Positions 1 to 64,000 of a stretch of 64,000 bases of DNA are shown one piece after another. Both the position numbers and the translations under genes were made by a program. Under the pieces are notes generated by a model. The model worked only from the letters and a program-made list of their open reading frames with translations, had not been told where the DNA came from and did not search any database. The stretch's first letter is position 1; every line of letters starts with the position of its first letter. The stretch covers positions 5,146,001 to 5,210,000 of the forward strand of contig NC_085116.1 in NCBI RefSeq assembly GCF_030269925.1, given 5' to 3'. This stretch comes from Bombyx mori. Taxonomy: Eukaryota; Arthropoda; Insecta; Lepidoptera; Bombycidae.

Positions 1-314
1 AATAAAGTATGATCACATACACCTTAAAGCCACTATAGGAGTGTAAAGTTTTCAGAGTTAATGTATAAATGAGCTTTTTTACATGATAACTTTTAAATTC
101 TCGCACATACTTGAAAGAAATATCGTTGGAATCTAGATCATCCCGCTAACACTGGTTTTCTAACTATTTTGACTGGACTATCATTTCTTTTTAAATAAAA
201 TGTAGGTATTTAATATGATCCTCAGTGCGATGCGATTTTTTTTTTCTTCAGATTCTTTATCTTCTTCTAATAGCCACGATTATCTGCCTTCTGTTTTTTT
301 TTCCACTTCCTAAT
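1..314. other. Non-coding, nothing recognised
   Basis: AT-rich sequence with several T-runs. I see no exon, repeat or RNA gene here. Confidence 0.5.
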
Positions 315-495
315 GGTTGGTAGCGGGGCTATTCCAACTACTCACGGACCGGTAGGTGAGCCTACAATCTCACAACCTGAGAGAATTGCTAACACTGACT
401 CTAGCAAGAGCAGTGCTTCGCTGACTCTACCAACGGGTCAGAATCGCGACCCACCGAGAAGATCCGGTGAGAAACTCAGTGAAACTGAACACTGA
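315..495 (-). repeat. LINE 3'-tail repeat (Jockey-like family), fragment
   Basis: Read on the minus strand, this matches the other copies at 9070-9172, 12190-12455, 25930-26280 and 51280-51545. It has the same core (a stretch beginning ctgagtttctc followed by ggtcgcgattc). The copy at 25930-26620 is joined to a reverse-transcriptase remnant, so this is best read as a 5'-truncated tail of a Jockey-like non-LTR element. The open frames across it are by-products of the repeat. Confidence 0.6.
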
Positions 496-3369
496 TATAT
501 CTCTCTCAATAGATCTCGATACCATTCGTACTGAATACTTAATTCTCGTCTTTGTATTGTGAGATCTACGTATATGGGACACAGTGGACCTGACTGACTT
601 TGCCCCTGGTATTGCTGACGTCCTAGGGCGACCAGCTTAATTAATGAATTTGTTTTTTCGTCATTATATAAAAATCTTTTCCTTGAGCAATAAAGTTGAA
701 GCCCATGTTTCATTTTCCAACACTGTACATTTTTAAGCGCATCATTCATTTTCAAAATAAATCCTTTAGTGAAAACAACATTGAATTAGCCGTAAAAAGA
801 TAAACTATTGATAGAAGAAAGTGTGCGAAATAGAACTATCTCGTTGTCTCTCTCACACTCCAGCTCCGTTATGTCGTTGACATGAAACAAAATATGCGTA
901 AAATTTTGTACCTTAATCGCATTTAAAAGATTCACGACCTAGTCATTTTTAAGAATTAGTATGAAACAGATTTTTTAAAACAACAATAACTGAAATGAAA
1001 GGGATGTTTAATTCTTATAACATGATGAGTTTAAATTTTAGTTCGACGATAAGTTCAATTTTAGTTATAATGATGCTAAAACAAATTTGTCTTTTTTTTT
1101 TTTTAAACCTCAGTAGTCTTTTGATTATGATCTCATAAATTAAACGGCCAAGTTCCCTAGTGTCAATTGATGCTCAAAAAAAAATCCACGAACATTATTA
1201 TTACCAAAAAGAACAAACGCCGACCAGGACGGTTGCTTAAAAGCCCAAGATCATAATATCGCGTCACAAAAGGCTCTGGCCGCAGTACAATGGACCTTTA
1301 GCAGTTCAGTACAAGGCCTCGGTAGTTTTTCGTCGATTTTACTTGACACCTGCCCGTGCATGAACAAATAACGTGTAATGCGATATCGCGATCAACTTTT
1401 TTCGATTGACGCGTTGCGAAGATTTTGCTGCTTAGACGCGTGAATGAGTTCACGGCTCTAAGTGATCACTGGGACCATATTGGGACCCATGAATTTCACA
1501 ATGTCATCAACCGCGTCGAGACAAGTGGAAGAATCAGCTGGGTAGTATGAATACTATATATAATAGGCAGGTGGTGGTACTTACATCTGCTTACAACATG
1601 AGCTTCCAACGTTGATTTTAACAATTAAAATTTCCGCCTTTTTCTTATTATTACGCGATGTCATATTTCAACATGGATGTCATTTTTGTTTGTGTTTGAT
1701 TAGAAGGATTACTGTCATAGATTTGAACCCCGCCCAACGGCTTCTTATCCTATAGGCCACAACGACCTCAAACCTTCTCGTGCCTATATCAATCTCTAAG
1801 CCAATGATTTTGTTTTAGAATCGGTTTATTAATTATCAGGTAGAAGTTACACAAATACGCATGTAATTTTTTTGTTTAATTTCATAAAAGCTTCGAGTGT
1901 CCGTTTGCAGAAACTATTACCTTAAATACACATTCATAAAGTTCAATTTATAACGGTCTTATCGTCGCCAGTCAATAAACTTCACTCTCGATACGCTTGA
2001 CAGAATTAATCGTATTAAAAGAGTTCCCTGTGTTTGTATCACCGCTTCTACTTACTCTTTTAATTCTTGCTTTCGTCTACAGTCAATAACTGTGAATTAT
2101 TAGATTTTTTTATTATTTACGTGTAACTCTACTGCATCTTTGAGAATATTATTATTATTATTTTTTGTGAAAGAAGTGAACATCGCTAAATATTTAAATG
2201 TTTTAATAAACAAAAAAGAATTTCCTAGTTGCGAAAAGCAAAAAATAACACCAAAGTTACCAAATATTTTAAAACTGGATATCAAAAGAAAATATGTGTA
2301 AATGTTTTTATTGTCTCAAAATTTTAAGTAAAATGGCACTCGTCGTTCACATCGGCTTCAACGGGTCGTGAACTCGAAGTCCTAATTGCACTGAATTAGC
2401 GACTACTTTACATTATCTAGTATAATTTAAAAAATTGAGGACCATTGAGATTATAGTGTTTAGTGACTAGAAGGACTGGGTAGATGCCATAGACTTTGGC
2501 CCAGACGGTTTTTAAACCACTAATTTAGTTCAGCACTGTCGTGTGGCAACTGAGGCGTGAAACGTTCATTATTTATAGTTAAGTAATATTAATTGCTATC
2601 CGACTTCATAAAGAAAAGATTGTGTTGCCAGTTGCAACTGATTAGCTGGAGGCTCGTTAAGAACTGACGCAATACAACTGTTGCGAAAATCCTAATTGGC
2701 GATGTAAAAAAATAGATGCTTCATAAAACCGGATACAGACGTTTTGATTGATGTGTTAACTTTATAGTACGGTGCCCTTCGTACAAGGTATATCAATCTT
2801 CATTATTTTCTGGAAGATATTAAAATTTGACTCAGTTCTTCGTCTGATGTAGAAGTTATTTTAAAACTTATTGAGATTAGTCTTGTATTTCTATATAAAT
2901 CTTAATTGTCCTAAAATCATTAATAATCATAATCATATCATATATAGCATAATTAAATCACTTAAGATAATCTCACCCTTGGTGATCGTGACGTTTTCAT
3001 TGTTTTCAAATTATATTACAACTGTCCATTTTAAATCAACATAAATACAAGTATGTAGCTACACATGAAACTTAAAACGTAATATCAGAGAACACAATCA
3101 GACAGAAAAATCTCTCTTTCGATATTATATTTTTTTTAAATGTGCACTATATTTTACAGAAATACATATTAAATATATTTTTGACAAACTGTTTCTCGGA
3201 CAAAATGGCATTGTTTTAAGGAAAGCTTATTTGCACAATACCAGCTATCACTGGATAACTCCATTTTCCTTTCACATTATTAACAAAAAACAGTTTATTT
3301 GGTCCAAATAGTAGAGTAATCTAGGCGTCGTTTGTATTCACCATTTCTTTTTGCGGAAAGATTAGTAAA
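496..3369. other. Long non-coding stretch, nothing recognised
   Basis: AT-rich DNA with homopolymer tracts (for example T-run near 1090, A-run near 1177). I searched both strands for spliceable exons with family resemblance and found none. It could be intergenic or part of the first Lac2 intron. Confidence 0.45.
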
Positions 3370-3570
3370 TTATTTCACGGCAGATCTGCTGTTAAGGAGT
3401 TACCGGAACTCATAAATATCGGAATGGAGGATGCCGAGACCCATCTTACGATACGAGGTCTTAGTTTCAATTATATATTATAACGGCCAATTCTACAAAT
3501 AGGAATACATATATTATTATGTTCACGGCAGAAATAGCCAAGGTGGTGGTGCAAGACTGTAAAACCCCTG
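3370..3570 (-). repeat. Degenerate Bm1 SINE fragment
   Basis: Diverged match in reverse orientation to Bm1: remnants of the 'gttaagtggttactgga', 'taaggtct' and 'cacggcagaaatag' segments occur in the right order, with many substitutions. Confidence 0.55.
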
Positions 3571-4364
3571 ATTGTTTGTACCTACGCAATTTTTTTGTAG
3601 TTCGATTTTTCAATACTACGTTATCTCTCCATTTGCGGAAAGCATTATTAAACTATTTAGATTAGGCTAGTTAGTTTGATACTAAAATATTAATTAAAAT
3701 ATGAGAATGGACCCCAAACGTCTTAAATTAAATAACTATTTCGGAAAATTATATAGATTTACAATTTTTGCCGTCGTGGAATAACGAAAATTTACGCTTG
3801 GAGTTTTTTTATTCATGTTTGCTACCGCGTAAATACCACAGGTGTAATATAAACACAGTATCGTGTCGGCGATAATCTTTCTTTTATTGTAATATATGCA
3901 ATCAGTAAATAAACAACAATGATACAATGAACATTCATTGATCCCATTTGAAGGTCGAAGGAACACTTATGTTTGCTTTCTTTTTTTTTAATCTACACTT
4001 GGAAATAGTCCAAAAGTTTTGAAGCTTAAGAGTGTTCACTTGGAACCCAAAACAGCATTATGCATGGAGCTAATAGAATAAGCCACCGCAAAAGGTGAAC
4101 TAATAGTTGCCGCGACAATCATAGTCAGTTCCCACGCCAATGAATATGCAAACAAACAAAACGTGAAAAAAAAAAAAACACAATAATGAAAAGAAGCAAT
4201 TACCATGTGTAATCATTTCGTCATTTTTAATAAAATCGGCGTGGTAGTACCTTTTAACGCGCAGCCTTGCTTTTGGAGTTAAGAACTCAAACGACCTTTC
4301 TTGCATCGTACGTGTGAATGAGTCGCTGTCTATAAAATTCGAATTTTTCTTCAGAATTCTGTTT
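3571..4364. other. Non-coding, nothing recognised
   Basis: No exon, RNA or clear repeat. The short open frames here show no family resemblance and no coding character. Confidence 0.45.
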
Positions 4365-4575
4365 TTTTTTATTGCTTAGATGGGTGGACGAGCTCACAGC
4401 CCACCTGGTGTTAAGGGGTTACTGGAGCCCATAGACATCTACAACGTAAATGAGCCACCCACCTTGAGATATAAATTCTAAGGTATAGTTACAACGGCTA
4501 CCCCACCTTTGGTGGTGGTGATACCTAACCTTGTGGACTCACAAGAGGTCCACCAGTTTGACCACCAGTCAAAGA
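4365..4575 (-). repeat. Bm1 SINE, partial (tail side)
   Basis: Clear Bm1 in reverse orientation: poly-T, then 'attgcttagatgggtggac', the conserved 'ggagcccatagacatctac' block, and 'ggactcacaagaggtcc'. A segment around the 'ctgccgtgaagcag' block is missing, and the tRNA-like head is absent. Confidence 0.85.
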
Positions 4576-5060
4576 TTGCAAAATACATTTTCCTTTTTTT
4601 TTTCTTAGATAGACAGCAGAGCTTATGGTTTGACTGATGTCAAGCGGATAAGAACCAACAAACATTACAAAGTCAATGCCTCCGCCTATTCCAAGGTCTA
4701 AATAGCTTTCGGATTGAAAGTCACGAACAATTTGCAGGAAAATATAAGATCATTTAAGATTCTTTGAACTGATTCTGATCTATTCGCAGAATACTTTATA
4801 CAAATACATCAAGAACTGCCATCAGTATAAACAAACATATACCATTTGTTTACAAACACTAAAACTTCACGCGTTGATAATCCTATTGTCTTTAATCATG
4901 CTCTGTATGAAAATATTAACGAAAGCATGTTTCCGGCGAGACAAGCAGGCCACGGTCACAGGTCACGGTCTAACGGTCCTCGTTGTCATTATTGTGATAG
5001 AGCATCTGCTGTTGGTAAATATGGTTACCGTAACTTAAGGAACAATAACACTATGCTCTA
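4576..5060. other. Non-coding, nothing recognised
   Basis: No supported gene. An open frame running from 4846 into the following LINE relic has no family resemblance. Confidence 0.4.
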
Positions 5061-5390
5061 TTCTATTCTATCAGCCCACAGACGTCCACTGCTGGACATC
5101 GATATCCCTCAAGTCTCGCTACAATGATCGGCCCTATGCTGCTTGCGTCCGGCGGATCCCTGCGAACTTTATAGGTCGTCGGTCCATCTTGTGGGAGGGC
5201 TACCTAAGCTACGTTATCCGTTACGCTATCGCCACTCAAGAACTTTTTGGCCCCAACGGCTCTCCGTTCTATGAGCAATCTGCACGGCCCACTGCCACTT
5301 CAACGGCTTAATCCTTTGGGCTATGTCGGTTACCATGGTTTTCCTGCGAATCTCCTCGTTTCTGATTTGATCTCGTAATACTATATGCTA
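5061..5390 (-). mobile_element. RTE-type LINE relic (C-terminal reverse-transcriptase end)
   Basis: The minus-strand translation (with stops and shifts) contains blocks typical of the C-terminal end of insect RTE-class polyproteins: RNEEIRRKT, VTDIAQRIKPLKWQWA, SRWGQKVLEWR and PPTRWTDDL. It ends with the tail 'cagtggacgtctgtgggctg'. In-frame stops show it is dead. It lies in non-coding DNA upstream of the visible Lac2 exons. Confidence 0.75.
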
Positions 5391-8300
5391 GTATTTTATT
5401 GTTACGGTTTGGCATACCGAAAAAATAAACCTTGCATCTGATTAACACATTGTACTCTATAAAGCACAGAGATGAGACTGCATTGACAATAATACTTTTG
5501 GGCCGGAATTTAAAATTCGAAATCGCTTCCCCTAAATTCCATATAAAAATATCATTCCGATGACCAGAGATCCTATCACGAACAGTCTGTCTGACAGACA
5601 GTCCTAATGTTAGATATGTAAGCGGAGAAACTTTAACTCTAGAAGTAAGTCATATTCTTTTCACCCAGAACCGTTTACCTTGGGTACCACAATTATCCAG
5701 AGATATTTACTACTTGGAACTATAAAATTATTTACGAAGCTTAAAAGAATTCTTTGCCAGTATTCATAAGTAGACCAGAGCTTTGAGACCCATTTTAGAG
5801 CATAGTACTTTTTTGTACCATCGAAGGTAGAGCAGAATATGGCTCATCTCATGATATATACATAAATAGCAAACGTTCCACATTGAACGTTCCTGAGAAG
5901 ATAGTTATCCCAGAACCGACATCATCTCTAAAACGCATTGTGAAGTTGCATGTGACATCAATTTCAAAAATAAGAATCCTTAGCTTCCCATTTGTTCGCA
6001 TAAATGGAATTTAAGTGTTGTAATGAAATTCGTATGTTGATAGTTGCTTTGAAGAGCCAACGCTGGATAATGTACAAGGGATTAATATAATGTGAAGAGC
6101 ATTATAACGCCCACGTAATGTCTGTGCAATTCAAAGAGCCCATTATTAATTACAGCTAAACTCATGTTACACATTCTAAATTAGTTACGTTTAGATTCTA
6201 TCCTCGAACGTGAATCACATTATTTCAACGAAATATAAATTGTTTACGATTCTTTTTGCTCACGAATTCGCGACCAAACTTGTAATATACGTAATGACTA
6301 GTTCAAGAATTACGTATAAGAATGTTAAATTAAATACATACACTAGATAATACACAGAACAGTTTCCCACGGTGCAAATAAGATTTATAGATGCATATTA
6401 AAAGAGCAAAACTCTGATGTTTTGATGTGTAAAAATGAGGAATCGAGCAAATAAATTAACATATTCATTAAAATAGATATATATTGAAATATTTTCGTGG
6501 ACAATAATCTAAGTGTGATTAAGAAGTTGCTGTCGAATTACTATACACTAGTTTTTTTATAATCAAACAAAGCTATTTTTTAATATAACTCCGAATTAAG
6601 TAATTTTTTTTTCAACATACAAAAAACCACTGGTAGGAGGTATTATGCGCCCGCACTGGTAGGATTCACTACGTCGTCTATAATTGCCACGTCACACTGG
6701 TATAATTTTGATTTCGACCACATGTCCAGGTGGCTAATTTTCATGTTACGATGACTATGAGTACCATTACTAAAACATCACTTTTGATTGCCCTCGACTT
6801 GTGTGAGTCAACGAAACATAATTTCTTACGCACTTTGCTTACTTAAGTAACTTTTCTTCATCTCGTTCGTGAATGTTGTAAATTAATGCAAATTGTAAAC
6901 TAGTAGTGAAATATAACACGGACAATGCTCTTCTATTGTTCTGTGAAATCACCACTTCCACAAAATGCAGTATGCTATTCATAAACTTTGGGAATTTCTC
7001 GAATGAGTTTTTTTTTTAACTTTCATTTTCAAGAAAGCGTTTTACTAATCATTCGTTTTTTTAAAACCTTAATTCAAATTTCGTATTCGTAGATTTTGTA
7101 TGGCAAAGAGTCACTCCAAAGATGAAGCTTAGTGAAATATTATAAAACTTAAAGAGCTTGTATGCACAATAATTTGTGCAGATATAATCAATTTGATTTC
7201 TTCTAATACCGTTACTTGATGTTAATTAGCCACTATAATCTTAATATTAGATATGATATTTTAAAATCACCTCCATTTCCTCTGACAAGAAACCGTTAGC
7301 GGATATTTTGCAATTATGTTTACTCATTTTTATTAATAACTCAATCAACACTCAGGATACGCTTAATGTCAACATTGTGTGTGGCTTTTGATTCAATTAA
7401 AACCAATCAAGGACATTATAATTGAATTTTTTTCTTTTGCCTTATCAGGTAATATAACAAAGAAAATGATTGTACTGAAGTATTACGTTGCAGTTTTTTA
7501 ACGATATATAATTGCAGTCAAATTGAGGAGTACTTAAGTGGCTAGTCGGGTATTATGGTTCAGTGGTTTCAAGCACGCTTTTTGTTTAAGAAGACGCGGA
7601 TTTGAGATCACTAACAATAATTTCTTTGTATTCTGATAGTATACTAGTGAGAATGCAGGTTGTGAGCAGTCTATTTAGTGGCGTGAATATGAGAGCACAA
7701 ATTATTGCTTAAGCCACTGCTTCACTAGCGGGCATGAGCGATTGCTTACTTAGAGAAGAAATTATTGAAAAAAAAGTAGTTTAATTTCCACCACCTTATT
7801 GGCTAGCTGGAGATCCTACTAACGTACAGCGGAGTTCGAGTTCGGTTTTCGGAGCGATTTTAAAATTGTACACTAACTGATTGCAAAACAATCTCATGAT
7901 GGACAAATAGATTTAAAAATAATTTATACCCTACCATTAGTGACAGTGTATATTCTGTTCTTGCGTCTTAATGACTGAGGGTTGAATGAGTCTTATCTGT
8001 TAGAAGTCAACGTGTAGGTATCAATTAACTTTCCGCTATTTTTATTAATATCGAAAATGAATTTTCACAATCATATTCAACAAGGTCGAGAACAAAAACG
8101 CAAATAAACCACTACCGCGTTATTTCGATTTATTACATACCGACATGAATACAGCGCAATCTTCATAACAAATCAAACGCCTATAAACCAAGTACATTTA
8201 TTATTAAATGTATCTACAATCGATCAGATCTGAATAACACAGGAAATCAACAATACCCGATTGCGGAAGGTATTCACGATCTTTAATTCTGCCCTAAAGC

Positions 8301-8939
8301 AAAATATCGTACAATGAATCATAGACTGTTAAAGGCTTTATTCTTCAAAATGGACAATACCTGAACGCCCGAAGCGCGATCGTATAATAAACCGTATACT
8401 GTAGTCCTAAGCTGCCCCTACTGTACTATTGCTACACAGACCCAATATTATATCGTTATCGATAATCGAACAATTTGTATCGATAAGCGATCGTTTACCG
8501 CCCTAATGATAATTCACTAGCATGCATGAATTAGACAAGCTCAGTACTGACCGATTTCAAAGGCCGTTCGAGTTTATTTAGATGTTTCGTAAAGATAAAT
8601 TTGGAATGCTTTGTATCGATTGTTTCTTTAGAATAAAATTTAACAGGCCTAATGTAACGAATCAATTTATCACTATCTGATTCACGGCATAGTAGCATTT
8701 CCACTGATACAAGATAAGTTTTCAAATTAAAAATAATTACGCAATGACTTCGATAAAAATAGAGAGAGATTACTTCGGTTGTAACCTTTTTAAATACTTA
8801 TTCTTATTTTCTGTTTAACTTTTGCTTAAGCCATTAAATTTACTTTGTCGTAAATGTGTGATAATCTGCTTTATGGTTGTAGGTAGGCCTGTCGTATCGT
8901 GAAAGGCAACTGAGAAATTCATCTGAGAAAGGACAGGAG
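5391..8939. other. Long non-coding stretch, nothing firmly recognised
   Basis: AT-rich sequence without a supported exon. A short segment near 6620-6720 contains two 'actggtagga' blocks reminiscent of SINE-like repeats, but it is too diverged to assign. Open frames near 8531-8725 and 8815-9048 lack family resemblance. Confidence 0.4.
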
Positions 8940-9175
8940 CCTTTTCTGAGCATGTTACTAGCATAGTGTGATCCCTATTCCTGCTACGAAGTGGTAATGC
9001 GTTGCAGTTCGAAAGATGGGAGAACTGAAAAGCATTGAAACTCTTCAAGTCTCAAGGAGGGTAGCGGGCTCCGATTGTCACTTTGCACTGCCTTCTCAGG
9101 TTGAGCCCGTGAGCTCACCTAACCGTCTGGGCATAGCTGGAATAGCCTCCTAGTCTACCAGCGTACTGGTTAAAA
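8940..9175 (+). repeat. Diverged SINE-like segment followed by LINE-tail fragment
   Basis: Positions about 8940-9069 weakly resemble Bm1 ('ctacgaagtggtaatgcgtt'). Positions about 9070-9172 match the LINE-tail family ('gcccgtgagctcacctaacc', 'gctggaatagcc') and end in an A-run at 9171-9180, as expected for a retroposon 3' end. Confidence 0.5.
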
Positions 9176-9914
9176 AAAAAAGGACTGCGTAAGTCCTGAA
9201 TTTGTTCACACGAATATTTAATGAAGTGCGTAAATAATAAAGTTGATCTTCAAATCAAATAGTACGAAACTATTCGCTTGTCAAAGATCACACTGAGTCA
9301 ACAAAAACTTATAAATACATTTGAAAATTAATTTCGAATCCAATGATTGGCAGGTGGTCGAGCGAAATCGATATTAAGTTATCGGATGATTACAGGCTTA
9401 TTTAATTGTACAAATTGACAAGGCTGTGATTGATGGATACTTAGCGCACTGCACTTTTAATGTATGATGAACCTGTAATCTTACGAATCTCAGCTTATAT
9501 ATACAATGTAAAAATATATATTTTTACTTTTTTTGCCTTTTGTAGTGGGGAACTTAGAACTGACTCTAGAAATAGACATTATTTTTATAAAATATTTTGA
9601 ATTCGATGTTGGTAATTCAATCCATGCGTTGGGTTTTCATAAAAGGTTTGAAAATTTTTGGTGCATGTCCCAAAATCTAATATAACATAGTCGTATGACT
9701 ACAAGTACAACGAGTATCATTACCTATTTTTCGATGGACAAGACCGATGCCAAAAACAGCAAAGAACTAATAATTTAAATGATAAACTGAATAATTAGAA
9801 ATATTTATTTAGCGTATACTGACCGCAATTTTGAAATCCGGCTGTATTGCAATTTTGTTAAACGATTTTCGGATAAACCCCACTATATTTTACGAAAATA
9901 TCCTTTATGAATAT
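9176..9914. other. Non-coding, nothing recognised
   Basis: AT-rich; no exon or repeat recognised. Confidence 0.4.
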
Positions 9915-10165
9915 AAGTAAATAAAAGACCTAAACTTTTGTATAAAATAAACTTAAAACAAACAAAAGGAATCCGTCCGACGGGGGGACACATCAAAGGA
10001 AAAACAAAATTGTTATTTTTATTTAATTCCGAGCATTTTCATATTTATCTACCTTTTAAACCTTCTTTGGACTTCCACAAATAATTCAAGATCAAAATTA
10101 GCCAAATCGGTCCAGCCGTTCTCGAGTTTTAGCGAGACTAACGAACAGTAATTCATTTTTATATA
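9915..10165 (-). mobile_element. Non-autonomous Helitron-like element, truncated
   Basis: Shares long near-identical blocks with 18276-18569, 25576-25690 and 56615-56910, including 'gaatccgtccgacgg' and 'cggtccagccgttctcgag'. The CTAG-bearing terminus seen at 56615 is missing here, so this copy is truncated at that end. Confidence 0.6.
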
Positions 10166-10785
10166 TATTATATATTTACAGTGCTTAAACCAACTCGGGT
10201 TGTGATTCACAAACGTGATAGGTAAATTAGGGATGTGACTTGAAAAAAAAGCAATTGTATTTATGCCGTAAAAATAAAAATAGTGTTATTGTAAGAACAT
10301 GTAAAAAAATTCTATTATCCGAGGATGCATTAAATTTCACGTGATCTCAGGAGCACAGCCAAACCACTCGCCCCTATCAATTGAACCATTAAAATATTTC
10401 GTTTTCATTAAAAACTTTTGAAACGCCATATATAATGTTAAATTCATAATTTAACTCGAGAAATGACGGACGTAAGATATTTTTCATAAAATTATTTATA
10501 AAACAGAAATGTATAATTTGTAGCACAATCCTTTGGACTCTTAAATAACGTTTAATAACAATGAATTAGGTTAATTGCTTTTAAACTGGTGCAAAAAAAA
10601 AAAAGGTTTTGACCGTGAACAGCGAAAGCAAGAGTTATGAATGCCGTGTCAAGGTTCAATTTAAGCATGTATATTATTAACAGTAATTAATGTATACAGT
10701 TTGCTTATTTATTTATTTAAATGCATATAGTTAGTCCTTTTTTCTATACATACATTATCACTAAATACTATAAAAAAGTGAGTTA
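10166..10785. other. Non-coding, nothing recognised
   Basis: No exon or repeat recognised. Confidence 0.4.
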
Positions 10786-10950
10786 TGTTCGCTTAGGCTT
10801 GAAGGGTGAGGCAGCCGTTGTACTAAAAAACTGAGACTTGAATTCATGTCTCAAAGTGTTGGCGGCATTTACGTTGCTTATGTTGTCTATGAGCTCCGGT
10901 GACCAATTAACACTAAGTGAGACGTGAGCTCAGACATCGATCTAAAAAAA
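10786..10950 (+). repeat. Bm1 SINE, 3' part, diverged
   Basis: Contains the Bm1 order 'cttgaagggtgaggcagccg', then the gagactt, 'catttacgttg' and 'gagctccggtgacc' blocks, ending in an A-run. Several substitutions and a tandem 'gttgcttatgttg' slip indicate an old copy. Confidence 0.7.
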
Positions 10951-11300
10951 AACATTGTATGTCTTACCTTGTTAAAGGAAAAAAAATATAATTAAATTAT
11001 TATTATTATAATTAAAAAATTATAATTTTTGAGAGCAATCAAACCCGCAAAAATTCTACAAAAGCTGTAATACTCCGATCAAAGCTTCGACGCGATCAAG
11101 TCCGCCTACATTTTAAATTTATAGTATAAACACTAGTCAATGCAATACATAATTAACTATGTAACTGTAAATTTTCTTATCACAAATCAAGTCTGGACCG
11201 GACCGCCTTCGTGCGAATTTAGCATTTGACATCTCGAGGTTTAGATTAATTTCATGTTAACATTTTTCAGGAACAGATAGTAAAAGAAACTGTTCGCAAG

Positions 11301-11515
11301 TTCGCAGTTATGCAGTGCCTATTACTGCCGTGAAGCAGTAATACGTTTTGGTTTGAACGGTAGGGCAGCCGTTGTAACCATACTGAGACCTTAAAACTTA
11401 TATCTCAAGGTGGGTGGCACATTTACATTGTAGACGTCTAGGGGCTCCAGTAACCACTTAACACCAGGTGGTCTGTGAGCTCGTCCACCCAACTAAGCAA
11501 TTAAAAAAAAAAAGG
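11301..11515 (+). repeat. Bm1 SINE, 3' part
   Basis: Good match to Bm1 from 'ctgccgtgaagcagtaat' to 'ctcgtccacccaactaagca', with an A-rich 3' end at 11504-11514. The tRNA-like head is absent. Confidence 0.85.
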
Positions 11516-11579
11516 ATTTTTAGTGAAATCGCGTAACAAACACGGAAAAGATGCTGAATCATTTCGACTTTGACTATTT

Positions 11580-11690
11580 AAATATAAAAAATATATGTAT
11601 AATTGTTAAATATATATTGTTGTTAAAATGTATAAAAAATGTATAAAAATAAATGTATAAAAATGTATAATAAGTGTATAAAAATATATT
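11580..11690 (+). repeat. Short tandem repeat (gtataaaaat-like unit)
   Basis: Several imperfect copies of a 10-11 bp AT-rich unit (atgtataaaaa / gtgtataaaaa) occur in a row. Confidence 0.7.
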
Positions 11691-12189
11691 GTTGGCTAAG
11701 ACTTCAACAACATCGCCAACCACAAAATATTAGCGATCGCGTATTATGTGCATAACGGTTTTAAAATTATTCATTAATATAACAATAGTAGCTTATTAGG
11801 GCCAAGAGGCAGAATAATTCTCTTAAAAAAACCAATAACGAATGAAAGCAATCAATTAAATATTTCGATTACCAAATTGTAAATGCTTCAAGAGAGTTTT
11901 TGTTCGTAACGTGTTACGTGAAATAAATGTAGTTCATTATTACGTAAGCTCTTTATAAGCCTACAACGGCAGTTGTTTTGTAAAACAAACAAACCAACGT
12001 GCAGGTATGAAATCGTATACGTTGCAACAATGTCCGTATTGGAATTTGCATTAGGTTGCTAATTTCCTACAACAATTGTGTTCGGTAGTAAGAGACACGA
12101 ATTCTATCATACTATATAGATTATGTAAACAAATTGTTGTACGATTATTCGTGCCTAAAATAAACACTTACTATTTGAGACCAGGTAAC
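11691..12189. other. Non-coding, nothing recognised
   Basis: No exon or repeat recognised. Confidence 0.4.
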
Positions 12190-12455
12190 CGTACTTGTCG
12201 AACTCGACAAAGAGGTCAACGTGCAACCTAACCCATGCATCAGCCAGCTGAGTTTCTCGCCGGATCTTCTCAGCGGGTCGCGATTCCGATCCGGTAGTAG
12301 ATTCATTCGCGAAGCAATTGCTCTTGAGTTGTTAGGTCTCCTTCGGAGGCGCTCGGGCAGTTGTTAGCAAATCCCACCCCTCCTGGCTGAGCATTTGCTC
12401 GCCCACCTGTCCTGGTGAAACTGGAAAGGCCTTCCAGTAAACTTTCAATCATAAA
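12190..12455 (+). repeat. LINE 3'-tail repeat (Jockey-like family)
   Basis: Close copy of the tail found on the opposite strand at 25930-26250: shared 'ctgagtttctcgccggatct', 'tagtagattcattcgcgaag', 'ttgttaggtctcc' and 'cacctgtcctggtgaaactg' blocks, followed by an A-run near 12453. It is a 5'-truncated retroposon end. Confidence 0.7.
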
Positions 12456-13253
12456 AAAAAAACTATTTGAGAGTAACTTTGATAGACGAGTATTTATTCT
12501 ATAGTCTATATATTAGCTATGGTTTTTATAATTATAAATAGGAAAACAAACACTCAATCCACCTAATTATTAAGTGGCTAATGGCACTCGTAAGCGTGAA
12601 ATATTAAAGTTGGTTTTCGGTTATTCAAACAACAATGAGTGAAAATATGCGTGTCGAGCTTATAAACACGTCTTATCACCAGTACTTGAGATATGCTCCA
12701 AAAAGGTTGTATATGAAACTGGTTAGGAAAAAAGGCAGCACGCATTGACACGGAGTCTCCGTCTGAACTTTGTATTTAAGAAGATCAACATTTTTCGCTT
12801 TTTAAATGTTTTCAATGTCAATGAAAAATATTAATGTATTTTTTTAATTTTTATATTCAACCAAAATACGTGACTTATTATCCATTTCATTGCAATTTGG
12901 CAATATTATAAATCCAAAAGCATGTTCATATATCTTGTTTTAACACAACAATGTGTACTCGGGTATTTTCTTGTGAGAAACTTTAAATATCTTTTGTCCC
13001 ACGTAATAATTAGTAATAAATCTTTTAACGACCCTCTCATAATAAATGTGATTGGGACAACCATACATTGTCTTGTTATCAATGCGTTAATAATTAAGGT
13101 TGAAGTCTGGTCGAAGAAGTCGAATCTTTTTTTGTTTCTAATATCGGTCTTGCTCTGTTTCACGCAATAGATTCAGCGTTATTAGATTCGATTTTGACGC
13201 GCACCTTCAACCAATTATTATTATAATAACACATTTATTTATTTGGCAGCACA
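12456..13253. other. Non-coding, nothing recognised
   Basis: Overlapping open frames on both strands at 12906-13170 show neither family resemblance nor splice context, so I do not call a gene. Confidence 0.4.
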
Positions 13254-13416
13254 GTGTGCTTAGTGAGAGTTTTTTAATGTTCTCGATAGCGTTAAAGTTA
13301 GCTCATATTTGTATGGAGTGGGATCATTTGCCGCTAGGGGCGCTGTTCCAACTGCATACAAAATTGGGCTAACTTTTACGCTGTCGAGAACGTTAAAAAA
13401 CTCGCACTAAGCACAC
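13254..13416. mobile_element. Palindromic MITE with long terminal inverted repeats
   Basis: The first ~50 bp (starting gtgtgcttagtgagagtttt) are the near-perfect reverse complement of the last ~50 bp (ending aaactcgcactaagcacac). A short unique core of about 65 bp lies between. There is no coding capacity. This is the structure of a miniature inverted-repeat DNA transposon. I could not assign a superfamily because the target duplication is ambiguous. Confidence 0.8.
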
Positions 13417-13644
13417 AGGTGCCGTTTTCGTGTTAATCAGAAATTTTATAGGCCCGTCTTGAATGTCATGAATTCAGAAGACACGACTTATCAATCAAAC
13501 TTTCCATAGCTTCTATTGTTTATTCAATAGGGGATCAGAAAAACGAATTAGATAATATGCCCCTAAGCAATTCTATAATTAACACATCGCCATCACACGC
13601 TAGCACACATTACGTGAGTACTCATCCTTCCTTCAAATCTGACG

Positions 13645-14085
13645 CATCTGTCTTCATTTTTTTTTAAGAGATTTTATGACCTGGTAACTAAGACCTTTAA
13701 GTCATGTCTTATTTTACTTTATATTCTTAATGTTATGAAAAATGATAATATGGAGTGAAATGAAATGAAGATGACTAATTTGAAACATTAATCAACTGGG
13801 ATGAAATTAAATGAAATGAGATGATATGGGATGAAATATAATCGCAGTAAAATGGTGGTCATTTACTGAGATTTTTTCAGTGGACTTTTTGGAGGAACCC
13901 GAGAAGTTACGTCCAGCAGCTTTGTTTCATTTTCCCACATTTGTGCACTTTCACAGATATTAAACAGTTAATAAACCACCGTTATTACACATTTAAACCT
14001 GAAGAAACACTAAATAGACAAAATAAAACAAATCACACAACTTCACTCCTCGCGTTCCCGCCAAAAAGTCCCCCATCTGTCTTCA
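13645..14085 (-). mobile_element. Short retroposon family C, copy 1, with 12-bp target duplication
   Basis: The element (13657-14073) is flanked by an exact 12-bp direct repeat, catctgtcttca, at 13645-13656 and 14074-14085. Read on the minus strand it begins ggactttttggcggg and ends in an A-tail (T-run at 13657). Copies 2 and 3 lie at 15966-16377 and 58815-59239. About 415-425 bp with no protein coding: a SINE-like or deleted LINE retroposon. Confidence 0.85.
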
Positions 14086-15955
14086 ATACACTTCCGATCC
14101 ACAGATTACACTGCCACCACACTCAACTGTCAAACTCATTGACGTTTGATGTATCATTAATAAATAAACTAATAATTCGGTCAGTCCAAAACCGATAACA
14201 ATTAAGATTTATCACTTCTCAATAATATTATATCGTTCCCTGATAATTTTTTTAATTGGAATAGAAAAGTTTACAAAATTGTTAATCATATCTGATAAAG
14301 ATTTTTTAAGGATTCATAATATTTGCACCATTGTTATTACTATATACATAATTGAATAATATAATTTCTGAACGTTATCTTGGTGAGTTTAAGCTAAGCC
14401 CAGTCGAATGCTAAATGATAAAGGCAACTAACCATAAATAAATAAATCTTTTTTAAATGAGTGTTTTTCTTATAACTGACAATCGCAAGCTTTTGGGCGT
14501 CTTAGATGAAACAAACAAGATATTATAATACGTTAATTTCATACGAACCCAAGATTGCTTTAATCGCTTTTGAGCAGATTACTATGCAAAAATTACGATT
14601 ATACTTCTTTCCAAACAATAATTATTTTTATTTTTATCAAGAACTAAGTCATGGAAGACAAGCGTATATTTATTTGTCCGTTTCATGCATACATTCATGT
14701 ACACATATAATGAAATGGAATACTTCAGAATAAATAAACAATAAAAGACTTAATTCCGTTTTAAGTGATATAAAAAAACCACATTTAAAGCCCTTAATAT
14801 ATTTGAAAATTAATATTTTAAACAGTATTATTACACTACGCAAAATTGAACTACCCTCTTTACTGACAATGACAGGCCGATGAGTGATTCCGTCTAAGAA
14901 AATTATTTTTTTAAAACTATAGAGCTTCAAAGGTTTTAAATGATAAAGGTTTTTCTTTACACACATATTTAAACTCATATTGTATTTGGCTCCAACGAAA
15001 CAAAGAATCGGACATTAACAATCCAAGTTTACTTCAATACACTGAAAACTACATCTAAATCACTTTGCGTATCATAGGTTCCGAACATCATTATCATCGT
15101 GAAATATGTTCATAGCACGTGCTCACGAACGTTTCCATGCTGAAGGAATAAATAATAAAATTAACGTTAGCATTTGCTTATTTCAGCAACGAATCAGTCA
15201 TGCCATGATAAAATAAAATAAAGTCTACGACCTCATCTCTGATGGTAGGTAGGTAGGTAGGTATGGCATGATTATTAGACCTGTAACCACTACCAAGCTC
15301 AACTGATATTCAACAGCAATTATAAAAATCGCCTATAGTTGATAATGACATTCGAAATTAATTATCATTGTGAGGCACATGCCTCTAAATAAATTTCACG
15401 TGTACCAACCAGTGTAAACCGCTAAACATTTACACAATTATATTGAGAAAAAAAAATCGCGCACCGCTTTCGCTTTTGAAATCGACTATACATTTTGAAA
15501 CTCGATACGGCGACTGCGATTTCACGGGGATTACACATACAAACACCAAATTACCTACCCATTACACAAAGAAGTTTTTATTGCGTTACAGAATACGTGT
15601 ACTTATGCATTTCATATGTGTACTAACTACTAATATACTATGCTTATGTTGAAATCAATTAGTCTAGGTTCTCTCGCGGTCTGACCTTTGTTGCTCTAAA
15701 TTATTTCAGTTATTAAACTAGATTGAAGTAATACTGTCTTACAATTGTAATTATTTTTCAATTATTGGTGTAAATTGTCGGCTGTATTCATTTTAGCATA
15801 TAAGGCAATCAGTTAAACATACGGTTTCAGATATGAATTTCAATCCTCCTGCATAGTAGTACTCGCAGCTTTAGTCCGGTTCCTTTAAGCACCGGCTCTC
15901 TCCTCTATAGGTCTCTATAAATATCGTGGCTCATAATCTTTGGCAAATTTAAGAT
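14086..15955. other. Non-coding, with a (ggta)n microsatellite
   Basis: A short (ggta)n array lies at about 15244-15263. Open frames at 14506-14978 and 15443-15652 have no family resemblance. Nothing else recognised. Confidence 0.45.
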
Positions 15956-16387
15956 GCAATGGAGAGGACTTTTTGGCGGGAACGCGTGGAGTGAAGTTGT
16001 GTGATTTGTTTTATTTTGTCTATTTAGTGTTTCTTCGGGTTTAAATGTGTAATAATGGTGGTTTATTAACCGTTTAATATCTGTGAAAGTGCACAAATGT
16101 GGGAAAATGAAACAAAGGCGCTGGACGAAACTTCTCGGGATCCTCCAAAAAGTCCACTGAAAAAATCTTAGTAAATGACCACCATTTTACTGAGATTAGA
16201 TTTCATCTCATATCATCTCATTTAATTTCATCCCAGTTGATTAATGTCTCAAATTAATCATTTTCATTTCATTTCACTCCATAACATAATTTTTCATAAA
16301 ATTAAGAATATACATTAAAATAAGACATGACTTAAAGGTCTCAGTTACCAGGTCATAAAATCTCTTAAAAAAAAAAAGCAATGGAGA
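15956..16387 (+). mobile_element. Short retroposon family C, copy 2, with 10-bp target duplication
   Basis: The element (15966-16377) is flanked by gcaatggaga at 15956-15965 and 16378-16387. It starts ggactttttggcggg, has the same internal 'gtgcacaaatgtgggaaaat' block as copies 1 and 3, and ends in an 11-A tail. Confidence 0.85.
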
Positions 16388-17204
16388 CATTACGTAAGGT
16401 CTCGATGTAAGTGACGTCATTAACGTTATTACATTCATATTGGGTACTGTGCTCTTTTCCAACCATCTAGAACAATGATATAAACAGTTTACGTAGGCAA
16501 CTACATATACCCCAACATATATCTGTTATAATAATAAATAACTACTATAATTTTAAGTCTAATGAACCGTGGCTATTACAAGAGTCATAAAAAAATATTA
16601 CCCGACTTCAACGAGGAGATTCACGAGTGAGAGCCTATATTTTTTCCTTAAACCTCAAAGTAATATATTTCCTGATGATTTATCGAAATCTCATTCTTGT
16701 ATTATTTTTTCCAGGTAAAAACTTCATTGAAATTCCATCACAATGAACACTTCATTTTCCTAGAGCTGGTAAGGTTAAAATGTACTAATTATCACTCGCT
16801 AAGGCCGACTGAACGTGAAATCAAGCGTAACAGGCAACTATATAATTTTTAACCACTTAAATATACTAAGATTTATCGTGTAGATATAACTTTAAGCAAA
16901 TTTAGAAACACATATTGCACGTGCAACATAAATTATATGTTGACGGTTTGTTAGGCTACTTATATTGGGAACTTTCACGCAAACACGAATGATACTAAAA
17001 AGTTTCAAATCAAATGAAAGATGCACGATCATTTAAATGATGAATACACGGTATATATTGCATAAAATAGTTTAACGAACAAATATCAAAGTTAAAAACA
17101 TCATAAATCAGTCGGCATGTGGGATTCGCACACAAATAGTTTTTATATTACATTAAGACATAGAGGATGAGACAAAATGACTGAGTGAGGTAAGAGAGTG
17201 TTAA
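16388..17204. other. Non-coding, nothing recognised
   Basis: No exon or repeat recognised. Confidence 0.4.
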
Positions 17205-17395
17205 CTATGAATATGGAAGGCTATAGAGGAAGAGGTAGATCTAAGAAAAAATAGACGGATTGCGTGAAAGACTATCTGATAAAGAAGGGAGTGAGCGAAG
17301 AAACGGTATATGATAGAGGAGTATAGAAGACGAAAACACATTGCGCCGACCCCAGGTGACTGGGAGAAGGGCAGGAGAATGATGATTACATTAAG
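17205..17395 (+). mobile_element. LINE relic, C-terminal reverse-transcriptase end
   Basis: The plus-strand frame starting at the atg near 17207 reads MNMEGYRGRGRSKKK, then stop, TDCVKDYLIKKGVS, and later KTKTHCADP. This is the characteristic C-terminal block of a LINE family also seen at 22444-22708 and 53005-53252. Two stops replace expected Trp codons (tgg to tag), so it is inactive. Confidence 0.7.
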
Positions 17396-18275
17396 ACATA
17401 AGCGGACTACTGTAAGGTCATGGAATAAATACCGAAATCCAAAGAAAAACATAAGTCACTAAACAAAGAATCAATAATGATAAAACCAAGTATATGAATT
17501 AGAAACGTAAAATTTATTTATACTTTAATCAAAAAACAAAAATAAAATATGCTTTTCGATGTATCCACTTTGAACAGCATTAGCTGAGCCACCCCCTTTT
17601 GCCTTTTTTCTTTTCTTTTATTTATCTACCTGTAATAATCCAAATCTGTGTGAAAGGCAAAAAACTATTTTATTATTATTATATACCGTTACTTTGCATC
17701 ATGAGAACCCACTGTCATTCACCCATAGTCTATTATACGTGGTGATAATAATAGGTATGTAATACAATAGATAGATAACTTCGTTATTCCTCATAGAATT
17801 AAACACAACATTCAATGTATAAACTCGCAGAATTTATTGCACTAAATTTCTAAACAGCAAGTTCCAAAGGCAGTAAACCAAAATGTGATTACGAAACGGC
17901 ATGTTCTTGATTCGTCGTACACCATTGTCCTTATTAGAAGAAAACCGAAGTTTCTCACGAGACCCAGTTTTGAGTTCCATTTAAAGTGATAATTATGCGA
18001 ACTTCAAGAAACCTACGCCGGCACACAATCGACCAAGTCCCTTTTGTGCTACATTGTTGCAAGAAACAAACAGAAACATTTATCTGTAACTAATATTTTA
18101 CATAGACGATATAATTAGTTACACTAAGATTTATTTAGTTTTTCGACTGATAGGTATGTACACCGAAAATTATGTAGCGACCGTACAGATTCCCAATAAA
18201 ATGTACATTTCGACAAGAATATAATAATATCATGTTGGAATTAGAAGCAGGATTGATCTTACCTTTTTTTAAATA
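17396..18275. other. Non-coding, nothing recognised
   Basis: No exon or repeat recognised. Confidence 0.4.
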
Positions 18276-18569
18276 GTAGCTGACCCGGTAGACTTCGTTG
18301 TGCCTCCATCGATAAATAAAAGACCTAAACTTTTGGTAAACTTAAAACAAAACAAAAGGAATCCGTCCGACGGGGACACATCAAAAGGAAAACAAAATAG
18401 TTATTTTTATTTATATTCCGAGCATTTTCATATTTATCTACCTTTTAAACATTCTCTGGACTTCTACAAATAATTCAAGACTAAAATTAGCCAAATCGGT
18501 CCAGCCGTTCTCGAGTTTTAGCGAGACTAACGAATAGCAATTCATTTTTTTTAAGCAATTTTATATAGA
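18276..18569 (-). mobile_element. Non-autonomous Helitron-like element
   Basis: Full-length relative of 56615-56910, with matching ends: 'agctgaccc...agacttcg' at the left and 'ttatatagat' at the right. On the minus strand this would be the TC...ctag-type layout of Helitrons, although the left end here reads tagc rather than a clean ctag. Confidence 0.6.
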
Positions 18570-20930
18570 TTAAAACGTCAGAAGCTAAGCGTGAAACGTC
18601 AAACGTTCGACAGAAAAGATATTGGATTTACTTTAGATCTCTACGAATCAATTACGAATATAGTTATTACCGAACAATACAGATGAACGAACGGCTATGA
18701 AAAGCAAAGTAACATAAATCTGCTACAATTAAATAATTTATATGTAATTATCAGTACAAAACCGCGCTCTAAATACACTGATTACAAAACACGAACCAGT
18801 CTAAAACTATATTGATTTCTTACCTTCACCAGGAAATTACCATACCAGCATAGCCTCTCAAATCAAAATCATTTCAAACAAAACCTCCCGGAAATCAATT
18901 TGCTCCAAGACAATAGTTTCTATCAAGCCACCCAATAAAATCATACATAAAGCAGTTTCACTATTATCAAGTTATACAATTTTCATGGCCTTAAAATTGA
19001 TAATCATAGCAATTACTGGCTAGCTCAGCACGTAATAAAGTATCCGTAAGTCAACTATTTACAGCACCGAACATATTTTCACGAATTAACTTCTTACGTG
19101 ATTAGTTATTTTTTTCGTATTAATTAGGTACGTAACGATACCAATTAATGTTGTACATCAACGTGTCACGCGCAATAAACAGCTGAAACAACAACGCCGA
19201 TACTTGTTTCAAATCGCAAAATTCTTTTAATCAGTTAATTGTCCATAAATGTCTAACTCAATCAAACTAATTGAACCGATGATAGCGACTGACTAAGGAG
19301 TTTTCGATAATACGATTATTGAAAAAAAAAAGACTGAATTCCTAATACGTTGTTTACTTAAAAGGGATATAGTAACTTAATTATCAGCATTAAATACTAT
19401 CTACTACAACGATTTACTCTATGAAATTTTATATCCTCGGCTAAATCAGTAATTTGATAAGAAAATATATATTGATAGTTACACAAAATTGCTTGAAATA
19501 GACTACTACGAGGAGATCAGGGCTTACGGAGGGTATCCATTAATTTGCAAAGAGATTTTTCTAGAGTGTGAATTTTATTTGATATCCTCATCATTATTTC
19601 TAATTTGTGAAAATAATGAAACAAAGAAAGGATATTATTACAGATCTAAGAATTAAAATTTAACGAAAAAAATTAATTATTATTTCTTCTTATTCAACTA
19701 CAATTCACTGATGGTATAAAAATTAACGCCTTTGGCTTTTGTTAGCTTGGCCGGAACATAACTTTATAATATTCAAATTGCTTTTGTTATATATCCAAGT
19801 AAGTTCGTTCATGTCTCAATATCAGTTCTGATTTTCCACAGAAATCACAATTTTATTAATTCAACAATTAATTAACTTTACTTAATATGTTTTCTCGAGA
19901 TAAATCTATTTAATTATATTACTACTATATTGTGAATTGTGACACCATCAATTTGTGATCAAATTTTAGTACAAGGTACTCTCGAAGGTGTAACGTTTAA
20001 ACACTTACGAAAATAATAACAGGATATTACAAAAGTTAAATTACAGATATCACAACGAAAACGACTTTAAATGCAGATACATACACAAAAATATGTTTGC
20101 ATAATAGTTATACCTCTAATTACACATTTGTTCCGAATAACTACAATACTTGCGTGCTCATAATCTTCCTTGTCAATGTCAAGGCGAATGGTGTAATTCG
20201 AAATTAATTTGGGAATAGATTAAGCAAGAGTTTGATAATAATTCACTTAGTTTTAGGGGTATCATGATTAAAAATACACGGCTTTACGCTTATACGGAGA
20301 GTGAAATTTCGCAAGAACCCCATTCTATTATCCTTGGACAAAACTACATGGGACTTTCATTGACCGACCACATTTTAACAAATTATTTGATTTTATCGCT
20401 CATGCCGTGAATCTGACAAGAAAATCTAACACCGATTTTGTACGTGCATCGGGCAAAGTTCAACAAGATAATAACTGACACAGTTTTAAGATTCATGATA
20501 CATTTAGCCTTTAAAGGATAATCGTGGACTATTTATCATTTTACTCAATTAAAATAAATTATTTCGGAACACGAAATATTATGATTTTAAGAAAACTTAT
20601 TTATCTATCTTTGTTTGATTACTAATGGATTCGCCACATGCGATTTCTCATTAATTCGACGACGTCATTTTATTATTATTGTTTCTTCAAATAAAATATT
20701 TCATAGCCTAATTAAAATTTGCATTGCGGTGCCCGAATTAATTGCTGCCTGTTACGGAAGCAATGTTGCTATCGGTACTACTTTCACTTTTGACTTTTAA
20801 TAGCTCTCATTTACGCCTTTGTTATTTGCGTAAGAATATAACATGTTGAATTTAACTTAATTAAAGATAACGTAGAAAAATTTGCATGTTCAAAATCACC
20901 TATGGGATTGTAAGTCTCATTTATAAAATA
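18570..20930. other. Non-coding, nothing recognised
   Basis: AT-rich; no exon, RNA gene or repeat recognised. The open frame 20615-20800 has no family resemblance. Confidence 0.4.
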
Positions 20931-21356
20931 CTAGCAGCCCGCTCCGGCTCCGCTCGGGTCTTTAACAAAAATTTCAACGATTTCATTTGAGGTTGTTTTA
21001 TTTTTTTAAATAAAAGAACCCTTATTGCGTCATAACTATAATAGTGCTGTCGCGACACTTTTTGTAAATAACAATGTGTTCTACAAAGTCGTAATACATT
21101 ATTTTATTCTATTATCAAATAGTTTTTGCAGGCGATGTAAAGAATATATTAGGTAATTATTTTACACCTTGGGTTACTTTATTGGCGTTTCAGTAAAGAT
21201 CCCTTATTCTTTTCAAAAAAGATTATAGCCTATATCACTCGGGAATAGTGTAGTTTCCAAACAGTGAAAGAATTTTTCAAATCGGTTCAATAGTTTCGGA
21301 GCCTATTCAATACAAACAAACCAACAAATCTTTCCTCTTTATAATATTAGTATAGA
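20931..21356 (-). mobile_element. Helitron-like element
   Basis: On the minus strand it begins tctatactaatattataaag and ends with a GC-rich segment (ccgagcggagccggagcggg) and then ctag, followed by t. TC at the 5' end, a GC-rich potential hairpin and CTAG at the 3' end fit a Helitron. It has no coding capacity. Confidence 0.65.
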
Positions 21357-21611
21357 CTGTTTATGTTTAGAATTATGTGCGTTCCGATGTGAAATGTATC
21401 TAACACACCCGCTATGTAATACTAAGCTTGTTTCGCAACCATAAAATTTGCTTTAGGTAGCGGAAGAATAAGACACGCTGCATTTTCCTGGGAGTTCCTT
21501 GAGTTAATTATTAATCTCTGCACCATAAACTACCAGCATTGTTTTAGTTTGCATTTCTATTATAGATACAATGGCAGATGAAAAATCCATTAGGTCTTTT
21601 TTTAACTAGTT

Positions 21612-21785
21612 TTAACTAGCTAAGACGGGTGGATGAGCTCGCGGCCCATTTGGTGCTAAATGGTAACTGTAGCCCATAGACAGCAACGGAAGCCCATCTT
21701 GAGACAGAAGTTCTAAGTTTCAGTTATTCAGTACAACAGCTGCCCCACCCTTCAAACCGAAATGCATTACTGCTTGACCACCAAT
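21612..21785 (-). repeat. Bm1 SINE, partial, diverged
   Basis: Reverse-orientation Bm1: 'gacgggtggatgagctcgcgg', 'gtagcccatagacag' and 'tgccccacccttcaaaccga'. Confidence 0.75.
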
Positions 21786-21885
21786 ACCTATTATAAGTAA
21801 TTACGCAAATCATATTTTTTGCGGGTTTGATTTTTATTAGACAATTTTGTTCTTTCACAGTGGAAGTAATTCGTCAACATTTGCT

Positions 21886-22180
21886 TTTTTTTTATTGCTT
21901 ACTTGGGTGGACGACCTCACAGCCCACCTTGTGTTAAGTGGTTACTGGAGCCCATAGACATCTACAACGTAAATACGCCACCCACTTTGATATATAAGTT
22001 CTAAGGTCTCAGTATGGTTACAACGGCTGCCCCGCCCTTCAAACGAAACGCATTACTGCTTCACGGCCGATATATACAGGGTGGTGGTACCTACCCATTG
22101 TTAAGTACGTATTTCATCAGAAATATTGGTACCGGAGTTTGCACCTGGCCTCTTATCCCGCAGGTCACGACGCCTTCAAA
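21886..22180 (-). repeat. Bm1 SINE with internal deletion and tRNA-like head
   Basis: Reverse-orientation Bm1 from poly-T and 'attgcttacttgggtgg' through 'ctgcttcacggcc'. It then jumps from 'tacctaccca' to the head-proximal 'ttaagtacgtatttcat'. The tRNA-like head (about 22125-22180) is diverged. About 60-100 bp of the middle are missing. Confidence 0.75.
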
Positions 22181-22427
22181 ATTCGTAAAAACAGATATTG
22201 GTTAACGCCTACATCGCAAAACAAGTAGCTATTACAAATTTAAAGTTTATCGGACATATCGAGACGAGTAAATGGTAAATACTTTTATATATCCAATTAA
22301 ACTATCACGATGTCTATGCACTCTAATTGTCACTTAACACCAGATGAGATATGACATATTGATAACACATATTGAGGCTGATATAGGCAGAGGAATGGTA
22401 CCTCACAAAACGTCCTAACATCAACAG

Positions 22428-22724
22428 CTACACAAATTATAATCTTCTTTTTCTCCACCTTATCCCACTAGGTGGGGTTGGCACAGCTAATTTTTCTCTT
22501 CCATTCTCTTTTATCAGCCGTCATCTCAACACTTACTCCTCTCTCTCTCTCTCATATCGTCATTCACACACTCCATCCATGTCTTCTTCGGTCGACCTCT
22601 TCCCCCTCTACCTTGCACTACCATTTCCATACATCTCCTAGTCACATGCATCTTCTCTACGCATCACATGTCCATACCACGCTAACCGTCCACCTCCTTA
22701 ATTTGTAACTACGCAAATTATAAT
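22428..22724 (-). mobile_element. 5'-truncated LINE copy with 16-bp target duplication
   Basis: The element (22444-22708) is flanked by ctac[a/g]caaattataat at 22428-22443 and 22709-22724 (one mismatch). On the minus strand it carries the LINE C-terminal block related to 53005-53252 (gene-end motif MHVTRR, then GRGR-KKTWMECV, in a diverged frame). Both copies stop at nearly the same internal point. Confidence 0.75.
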
Positions 22725-24196
22725 ACCTACTAAAATGGCATTAGAAACCAACCACACAATAAATATTCAAATAAACTCTCAGCAAACCTATAGAGAAGGC
22801 AACGTATACACGTCAATTATAAAACACAATAAAATATCGTTAACTTATTATATTAAAAAATACTTTACTAATCGATGCTTTCTCCGTCCATTCATGAGCG
22901 TTGATTGTCAATCATATAGTTACCGTTTGATAAAATAAGATTCTTTGACGTAATCTTGTGTTATGGCATCCATACCGGTTCGCTTTGTGAGACGGTTTCA
23001 CTTCTAACACCCGGTCAACGAAGTGCTAATGTTATGTAAACACCCGTAATGAGTGTTGATTAATGCGTGTAAATATTAAAAATTGTAATCTAGTTTCTGT
23101 GTAAAGAGCGGTGAGCATGTTTTTCTACGTAACAAACGTATTAAAAGCGAGATTTCGTCTTGCTGTGTACTTAAAAAATTATATACATCTCATTAATAAC
23201 GCATGCTTAAAAAGTTGTTAATTCGATAACAAATCCCGACGCACATTTCCTGTATACAAATTACGATCACATAATCTCGCATGTTTGTGTGTACATAGAG
23301 AATATTATATTATGATTAAAATTATCATCTTCATTTTTGCAAAGTTAGTCAGGCGATTCTGGACCTATGACAGCGGATACACTGCAAAATTGAGACTCCA
23401 ACCCCATTTCTCCAGCTCGTTGACTATATGAACCGTTTAAATATATCTCTGGTATGTATTGTGTTAAAAATGGAGTAGAAAGAAAAAGTATGAATCCTCT
23501 AAAAGAAAAAAAAAACACAGGCGATACATTTATGTTTTTTTTTAACGCGTTATAAATATTACCGTGCTGCTACATGTCTCTTTCGGTCAGCAAGGACTAC
23601 AATACTTTTATTTATAATGTCGTTATAATTTTTGGACCAAACCATATAGATGTTTACTATGAAAGGAATTCACAAAAAAAAATGCATTTATAAGAAAAAA
23701 ATAGTTTTTAAAACACAGTTAAATAGCTAACGGAACTAAAAATTTAATATTGTTTTATCCTAGTCCAAGTTATAAGACTAAATTATTAAACAAATAGATA
23801 AGGTTTCATTAAATTTCACGAACAGAGTAATCAAAACACGAATGTAACAAAAACGAACCGTATCTGGTCTAAAACTAGAAATGATACAATCAACAAACAT
23901 TCGTGTAGTCATCGAAATGTAAATTATGTGCAAATTGAAATTGATACTCAGCATTTATGTTCGTCAATAAGCGTTACCGTATGTGTGACACGGCGCAATG
24001 AACACATACATACATTACAAAGTCTGTTGAAAATGCATTATTACAATTGAAGGAATTTTTGAATTGAACAAATTTATATTCAATTCAAAAATAATTGAGA
24101 TTAGACCTTTCCTCTCAAAGTGGGCAGCGGTGTTTCGGGGGTGATATCCATGCACTCCAAACTGCTGCACTAGGAGGGCCTTTTCGACAACTCCAA
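22725..24196. other. Non-coding, nothing recognised
   Basis: No exon or repeat recognised; open frame 22735-22938 has no family resemblance. Confidence 0.4.
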
Positions 24197-24770
24197 AAAA
24201 GTCGAAGTCGTCGTGGCCTAAAGGATAAGACGTCCGGTACATTCGTATCTAGCGATGCAACGGTGTTCGAATCCCGCAGGTGGGTACCAATTTTTCTAAT
24301 GAAAAACGTACTCAACAAATGTTCACGATTGACTTCCACGGTGAACGAATAACATGGTGTAGTAAAAATGAAGCCCGCAAAATTATAATTTGCGTAATTA
24401 CTGGTGGAGGCCTATGCCACGAGGCACGCCGAACTGCGAGATATATTATAAGAAATAAAATGTAAAAAAAAAACACAAAAATGTTAACTTTCATCATGCA
24501 TGTAGTTCGGAATTAAAGGGCTTTATTATTATTATTATAATTACTGGTGGTAGGACCTCTTGTGAGTCTGCACGGGTAGGTACCACCACCCCGTTTCGGC
24601 GTTTCGGCTTGAAGGGCTCGGCAGCCGTTGTAACTATACCGAGACCTTAGAACTTACATCTCAAAGTGGATGACGCATTTACGTTGTAAATGTCTGTGGG
24701 CTCCAGTAACCACATAACACCAGGTGGGCTGTGAGCTCATCTACCCATCTCGGCTTAAAAAAAAAACATA
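24197..24770 (+). repeat. Bm1 SINE, near full length, with tRNA-like head and nested insertion
   Basis: The 5' head (24197-24285) has tRNA-like internal promoter boxes: 'gtggcctaaaggataag' (A-box region) and 'gtgttcgaatcccgc' (B-box region). The body continues through 'gttcacgattgacttccac', 'ggtaggacctcttgtgagtc' and 'gcagccgttgtaactatac', ending 'ctacccatct' plus A-run. A 130-bp foreign insertion sits at 24408-24537. Overlapping open frames on both strands are artefacts of the repeat. Confidence 0.88.
24395..24550 (+). mobile_element. 130-bp retroposon nested in Bm1, with 13-bp target duplication
   Basis: Bm1 is interrupted between two exact copies of taattactggtgg (24395-24407 and 24538-24550). 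The inserted 130 bp end in a (tta)n tail, like the 3' end of some LINEs. I do not recognise its family. Confidence 0.8.
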
Positions 24771-25575
24771 AAAATATTAAAAAGGTCAGAGGCAAGGTTT
24801 CTGACATTTTCAAAGATCGTAATACGACTATATCACATAACTCCAGTATTTCTTGCACATTAAGTTAAAATAAAGCTTAAATCTTAAAATCGCAAAGGCT
24901 CTACAACTTTCTGGTCGAGTCATCACTAAAGATGCAACTTTCACTATTTTTCGCTTGACTGCTTCTTGACAGGCCCAGCCAAGGATTCTTTCTAGCTCAT
25001 TTTCCAGTGCCGGTTTCAAATATTTCGCAACGCAAAATAAAACCTAGATTTCTCAAACACTTTAATTAAGAAACCAATTAATTATGTTTGATAAGCTCTA
25101 AAAACTGATGTTACAAAATTAAACTAATGTAAAAATGCTATTTTCTAATTACTGTAAAATTAAAATAAAACGTTTTTCTGTTTCATTACTCCCTAAATTT
25201 TTTAAGAGTAGAGATGTGTAAGAATGAATTTTCCCCATTAACTTTAATACACTTTAACGTTACTAAATCATGAATCGTATTATATAATTATTATATATTC
25301 TATAAATAATATTATTATTTCAACGAATATGTAGTTTCTCAATAGAAAACTAAATTTACCCTTTATTAAGAAATAACGAATCGCATTTTAATTATAGTAG
25401 GTGTCAATTATTCTTAATCATAGTCCGAGTGCATTCATTGAACATAATCAATTTCCGCCTACATACATAACTACTGATTACAATCCGCATGCGCGGGTGA
25501 ACAAAAGGCACATAAATGGTGACTACATTAATGATTTATTGATTTTTAATACTATTGAATATTTAAGCTACTTAT
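24771..25575. other. Non-coding, nothing recognised
   Basis: No exon or repeat recognised. Confidence 0.4.
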
Positions 25576-25690
25576 CTATATAAATATAAAAATGAATTGC
25601 TGTTCGTTAGTCTCGCTAAAACTCGAGAACGGCTGGACCGATTTGGCTAATTTTGGTCTTGAATTATTTGTGGAAGTTCAGAGAATTTTG
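25576..25690 (+). mobile_element. Helitron-like element, 5' end fragment
   Basis: Begins tctatataaatataaaaatg and continues 'gttcgttagtctcgctaaaa', the same end as in the reverse-oriented copies at 9915, 18276 and 56615. It breaks off after about 115 bp. Confidence 0.6.
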
Positions 25691-25929
25691 TCTGTGCCTT
25701 ATTTTGATATATCTTTGAATACATTATACATTTACACTTAATTTTAGATTTTCAATAAAACAAAAAATGTTTAAAAATATAATATTTTATACGTTTTTCT
25801 GGATTTTCATATTCATATTGTGTAGGACACTAAGAAACAATAATTATTCATTTTTACGTATTAAAAACAATTTTGACCTTATGTATATAACCTATGGTGA
25901 TATAAGAATCGCGTATTTAACTCTCTTTT

Positions 25930-26620
25930 GCTTTGCGAATGAGGGATTCTTGGTGGCACGGAGACTTTTCCAGTTTCACCAGGACAGGTGGGCGAGCAAA
26001 GGCTCAGCCAGGGGGGATTTGTTAACGGCTGCCCGAGCGCCTCCAAAGGAGACCTAACAACTCAAAAGCAGCGGCTTCGCGAATGAATCTACTACCGGAT
26101 CGGAATCGCGACCCGCTGAGAAGAACCGGCGAGAAACTTAGCGGGCTGGTGTTTAGGCTAGGTAGCATGTCGGACTCTTTGCCGAGTTCGACGAGCACGG
26201 CTACCGGGATTCCTAAGTTGGCTCCTAGTGTTAGAGCTAAAGGCATCTAATGCAAGGATCGGTCAGGATTCGGGGAGTAGTCAGCGGCGGCAACGATAAA
26301 GCGATTATCATGACGCATAGCTTTATCGAAGTACCTTTCTGACGCTTAACGTAGGTAAATGCTCCTCACGAATCACGGAGCTCCGTCGGCTAAACTACAA
26401 AAGCGGCATTGTAGGAGTTGGAGGGTGTTTATGTTTTTGCGGGTCGCGTGAGCTGAGAACACCACACTCATGTAAGTCATGACGGGCCTTATGCAAGTTG
26501 TGTAAAGTGTCACCTCGTTCCGAAGGGACATTTTACTACGCTTACAGATATATAAGCCCCATGATAATGGGGTAGACTCTGCTGAGAATAAACGCGGCAC
26601 GGTTGCGGACTGATTTTATA
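25930..26620 (-). mobile_element. Jockey-like LINE relic (reverse-transcriptase C-terminus plus 3' tail)
   Basis: On the minus strand, 26600-26373 reads in frame with Jockey-class RT features: KRSKMSLRNEVTLYTTCIRP, then VMTYMSVVF, then a QCRFC block. The sequence after it (26340-25930) is the tail repeat seen at 12190 and elsewhere. The RT has no upstream domains left. It sits in the region upstream of Lac2 exon 28834. Confidence 0.78.
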
Positions 26621-28833
26621 TGCGGGCGGAATGTTATGGATGCATTTTAATTCCCATGCATCACTATTTAACAAACGCTTGTTTATATTCTAATTTAGTA
26701 TTACGCTGACAATCTCAACATATATGTATAATGCACTAATTGTAAAATTAAATAATATATATACAAAGAGAACGTAGAGTGTATTCTCAGCCCGTACACG
26801 GACAAGTGCCACAACTCTGTTTATTTTGCCTTCAGCTCAAACTGGCTAAGCCGAGCCCTGCCTATGAACACTAAGTATAAATGAGAAAAATCTTTGCACT
26901 ATAACATTTTAACGCGACGGGAATAAATTACATTTATTCGCCACTTTGGCCACTTCGATTACGTTAGAATTACAAAATGTCTGTCTTAAGATTTATACCG
27001 CCATGCATCGATAAAGCTCTTCTAAAGTATCCCTTCAAAATTGCCTTAGGGGCGGTGTTACTGAGCAATAAATATTACATAATTTAAATCCCTAAAACTT
27101 TAGAATTTGAAGACATGTTTTTGATTTGTTGATAAAAATTTACTTGTGTCTTATGAACTGCTCTAAGTAAACTAATACAATATTTTAAACATCGCTTTTG
27201 ACGGCTCCGTGAGATAAAAGTTAAATGTCTATTACAATACATATTTCTTACAATTCACAATAGTATTCTAAACGAGAAAAAAGTGCTACCAATAATTCTA
27301 AAATATTATACTAAAAACTACACAACGAATCGACATTGCTTCTCTCAATATTCACAGATTTACCAATAAGGAAGTAAAAGTATCGTTCAAGGTTTCACCG
27401 GCCACGGGCCTAACGCCACAAAAAAAACTCAAGTAACGTACAATTTTAAATCTAAAAGAATGTATAATTAAAGTATAATTTCGCAACCCAAAGTATTCGG
27501 CTTTATAATACTCAAATAATGTTACGTTAAATGCAACAGATTCCAATGAACACGGAAGTAAAAGTCCTTTAATTTAAGGACGTTAAGCTTTGGTGTCCCT
27601 GCAGAGTAAGTTGCGAAAATCTAGTCTAGTTTCGAATGATATAGATTGTATCATTCCGAACCGAGTTTCACCGTGCCAGCCGAACGTTTGTATTTAATTT
27701 TTATTTAAATTGCACCATAGTTTCTACCTTCCAGATATCATACTCGCAAGTAGAATTACCATTACTGACTACGTATTCCAAATATGTAACTAGAAATAAT
27801 AAATCAAAACAATTTCTATTCTGAAATATTCAACTTTATAATAATATAATTTTGTTTAATATAATTTTGTTTAAAAACAGCAAACATAAGCATATTATCA
27901 TTGTACAGTTTCAATTATAATTAATCATAACACGTACAATGTAATAAGTATTATTTTCCTTGTGCTTTAAATTACCGACGTTGAATTATGGTATAGTTAT
28001 TTTGTGAAATTATGTTATATTTTAATTTGCCATTTTTTTAAATACAATTCTATAGTCAGTACTTTAGTCCATATTAGTACTAATCTTATATTAATACTTC
28101 TCTTTTTAGTAAAAATCGAATGATATCGATCCGCCCCTCTATTAATGTGTGCAAACAGAACAAATCTTTAATTACACTTTCGCACATTTTAAATATTGTA
28201 ATTAAAGGTATCGACTAAAAGAAAATCTTCTGGGCGGCTTCTTTGACTGAAGTCTGAGAATTTTGATAAGTCTCACACAACTGTCGAGATCAATATTATC
28301 TAAATGTTATAACCACCATGATACAGTGCATGAGTGTTGACATGCTTTAGGAAAATTTCGTCTATCCGGAATAAAAGAAAAGCGTTGCTAAAATTATTTT
28401 AATATTATAAATCATTCTAAACTTCTGCTTTGCCAACTCGTGCTTGTATCATATAGGAATCAAGATTTATGGGCCATGACGTTGATCTATTGTTTTGATT
28501 TTGAATTTCGAATTTCAACAACAATAATATCTTATTGTAAATAATATATTAGTTTTACGAAGTATAATGAGAAACGGAACATTGAATTATGTAATACATT
28601 ATACTAATTAATATACATTGTTCATTTGCTAACTAGCTTAACAAGCCTAAACACATTCTCGACGTTATAAAGCAACCATCTTACTCGTGAGATCTTATCG
28701 TGATTAATACCTTAGGACAATTACGTCACGTGACTATGTTAAAAAATTGAGGTAAACAGGTCGCCTCGTATGAAACAGACCGAAACGTTCAACCTTGTAC
28801 TCCAGCTTAATACTTTTTTGCCTTTGATTTCAG
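26621..28833. other. Non-coding; ends with the acceptor of the first visible Lac2 exon
   Basis: Most likely Lac2 intron 1. The last ~30 bp (tacttttttgcctttgatttcag) form a strong polypyrimidine tract and AG acceptor at 28832-28833. No signal-peptide exon for Lac2 could be identified here. Confidence 0.55.
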
Positions 28834-31800
28834 AAGCCATCAACGCCGCAGACGACCAGTCCACATCGGCATCGTGGTGGCAAGCCGGGACAGCAACACC
28901 GTTCAGGGAAACGGGCAGTAATGCGTTCTCATCCACCCATGGACTCGTTCAAACACACCCCAGCGCTGATGATCCATTCGGAACTACTTTTGGAGGAATA
29001 GGAAGTACTATAGGACCGTCATCGAATCCCTTCGCTAAAAGCGGCAGCGGTCCGCTGAGTGGAGGCGTTAGGAAGAATCCTTTGCCATCTCTAGCCAGGA
29101 TCTCTAACATTAACGGAAAAGCCTCATTGAAACATTTGGATTTTACTAGTAGTGCTACCGCTGAATTGAGAAGGAACCCAGCACTGTCGGCCCCTGATGA
29201 GTGTGCCAGAGCCTGCAGGGAAAACGAACCACCAAGGATCTGTTACTATCATTTCACATTGGAGTTTTATACTGTCTTGGGAGCGTAAGTAACAGAAACG
29301 TAATTTTTATTTTTAATATGGTAAAATGAAAAAATGATATTTACAAATAACGCCCAATGGCATTGTTTGTTATAAGGCGGAAGGTTATCACAGTATTTCA
29401 CAACGACTACAATAAGATCGCAGAAGTCAATTCAATTCAGTTAATAGCGTTCAGTTTAAAAATGACTCCGCTTTAAAAATAAATAATAACGTTTACCTAA
29501 CTAGAGAACTACTTTAACATTATAAATTTTGTAACATCATTTTCGGAAACTCTAGTGTACTCACGTTAAGAAGCAACCCATCGACCGACTTTTCCATTTC
29601 ACACATTTCACGGTTTGTTTCACACGGGCTATTAACAACATTGATCTCAATGCCGGGCTAGAGCACACGCCAACTGAACCAAATTCCGTCCAAGCACGTA
29701 ATTGATAGGTGACGACAGATCTTATGCAAACAAATTTATTTCAATTGCATCGACTGAGGAAAAGGTTGAATTATTAAACAACATTGATAAGGAAATCAAA
29801 ACGTGGCATTCGTTTCTGGTATCATTGCAATTATTCTGATTACAGGGCTTGTCAAGTATGCACACCAAACGCTACGAATGTGGTCTGGTCTCATTGCCAA
29901 TGCGTACTGGCCGATGGCGTCGAACGGGGTATTCTCACTGCCAACAGAATGTTACCAGGCCCTTCCATTCAAGTTTGCGAAAACGATAAAGTGGTAATTG
30001 ACGTAGAGAACCATATGGAAGGTATGGAGGTGACAATCCATTGGCACGGTATTTGGCAAAGGGGATCACAATATTACGATGGTGTACCGTTTGTCACGCA
30101 ATGTCCTATTCAGCAAGGGAATACTTTCAGGTAAATTATGATTAAATGAAATAGATCTAAATGTACTAACAGCAATGTTTCAAAATAGATTTCTCAATAT
30201 GTTTTTATTCGCAGATATCAATGGCAAGGTAATGCTGGCACTCACTTCTGGCACGCTCACACTGGACTACAGAAACTGGATGGTTTATACGGCAGCATTG
30301 TCGTTCGTCAACCTCCTTCAAAAGATCCCAACAGTCACTTATACGATTACGATTTGACCACACACGTCATGTTGATCAGTGACTGGCTCCACGAAGATGC
30401 CGCTGAAAGATACCCAGGACGTTTAGCTGTCAATACTGGACAGGACCCCGAATCTGTATTGATCAACGGAAAAGGACAATTCAGAGATCCTAACACTGGC
30501 TTCATGACCAATACTCCATTGGAAGTTTTCACAATTACTCCTGGTAGACGTTACAGGTTCAGAATGATCAATGCCTTTGCATCGGTATGCCCTGCTCAAA
30601 TCACGTTTGAAGGTCACAACTTGACAGTTATTGCTACTGACGGTGAGCCAGTGCAACCCGTGCAAGTGAACACGATAATCTCGTTCTCAGGTGAGGATGT
30701 TGCGATAATTTAATGACAAAACTACTTCGTTTCCGCTGCAAGATACTTTGATGTAGCCATATCGTTGCCGACGGTTGCGAGCTGCACGTTTTTAGTTTCA
30801 CAATTTTCATAAAGATTCGTTACTTGCTTTTTTGGGATCGTTCGTGCAAAAAATTACTGTTATCCAATAAAGTGATCGCAGTAATCGGCCTTTTATCAAA
30901 GACACTCATTTTCGTAATGTTGTAACAACGCATTCAACGAATAGCGTATCCACTGAAGCGTATTAAATTGTATAACATCGTTGTACGTGCTTCCTCTTGT
31001 ACAACATTAATTAATTTTCTAGTTATTCATTTAATAAGCTAATTACGGATAAACGGATTGCTCATGAATTACATCGATCGTTTCAGGGGAACGATACGAC
31101 TTTGTAATCGAAGCTAACAACATTCCCGGAGCATACTGGATCCAAGTTCGAGGTCTTGGTGAATGTGGTATTAAGAGAGCACAACAATTAGGTATCCTCA
31201 GATACGCTAGAGGACCTTACCAACCATCTTCGCTGGCCCCCACCTACGATGTCGGAATACCCCAAGGAGTGGTAAGTTAAACGTTGTGTAAATATACTTT
31301 TTTTTAAAATACAATGAACATAAACCGTAGTCTAACTACATAGTATATTATACAACATGGGTAATACAAATGTACATAAATGTCGCAATAATCTGAAAGT
31401 CATCGATACACGTATTGACGAGTTACGCTTCCTTTGAGTTTCCTCTGTCGTAAGTCTATAGAATGTACGGTTAATGTCACGAGACTACTTTGCTATGTTA
31501 TTAAATGGCGGATATTGCATACTTGATATTAGTGCCGACAGGACAACCTCGATCAAGCTTACCTAAACTGTCAAGCACTAAGAACTCGGTTGCTCAAACA
31601 TAAATGCTTGGATCGACTTGATACAACTTTTCGCGGCAACAATTAATTCACAACGATAAATTAATTTACAGCTGATCAAGAATTAGACCATAACAGTACA
31701 GCTATCTTAATTGGACACTCACACACGAACCAGTCTTGTAAATATGTCAGTAGTGATACGGGCATAAGTTATTTTTCAATTAATTTATTAATCGAAACGG

Positions 31801-34113
31801 GTTTAAAAACGAGATCGAAAATAATTAAAATCGTCCATCATTTTATAATACCTACAACGAACTTGTAATGATACACTTTTACCAATGTAGTTAGTCTGTA
31901 AAATATGGTAAAGTAGAATTGTATAATTTGCACGTATATTTAGTAACTGCACGTACCTTTGTTCCCACTAACCATTCAGGTGATGAACCCCTTGGACGCG
32001 AGATGTAATATATCAAGAAACGATGCTATTTGCGTGAGCCAATTGAAAAACGCTCAGAACATCGACCCCGCCATCCTTCAGGAGAGACCCGACGTTAAAA
32101 TCTTTTTGCCCTTCCGATTCTTCGTATACAGACCAGAGATGCTCTTCCAACCCAACACATACAACAGATACTTGGGTAAGAAAAAATAAATTATTTAAAT
32201 TCATTTTGAATGTAGATGTAATATTAATTCGAGTTTGGGTTCTTCAGTTGCCCCTGGAGGAGACCACGTTATCAGTTTGATTGACGAAATCTCATATATG
32301 TCCCCGCCTGCTCCATTGATCAGTCAGTATGATGACATCAATCCTGACCAATTCTGTAATGGAGACAACCGACCCGCTAACTGTGGACAAAACTGCATGT
32401 GCACACACAAAGTTGACATACCTCTGAATGCTGTTGTGGAGATTGTATTGGTAGATGAAGGTATTTCCCATTTAAAATATATTACCCAACCCAAACTTAC
32501 CGAAATAAAATTATTTCGTCAAAATACTTTCTGATTTTAAAAGCCTGTCGTTGGCAAATGGATTAATCGAATTATTTCTCATTAATCATTTCTCGTCTGC
32601 GTGTTGATATTTTTTATTACTGCATAAAAACTTAACCGAACCTATTAAAACAGTCAGTTAAAGAAAACATAATTAAAGTCAGTTCAGAAATGTGAAACTT
32701 ATAGACATTTTAATTTTATATTGAAAAATGACGTCACTGTTCATTAGCGTCATAAGAATTATTTACTAACTATCATTCTGAATAAAAGAGATAGAGTCGC
32801 AAAATCCAAACAGAAACATTCACCGCCTTAAACTATTTTAGTAGTAAAAAGTAACAATTGTTAAACACATACATTTCACTTTCCAGTACAAATCGCGAAC
32901 TTATCTCATCCGTTCCACTTGCACGGATATTCATACAACGTGATAGGTATCGGAAGATCACCCGACCAGAACGTTAAGAAAATTAACTTGAAGCACGCAC
33001 TCGACCTCGACAGAAGAGGATTGCTCGAACGTCACCTGAAGCAAGGAGACCTTCCTCCTGCAAAAGACACCATCGCTGTTCCCAACAACGGCTACGTCAT
33101 TCTCCGTTTCAGAGCCACAAATCCTGGCTTCTGGCTACTCCATTGCCACTTCCTTTTCCACATCGTCATCGGAATGAGCTTGGTGCTCCAAGTAGGCACG
33201 CAGGGCGACCTTCCCCCCGTACCCCCGAACTTCCCCACATGCGGAGACCATCTCCCAGCCATCCCACTCCACTGAACGGTTCCTAGAACGTTTCCCAGTC
33301 TACTTATATTCATATAAGTACATCACAGTTGATTTTAATAATGTTATCTAAGTGTAAATTTATGTTTGTTTTGTGTGATGTGTCCTGCGGATTCGAAGTG
33401 CTCGATTCCGTTGTTTGTGTTTATTTTTGTATTCGAATGATTCAACGGGAGTTTATGATGGTTTGTGATTTTATTTAAACAATGATACACTGTTTTTATG
33501 CGTTGATTCCATTTTTATGCCATATTCGGTGATATACTTAATATACGTTCATACTTCGATATCAATATCGCCAATAATATGCTTCTCGAGGCTCTTGAAT
33601 CAACATGTCTTGTATTAAGTTTAATATTTTTAACACGAATCGTCTCGTTTATCCTGTAACTAACAACTTGCCATTATATTTTTCATCAATAATATTTATT
33701 ACGTGTATATATTATAAAAAATATATATTAGAATACTACATGCTTAGAATTTTAAGAATTCCAGACCATTTTAACTTACCGCATGAGGAATTATCCTCAT
33801 CGTGATACAAAAATGTAAATAACTGCAACTATTTGTAAATACACTAAATATAGTTGAAAGCCATATTTTATCACACATTCCATAACATGCAACTGTATAT
33901 AACTGTGAATTTATTAGAAAGTATATACACAGGTTACCACAGAAAGTTACCATTATGTTAAGACATTAAATGCTTACAGCATGAACTGTGTGACTACAAA
34001 TACAAGAATTGGTGTAAAGAAAAACAAAAGTGGCGACTAGTCTACAATAATCCTATTAATAAAATTATTTGGACAGCAGAAACATCGCTCATAACTGTTA
34101 CATTAAAATTTAA

Positions 34114-34192
<79 letters not shown>

Positions 34193-36448
34193 CTGCTCAA
34201 CAGCAGCCCATAAAATATTAAACATAAGTGTATAATTTTTATACCATTTAATAAAATTTGTAAAAAATAAAATGCTTATTACTTTACCTGAAAAAGACAC
34301 AGAAATCGTAGTGTACATTACTGTAAATAGATTCAGCACTTTTACAAATTAACTTAGACGATACAAATGTTTTTATAATTAGTGTAACCTATACGGAAAA
34401 CTGAAGGAGTAACTGCACCTAACATTACAGGTTGTATTTTTGTCTATTATTGTACCATTGCTTGTAATAAGGAGTGCTCATTTACGCTATAAGCATCACT
34501 AATCACATGAACCACCTACTAAATCTATGAACTTCATATTTTTATCATCTGTGTTTTTCAATACCAAATTTCTATTTCACCAAATTTTCCACTGATTTAT
34601 TTATGTTATGAACATCATCGACTTCTTTTTCATTATTCATGGCTTTTTCATCTTGTGTTTTGCTTTTTTGATCCAATTCTACAATTTCGTGTTTTTTAAT
34701 TAATTCACTTTATAGGTTATGAATCCACTGGATGCTATTTGTGATGTGAAGCGGAACGACGCAGTATGTGTCAGCAATCTCAAGTCGGCAAGGCCCGTTG
34801 ACAAAGCATTATTACAGGATCGACCGGACGTTAAAATATTTCTGCCATTTCGATTTCATTTTTACAAGCCAAAGGATCTTTTCAAGGAAAATACTTACAG
34901 AAATTTCTTAGGTAAGTTCGACTTTTTAAGCTGTGCACGTGTAAATTCAATAATCGATTTCAGTAACTTTATTGAATGTAACTGTTTATTTGATTTTAGT
35001 CGCCCCGGGTGGTGATCACGTGCTTAGTTTGGTAGACGAAATATCATACAGTGCTCCACCAGCACCTCCTTTGTCCCAAATGCACGAGCTCTCCCCGGAC
35101 CTATTCTGTAATGGAGACAACAGACCTCCCAATTGCGCAGTCGACTGCCGTTGCACTCATATGATTGATGTTCCATTAAACTCTATAGTTGAGATTGTAC
35201 TCGTTGATGAAGGTGCGTATTTAAAGCTTCATTTGATGACACAAAGCCCTTTATTACTTAAATCAAACCAGTAACACCCAGTCAGAATAGGATCAAAGCG
35301 ATCTGACATTCTTACATTTTTAAATAAAAAAGAATATTGATCAGTTTTACATTCAACGCTTGTCGACTAAGCGAAAACATATTACATGATCCAATTAATT
35401 AAATTCTACAAATAGCTTCGGTGAATGAAACGATAAAATTGCCAATTTCTTCAGGCTCAAAGAAAAAACTCGGAGCGTGTAATCGATTTTGTATCAATTT
35501 GAATCGCTTTCACGTTACAGTGCAATCGCCAAACCTCTCACATCCGTTCCATCTCCACGGCACGTCGTACAACGTCATCGGCATGGGACGGTCCCCAGAC
35601 AAGAATATCAAGAAAATAAACTTGAAACATGCTTTAGATTTAGACAGAAAAGGACTCCTCCACAGACAATACAACTTGCCGCCGCATAAAGATACTCTTG
35701 CTGTACCTAATAATGGATACGTTGTTCTGAGGCTCAAAGCTGATAATCCAGGTAAAACTAGGAAGACTTATTGAAATTAAGCTTTCGGTTGTTTAGTGTC
35801 ATTTCAAGTCAAAAATGTCCCAAGGATCACTATAAATTTAGATTAAAGCTATGACAGTAATTCAGAAAGGTTAATAGTTGCACTTGATTATGAGAAAACG
35901 TGCTGTAAGCATTATATGTATAGTAAGTACTATCCAAGTGAGATCAAAGATATATAATCATTTTACAAATTCAGTCATAAAAATAAAAGTAATTTCATCA
36001 AAATCGATACATTACTCGAGCGAACATATTTCATTGATGATTTGGAATCAGGTACCCTATCATCTTATGATTTATTTTAGTAAATTCTTTCAAGTTCCTC
36101 TCTAGATATTATTTTGATACTCATAATATGAGATTTGCAGAAATGATAATTTGGCATGAAAACCACTCTTTGCTGTCGAGTTAGAACATGAGATGTTATC
36201 ATTCTATAAGTTCATAGTCACTGAATTAATGGCACAGTCATCTATGTCAATGAAGCTAACCATACCATTTCTGATTGATTCCAGGTTATTGGCTCTTCCA
36301 TTGCCATTTCATATACCACATAGTGATTGGCATGAGCCTGATATTACACATAGGAACACAAGGAGACTTACCACCTGTTCCACCGAACTTTCCCCGTTGT
36401 GGGCATCATCTACCGACCATCTCGCCACCGTTTTATCCGATACATTGA
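28834..36448 (+). CDS. Lac2: Laccase 2, cuticular multicopper oxidase (two 3' isoforms; first exon not found)
   Basis: Secreted phenoloxidase that oxidises cuticular catechols to quinones for sclerotisation and pigmentation. Shared exons: 28834-29284, 29846-30130, 30215-30690, 31087-31271; then either set A (31980-33275) or set B (34716-36448). All junctions are GT-AG and keep frame. The shared part codes about 466 residues: a Ser/Gly-rich N-terminal stretch, a Cys-rich segment ([19 protein letters not shown]) typical of insect Lac2, the first copper motif HWHG (30039-30047), then FWHAHTG (30249-30266). Both 3' sets supply HPFHLHG and HCHxxxHxxxxM, so all ten His and the Cys ligand are present. 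The first visible codon is split, so a short upstream signal-peptide exon must exist. Family length suggests only about 30 residues are missing. It probably lies in or beyond the 28.8 kb to the left. Confidence 0.95.
31980..33275 (+). CDS. Lac2: Lac2 3' terminal exon set A (isoform A C-terminus)
   Basis: Three exons: 31980-32175 (196 bp), 32248-32460 (213 bp) and 32887-33275 (389 bp including tga), coding 265 residues. The third exon carries HPFHLHG (32907-32927) and the HCH...H...M block (33141-33176), the type 1 and type 2/3 copper ligands with Met axial position. The preceding shared exon ends at 31271 in phase 0, matching both 31980 and 34716. The reading ends ...[10 protein letters not shown]. 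Compared with set B, the intron inside 'NPG|W' is absent, so the last exon is fused. Use of this set requires polyadenylation after 33275; AATAAA occurs at 34058, 34250 and 34266, and I cannot tell which is used. Confidence 0.93.
33276..34715 (+). other. 3' UTR of Lac2 set A and spacer before set B
   Basis: No coding exon. Contains candidate poly(A) signals AATAAA at 34058-34063, 34250-34255 and 34266-34271, and a T-homopolymer (separate entry). The last ~30 bp lead into the acceptor at 34714-34715. Confidence 0.6.
34118..34188 (+). repeat. 71-nt poly-T homopolymer
   Basis: An uninterrupted run of 71 T lies between the two Lac2 terminal exon sets. It may be a reverse-oriented retroposon tail, or a stretch whose length is poorly resolved in the assembly. 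Confidence 0.9.
34716..36448 (+). CDS. Lac2: Lac2 3' terminal exon set B (isoform B C-terminus)
   Basis: Four exons: 34716-34911 (196 bp), 35000-35212 (213 bp), 35521-35751 (231 bp) and 36285-36448 (164 bp including tga), coding 267 residues. The first two have exactly the same lengths and phases as set A, and the protein is clearly paralogous ([53 protein letters not shown]). All copper ligands are present. It differs from A in charge and in its longer C-terminus ([14 protein letters not shown]). It can only be joined to the shared exons by skipping all of set A. Beetle Lac2 is known to make A and B isoforms this way. Expression here is inferred, but intact frame and splice sites argue that it is functional. 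Confidence 0.92.
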
Positions 36449-39400
36449 AAGTATCGGCAATAAACACGACGTCTTTCCGACGGCCTCCAAATCATTCAAT
36501 AGATTTTCACGAAACTAAATTTAAATTATTAAAGTTGCTGGTTGTTTATTTTTGTATTATGTGTATTATAGTTTGTGTTCATGTATGGTTTAATAATTAT
36601 AAATTGACATTGGAGTCCGTCGAATGATTTTGTGAATCAATCCCGAGTATAACTCGATATGAACACGCCTAATGCCATATTTATTGAGTTGTTATGACAA
36701 CGAAAGATTAAAAGTTTGCTCAAACATGACGCCGACTTCTGTGGAGACGCTTTCATCCTATGTTATCACAGCTTTATACTTATTTCTTCATACTTGCGTT
36801 CCATAGGAGCAGCTTTATGTTTAACCAAACCATCGTTATTGACGTGTTAAAAATGTACATTGTTATTTATGGTGCTTTTCGCATCACTATTTTTAATTAT
36901 CAAAAAAAAGCTTGATTAATTTCTGGTATTGACCACATTGAAAATTGTACCACAAAAACGCAGGTACCACTGGTTACTACTGATAACTTTAAATGTTATT
37001 ATGTACATCTATACATACGAGTATATAATATACTATATCACTTCATTCATAGATATTTGAAATGAATTTAAATTTATCATGAATTCTGACTACACATTCG
37101 CAGCATCCTATATCTTCGATACTATTCATAATTGTTTTTTGTTAATTAAAAAGTAATGGTGCATTTATATATAAGCCGTCAAATATCAATAGCGTTAGGA
37201 GACCAAAGTATTCTAATATGTTAATATCACCAAATAATTCATTGTTTAAGTTTTCAATAATTCCTTCATTGACTTCAAGACCATGATAATAATTGATGGC
37301 GTATAAACCGTTTCGTAATTTTTTAAAGAAGACTTTTTTTTAATTTTCTTTCATTTTTATTGTAAAGTAAATTTAATTGGTTTAGAGCAATAAATCAATT
37401 TAATAGAATATAATGATAAACATAATCACCCTATAAAATCAGATGAAGATGTACTTAGCTTAAACGTACCGATTCCTATAAATCGATTTTTAGAACAACT
37501 AAATTATCATAGCTCTAGATTATTTCCATTTATTACTAGAGCATCTAATGGTTAATGTTTAAAAATTTGTTACGACATTGATATGACTGATTCGTTTCAT
37601 ATTCTATTGTATTTACATTTTATTGTCATTCGTTGTTGTTCAAGTTTCTTACGTGATCTTATGAAACTTGATACCGTAATAGCGTTACGGTACGTAATTA
37701 TAAGCCACGTTGCAACTATAATTAGATATGAGTTATCGTTACCTTTCTTATGGTATTTGCAATCGTTTGATCACTCTTTTGTGTCAGGAGAAACGTGCTT
37801 TTAGAACTAAAATTTCCATGTCTCGCGTATTTTCGTGTTAAACAATAAAAACATAGTTTAAGCCGTTCGTTTTAGGACTTTTTTTCAATCGTTGTGGGAA
37901 TTTAGCTCTAAGCATAGTAAATGTGACACAGGGTAATATTTTGAATGTAATATATACGCCTGTGCCGAGATCGCGATCTGGAATGTTCTTGAATTCAGTT
38001 TCATGTTTTCTACTTTTATATTTCGCGTACGTTTTAGGAAATGTAGTCATTTTTATAATAAAAATAAAAAAGTTTTTATGAATGTTAAGTTGTTTTATTT
38101 TGGCTTGATTTTTTTTGGGTCATCGTTTTGTAAGCATAATAGATATGAAGTCGCATATTCCATTGGACACACCAAGCAAAGATCATAATCGTCATAGGCT
38201 TGAACTATGGTATAGAAGTTAGTTCAGCTTAACTCTGAATACTTTAATTTACTCTACTGCCATATCGTTACGAAAAAGTTTTTACTAAATATACATATTT
38301 GTTAATCAATTATCAAATCGTGCAAAAAGATTTCAGTTCACACAAGGAAAAGTACACATAATAAAGGTTTTTAAAATCATTCTTTAAAATACATCAATAG
38401 CTTCCACGCTATTGGAATATAGACCCCTGAATGATTTCAACACTATAACGACGAGACATGTAATAGAAGATACAAAAATCTGAATCGCTCCAAAGACATT
38501 TTCAAGATAATTTTGAATGTATACAAATTCTGAAAATAACATTCAGACCGTCGATCTACCGAACAAAAACTCGGTGGAAAATGTTCCCTAGGCTGTTCCT
38601 TGAAACCATTTGGAGATTTCCTCTTTCCAGGGCCCATCTGATATTAATCATGTTAGAAATCAAAATCTTGCGACCAAAGTCACATTTACGTAGACAACGC
38701 ATGACTGGTTCGCGGTAAAAATAACCAAAATAGCAGTACGATGAGCCTTAACTACGCGTGACCAGTAATTAATTGACCAGAATTAAGTAGGTTTTTTTCT
38801 TTTTTTTTTCTATTAGCTTTGTTTTTCGTAATCACCCATAGGAGTTCTCGCCATAACGGCTATCCATCCCTTCGTGACGGTAGCTCTTATCCATGCGAGC
38901 TGAGAAGCCGTAATACCACCAGCAAAAATGTCATGACCGCCTATACCCCAACTAGCAGCCTTCGCATTTAACATAATATATAATTCGTGTAAACAGATTC
39001 CGTATGCATTTGTCCGTCAATTATTCTTAAACTGGGCCAGCATTTCAATGTGCACTCATCAACGATAGCTTGTCATAATTATTTAAACCCTGACCTATTA
39101 TTTAAATTACCCGTATGCTTGTTTTCGTTACTTATATATTACTTTGCTGTGTTGGATGTTCAATTTAAAGCAATCTACATAAAAAATCACAACCAAAGCA
39201 CTTTTGATAGACATAAATCAGAAAATTCGTTTTTTGAAATCAATTTAGAGTCAAAAATAATGTTGTGATGCTGCAGATAGAAAGCCATTGTTAATGATAA
39301 TAAAACTGCAACTTCCACTGCCCATGCAGTGACTGAACCCTACTAATAGCATTTCACCAAATCTAGAGAGAGTACTCTGCTTTTGTGGAAAGAGCAGATT

Positions 39401-39780
39401 AAGTACGTGTGCAATCTCGAACTTAAGCTCTCGTACTTAAGAAAAACACGTGACACAATAAGGCTACGCGCGTGCCGGAAAGATACCGCCATTAGATTAC
39501 TTGTAAATCCTACATTCATCAGACTTCGTCTAGATACGTGGAAATGTGTAGTTTTATCTAGTTGTTCTTGTCTTTAAAAGATACTTAGCTAATTAGAAAG
39601 GATAAGAGCAATTAAACGGAGCACAAAAACAACTAACAACACTAGCAAGTATCAAAGAAAACTAGATATATTGAAACTCAATGAAACCAAAAAAAAATTA
39701 CTTGAAAATAAATGAACAAAATGTTGGAAACCTCTGCCACTAATATGCGTACCGATAACAAGATAGATCTCCACGTATGT
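36449..39780. other. Lac2 set B 3' UTR and intergenic region
   Basis: AATAAA candidates for isoform B occur at 37389-37394 and 37844-37849. No other exon is supported; the open frames at 37583-37804, 38443-38637 and 39050-39268 have no family resemblance. A segment near 38795-38965 starts with a poly-pyrimidine run and may be an unassigned repeat. Confidence 0.45.
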
Positions 39781-39788
39781 TATATAAG
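39781..39788 (+). promoter_or_regulatory. TATA box of the serine protease gene
   Basis: TATATAAG lies 36 bp upstream of the start codon at 39824. This would place transcription start near 39808-39815 with a very short 5' UTR. Confidence 0.6.
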
Positions 39789-39823
39789 AGCAAAAATGAC
39801 ATTAATACTAGCGCGCTGTCACC

Positions 39824-42800
39824 ATGAACTTGTTTGTGAACTTTGTTTTCATTCTATTGAAGTGTTCGCTCTTACGGGCAGGTAAAATTGAGAATTTTTT
39901 TTTGTTACTATCTTTTTAGTAACGCTCAATATATTTTTCCACACATACATTTTTATTCCATTAAAATGTGAGCATTGACTGCTTGAAACTTCTTTCACTC
40001 AAATAAAATATACAAATCCACAGACTACATTCGTTGATATTAAAAACAGATAAATTGTATTTAGTTTGTTAAAGTTTTTAACATTTATAATCAATAATAT
40101 ATCCCCCTATCTTATAAATTGCTGTGGTGAGCTTGAGAAGTACATAGTTAGCCTGCTGGCTCAAGAAAAAATATGGTTAATTTGAATCTTATACCTTTAA
40201 ACGAGCAACTCTTGTATATTAATATATATATAATCTGAATCTTGGAAACGGCTGCAACGATTTTCATAAAATTTAGTATACAGGGGATTTCGGGGGCGAT
40301 AAATCGATCTAGCTACGATTTATTTTCAGTTGTTTTATTCATGTTGTTTTATTCGTGTTTTCAATAATCAACTCTTCCCGACATCTATTGGCGAATAATA
40401 ATACTATTTTTCTTAATTGAGGGCAACTAACCGCTTTAAAGACACAACAAGATGGCGTTATAAAAAAAAAAACCGAGCAAGGCTCGGTCATCATCTAGTT
40501 CTAAACTTAAACGAAATCAGTCAGTTGCGGATACATTTCAATCAAATGTCAATTTATTTCGAATAAACATAAAAATTCAATTTATTATTTTGTTCATAGC
40601 CCTGACAATTTCAAATGAAGAATCTAAGGCCCCAGAAAATAGAATAATGGGTGGAATAAATGCAAAACCTCATGCACATCCGTACATCGTATCGTTGCAG
40701 ATTAGATTTCTGTTTTTAAAATTGCATATTTGTGCAGGCACATTGCTTAACGAATATTGGGTAAGTTTTGATAAAACGAATTCACTAAATGTTAAATTTT
40801 ATATCCTCCTCCTCCACGCGTCGTTTTCCTCATTACTGACTCCCCCGCTGAATCAGTTTCTCCCGAACGATTTCCCTCCATCTGCTGCGATCCTTAGCTT
40901 CATGAAGGGCTTTGTGGAAGTTGATGTTTAAAGAAGATCGTATTTGGTCCGACTATCTCGTGGGACTGCGTCCTCTGGGATGTTTGGCATCTACCTTTCC
41001 TGTCACCATCAGCTGTTCTAGATTGTGACCCTCTTTACGAGCAATATGTCCGAAGATTTCCAGGACTCTACGAAGGGTTTCTATAAGGCCTTCGTAGGGT
41101 TTATATCCATTATAATGAATGTAAAAATGTTTTTGTCTTTTCTCGCTCTCTTCTTTAACCTGTGTCCAGTCAATGCTGAGTCCAGGTCTCTTCGTGTACA
41201 CTCTATTCTTTTCGGCCTCTTGCCTTTTGCATCAATATTGTGCTGGTCTTAATATAACCGATTTTTTTTAGTCGTAGATATAATTAACACTATTTTTGCT
41301 TTAACGACTGACGAGTCGTCCATGACCACGAAAACCGTAAAGTATTTGAAACGTCAGAAATAATATAATGAAAATAACAAAATTATAGATTAAACCATAA
41401 AAGTGGTTTTAATTTGTTTTAATAAATTTAAAATCTTGAAATAATGTTTGAAATGAATAAAGTTCCGTTTCTAAAATTGGTGGCGCCACATCATACAAAT
41501 TCTTATACAGAAAACTATTTATAAATAATCTTCTCGGTTACATTTATTTGACAAAATTCAAAAAGCCTACCTATCAACAGATCCTGTCTGCCGCCCACTG
41601 TATTCCAAGTTTCTTTCTGATCAAATGGCTCCCGATGGAAGCCATTGCAGGATCAAATAATATCAATCATTTGGCACGAACAGCACAGATTGCCACAATT
41701 TCAAAAAGAATACCGCATCCGCTATTTACCAGGCAAGTACTGATTATTTAAAAAGGAAATTTTCAGGGAGTTCATGGAGAAAATTTGAGTAATTAGTTGA
41801 TTCGAAGGGTGAGGCAGCCATTGTACTTTAAAAATGTGACTTAGAACTCGTGTCTCAAAGTGGGTCGCAGCATTTACGTTATTGATAGGCTTCGATAGGC
41901 GACAGCGACTTTTTTAATAACACAAAAACTAGCAATCGTCAACTCCATTACGTTTCGGTATTGTTGAAATCCCAACAATTAGGTAATTTGAATTAACTTA
42001 TATTTGAATGAAGTCATGAATAATTATAAAGTAGGAATTTTACTGGTTGTAGGACCTCGTGTGAGTCCGCACGGATAGGTACCACCACTCTGCCTATTTC
42101 TGCCGTGAAGCAGTAATGCGTTTCGTTTTGAAGGGTGGGGCAGCCATTATCACTATACTGATATCTTAGAACTCATATCTCAAGCTGGGTGGCAGCATCT
42201 ATTTTGTAGATGTCTATGGGCTCCGGTAACCTCTTAACAACAGGTGGGCTGTGAGCTCGTCCACCTATCTACGCAATAAAAAATTATATAGTTTTATTGG
42301 TCTTCATAAGCATCTCGTGGAGACAGGCAGTGCCTAGTGTGGAGAGTTTTAGCAAACTGTTATGTGTAAATGTTTCAAGGTTAATAAATAAATTATTATT
42401 ACTATCTCTTGTATCTCATCATCCTACTCATTCTACTCGACTCCCTTAAAAAGATGCAACTAATTAAATAGCTCTTTATATTTCGAAATAGACTTAAATT
42501 TTAAGTCGTCATCGTTAAATCGTAATCTTATTTGCTTTTAGTGACATAGCACCTTATGATATAGCGATGCTTAAAACAAGCAAGCCTTTCACTTTCACAA
42601 AAGAAGTTAAACCCATAAATTTACCGGAAAACTCTCAACTTCGACACAAAGACCTTATTCTTGCCGGTTGGGGTGAACTCAGTGAGACGAGCATCATATT
42701 TTCTAACTCACCAAGTAAATTGCAGGAAGTGCGAGTGCAATACATCCCGTATAAAGGTAAACGCAATATTCTAATACATCAAATCAAATTTATTGCACCT

Positions 42801-43985
42801 CAAAATCACCGTGACGTTGTTGCTGTTTTTAGTGGTGGTAGGACCTCTTGTGAGCTCGCACGGGTTCGTACCACCACCCTGCCTATTTCTGCCGTGAAGC
42901 AGTAATGCGTTTCGGTTTGAAGAGCGGGGCAGCCGTTGTAAATATACTTGAGACCTTAGAACTTATATCTCAAGGTGTGTGGCGCATTTACGCTGTAGAT
43001 GTTTATGGGCTCCAGTAACCACTTAACATCTTAGTGGGCTACGAGCTCATCCACCCATCTAAGCAAAAAAAAGGTTAACTTTACCACCGGCTCCAAAAAG
43101 AAGTCAGATTTATAAGAAGAACCGTCGAAATATACGGCCCTCCTGGTGGTGAACGGTAACCGAAGTTTGTGGACATCAGTAATCTGGGAACACAACTGGG
43201 CCCTGCCTATTCCATTTTATTATATTTCTTTTAAACGCTTTCTTCTCTATAGAAATTTAATTTTATTATTGTGCTTCCACTTTTTATCTCGGTAAAGAGA
43301 GAAAATAATAAATTTTTTAGGTCTAGTACTATGTAATTTCATTAATCTATCTATACAGTGATAAAAAAGAAACTTATGAAGGAAACCCTATAATTAGGAT
43401 ATTAATCCGATGTCTGTACTTAACCGACCCTTATAAATTTAATATAAAGAAACACTTTGATGACAATGTATACATGGTACAGGTACAGAGCATAATATTT
43501 ATTAAAATACAAAACATGGCTATCCAAATATTGTCCAAAATAACGTACAATCAGAAGTCTTGAGTGCTATATTGACTAACAAAGAATACTAAATGATTAC
43601 AGAATGTCACGAAGCTATGGAAAACCTTTTTGAAGACGATGTTAGTATTGAAGACATTGAAACTATGAAAGAAAACGTTCACATTTGTACGGGTCCATTA
43701 ACGGGTGGAGTGGCAGCCTGCAGTGGAGATTCCGGCGGTCCACTTATTGAATACATATCTCATTATAACAGCGATAATGCAAAAAAGGAATTCAATTATG
43801 GTAATGACGTAAATAGTAAAGAAAATTCACGTAGAAGCCAAGATGGAAACGCCGATCATAAAACACCATATATAATCGGAATAGTTTCATGGGGATTCGT
43901 ACCTTGTGGAGAACCAGGTGCACCCACAGTATTCACGAATGTTTCTCATTACATAGATTTCATTTATGATCATATCTACGAATGA
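39824..43985 (+). CDS. Secreted chymotrypsin-fold (S1) serine protease, 322 aa
   Basis: Five exons: 39824-39881, 40600-40760, 41581-41732, 42542-42756 and 43603-43985 (tga). Residues 1-19 form a signal peptide. A short propeptide ends at the activation site R34|IMGG, so the zymogen is cut after Arg by a trypsin-like enzyme. The catalytic triad is His79 (SAAHC), Asp130 (YDIAML) and Ser239 (GDSGGP). Cysteines fit the three usual S1 disulfides (42-58, 168-182, 191-220, chymotrypsin numbering). The S1-pocket position six residues before Ser239 is Ala, not Asp, so trypsin specificity is unlikely; chymotrypsin- or elastase-like is more plausible. Residues ~245-284 form an unusual ~40-residue hydrophilic Asn/Lys/Ser-rich loop between GDSGGP and IVSWG. 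Intron 3 uses a GC donor (ag|gcaagt). Introns carry Bm1, RTE and Helitron copies. Digestive or haemolymph role cannot be told from sequence. Confidence 0.9.
40220..40498 (+). mobile_element. Helitron-like element with 3' hairpin, in protease intron 1
   Basis: The 3' end shows a perfect 7-bp stem (accgagc, loop aag, gctcggt at 40472-40488), six bases, then ctag (40495-40498) followed by t, which is the classical Helitron terminus. The left boundary near 40220 is approximate. No coding capacity. Confidence 0.7.
40800..41225 (-). mobile_element. RTE-like LINE 3' relic in protease intron 2
   Basis: Minus-strand frame 41201-40953 reads DWTQVKEE, FGHIARKEGHNLEQLMVTGK and HPRGRSPTR, continuing as WSDQI. 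After a frame change comes LHEAKDRSRWREIVREKLIQ, ending near 40840. These are hallmark C-terminal blocks of lepidopteran endonuclease-reverse transcriptase elements. Only the 3' end remains. Confidence 0.8.
41795..41905 (+). repeat. Bm1 fragment, diverged, protease intron 3
   Basis: 'gattcgaagggtgaggcagcc', 'gtctcaaagtgggtcgcagca' and 'tttacgtt' in Bm1 order. Confidence 0.6.
42040..42285 (+). repeat. Bm1 SINE body, protease intron 3
   Basis: Clean Bm1 body from 'ctggttgtaggacctcgtgtg' to 'gctcgtccacctatctacgca' with A-run; no tRNA-like head. It ends about 255 bp before the exon 4 acceptor. Confidence 0.88.
42830..43075 (+). repeat. Bm1 SINE body, protease intron 4
   Basis: From 'agtggtggtaggacctcttg' to 'catccacccatctaagcaaa' plus A-run; begins about 75 bp after the exon 4 donor. 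Confidence 0.88.
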
Positions 43986-43987
43986 CA

Positions 43988-43993
43988 AATAAA
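43988..43993 (+). promoter_or_regulatory. Poly(A) signal of the serine protease
   Basis: AATAAA two bases after the stop codon. The resulting 3' UTR would be only some 20-30 nt. Confidence 0.6.
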
Positions 43994-44015
43994 AATAATG
44001 ATCACATCAAAGTTT

Positions 44016-44021
44016 TTTATT
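44016..44021 (-). promoter_or_regulatory. Candidate poly(A) signal of the MCORP-like gene
   Basis: TTTATT on the plus strand (AATAAA on the minus strand), about 390 bp beyond the MCORP stop codon and only ~25 bp from the protease poly(A) signal, so the two transcripts converge here. Confidence 0.45.
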
Positions 44022-44410
44022 TTACAAAACATAGATCTACACTCATAGGTAAATAGTTAGTTATATTAAATTTATAAAAATAAAAAATCAACCTTAAATT
44101 AGAATTCCTTACATTCGATCTAGTAATTCACATCACAAATATAATTATTTTATATTTGAGTATTTTTGAGTTGCACTAAAACCACTTAATTTTTTTTCAA
44201 TTCTCAGAGTCCGATAAATTTAGAAGGTAAAATAAAATTGATATCACAATGATATCGTCATATATTAAGTTACATTTGTTTAGTTAAAGTAAAAGATGTA
44301 TAGAATAACTTAAATTCACATCCATTCTTAAATATTACAAATTTCAGTAAAAACCGATTAAGGCACTTACTAATCATTCTCGAGCACAATAAATTATCAG
44401 TCTTTTGGTA

Positions 44411-47400
44411 CTAATTAAGTAAAACATCGGGAGGTCTATAGCTGCCACACTTTGGTAATGAATCCACAATGGATGTGGGTAATGCCTGTGGAACGTTTAT
44501 CAGGACTGCTGTGGGTAGAGACGAAACAGAACAAGCTCTACATTCGAGTAACCAACTACCTCCGCGGTTTAGTTTGATCCTGACTATTACGAAACCCTTA
44601 TTAGGAACGGATATCGTGTCTTTGATAGGAGGGCTCTGTAGATTCCTGAAAATAAGTAAATAATTACGAAATAATAAAGATTTTATGAAATGTAAATAAA
44701 TATCTGAAAATGCAAATTCTCTAGCGAATCTGTTTTATGGAATTTAATAATAATTTGAAATAAAACGGAGTGCCACATTTTTGACGCGTTTGTCTTTCTG
44801 TGATGGACGTTTGCTATACTTTATCAGACTTATACGAGTTATAAGGTCGTACACATAAAAAATATCCTAATTTTATTAGAGAAGATGATTGGCATTTTCC
44901 GAAAGCCCGAAATCCTCTTACGGTGAGACCTAACCCGTAAACAAACTAGCGTTTCTTTAATTCTGTTAGCTGTTTTTACTTGAAATACATACCTCATTAG
45001 TTTCCCCTCCTTGTCCAATTGAATAAACTTCTCTTTCGTCAAGGGATTTCCATCTTGGCTATGTCCCGTTGCTAGCACCTTCATGCCAAAACCGTGCATG
45101 TGGAAAGTATAGGATTCATCACTTCCATTTCCTAAAATTTAAGGAAGAACAAGTAAATAAATATTTCAAGTTAAACGATACTACCATTCAAATAATGGTT
45201 TACTTTTTTTTATTACTATTGGAGGCAAACGAGCTTACGGTAAGTTGCTACTGTTGCTCATTGATATCAGGAATGACTGAAGCACAGTCTAACCACTCCC
45301 TATTGATAAGACATGGTAATTTATGATATGGATCTTTATATGTATAAAGTCACATAGCTTGAAACGAAGATGCGAACCGACTATAAGACTTCAGGTATGG
45401 GCTACTACGTCCTCAATGACAACGGCTGAAATTTCCATGCAAATCGCTCCTCTGTGTTTGTGTTAAAAGGTCAAGTATCTGTCATGTTGATCTCTCAAGA
45501 CGTCCTTTTTTATTGTTTAGATGGGTGGACGAGCTCACAGCCCACCTGGTGTTGTGATTACTGGAGCCCATAGACATCTACAACGAAAATGCGCCACCCA
45601 CCTTGAGATATAAGTTCTAAGGTATCAAGTATAGTTAGAACGGCTGCCCTACCCATCAAACCGAAACGCATTACTGCTTCACGACAGAAATAGGCAGGGT
45701 AGTGGTACCTACCCGTACTCACAAGAGGTCCTACCACCACTAAATTCAACACCCACCTTCATTAATTAAAGCTATCTCCAACATATCTCCAACGACAGCT
45801 TCCACCGTCTGTATACATTGTATTTCCAATTGCTTGCTCTCATCCCCGACGTTACAAATCAAATTGTCTTTAATTTCCCGAGGCTTCAGTAAAATTGGAG
45901 CGTTCGGGTAAAGAAAACTCTTCTCATTTATTTGTACTACACCTTTGTCTTGAAGAACTGTGAACACGATTAGAATAATAGTAAGTATTACGATTTGTTT
46001 GAATTAAATAATTATTTATAAATTTAAATTAGAATAGTCACTAAATTTCTATAAATTAAACCAGTACATGAATTATTATAAACCACATATAATTAAGGTT
46101 TATTTTAAATTACTAAAATTACAAACACTTAATAATTATATCAAATTAATTATGCCAAGTGCTCGACGATTTGCGTTAGATATTTAATAAACATATTATA
46201 GATAAGTGAAGACATTTACAAAATATATAGTCGACATGATCTACAGGATCAAAAACAGCGTGTCTTGGTTTTTTTTTTGATTTATTTATTGCTTAGATGG
46301 GTGGACGAGCTCACAGCTTAGTGGTGGTTATTGAAGCCCATAGACATCCACAACGTAAATGCCGCCACCCACCTTGATATATGAGTTAAGGCCTCAGTAA
46401 GTTACAAAGGCTGCCCGCCCTTCAAACCGAAACTCATTATTGCTTCACGGCAGAAATAGGCGGGGTGTTGAAACCTAGCCGTGCGGACTCATAAGAGGTC
46501 CTACCACCACTAATAACGCAAATTATAATTTTGCAGGTTTGATTTTTATTACACGATGTTATTCCTTCACCGTGGAAGTCAATCGTGAACATTTGTTAAG
46601 TACGTATTTCATTAGAAAAATTGGTACCCGCCTGCGGGCTTCGAACACCGGTGCATCGCTAGATACGAGTGCACCGGACATATCATCCTTTAGGCCACGA
46701 CGACTTCAACGAAGTGACTAAGCCGAGACTAAAATCTCGCAGGCAGGTACCAATTTGTCTATAGAAATACGTACTAATGTTCACAACGATGACACACGAA
46801 GATTTTATATTTGTGTTATTTCTGATAATACGCCTAAATGTGAGCCAGCACGGGGTAAATGCATCTCACGCTTTTTTAAGGCGAAGTAGTTTTGCGTTTC
46901 ATTTTGTTAGACGAGAAAGCTATTATAGAATACAATTGAAACTTCGATTTTATGTTTCAAGGAGATGGCGTCTTTCGTGTTGGAACCATTTAACATCTGG
47001 TAGGCCGTGAACTTCTTCACCCCTTAAGCGCAATAGAAAATGCCAAACATTAGTTTTAAGAACACTAAACTTAAAAACTTTGATATAATTAATGAACGCG
47101 CTAATTTATGCACCAAGAGTTCTAATCCTCGTTTAATAAAACACTGCAGTCAATAAACTTACATAGTGGAGCTGGATAGTAAGCCTTCTTTGGAATAGCA
47201 TCACTGATGTATCTGAAATCATTTTCCTCTTTAACAGGCTTCTTTCTGTCAATCGATAAATAGATCGATTTAATATCGGAACTGAAAGAATCGTCGCGAA
47301 TCGATTCCAGTGCTTGTCCATTTAACGCTGGCGTATTTTCATCCAATTCGGTGTCTTGCAATTTTTCATCCTGAAAAACAGCAATAGAAGATGTATCACA

Positions 47401-50400
47401 TATTTTCTGAATGTAATTTTATGTGGGTTCACGAGTGCTCATAGGTGTGGTGGTGTCGTCCTAGAGTAGCACTCTACCTCTGTCCGTAGCTACGCCGTGA
47501 AAAGCGAATATCGGATTCAACGGAAAATTGATAACAACGTTCTCTAAGTACCAACGAACTGCTATTGCCAACCGGAATTGGTGATATGGCGTATTGTAAG
47601 CCTAGGCAGGTATCTGGTACCGGATACCATGGACTATTCCTGTCGCAAAACAGTCTTGCATTATTCATTGAAGGGTGAGACGACTGGTGCGGTAAATAAA
47701 ATAAAAAATTCGACCTCAAATCTCAAGATGAGTGGAGGCATTCAAGCAGTTAGTTATATCTAATATGTCTATGGGCTATGATCAAAACTTTTGGTATATA
47801 TGAGTGTAAGACAATCGTATATCAATATTAATCTCCTCCTTGCGTCGTATTCGTCACTGCTGAGTGAGGGTCGTGACCACCATTTTGTATCGCCTTCGCA
47901 TGTACGATCTTTCTATATGAATACATAATAACAAAAAAAAGCTTTCGAAAAATCGAGTCCATACTTAATCACTAGCTAATATTATTTTTTTAATGTAATT
48001 GATACAACACGATTAATGCGTTCCAATTTTGTGCATCATGAAACGACAAATAAGTTTGACAATATGTTTGCTTAGACATGATGACGACTTGGGGTGGACG
48101 AGCTTTCTGCCTAACTGGTGTTAGATGGTTACCTGAGCCCAAAGATATCAACAAAATAAATGCCTTTTTTCAACGCTGGGGAATCCCTTTACGGATACCA
48201 GGTCCCAGGATACTACGCTCGAAGCATCCGCCCCGCAGAACCAACTACCGACTAAGCCCTATCAAGCTCCACCACACCAGCTAACGAAACCAATAGTACC
48301 GCATAGTGCGCACCGAAAGTCCACCTTCACCGGTACCCGTCCTAATGAAAGGACGGGATTTCATTCCCAGGAAAATTCCGAAGGATGCCGTCTCGGGACG
48401 GAATGGACACACCTTGGGTGGCACACAGGGGAGACCTTGTACCCCCTTTTGTGCCCGTCAGCCTCACGACAGACAAGACGACAACCCTCAAAGAGAGATC
48501 TCACCCCAGCAACGCGATTATAAATACCACCACCTACCCGTGCGGACTCACAAGAAGTCGTACCATTTTGCGTGTTTGATTTTTATTACACGGCGTTATT
48601 ACATTGCCGTGGAAGTCAATCGTGAGTATTTGTTAAGTACGTATCTCATTAGAAAAATGAGTACCCGCCTACGAGATTCGAACACCGTTGCATCGCATGA
48701 TACAAGTGCACCGAGCGTTTTATCCTCTAGGCCACGATGACTTCAAATTTCTTTCACAAATCAAATCAAAGTATTACATGGCTTTCTTTCTCTCTACCTA
48801 CAATTCCACAATAAAAAGCCAACCTGATTTTGTAACATAGAAGTATAGTTGAATCCAGAGTATATGAGCATAGATTTGCTACTGAGTCCGCCACAGACTC
48901 CTTGTCCGCTGATTCTTATCCAGTATCCGTTGCTTGGCTGGTCTGCTCTAACCACGACATCCATGCGTTCACCTGAAATAATACATTAAAATATATAGTC
49001 AAACGGCTGTAAAAAACGAATAGGTTGCATTGAAAATAACACTGAGCTAAAATAACTTAAAGTAACCAGAGAGATGTAGTGAGTGATCAATTGTCTGAGC
49101 ACCTGGACATGAGGTTGAGCGACGTACTTCACTGTATCACTGACCGACATAAGTGTCACAAATCACAAAAAAAGGTTGTGACCTTGTGGGGGCGCATCAC
49201 GATGCTCAGCAATAAGCGATAAGTTGAAGGAGGAGGAAGATTTTTTAAGATTAAACTGCTTTGGTACAATGCTTATGTATCTTGTTCCTTCGAACCTAAA
49301 GGCAATAGCAGAAAGCATAGCTCCAAGGTGGTACAAAGCGGGTTTACAACATGCCTTACCACTACCTAAGATAAGATACAAGAGAAAAGATTATGATTAA
49401 ATTTACGGAGTTAGGTTACAGTGTTAGACTGACCATAACTGCAAACGGGAGTAGAAATAAATGACCTCGAGGAATTTTATACTATTGTTACGCCGGTAAG
49501 AGTAACGCCATCTATCGCCGAATAGTCGAACGAATATCGAAGGACCCAGTAGCACCTAGAACGCTAGGTAACTACAACGCCATCTATTGTCAGATAGCGG
49601 AAACACAATACTAGAGATGTGTGGAATGTTCTCGATAATTCTTGGGATGTGATATCGGCTATAAAAGCGATGCAGAGCCAGCAACGCAGTCAGTTAGTAA
49701 TCGGAACTACTCGAAGCGAAACTGCGAACGGATCACCTGAAGCGAAGCGGGAGAAGCGAATTGAAAGTTTTAAAGTGTTTGTAAAGTGTTTTAAGTGTTC
49801 TAAGTGTTGAATATAGTATTCACTTGTGCTTTGGTAGAACTCTTTATTTATCCCGAACCCCAGCGCGTAACAATATCCATCACAATTTCATGATGAATTG
49901 CCGAATTAATAAACCTCCTCTGACTTTAAAGTTTTTTTATTTTTATTTCTTAGATGGCTGGATGAGCTCACGGCCCACCTGGTGTTAAGTGGTTACTGGA
50001 GCCCATAGACATCCACAACGTAAATGCGCCACCCACCTTGAGATACAAGTTCTAAGGTCTCAAGTAGTTACAGTAGTGATGTTAAAGTAAGTGCCGCGAA
50101 AAGCATCAGTACGTTTTAGAGAAAATATCACTAGGCACCAAACACTAGGCAAATGGTTGGGCACAATGAGATAGTCCGCATAATAAAAGATTCTGAATTT
50201 GTTACAATTTGGAATATACTGTTTGAAATAATAAGGTCAATTTCGATTGGACTGCTTACAAAGTTTGAAGAAATGTACATAATTTATATTTTACTACTAC
50301 TAAAAATAAATTACTTTCAAATAAGATTTTCAGCACATCTTTAACTTTGATCACGAAGTGAGTATAATGTGTCATACAATCGAATAAAATATAATAATAT

Positions 50401-53400
50401 CTTACAAAATATTTACATATTTCGTATATTTTAAACATATAAAATCTAGGTTAGCTGTTGCATGTCGTGATGACCTTGCGAGATTATAATCGTAATTATT
50501 TCGCTTTTAAAGAAATCGTATTAATTAATTATTGTTCGATGTTTGTTTTTGGTCAGATTATCTTAACCTGGCGACATCCACCAAATCGAACTTCTACTCT
50601 CAAGCGCTAGAGTTAAATTATCCTACGACTGAAAGGCCCAATAGCTGTGGGCCGGCTCAGCGTCCTGCAGTGGCAAGGTGAAAGATATTCTCCAAAATAA
50701 CTCCAATACAAAACGCTTCAACCTGCTCCGCGGCTGCCTCGAATGTTTTACATTTCATCTAAAGTTATCGTTTCAATTCCAACATGCCCTCCAATCCGTA
50801 AGCTGAAGTACGGCAATTTCATCATTTTTTTTATTGCTTACAGGCCACCTGGTGTTAAGTGGTTACTAGAGCCCGTAGACATTTACAACGTAAATGCGCC
50901 ATCCACCTTGAGATATAAGCTCTAAGGTCTCAAGTATAGTTACAACGGCTGCCCCGCCCTTCAAACCGAAACGCGTTACTGCTTCACGGCAGTTATAGGC
51001 TCCTGACTTATCTAAGAAAAGTCGTAAATCAAACCAGAATTTTGGATATGAAGATCATCTAACGGCCCGTCCCAATTGAGTCACCGTGCTCATTCATCTG
51101 TCATTAATGTTCTGTCTTACTGGGTAGAATAACTGCTGTAGCAATGCCGTTGAGAATCATTGCCGATTCAGAGACATTTAAAGATTGAATGTCAAGGTTT
51201 ATAGCACAGTTAGCATACAAGAAACACTGTGTGAATTTCGCGTCAGTCCCGATCCTCCCGATCCATTAACTCTGCTTTTATGTACCACAAGAACCGGTCA
51301 CCGTCCTCGTCGAAACCGTCACTTGCTATGAAGGACTCGACGAGCGAATTAGCCCATAGACACAGCCCACTGAGTTTCTCGCCGGATCTTGTCAGTGGGT
51401 CGCGTTTCCGATCCGGTGGTAGATTCTGCGAAGCACTGCTCTTGCTAGGGCCAGTGTTAGCAACACTCCCGGTTTGAGTCCCGTGAGCTCCACCTACGTG
51501 TTAGGGTGAAGCTGAAATAGCCTCTCAAGGCTATCAGCTTAGATAGGGGAAAAAACAAGTGTGAATTTCAATAATCACTGTAAATCCCACTACCGGAAAA
51601 CTAAATTTATTTTCCGCCCCAACATACGAAGTAGCACAAAAACACAACGTTGGTAAATAATTAACCAAAACTGTTTGCATTCTTCAAAAGTAAGAGCAAA
51701 CAGTTTATTTCAAAATTAACATTGAAAATGACATTGAACTGTGAATTCTTTTTTTTTTAATTATAATGGCCAATTAACATATTCCGTTTTATTTATTAGC
51801 ATGTGCGTAATTCATTTAAATAATTAAACTTGTTTCTTGAATTGGGTAAAGTAAAGAACTCTATTTTAGTGCAAAAGTAAACTGTTTACAATCTTTTCAG
51901 CTAAAGACCTGCATTTTTGGGAACCAATACGCTAACTAAAACTTTAGTTGATTGTCGTATTTATTATCATATTAGACTTAATGAAGAAAAGTTGTTACTG
52001 GTGGTAGGACGTCTTGTGAGTCTGCACGGGTAGGTACCACCACCCTGCCTATTTCTGCCGTGAAGCAGTAATGTGTTTCAGTCTGAAGGGTAGGGCAGCC
52101 GTTGTAACTATACTAAGATCTTAGAACTTATATCTAAGGGTATAAATGTAAGGGTGGGTGGCGTATTTACGTTGTAGATGTCTATGGGCTCCAGTAACCA
52201 CTTAACACCAGGTGTGCTGTGAGCTCGTTCACACATCAAAGCAATAAAAAATTAAATAAAAGTACGATAGTTGTATTTAAATCAACTAACAGATTTTACT
52301 GATAGAATAGTTTAAAGTTTTAGTAGAGATCCTCTCTTAGTAGAGATGCTCGATTCCATTACAAATGAAAAAACTGTGAGTAAGGTAAATGATCACACAA
52401 CGATTGCTTGATCATTTTAATTCCTAATAATAAAGATGCAATATCGAAAATTACTTTCAAATATTACATTAGTCGTGCCTTGCGGTTGGTTTCACCTGCG
52501 CTCAATTTTAAATCCAGAATGTATGCAACGCGTTTTGATATTCCCGGCTTAGCAAAGCTTACACCACTCCCTCTTCCATAAACTACCAGTCAATTTGTAG
52601 ATTTTTTGGTGTGTAAATTCACGACTCGTCAAACACACTTGATTGAGTGACAAACATACAAACTTTCACATGTAAAATATACTAATATATAATATAAACC
52701 GAGAGTCTTAAGCTCAATTCCCAAGTCAGTCAAATTAATAAGTCAATTTGCTCTTTGTGGGAAATATATAGATTATATTTAAAGGTATTTAATTATATTT
52801 TTCAGTCTCTGTTTCGCAACTACAAAGAACCCTAGTTGGGGGCCAGATGACAAGTCACACTTGTCCCCATTTATTATTTTTATTTCAACCCACAGACATC
52901 CACTCCTGGCAATGGGCCTCCCCAAGGCTCGCCGCAATAACAGTTCCAGCGCAAGGTACTCGGTACTCAACTAATTACTGTTAGCAGACGGTCACATCAT
53001 GATTATCTCTTTTATTTTTCTCCACCTTATCCCACTAGGTAGGGTCGGCACAGTTAATTTTTTCTTCCATTTTCTTCTATCAGCCGTCATCTCAACACTC
53101 ACTCCTCTCATATCGTCATTCACACACTCCATCCACGTCTTCTTCAGTCGACCTCTTCCCCCTCTACCTTGCACTATCATTTCCATACATCTCCTAGTCA
53201 CATGCATCTTCTATCTGCGCATCACATGTCCATACCACGCTAACCGTCCGCTCATCATGATTCCCGCAATTCTTAGGAGTTCGTCGGCCCACATCACGAT
53301 AGACCTACTCAGGCTGCGCTTTCCAGTACGCAATCTCCATACGAGAACTTTTCAGCGCCAGCAGTAATTGTGTGCAGTGCAGTGTTCTTCGAGCAATTTG

Positions 53401-56400
53401 CTCGGCCCAATACCAAATCAGTCTGGCAAGATCTTGTTATTGTATAATAACATCCATATCCATTATTCTGTTATACGTAGGTACTACCACACTGCCTATT
53501 TCTTCATTTCGGTTTTGAAGCTGAACTAGTCGTTGTACTGTAAAGACTGAGTCTTAGAACTCATGTCTCAAGATGGCATTGTAGGCATTACTTAAAGATT
53601 CAGCATTTCGTAGACACCAACCTCGTCTTTTTCGCTGACCACTTACACCAGGTGGGCCGTGAGCTCGTCGCCCCATATTAGCAACAAAAAATAATAAATA
53701 CATACATACATATTTACTAACAATCACGCCACGTTAACTGGTCCCGTGATAAGTTCGTAAAGAACTTGTGTTACAGGTACCAGATAACGGAAATAAATGT
53801 AAGATTTTTATTATACACGTACATATATTTAATATACATCCATAACCCTGGAAAAGACATTTATATTTATCATACAAATATCTTCCCTTGGCGGGATTCG
53901 AACCCGCGACCCCCTTGTATAGTGACCATATCACTTACCACTACACCAGACGGTCGTTAAAACCGTTAAAAACATATGCTCACGAATAATTTATAATTCA
54001 CTTAACCAGATAGAACGTGCGTGTTTCTTTACGTACTATCATAGCCAGGATAGAATAAACTTAATGTGAGCTACAAATTTCCAGTACTAAAAGTGAAATT
54101 AAAATGAAACCGGTTCTCAGTCGACCTTAAACTTAAGCTGCGGACTAGCGCGTGAATCGGTTGCCTTTCTCCTCTCTCGCAATTACAGAGAAAATAATAA
54201 CAATTTTAAAAATGACTGTTGTTTCCGTTAGGCTTTGCAATATTCCTATTTTTTATTGCAGTAGATTGGTGGACGAAGTCCCATCCCGCCAGGTATTACG
54301 TGAGTATCAGGGTTTAAAGGCGACGTTAATGTAGACGAAATACTAAATCTCTGAATATTACCACAGATTACTACCCTAGTACTTATTAGGCTTTCTTACG
54401 ACACGTGTTCCTTGCACTTTCCTGCCGCCAAGCAATAATGTATTCCAACTTGAACAGTAAAAATTGAGATTTAAGCTTGATGTCACAAGCTGGGTGGCCC
54501 ATTCGTTTTCTGAACTCTATGGGCCCTGGATGAGGTATAAACGATCTAAATTGCGGTACCTACCCTTGCGGTCTTACAATATGTCATTCTTAGAAGCTAC
54601 TCAATACCAGACGAGCTAACCCGAAGCAAAATAAAATTCTTAAACCTATAATAATTAATTACTTTAGCAAAACTGATTGACAAAGTCAATTCTACTCTTA
54701 GAAAGTTGTGATAGAAAGGTCGCAATGTATCGAAGAATTAAACACGTAACAAAAAGTACTGATGTGGTTGAAATGTGCTCTTAATAGTGCGTCTTATGCA
54801 ATATTTTCTAATTTACACTCACCGGTTGCATCATAGACACAAAAAACATGACTATACTATTTTATGTAGTTCCAAATTGAATGAAATCACGTATCAGATT
54901 TACACTTTGTTTTCCACGCCGAGCAATGACGGCATGCTGTTTAAGCAGTGCGTTAAAAATTAACATATTAATATATTTCGGTAATACGCGAGGACAGTTA
55001 ATTACAACATAAAATAATGTTTTTCATGCTACACATTATTCGAGGGTTTAGAAATCACGACAAAATAATTAGTTAATTAATAAATACTCTGTGAAACTCT
55101 TTGTGAATCTGGGTCATGAAGCTATGTTAACAAAACAAAGTATGTATTATACTTAGCTAATTCTTAACCTTAACATACCGAGAAAACTAATGCCGCATGA
55201 CGCATTTTTTGATCATAATATTTTGATGTTAGTTTTCAAAGTAATCTACATCTAGTTTAGACTTCGGTGTTCCATAATTTATGATAAAATATGGAAGCAG
55301 TTTACTTATTAACCCTTAAAACTGTTAAACTTCTATTATACCTTCTATCATATATCTTCTATTATGTATATTCTATTATATCTTCTATTATATCAATCAA
55401 ATCATTTTTTGATTCATTAAAAAATGAATTTCTGCGTGTTTCTTTGCTAGTGATTTTACATGCGGAACCTTTACCGTACTCCCAGAGGTCTGTGTTGACG
55501 AAAACAAAATACGCTTGTACTTAGACATTGTAAATGTAACTTACCCGGATACAGTTGAACCTTTCTCGTGGATACAGGCTTGACTGGTTCTCCGTCGGTG
55601 GCAATGATCACAACATCGTGTTTATCAATGCTCATTACAATGGGACATTCAATAGCAATTGCGTTAATAAGCCTCAATCTGTACGCGTAGTCTGGTAGTA
55701 CGAAGAATCTGAAAAAAGCCAATTGTGTAGAGAAAGAGAAATCAGAAAAAATTTAAAAGTCGTTACTCGTCTAAACTTTAAGTCAAAGAGTATTGAACAA
55801 AATCCTCAAAAACATCATGCCAAAGTTTGTTGTTGGATTTTTTATTGCCTTTGGAGGCAGACGAGCATAATAGGCCCTTCTAATGGTGAATTGTTACTGT
55901 CGGTCTTGGATGTTAGCAACGCCAGGTACAAAGCCAAGCCGCTGCCTATACTTTTGCTGGACTTTCACTCAACAACAAAGATACACATTAGTTTCTGATA
56001 TATTTAAATAGTTAACACGCATGGAAATAATATTACTTTTATAAAACACAAATTTACACGTATTTTATTCTTTAAATTAATAATAAGAACAAGGCGGGTG
56101 ATAGTATAGAGCATGTTCAGTAGTTTAATGAACATATTTTACTATAATACGTACTTAGAACTTTCTTCATTGCCATTCACAATTAGAGAATACGGTTTCA
56201 AACGACTTAAGTCTTCGAGATTCCCGGTAATGAAGTGATCGAATTTGGCGGCAATAAGAACCGTTGTTTCTTCGCTCCTGTCATAATCATACAAATTCGA
56301 ATGAGCCTCCAGAGGTTGAGGTTGATTGACTATCAGAGACCCGTACAGTCCATCGCTTTGATGAGTAACTGGAAAAAGAAATAGACAGAACTGGAAATAG

Positions 56401-58333
56401 ATTGATAATGGCAACTCTAAAACCCGACAATTCGTTTATGCTGATCTATGTTCAATCACTAAAAATATAAAAGGTACAAATAATGATTCATTATATACAA
56501 ATGAATCGAAAGCCTTATGCATATCTAGATACGGACTGGTGGGTTTTGATGAAACTTCTTGTGTTCACAAAACTGGAGCCAGAATGAACTAAAAATTCAC
56601 ATTTTTTCCCTGCACTAGCTGACCCCGCAGACTTGGTAGTGCCTCATCGATAAATCAAAAGACCTAAACTTTTGTATAAAATAAACTTAAAACAAAGAAA
56701 AGGAATCCGTCCGACGGGAGACACATCAAAGGGAAAACAAAATTGTTAGTTTTATTTAATTCCGAGCATTTTCATATTTAACTACCTTTTAAACCTTCTC
56801 TGGACTTCCAATAATACAAATAATTCAAGACCAAAATTAGCCAAATCGGTCCAGCCGTTCTCGAGTTTTAACGAGACTAACGAACAGCAATTCATTTTTA
56901 AATATATAGATAGATAATAATAATAATAATCTGTATAAGCTGAGCTCTCATTTTAACTAAACGTACTTCCAGATGCTGACCAGACATACCAGTTGTTTTA
57001 TTTATTCTAAACTAGCAACCCACCCTCGCTTCGCTTCGGAAACTGTAATTTATTATTGATTTCAATGACTATATTATAATGGATGTTATTATACATACAA
57101 ACCTTCCTCTTCAATCACTCTATCTATTAAAAAAACCGCATCAAAATCCGTTGCGTAGTTTTAAAGATTTAAGCATACATAGGGGCAGATACTGGGACAG
57201 AAAAAACGAATTTGTTTTATACTATGTAGTGATTAACGCGGACGAAGCCATGCTATTCGATCGTGCTAACGAGCATAGAAATTAACGTAGATATCATTAT
57301 AATGTACTGATATGACGTATTTTGTTTACCTAATGTTTCATTTAATTGTATGAAAATGCCGGTAGTATTAAAGTCGTAAAACTACGGAGAGTTGTGCTTA
57401 ACTATTTTCGACCAGAAATTTTTAGTTTTTTTTTATTGCTTAGATGGGTAGACGAGCTCACAGCCCACCTGGTGTTAAGTGGTTACTGAAGCCCATAGAC
57501 ATCTACAACGTCAATTCGCCATCCATCTTGAGATATAAGTTCTAAGGTCTCAGTATGAGTGGCGGCATTCAAATCGTAGTATGAATGGGTCACGACGTGG
57601 ACACTGTGGACTTCTTCTGGTTTTCTAAAGGTGTAACAAGAATACTTACTACTGCCTTATTTCGTTGGAGAAGAATTAAAGAACTACCATTACCTGAGTC
57701 TGCATGATAGAAGAAAGTACCAGGAGACGAAGCCCTGAAAGCGTATTTGTATGTCATTCCGTAACTTATGGGACATTGTGTTATCATAGGAACACCATCC
57801 ATATAAGGTGTTCCTTTTTGTTCTATACCATACCAATGAATCGCTAGATCCTGGCCCGGGATTCTGTTGGTCACTTCCACTATTATTATATCATTGACGC
57901 AAGCGACAATTGGAGGTCCCGGGATTAATCCATTCATGGTTAGTGCAGGAGTTCCATCTTCCATTATGGATGGTTCGATATTAATTTTGTACTGACATCG
58001 TCTCGGTTTCACGTTGAACTTGCAAGGTCGGTGACACGATCGATCTACATAATTAATATATAAATTAAAAACTTAAACAATCAGCTCAAAATGTACACAT
58101 ACTATAATATACTTTATAAGATTATGTTAATTCATTCCAAAAAAATAAGCTTTGTAGACTATCATATATTATATTTGTAGTTAAACTAGAAATTGAATTA
58201 CAAACAAACCCGTATTCTTGGTGGTGTCTTCAAAAAGGAGGTTCGTCGCCATCGGAGCGAAACTCTCCAACGATGCTTTTCCATTATTACTGATGTTAAT
58301 AAAAATAAATAAACAAAAAATAAACACTTTCAT
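44411..58333 (-). CDS. MCORP: Multicopper-oxidase-related protein lacking most copper ligands, 594 aa
   Basis: Nine exons, all GT-AG and in phase: 58333-58210, 58044-57694, 56368-56155, 55708-55545, 48972-48824, 47370-47163, 45957-45757, 45131-44993, 44645-44411 (tag). Residues 1-19 are a signal peptide, so the protein is secreted. The fold is that of a three-domain laccase (LIPGPPIVACVND, PISYGMTYKYAF, SDGLYGSL, LRLINAIAIECP, ATDGEPVKPV, KDTISVPNKGFVIVRI). Copper motifs are broken: HWH is HWY (111-113), HxH is HAD (155-157), HPxHxHG is YTFHMHG (478-484), and HCHxxxH is ECRACSV (551-557). Five or so ligands remain of eleven, so oxidase activity is very unlikely. Insects have a conserved, essential MCO-related protein (MCORP) defined by missing copper ligands; orthology is my inference. 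Introns are packed with Bm1 and a solo LTR. Confidence 0.88.
45200..45305. repeat. Short interspersed repeat fragment (ggaggcaaacgagc family)
   Basis: 'tttttttattactattggag' followed by 'gcaaacgagcttacgg' and 'taagttgctactgttgctc' resembles the segment at 55838-55965. Both lie in MCORP introns; element class not resolved. Confidence 0.45.
45508..45741 (-). repeat. Bm1 SINE abutting the MCORP exon 7 splice donor
   Basis: Reverse-orientation Bm1 body from 'ttttattgtttagatgggtg' to 'ctcacaagaggtcctaccac'. Its edge lies only ~15 bp from the donor of exon 7 (GT at 45755-45756), on the same strand as the gene. Confidence 0.88.
46280..46715 (-). repeat. Bm1 SINE, near full length with tRNA-like head, MCORP intron 6
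   Basis: Poly-T and 'attgcttagatgggtggac' on the left. The tRNA-like head lies on the right ('gggcttcgaacaccgg', 'cctttaggccacgacgactt'). A segment after 'gagctcacag' is deleted. Confidence 0.85.
46841..47035 (+). repeat. Strongly diverged Bm1-like fragment
   Basis: Weak Bm1 order: 'gtgagccagcacggggtaaat', 'tttaaggcgaagtagttttgc', 'tttcaaggagatggcg', 'aacatctggtaggccgtgaac'. Old copy in MCORP intron 6. Confidence 0.45.
47430..47785 (+). repeat. Strongly diverged SINE-like segment
   Basis: 'ttcattgaagggtgagacgac', 'caaatctcaagatgagtggag' and 'atgtctatgggct' occur in Bm1 order but diverged. It lies in MCORP intron 5. Confidence 0.45.
48078..48745 (-). repeat. Bm1 SINE interrupted by an unidentified ~350-bp segment
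   Basis: Bm1 tail side at 48078-48165 ('ggggtggacgagctttctgcc') and head side with tRNA-like part at 48520-48745 ('gagattcgaacaccgttgc', 'cctctaggccacgatgactt'). Between them (about 48166-48519) is a GC-richer foreign stretch I do not recognise. It replaces about 110 bp of Bm1 middle, so this may be more than a simple insertion. The right end is ~80 bp from MCORP exon 5. Confidence 0.65.
48973..49485. other. MCORP intron 4, nothing recognised
   Basis: No exon or known repeat. A minus-strand open frame at 49163-49381 has no family resemblance. Confidence 0.4.
49486..49872 (+). mobile_element. Solo LTR of an LTR retrotransposon, MCORP intron 4
   Basis: 387 bp bounded by the perfect inverted repeat tgttacgc...gcgtaaca. 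It contains the parts of an LTR in order: TATA box (gctataaaagc at ~49659), an arthropod initiator-like 'cagtcagtt' about 25-30 bp on, and a poly(A)-signal-like stretch (ctctttatttatcc) near the end. No second LTR or internal region occurs nearby. The flanks ctat/atat may be a decayed 4-bp target duplication. Confidence 0.78.
49930..50075 (-). repeat. Bm1 SINE, tail half, MCORP intron 4
   Basis: 'ttatttcttagatggctgg', 'gtggttactggagcccatag' and 'ccaccttgagatacaagttc' in reverse orientation. Confidence 0.85.
50825..51003 (-). repeat. Bm1 SINE, tail half, MCORP intron 4
   Basis: Poly-T and 'attgcttacaggccacctgg' through 'ctgcttcacggcagttatagg'; lacks the first ~25 bp after the tail and the tRNA-like head. 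Confidence 0.85.
51280..51550 (+). repeat. LINE 3'-tail repeat (Jockey-like, second subfamily)
   Basis: 'ctgagtttctcgccggatct', 'gcgaagcactgctcttgct', 'gtgagctccacctacgtg' and 'gctgaaatagcc', ending 'ggggaaaaaac'. Same family as 315-495 and 9070-9172; MCORP intron 4. Confidence 0.65.
51998..52250 (+). repeat. Bm1 SINE body, MCORP intron 4
   Basis: 'ctggtggtaggacgtcttgtg' to 'gctcgttcacacatcaaagca' with A-rich end; contains a small internal duplication around 52138-52152 (aagggt...aagggtgggtgg). Confidence 0.88.
52883..53420 (-). mobile_element. RTE-type LINE relic, split by a nested element
   Basis: On the minus strand 53420-53263 reads WRLRTGKRSLSRSIV, MWADELLRIAGI, corresponding to the RTE C-terminal 'rtGrR..grP..RW.DdL..vAG' block. 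After the nested insertion, 52990-52883 continues with the 3' end 'ggagtggatgtctgtgggttg'. Same class as 5061-5390. Confidence 0.65.
52995..53262 (-). mobile_element. 5'-truncated LINE copy nested in the RTE relic, 10-bp target duplication
   Basis: The element (53005-53252) is flanked by exact catcatgatt at 52995-53004 and 53253-53262. The minus-strand frame is still open for 71 codons: MHVTRRCMEMIVQGRGGRGR, KKTWMECVNDDMRG, then DRRKWKKKL. It is a LINE C-terminal end and not a host gene. It is highly similar to 22444-22708. Confidence 0.8.
53474..53690 (+). repeat. Diverged Bm1 SINE body, MCORP intron 4
   Basis: 'taggtactaccacactgcc', 'gactgagtcttagaactcatg' and 'ccaggtgggccgtgagctcg', ending in an A-run. 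Confidence 0.7.
53700..53958 (-). repeat. tRNA-derived SINE (second family), MCORP intron 4
   Basis: On the minus strand the head (53955-53885) is tRNA-like, with an A-box region tggtgtagtggtaagtg and a perfect B-box-type 'gcgggttcgaatcccgcc'. The acceptor-stem 5' strand (gaccgtc) has no complement downstream, so it is not a functional tRNA. A ~190-bp body follows, ending in (atgt)n-like repeats. Confidence 0.7.
54250..54545. repeat. Two strongly diverged Bm1-like fragments, opposite orientation
   Basis: About 54250-54345 resembles reverse Bm1 tail ('tattgcagtagattggtggac'). About 54418-54540 resembles forward Bm1 ('ctgccgccaagcaataatg', 'aagctgggtggcccattcg', 'ctatgggccctgg'). Confidence 0.45.
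54546..55544. other. MCORP intron 4, with short tandem repeat
   Basis: Imperfect tandem array of a ttctattatat-like unit at about 55331-55398; otherwise nothing recognised. Confidence 0.5.
55838..55965. repeat. Short interspersed repeat (ggaggcagacgagc family), MCORP intron 3
   Basis: 'ttttttattgcctttggagg', 'cagacgagcataataggccc', 'gttagcaacgccagg' and 'gccaagccgctgccta'. Related to 45200-45305. Class unknown. Confidence 0.5.
56615..56910 (-). mobile_element. Non-autonomous Helitron-like element, full length, MCORP intron 2
   Basis: On the minus strand it starts tctatatatttaaaaatg and ends ggggtcagctag, followed by t. Same family as 9915, 18276 and 25576. Two bases of host TA-like context are compatible with Helitron insertion between A and T. 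Confidence 0.65.
57012..57232 (-). mobile_element. Second Helitron-like element, MCORP intron 2
   Basis: On the minus strand it begins tcactacatagtataaaac and ends cgaagcgagggtgggttg, ctag, then t. Internal 'tccgttgcgtagttttaaag'. The open frame through it is incidental. Confidence 0.55.
57425..57562 (-). repeat. Bm1 SINE, tail third, MCORP intron 2
   Basis: Poly-T, 'attgcttagatgggtagacg', 'ggttactgaagcccatagac', 'gatataagttctaaggtct'. Lies ~130 bp downstream of the exon 2 donor. Confidence 0.85.
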
Positions 58334-58616
58334 TATGGGCACAACACTACGCCTTTCTAACGAATTGACGTAAAAACATTACATTAAACACGAGTGATTC
58401 TCGGTGTGAGCCGAGGCAAACTGGCTTGAGCCCACAGAACACTATTACTTCTAGCGAAGCTTGAGCCTCCGCGCTGTTTCTCTGCCACAGAAACCAAATT
58501 CAGCTCTTTCACTTAACGTTTCCTCAGTAAGTATCGCGTATTGAAATATTGTTGGAAATTTAACAGTTGTGGTAATGGTTCACAGGTTGTTTTACAGTCA
58601 TTTTAAATATATAGCA
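58334..58616 (-). promoter_or_regulatory. Immediate upstream region / 5' UTR of the MCORP-like gene
   Basis: Lies 5' of the start codon (cat at 58331-58333). No convincing TATA box. It contains a short imperfect palindrome around 58401-58419 (ctcggtgtgagccgag). Promoter position is inferred only from gene orientation. Confidence 0.4.
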
Positions 58617-59609
58617 TATCTGACAAATCCTAGCTAAAACAACTTTTACTTGCTTCCGCATTCAAACTGATTTGGAATTCAAAGCACGAGGACTTTTGAG
58701 ACCTATAAAAAACAAAGAAGAGTAGCACTAAATGTTATATTAATCCTCTTTGTGCTATTTAATTGAATTTTTTTTTTGATAATCTGCGTTTTATTCCGAA
58801 AATGAATTGAATGAGGACTTTTTGGCGGGAACGCGAGGAGTGAAGTTGTGTGATTTGTTTTATTTTGTCTATTTAGTGTTTCTTCAGGTTTAAATGTGTA
58901 ATAATGGTGGTTTATTAACTGTTTAATATCTGTGAAAGTGCACAAATGTGGGAAAATGAAACAAAGCTGCTGGACGTAACTTCTCAGGTTCCTCCAAAAA
59001 GTCCACTGAAAAAATCTCAGTAAATGACCACCATTTTACTGCGATTATATTTCATCCCATATCATTTAATTTCATTAAATTTCATTCCAGTTGATTAATG
59101 TCTCAAATTAATCATCTTCATTTCATTTCACTCCATATTATCATTTTTCATAAAATTAAGAATATAAAGTAAAATAAGACATGACTTAAAGGTCTTAGTT
59201 ACCAGGTCATAAAATCTCTTAAAAAAAAAAAAAAAAAAAGAATTGAATGACAATCTGTTGACAGACTGCTTTATTATGAATGACAGCCGGCAAGTCTGCA
59301 ACCCAAATTGTCCAAAAGTCACATTGCCGGCTTTGATAATAGTCGACTCATATATCGTATCTGACAAATCCTAGCTAAAACAATTTTACTTGCTTCCGCA
59401 TTCAAACTGATTTGGAATTCAAAGCACGAGGTCGTTTGAGGCCTATAAAAAACAAAGAAGAGTAGCACTAAATGTTATATTAATCCTCTTTGTGCTATTT
59501 AATTGAATTTTTTTTTTGATAATCTGCGTTTTATTCCGAAAATGAATTGAATGACAATCTGTTGACAGACTGCTTTATTATGAATGACAGCCGGCAAGTC
59601 TGCAACCCC
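58617..59609. repeat. Tandem duplication of a 252-bp unit, first copy split by retroposon
   Basis: Unit 1 = 58617-58814 plus 59251-59304; unit 2 = 59358-59609, both starting tatctgacaaatcctagcta and ending gccggcaagtctgcaaccc. Unit 1 is interrupted at the motif gaattgaatga by retroposon family C. A 53-bp spacer separates the units. Starts ~280 bp upstream of MCORP. Confidence 0.88.
58804..59250 (+). mobile_element. Short retroposon family C, copy 3, with 11-bp target duplication
   Basis: The element (58815-59239) is flanked by gaattgaatga at 58804-58814 and 59240-59250, and ends in a ~19-A tail. The empty site survives in the second duplicate unit. This is the best-preserved insertion of the three in the window. 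Confidence 0.88.
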
Positions 59610-61139
59610 CATCGTCAATGGCAGATACATTTTATTCAGTGGATAATGGAGCTGAGGGCTGTATAATTACCTACGTTTAATCTTACCCCTATATTTATTT
59701 ATGTTTTATAATGCAAGCGCCTCAGTAAAACGAAAAATGGTGCGCGTGCAACTTGGGGCACTTGAAAGAAGTGAAACTTCTTTTACGATGTGTAGTATGG
59801 TGGTTTTCTTCATTTTTCATACTTAAATCTAATTTCTCTTGTAATAGGTATTGTTGTGTATAAGGGAAACGACCTCTTCATCATTTATATATATTTTAAA
59901 TTGTAAATAGAAAGACAAATATTTTTTTAATCCTGCAATAAAAATAAAATATAAGATAGTTAATATGTTACTGCCATCCACAGTAGCAATGAGAATTTAA
60001 TAACATTTAATAACAAGCCATCTAGTGGCCGACGCCCGTAAACGGAATGTTTATAAGGGAAACGACCTAGCTCGCTTTCTCCCTCTCTCCAAGGTCGAGT
60101 ACTTTGCAAGACGCTCTGTCTATTTTCTCACTCTCGCTCATCCTAAATCGTATATTTTCCCTCTAGCCGTAACGAATCTGTCACGAATTGAATTTTACTC
60201 TCAAAGTGTCTAAAGAAGTTTCACTTCAAAAAAGAGACAAGTTCGGGAAAGTGTCCTAAAATTAGTGACTCATTTATATATAAAATTAGTGACTTATTGA
60301 AGTGAAACTTCTTTATCGGCGTTGGAAAAAAATTTACCGTCACATTTTTCGGTTACGCGTCACATTTTTCCGTTACGCGCCATCTTTTTCTTGCCCCTAC
60401 CACGGTTGGTTCAGACGAAGAGTACTTTCACTTTCTCCAACGGAGTAGGGATAGCATTAATGTTTCACTTCTTACGTGTGTACACTAGTACACGCACACA
60501 TTTTTTTATATATGAATATGCTCGAATAAAATTTGAGAATATACAGAGAGGAAAAAGGATAACTTCATGTTTCAGTGCTTGAGTCAAATAGTTTTGGAAT
60601 GGGCTCCTGATCCAATAAAGAAATAAATAATCCAAATAATTATGTATATTTTCCTATCAATCGTAAGGGTGGAATTTGAAAAAATAAAGCGTTTAGAAAA
60701 GCGCTTAAATTTTCTCGCTTAACTCTTGTTTAATCTGATGTAATCTGATAAGTACCTATAATAATTCTAGAATTAGATCCACCCGTTTTAGCATTTATAT
60801 CTGTTAAAAAGAAATAAAAAACACGCAAATGTTAAAGGCGGTATATACTCGTATAATGTAACCCATATGAAAGATATCCTTTTGGATCTAACAAGGTCGA
60901 AATATATCCGTTCTATTTATAATACAAAAAAAAACAACTTTAGTACATGATAGAATTTTACCACGGATTAGCAAACGCACATAATATGAGGCTTAGAAAT
61001 AGTGTCCGACAAAATTTTGCAATATAGCTAAACACGCAACTGCAAACAAGGTATTGGGAAATTCGGTTGAAGTACATTATTTAATTTCAATGGTAATAAG
61101 TGCAATGATATATGTCACAACGATGACACGACTGGTCAG
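59610..61139. other. Non-coding region with a thrice-repeated palindromic 13-mer
   Basis: gaagtgaaacttc occurs at 59769-59781 and 60299-60311, and its inverse gaagtttcacttc at 60215-60227. The 60330-60480 segment (repeated 'cgtcacatttttc' blocks) looks like transposon DNA, but I cannot assign it. Open frames here have no family resemblance. Confidence 0.45.
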
Positions 61140-61290
61140 TTAACTGGTTAGCTGGTCGCCCAACGATGCTATGACTCTCTGGTGAAAAGAGGGCGTCCTA
61201 AAAAGACTTTGATGAACTATATGAAAGAGGACATGCAAGAGAAGGATATGAGTGTAGTAAGAAAAAGAAGAAATGCTGCACCGAACCCAC
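61140..61290 (+). mobile_element. LINE relic, C-terminal reverse-transcriptase fragment
   Basis: The plus-strand frame reads KRGRPKKTLMNYMKEDMQEK, matching the 'GRGRPKKTW.e.v..Dm' block of the LINE family at 17205 and 53005. Short and degraded. Confidence 0.55.
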
Positions 61291-62481
61291 ATATTTCTCG
61301 AAAACGATCACAAGACTGGTCAGCCATGGATCAGGGAAATATTCAAAAATTCGCATGGTAAAAACAATGATAGAAAGCTGCTTGTGAAGCTAAAGCTTTT
61401 AAAAGCTTTCGTGGAAGATGTAAAAGAGTGTGCTCTCGAGAATTTTAGTAGCCTTCTCTGATGTCGTTTTTGTTAAAGTTATAACGGAGTAGTGAAGAAT
61501 AAATTTTAATACATGTAGAAATAGTTTTAATCTATCTAAATCTGGGATTTTAAAGTTCAATGATTTTAGGAGGGATAGAGAGGGAAATATTATGTTTCAA
61601 TCTCAAAAAGCAAGCTTTATTTAGCATTTGGGTGACACATGCGAAGATAAAATTAATAAAAAATATGATTAACTAAAATGATTTAAAACAGCCTCCGACT
61701 AGATTTACTAGATATTATTTTTATGACTCGCAAAATAATAAGTTAAGGTCCCCGCCATATTTCTTCGAGCTAAATGTACGGTACAATAACGGTACAATGG
61801 CGACAAACTATCGTGGGCCGTAAATCGATTCATTGCGTTTAATTTCTGTACACTTAGATTTGTATTTTTACTGCTGGAGCGTGTGAGCCCTCAATCGCCG
61901 ATACCACCATCCCAAATATTCCTTCCGCGAAGTTAATTTACATTCAAGGAGGGTATTCCAATGCAAAGAAATTTGCCTGTCTCAGAGTCAAAATTAAAAT
62001 CGCTGACTACAGTGGGCTTCATTTCAGGTGGCCTGAGAAATACACATCATATGATTCTAATATGTAGCATCTTTCGTTTTAGTAATAGTAATATAGACTA
62101 CAAGGACACGAAGGAATAGTTTAGTTGCTAAAGACTTGTTCTGGTCGTGCTAGTAATATTTTGTAATGCTGAGCTTGTATCGCGAAAAGGTTATATTTAG
62201 TAGGATTAGTTGAAGCCAACTAACTTTAAAATATGCTCGTTCTGTATAAAGAATGACGAAAAATAGCTGTTATAAACGCAACACAACAAAATTACCCACA
62301 TCAAACAATCTTAATACATTTTTACTACAAAAATAAATCGTTTAAAAATAACGTTTAAAAAGCCATATTTTAATTGTAATCTACATTTTAATTCGTGTAT
62401 TTCTAACAATATAATCTGCTATACTTCTGCTAAAACTAAAAGTCACAACAAATTACATCATAATAATAAACATCTGACATT
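61291..62481. other. Intergenic / 3' flank of the odorant receptor
   Basis: No exon or repeat recognised; A-rich and T-rich tracts only. Confidence 0.4.
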
Positions 62482-63125
62482 TTAAAATTTAACTACAGTT
62501 ACAAATTTATACATGGCCTGCAGAGTTGTGGCAAAGGTGTTCATGTTCACAGGTACTATGTCAGCTGCCAACAATTCGACCGGCCTTTGAGCCTGATGGA
62601 GCATCACATAAATCATCTTCATTTCCCTCAAAGCGAAATTCTCCCATCCACAGCAATAAATCGCTGTTTCAAATGCTTCAGACGCATTGACTAGTTTCTG
62701 GCACAGAAAGCAGTAAAGGAAGAATAACATAAAACAAAAAACGAATATCGGAATGAATTTAAACCATTCGAGAATGGGTAAATACAATATTAAAAGAATA
62801 GTTAGTGCGTTTGAACCGAAATTGACCCCCAGTGGAACGCTGTACAATGATTTGTAATTGTCTACAACTGATAAAGTCAAAGAATGGCGTTTGACTAAAA
62901 TTGGCAACGTTTCTTTCACATATGCCTGATGTTCTTCTAAATTCTCATAATTATTTAGAGCCATTATCTCGTCGGCCAAAATCTGAAACATCACGGCCGT
63001 GTGTGCTATAAAACACAGAAGTAGAGCTTGAAAGTTTAAGACAACCGTCATTATTGAGAATTCTTGCATGCAGAGAATAGTCAAGCATAGTTCTCGATTT
63101 GGGGAGACGGTCAATGGTTCCATTC
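62482..63125 (-). CDS. Odorant receptor, C-terminal exon(s) only (partial)
   Basis: Seven-transmembrane insect odorant receptor, a ligand-gated channel subunit working with Orco in olfactory neuron membranes. About 213 residues are visible, ending at taa 62482-62484; the acceptor AG is at 63127-63126, so the exon starts at 63125 in phase 2. Long hydrophobic segments (around VLNFQALLLCFIAHTAVMF and LTILLILYLPI followed by IPIFVFCFMLFFLYCFLC) are membrane helices. The C-terminal signature is intact: AIYCCGWE, then KMIYVMLHQAQRP, then PVNMNTFATTLQAMYKF. The usual length is ~400 residues, so the N-terminal half must lie upstream. I see no such exon between 63126 and 64000, so it lies beyond the window or has been lost. 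Carrying the whole C-terminal half on one uninterrupted exon is somewhat unusual for lepidopteran receptors. Confidence 0.85.
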
Positions 63126-63794
63126 CTGAAATAATAAAAGTTTTACATTTTTATTAATTTAGTTTCATGCTCCAGACCATACCTGGACAGATTATACCTG
63201 GAACTAGACCAGGAAAACGCTAAGAAAAAGATGAAAATGTTTATGGACCAAACTACTTTATTAAAGATATATAATACAAATACGAATTAAATATCTAAGC
63301 CATTCTCTATCAGTCGTCCAAGGGTTGGTGTAGTAGAGAGTACATTGCTTCTTGAGAAAATTATTTAACACTAACACCATACATATAAAAATCATCAAGT
63401 TATTGAGAATCATAACTTATTTTGAATAGTGCAGATTCTTCTATTGTAAGTACCCCAAATTAATTGTTAAATGTGTTTGTTATTAGAGCCTCCCTAATAC
63501 CACATATTTAGCCTACTGATAATTTCCAACCTGTGGGTTGTGAGCTCATTCACCTATCTAAAGAATAAAGAAGTAATTAATCAAAGGACGTTAAAAAATT
63601 TAAATACCCGATTTCTTTTATGAAAAATGTACAGACTATAAAATTAAAATCCGATATTTATAAACATCACAAAGTAGCTCTCCACGATATGCCAAGATAC
63701 TTTTTTAGCCCCTGTAATGGCAGACCCTGGACGTCAGCAATGATAGAAACTGTTAACCGTTTAATATTGTCCACAAGTCTCGTTTGAAGGAGGA
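63126..63794. other. Intron or upstream flank of the odorant receptor; Bm1 fragment
   Basis: A ~45-bp Bm1 remnant (tgggttgtgagctcattcac) lies at about 63525-63570. No N-terminal receptor exon recognised. Confidence 0.45.
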
Positions 63795-64000
63795 CATGTC
63801 ATAGCGCTCAGCTCGTACACTAAGCTTTTTAGGACATATCATGCGATCTCTAAGGCATAGTCTGGAAAAGGTTCTCATTCTTGGTCAATCAGACAAGTGG
63901 AGCGGAAACGAGTCAAAATTAGGGCACCACCAAGATGATCGGGCACTATGAGGAGGACAGTTAGGGGCAGCATCCAATTCTTACATACAGAAATTACATG
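63795..64000 (+). mobile_element. LINE relic (reverse-transcriptase C-terminus), running to the window end
   Basis: The plus-strand frame reads LGHIMRS, RHSLEKVLILGQ, then a degraded arm corresponding to 'GHIMR...sLEK.lmlG...G.R.rG.P..RW.D' of LINE polyproteins. Stops and mismatches show decay. Confidence 0.65.

Follow-up and report, generated by a model that had tools for sequence, protein, structure and literature searches.

The gene on the minus strand at positions 58,333-44,411 of the 64,000-nucleotide Bombyx mori stretch analysed here (the window) very likely encodes, judging from the protein sequence, the moth member of the insect multicopper oxidase-related protein (MCORP) family. The reading that we favour, and consider probable, is that of an intact paralogue of laccase in which six of the eleven copper ligands have been lost; the protein probably performs no oxidation and would function by binding to a partner within the secretory pathway. 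What is new here is that an intact laccase 2 gene lies approximately 8 kb from the MCORP gene and has three introns in common with it; this laccase 2 gene possesses every ligand and two alternative sets of 3' exons.

The MCORP coding sequence is distributed over nine minus-strand exons, which are joined in phase across eight GT-AG introns and specify 594 amino acids followed by a stop codon. Exon 1 (58,210-58,333) carries the start codon and the signal sequence, while exon 2 (57,694-58,044) encodes the Cys motif and most of cupredoxin domain 1, including the HWY and YHAD motifs. These are followed by exons 3 (56,155-56,368), 4 (55,545-55,708), 5 (48,824-48,972), 6 (47,163-47,370), 7 (45,757-45,957), 8 (44,993-45,131) and 9 (44,411-44,645, including the stop codon). 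Three Pfam multicopper-oxidase domains are recognized above the cut-off (E-values of 2.5e-34, 2e-18 and 4.8e-18); among solved structures, PDB 8r7i ("Laccase BP76") is the closest in sequence. Within the introns, which total 12,138 bases, stops make up 6.6% of codons (795 of 12,122 in three frames); a frame of 594 codons without any internal stop would arise at this rate with P of approximately 3e-18, so that the open frame is not due to chance. The nine in-phase exons, the 594-residue product and the clean frame proposed in an earlier sequence-only reading of this DNA are thus borne out.

Two further elements are located within the span of the gene. A repeated element of approximately 185 bases at 45,561-45,745, probably a SINE, matches 14 other pieces of the window, of which six fall inside the MCORP span. 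Intron 4 contains a match to the mir-2818 precursor (53,838-53,897, minus strand, as for MCORP), which scores 92.9 bits against Rfam RF03630 (gathering threshold 90) and agrees with the Rfam consensus at 59 of 60 bases; nothing else in the window is similar to its 350-base surroundings. A silkworm paper (PMC11989355) mentions a bmo-mir-2818.

The copper ligands were mapped in an alignment of the protein with four sequences, namely the two forms of laccase 2 encoded in this window (2A and 2B), PDB 8r7i and fragments of the laccase PDB 3v9e, all of which carry His (or the Cys) in all eleven ligand columns. The corresponding residues of MCORP are H111, Y113, H155, D157, Y478, H481, H483, E551, C552, R553 and V557. 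Against the ten His and one Cys ligand that define an active laccase, five of eleven are therefore retained (H111, H155, H481, H483 and C552) and six replaced (Y113, D157, Y478, E551, R553 and V557), while the axial Met has become Thr562. Changes are found at each of the four motifs, as the sequence-only reading had described together with the five surviving ligands and the lost Met: HWH becomes HWY (57,830-57,838), HxH becomes HAD (57,698-57,706), HPxHxH becomes YTFHMH (45,094-45,111) and HCHxxxH becomes ECRACSV (44,525-44,545), all on the minus strand. When the columns are named after Fet3p, which lies outside the alignment, by motif order from the legend of Peng et al. (PMC4203857), both type-2 His (Fet3p H81 and H416) are present as H111 and H481, whereas six of the nine type-1 and type-3 ligands are replaced. 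The type-1 Cys itself is present, since C552 aligns with the laccase Cys of all four comparison sequences; together with C555 it makes the former type-1 loop a CxxC motif, C-R-A-C (44,531-44,542, minus strand). We infer that the type-1 site (Y478, C552, V557 and T562) and the electron relay, where His-Cys-His has become E551-C552-R553, are broken, which makes laccase chemistry unlikely.

Assignment to the MCORP family is supported by this ligand pattern, with the type-2 His kept and the relay broken, by part of a Cys-rich motif, by the presence of the three cupredoxin domains in the Pfam search and by a tree of five sequences. Published MCORPs are described as keeping both type-2 His and missing the His-Cys-His (PMC4203857). 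The Cys motif of the moth protein (C45, C49 and C58) aligns with a stretch of 14 residues of laccase 2. Of the seven Cys in the Cys-rich region of laccase 2, three are present; of the missing four, three fall in an absent 24-residue stretch and one aligns with Ser. In the maximum-likelihood tree, a branch with 95% ultrafast bootstrap unites laccase 2 and 8r7i and separates them from both MCORP and the fungal laccase. With five sequences on long branches, and none of them another MCORP, this tree speaks only against MCORP nesting within the laccase 2 and 8r7i group. MCORPs are also described as being without the type-1 Cys (PMC4203857), and the retention of C552 departs from this statement, which we take to be a generality rather than a defining feature; because of it, membership stays at very likely. 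A pattern search for relatives gave zero matches in viral contigs and 23 in genome contigs, none of which was a relative by tblastn.

The family, and its presence in moths, are already known, and in this respect the analysis is mostly confirmation. Peng et al. (2014; PMC4203857) report MCORP in six insect orders including Lepidoptera and searched the Manduca genome, and the legend of their tree names Bm, Ms and Danaus, the genes being unspecified in that legend. In addition, a pea aphid study (PMC12313077) drew another 16 MCORPs from a 14-species set in which Bombyx, Papilio and Manduca are represented. The identification of a moth MCORP in the sequence-only reading very likely holds, but the moth member is no novelty, since moth MCORP is already in print.

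The hydrophobic run at the N-terminus of the protein is short, with a hydropathy peak of 1.32 over 19 residues and of 2.91 over 11 residues; domain 1 contains a further stretch, at residue 81, that reaches 1.67. Judged by these values, the N-terminus resembles a cleavable signal more than an anchor, and the G-K-A at residues 18-20 would suit the (-3,-1) rule. The MCORPs of Tribolium and Anopheles are, by comparison, predicted to have uncleaved N-terminal signal anchors (PMC4203857).

Outside the ligand columns, 60 of the 84 positions that are invariant in the four comparison sequences are kept in MCORP. The ligands are kept less often (five of eleven), although the excess of their loss over that at other invariant positions is not significant (Fisher P 0.096). 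By domain, with limits set by us (residues 31-177, 178-330 and 405-594) and with domain 3 columns that depend on the 3v9e fragment, the invariant positions kept are 33 of 35, 20 of 31 and 7 of 16 (domain 1 versus domain 3, P 0.00015). When the fungal sequence is omitted, the counts become 43 of 83, 30 of 62 and 25 of 67, and the difference between domains 1 and 3 is not significant (P 0.099). As forms of a single gene with an identical domain 1, laccase 2A and 2B count once, so that the comparisons effectively comprise three independent sequences with the fungal laccase and two without it; the stronger conservation of domain 1 is suggestive only.

Laccase 2 is located on the plus strand, where form A, which has all eleven ligands and the axial Met, is modelled as seven exons from inside one exon to the stop codon (28,845-33,275). 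An alternative 3' set of four exons (34,716-36,448) yields form B, again with 11 of 11 ligands. The model omits the first exons of the gene, and each form is open to its stop. Set A consists of three exons, the last of which corresponds to two of the four exons of set B. The two genes are arranged tail to tail, with 7,962 bases separating the stop of laccase 2B from that of MCORP. Laccase 2 in the same window went unmentioned in the sequence-only reading. A trypsin-like serine protease lies between the two genes (40,464-43,985, plus strand), the three exon pieces scanned, all within 40,464-43,982, giving E-values of 0.0004, 0.007 and 2e-13, of which the second falls below the Pfam cut-off; an odorant receptor (7tm_6) exon is found at 62,485-63,150 (minus strand, E 2e-23).

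Three of the eight MCORP introns, those following exons 4, 6 and 7, fall at the same alignment column and in the same phase as introns of laccase 2, a number that was reached in none of 200,000 random intron placements. A fourth pair is in phase 0 in both genes; the alignment is poor there and places the two introns 25 columns apart. MCORP is identical to laccase 2A at 180 of 526 aligned positions (34%), to 2B at 178 of 527 and to 8r7i at 166 of 523. The shared introns, together with the adjacency of the genes, indicate that MCORP and laccase 2 are paralogues that remain neighbours. A literature search for this neighbourhood found no report, which is weak evidence of absence: the available portion of a study on the laccase-2 neighbourhood in Anopheles does not contain the word MCORP, and the strings "synten" and "chromosom" are absent from the main text of PMC4203857.

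The N-terminal signal would direct MCORP into the secretory pathway, where, laccase chemistry not being expected with the type-1 site and the relay broken, the protein may bind a partner via its conserved scaffold, using the scaffold surface and chiefly that of domain 1. Such a non-redox binding role is plausible, given that recombinant Tribolium MCORP showed no oxidase activity and contained approximately 1 Cu per 17 molecules (PMC4203857). Knockdown in Tribolium is lethal and prevents oocytes from maturing, with no gross abnormality of morphology, and the gene is expressed at low levels in all tissues analysed (PMC4203857). The earlier description of MCORP as essential in beetles is correct, but the requirement is not universal, since RNAi against the MCORP of the stinkbug Plautia stali is not lethal (PMC7044228).

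Among the alternatives, a rewired pocket, in which H111 and H481 together with D157, H483 and E551 hold one or two metal ions for metal binding or slow iron-redox chemistry in the manner of SKU5 and LPR1, appears unlikely, although all five site positions carry possible metal ligands. D157 and E551 occupy the columns of Fet3p H128 and H483, which the Plautia stali MCORP retains along with H418 and the type-2 pair (PMC7044228); the two carboxylates among the six replacements would, however, fall on these two positions by chance in 1 of 15 cases (calculated by hand). Plant SKU5 has neither type-1 nor type-3 ligands, yet excess apoplastic iron builds up in the sku5 sks1 double mutant, and LPR1 is said to be without a type-1 centre and yet to be a ferroxidase (PMC10315306), so that missing ligands need not mean the absence of a role in metal chemistry. 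Against this, the recombinant Tribolium protein, besides being inactive, held little Cu, Zn or Fe (PMC4203857). We also regard it as quite unlikely that moth MCORP, instead of being a dead laccase, works beside its neighbour laccase 2 with a copper cluster that has been converted into a mixed His/carboxylate pocket (H111, H481, H483, D157 and E551) suited to iron, zinc or another harder metal.

The proximity of the genes invites a further proposal, namely that MCORP serves laccase 2 as a regulatory or structural partner while cuticle is formed, binding either laccase 2 or its catechol substrates. The tail-to-tail arrangement and the common introns would suit this, as would the planthopper MCO6/MCORP, whose developmental expression resembles that of laccase 2 and whose RNAi is lethal (Ye et al. 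2015, quoted in PMC7044228). Adjacency may be no more than a relic of duplication, and the Tribolium MCORP phenotype (PMC4203857) differs from the soft unpigmented cuticle that follows laccase-2 knockdown (PMC7044228); we hold such a partnership to be improbable.

That the gene is instead a decaying laccase copy is very improbable. The loss of ligands at all four motifs and the long branch in the tree could be read as decay, but the frame runs for 594 codons with no stop, all eight splice pairs are clean and 60 of 84 non-ligand invariant positions are kept, which argues against a pseudogene. The alternative exons of laccase 2 raise the question of whether alternative exons might likewise restore the ligands of MCORP. 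The laccase-2 exons lie on the opposite strand, and a tblastn search of the window with laccase 2A, 2B and 8r7i (E up to 1) detected no such exon in the MCORP introns; outside both genes it found only one weak MCO-like match, at approximately 10.2 kb (E 0.84). The same search recovered seven of the nine MCORP exons, including the three that bear ligands, and missed exons 1 and 6; exon 8 was found only at E 0.005, which indicates that a short alternative exon could escape it. An active laccase with ligands restored in this way is nevertheless scarcely credible.

The favoured reading, a non-redox binding protein, concerns a family that is reported to be indispensable for a beetle and for a planthopper but not for a stinkbug. 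The active sister laccase 2 within the same 64 kb provides an internal reference for what MCORP has kept (domain 1 and the type-2 His) and what it has lost, and D157/E551 and the laccase-2 neighbourhood are concrete points of interest in the moth protein.

Compared with the MCORPs described previously (PMC4203857), the moth protein is alike in its three cupredoxin domains, retained type-2 His and broken relay and has part of the Cys-rich start, but differs in that it keeps the type-1 Cys, has an N-terminus that looks cleavable and is encoded by a gene adjoining laccase 2. Insect laccase 2 (MCO2), at 28.8-36.4 kb in the window, has the same fold, 34% identity and the three common introns, but, unlike MCORP, possesses 11 of 11 ligands, the axial Met and alternative 3' exon sets. 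The plant SKU5/SKS proteins are likewise MCO relatives without type-1 and type-3 ligands, and SKU5 keeps the type-2 pair (PMC4203857). In contrast to MCORP, however, they are closer to plant ascorbate oxidases (PMC4203857) and are GPI-anchored (PMC10315306).
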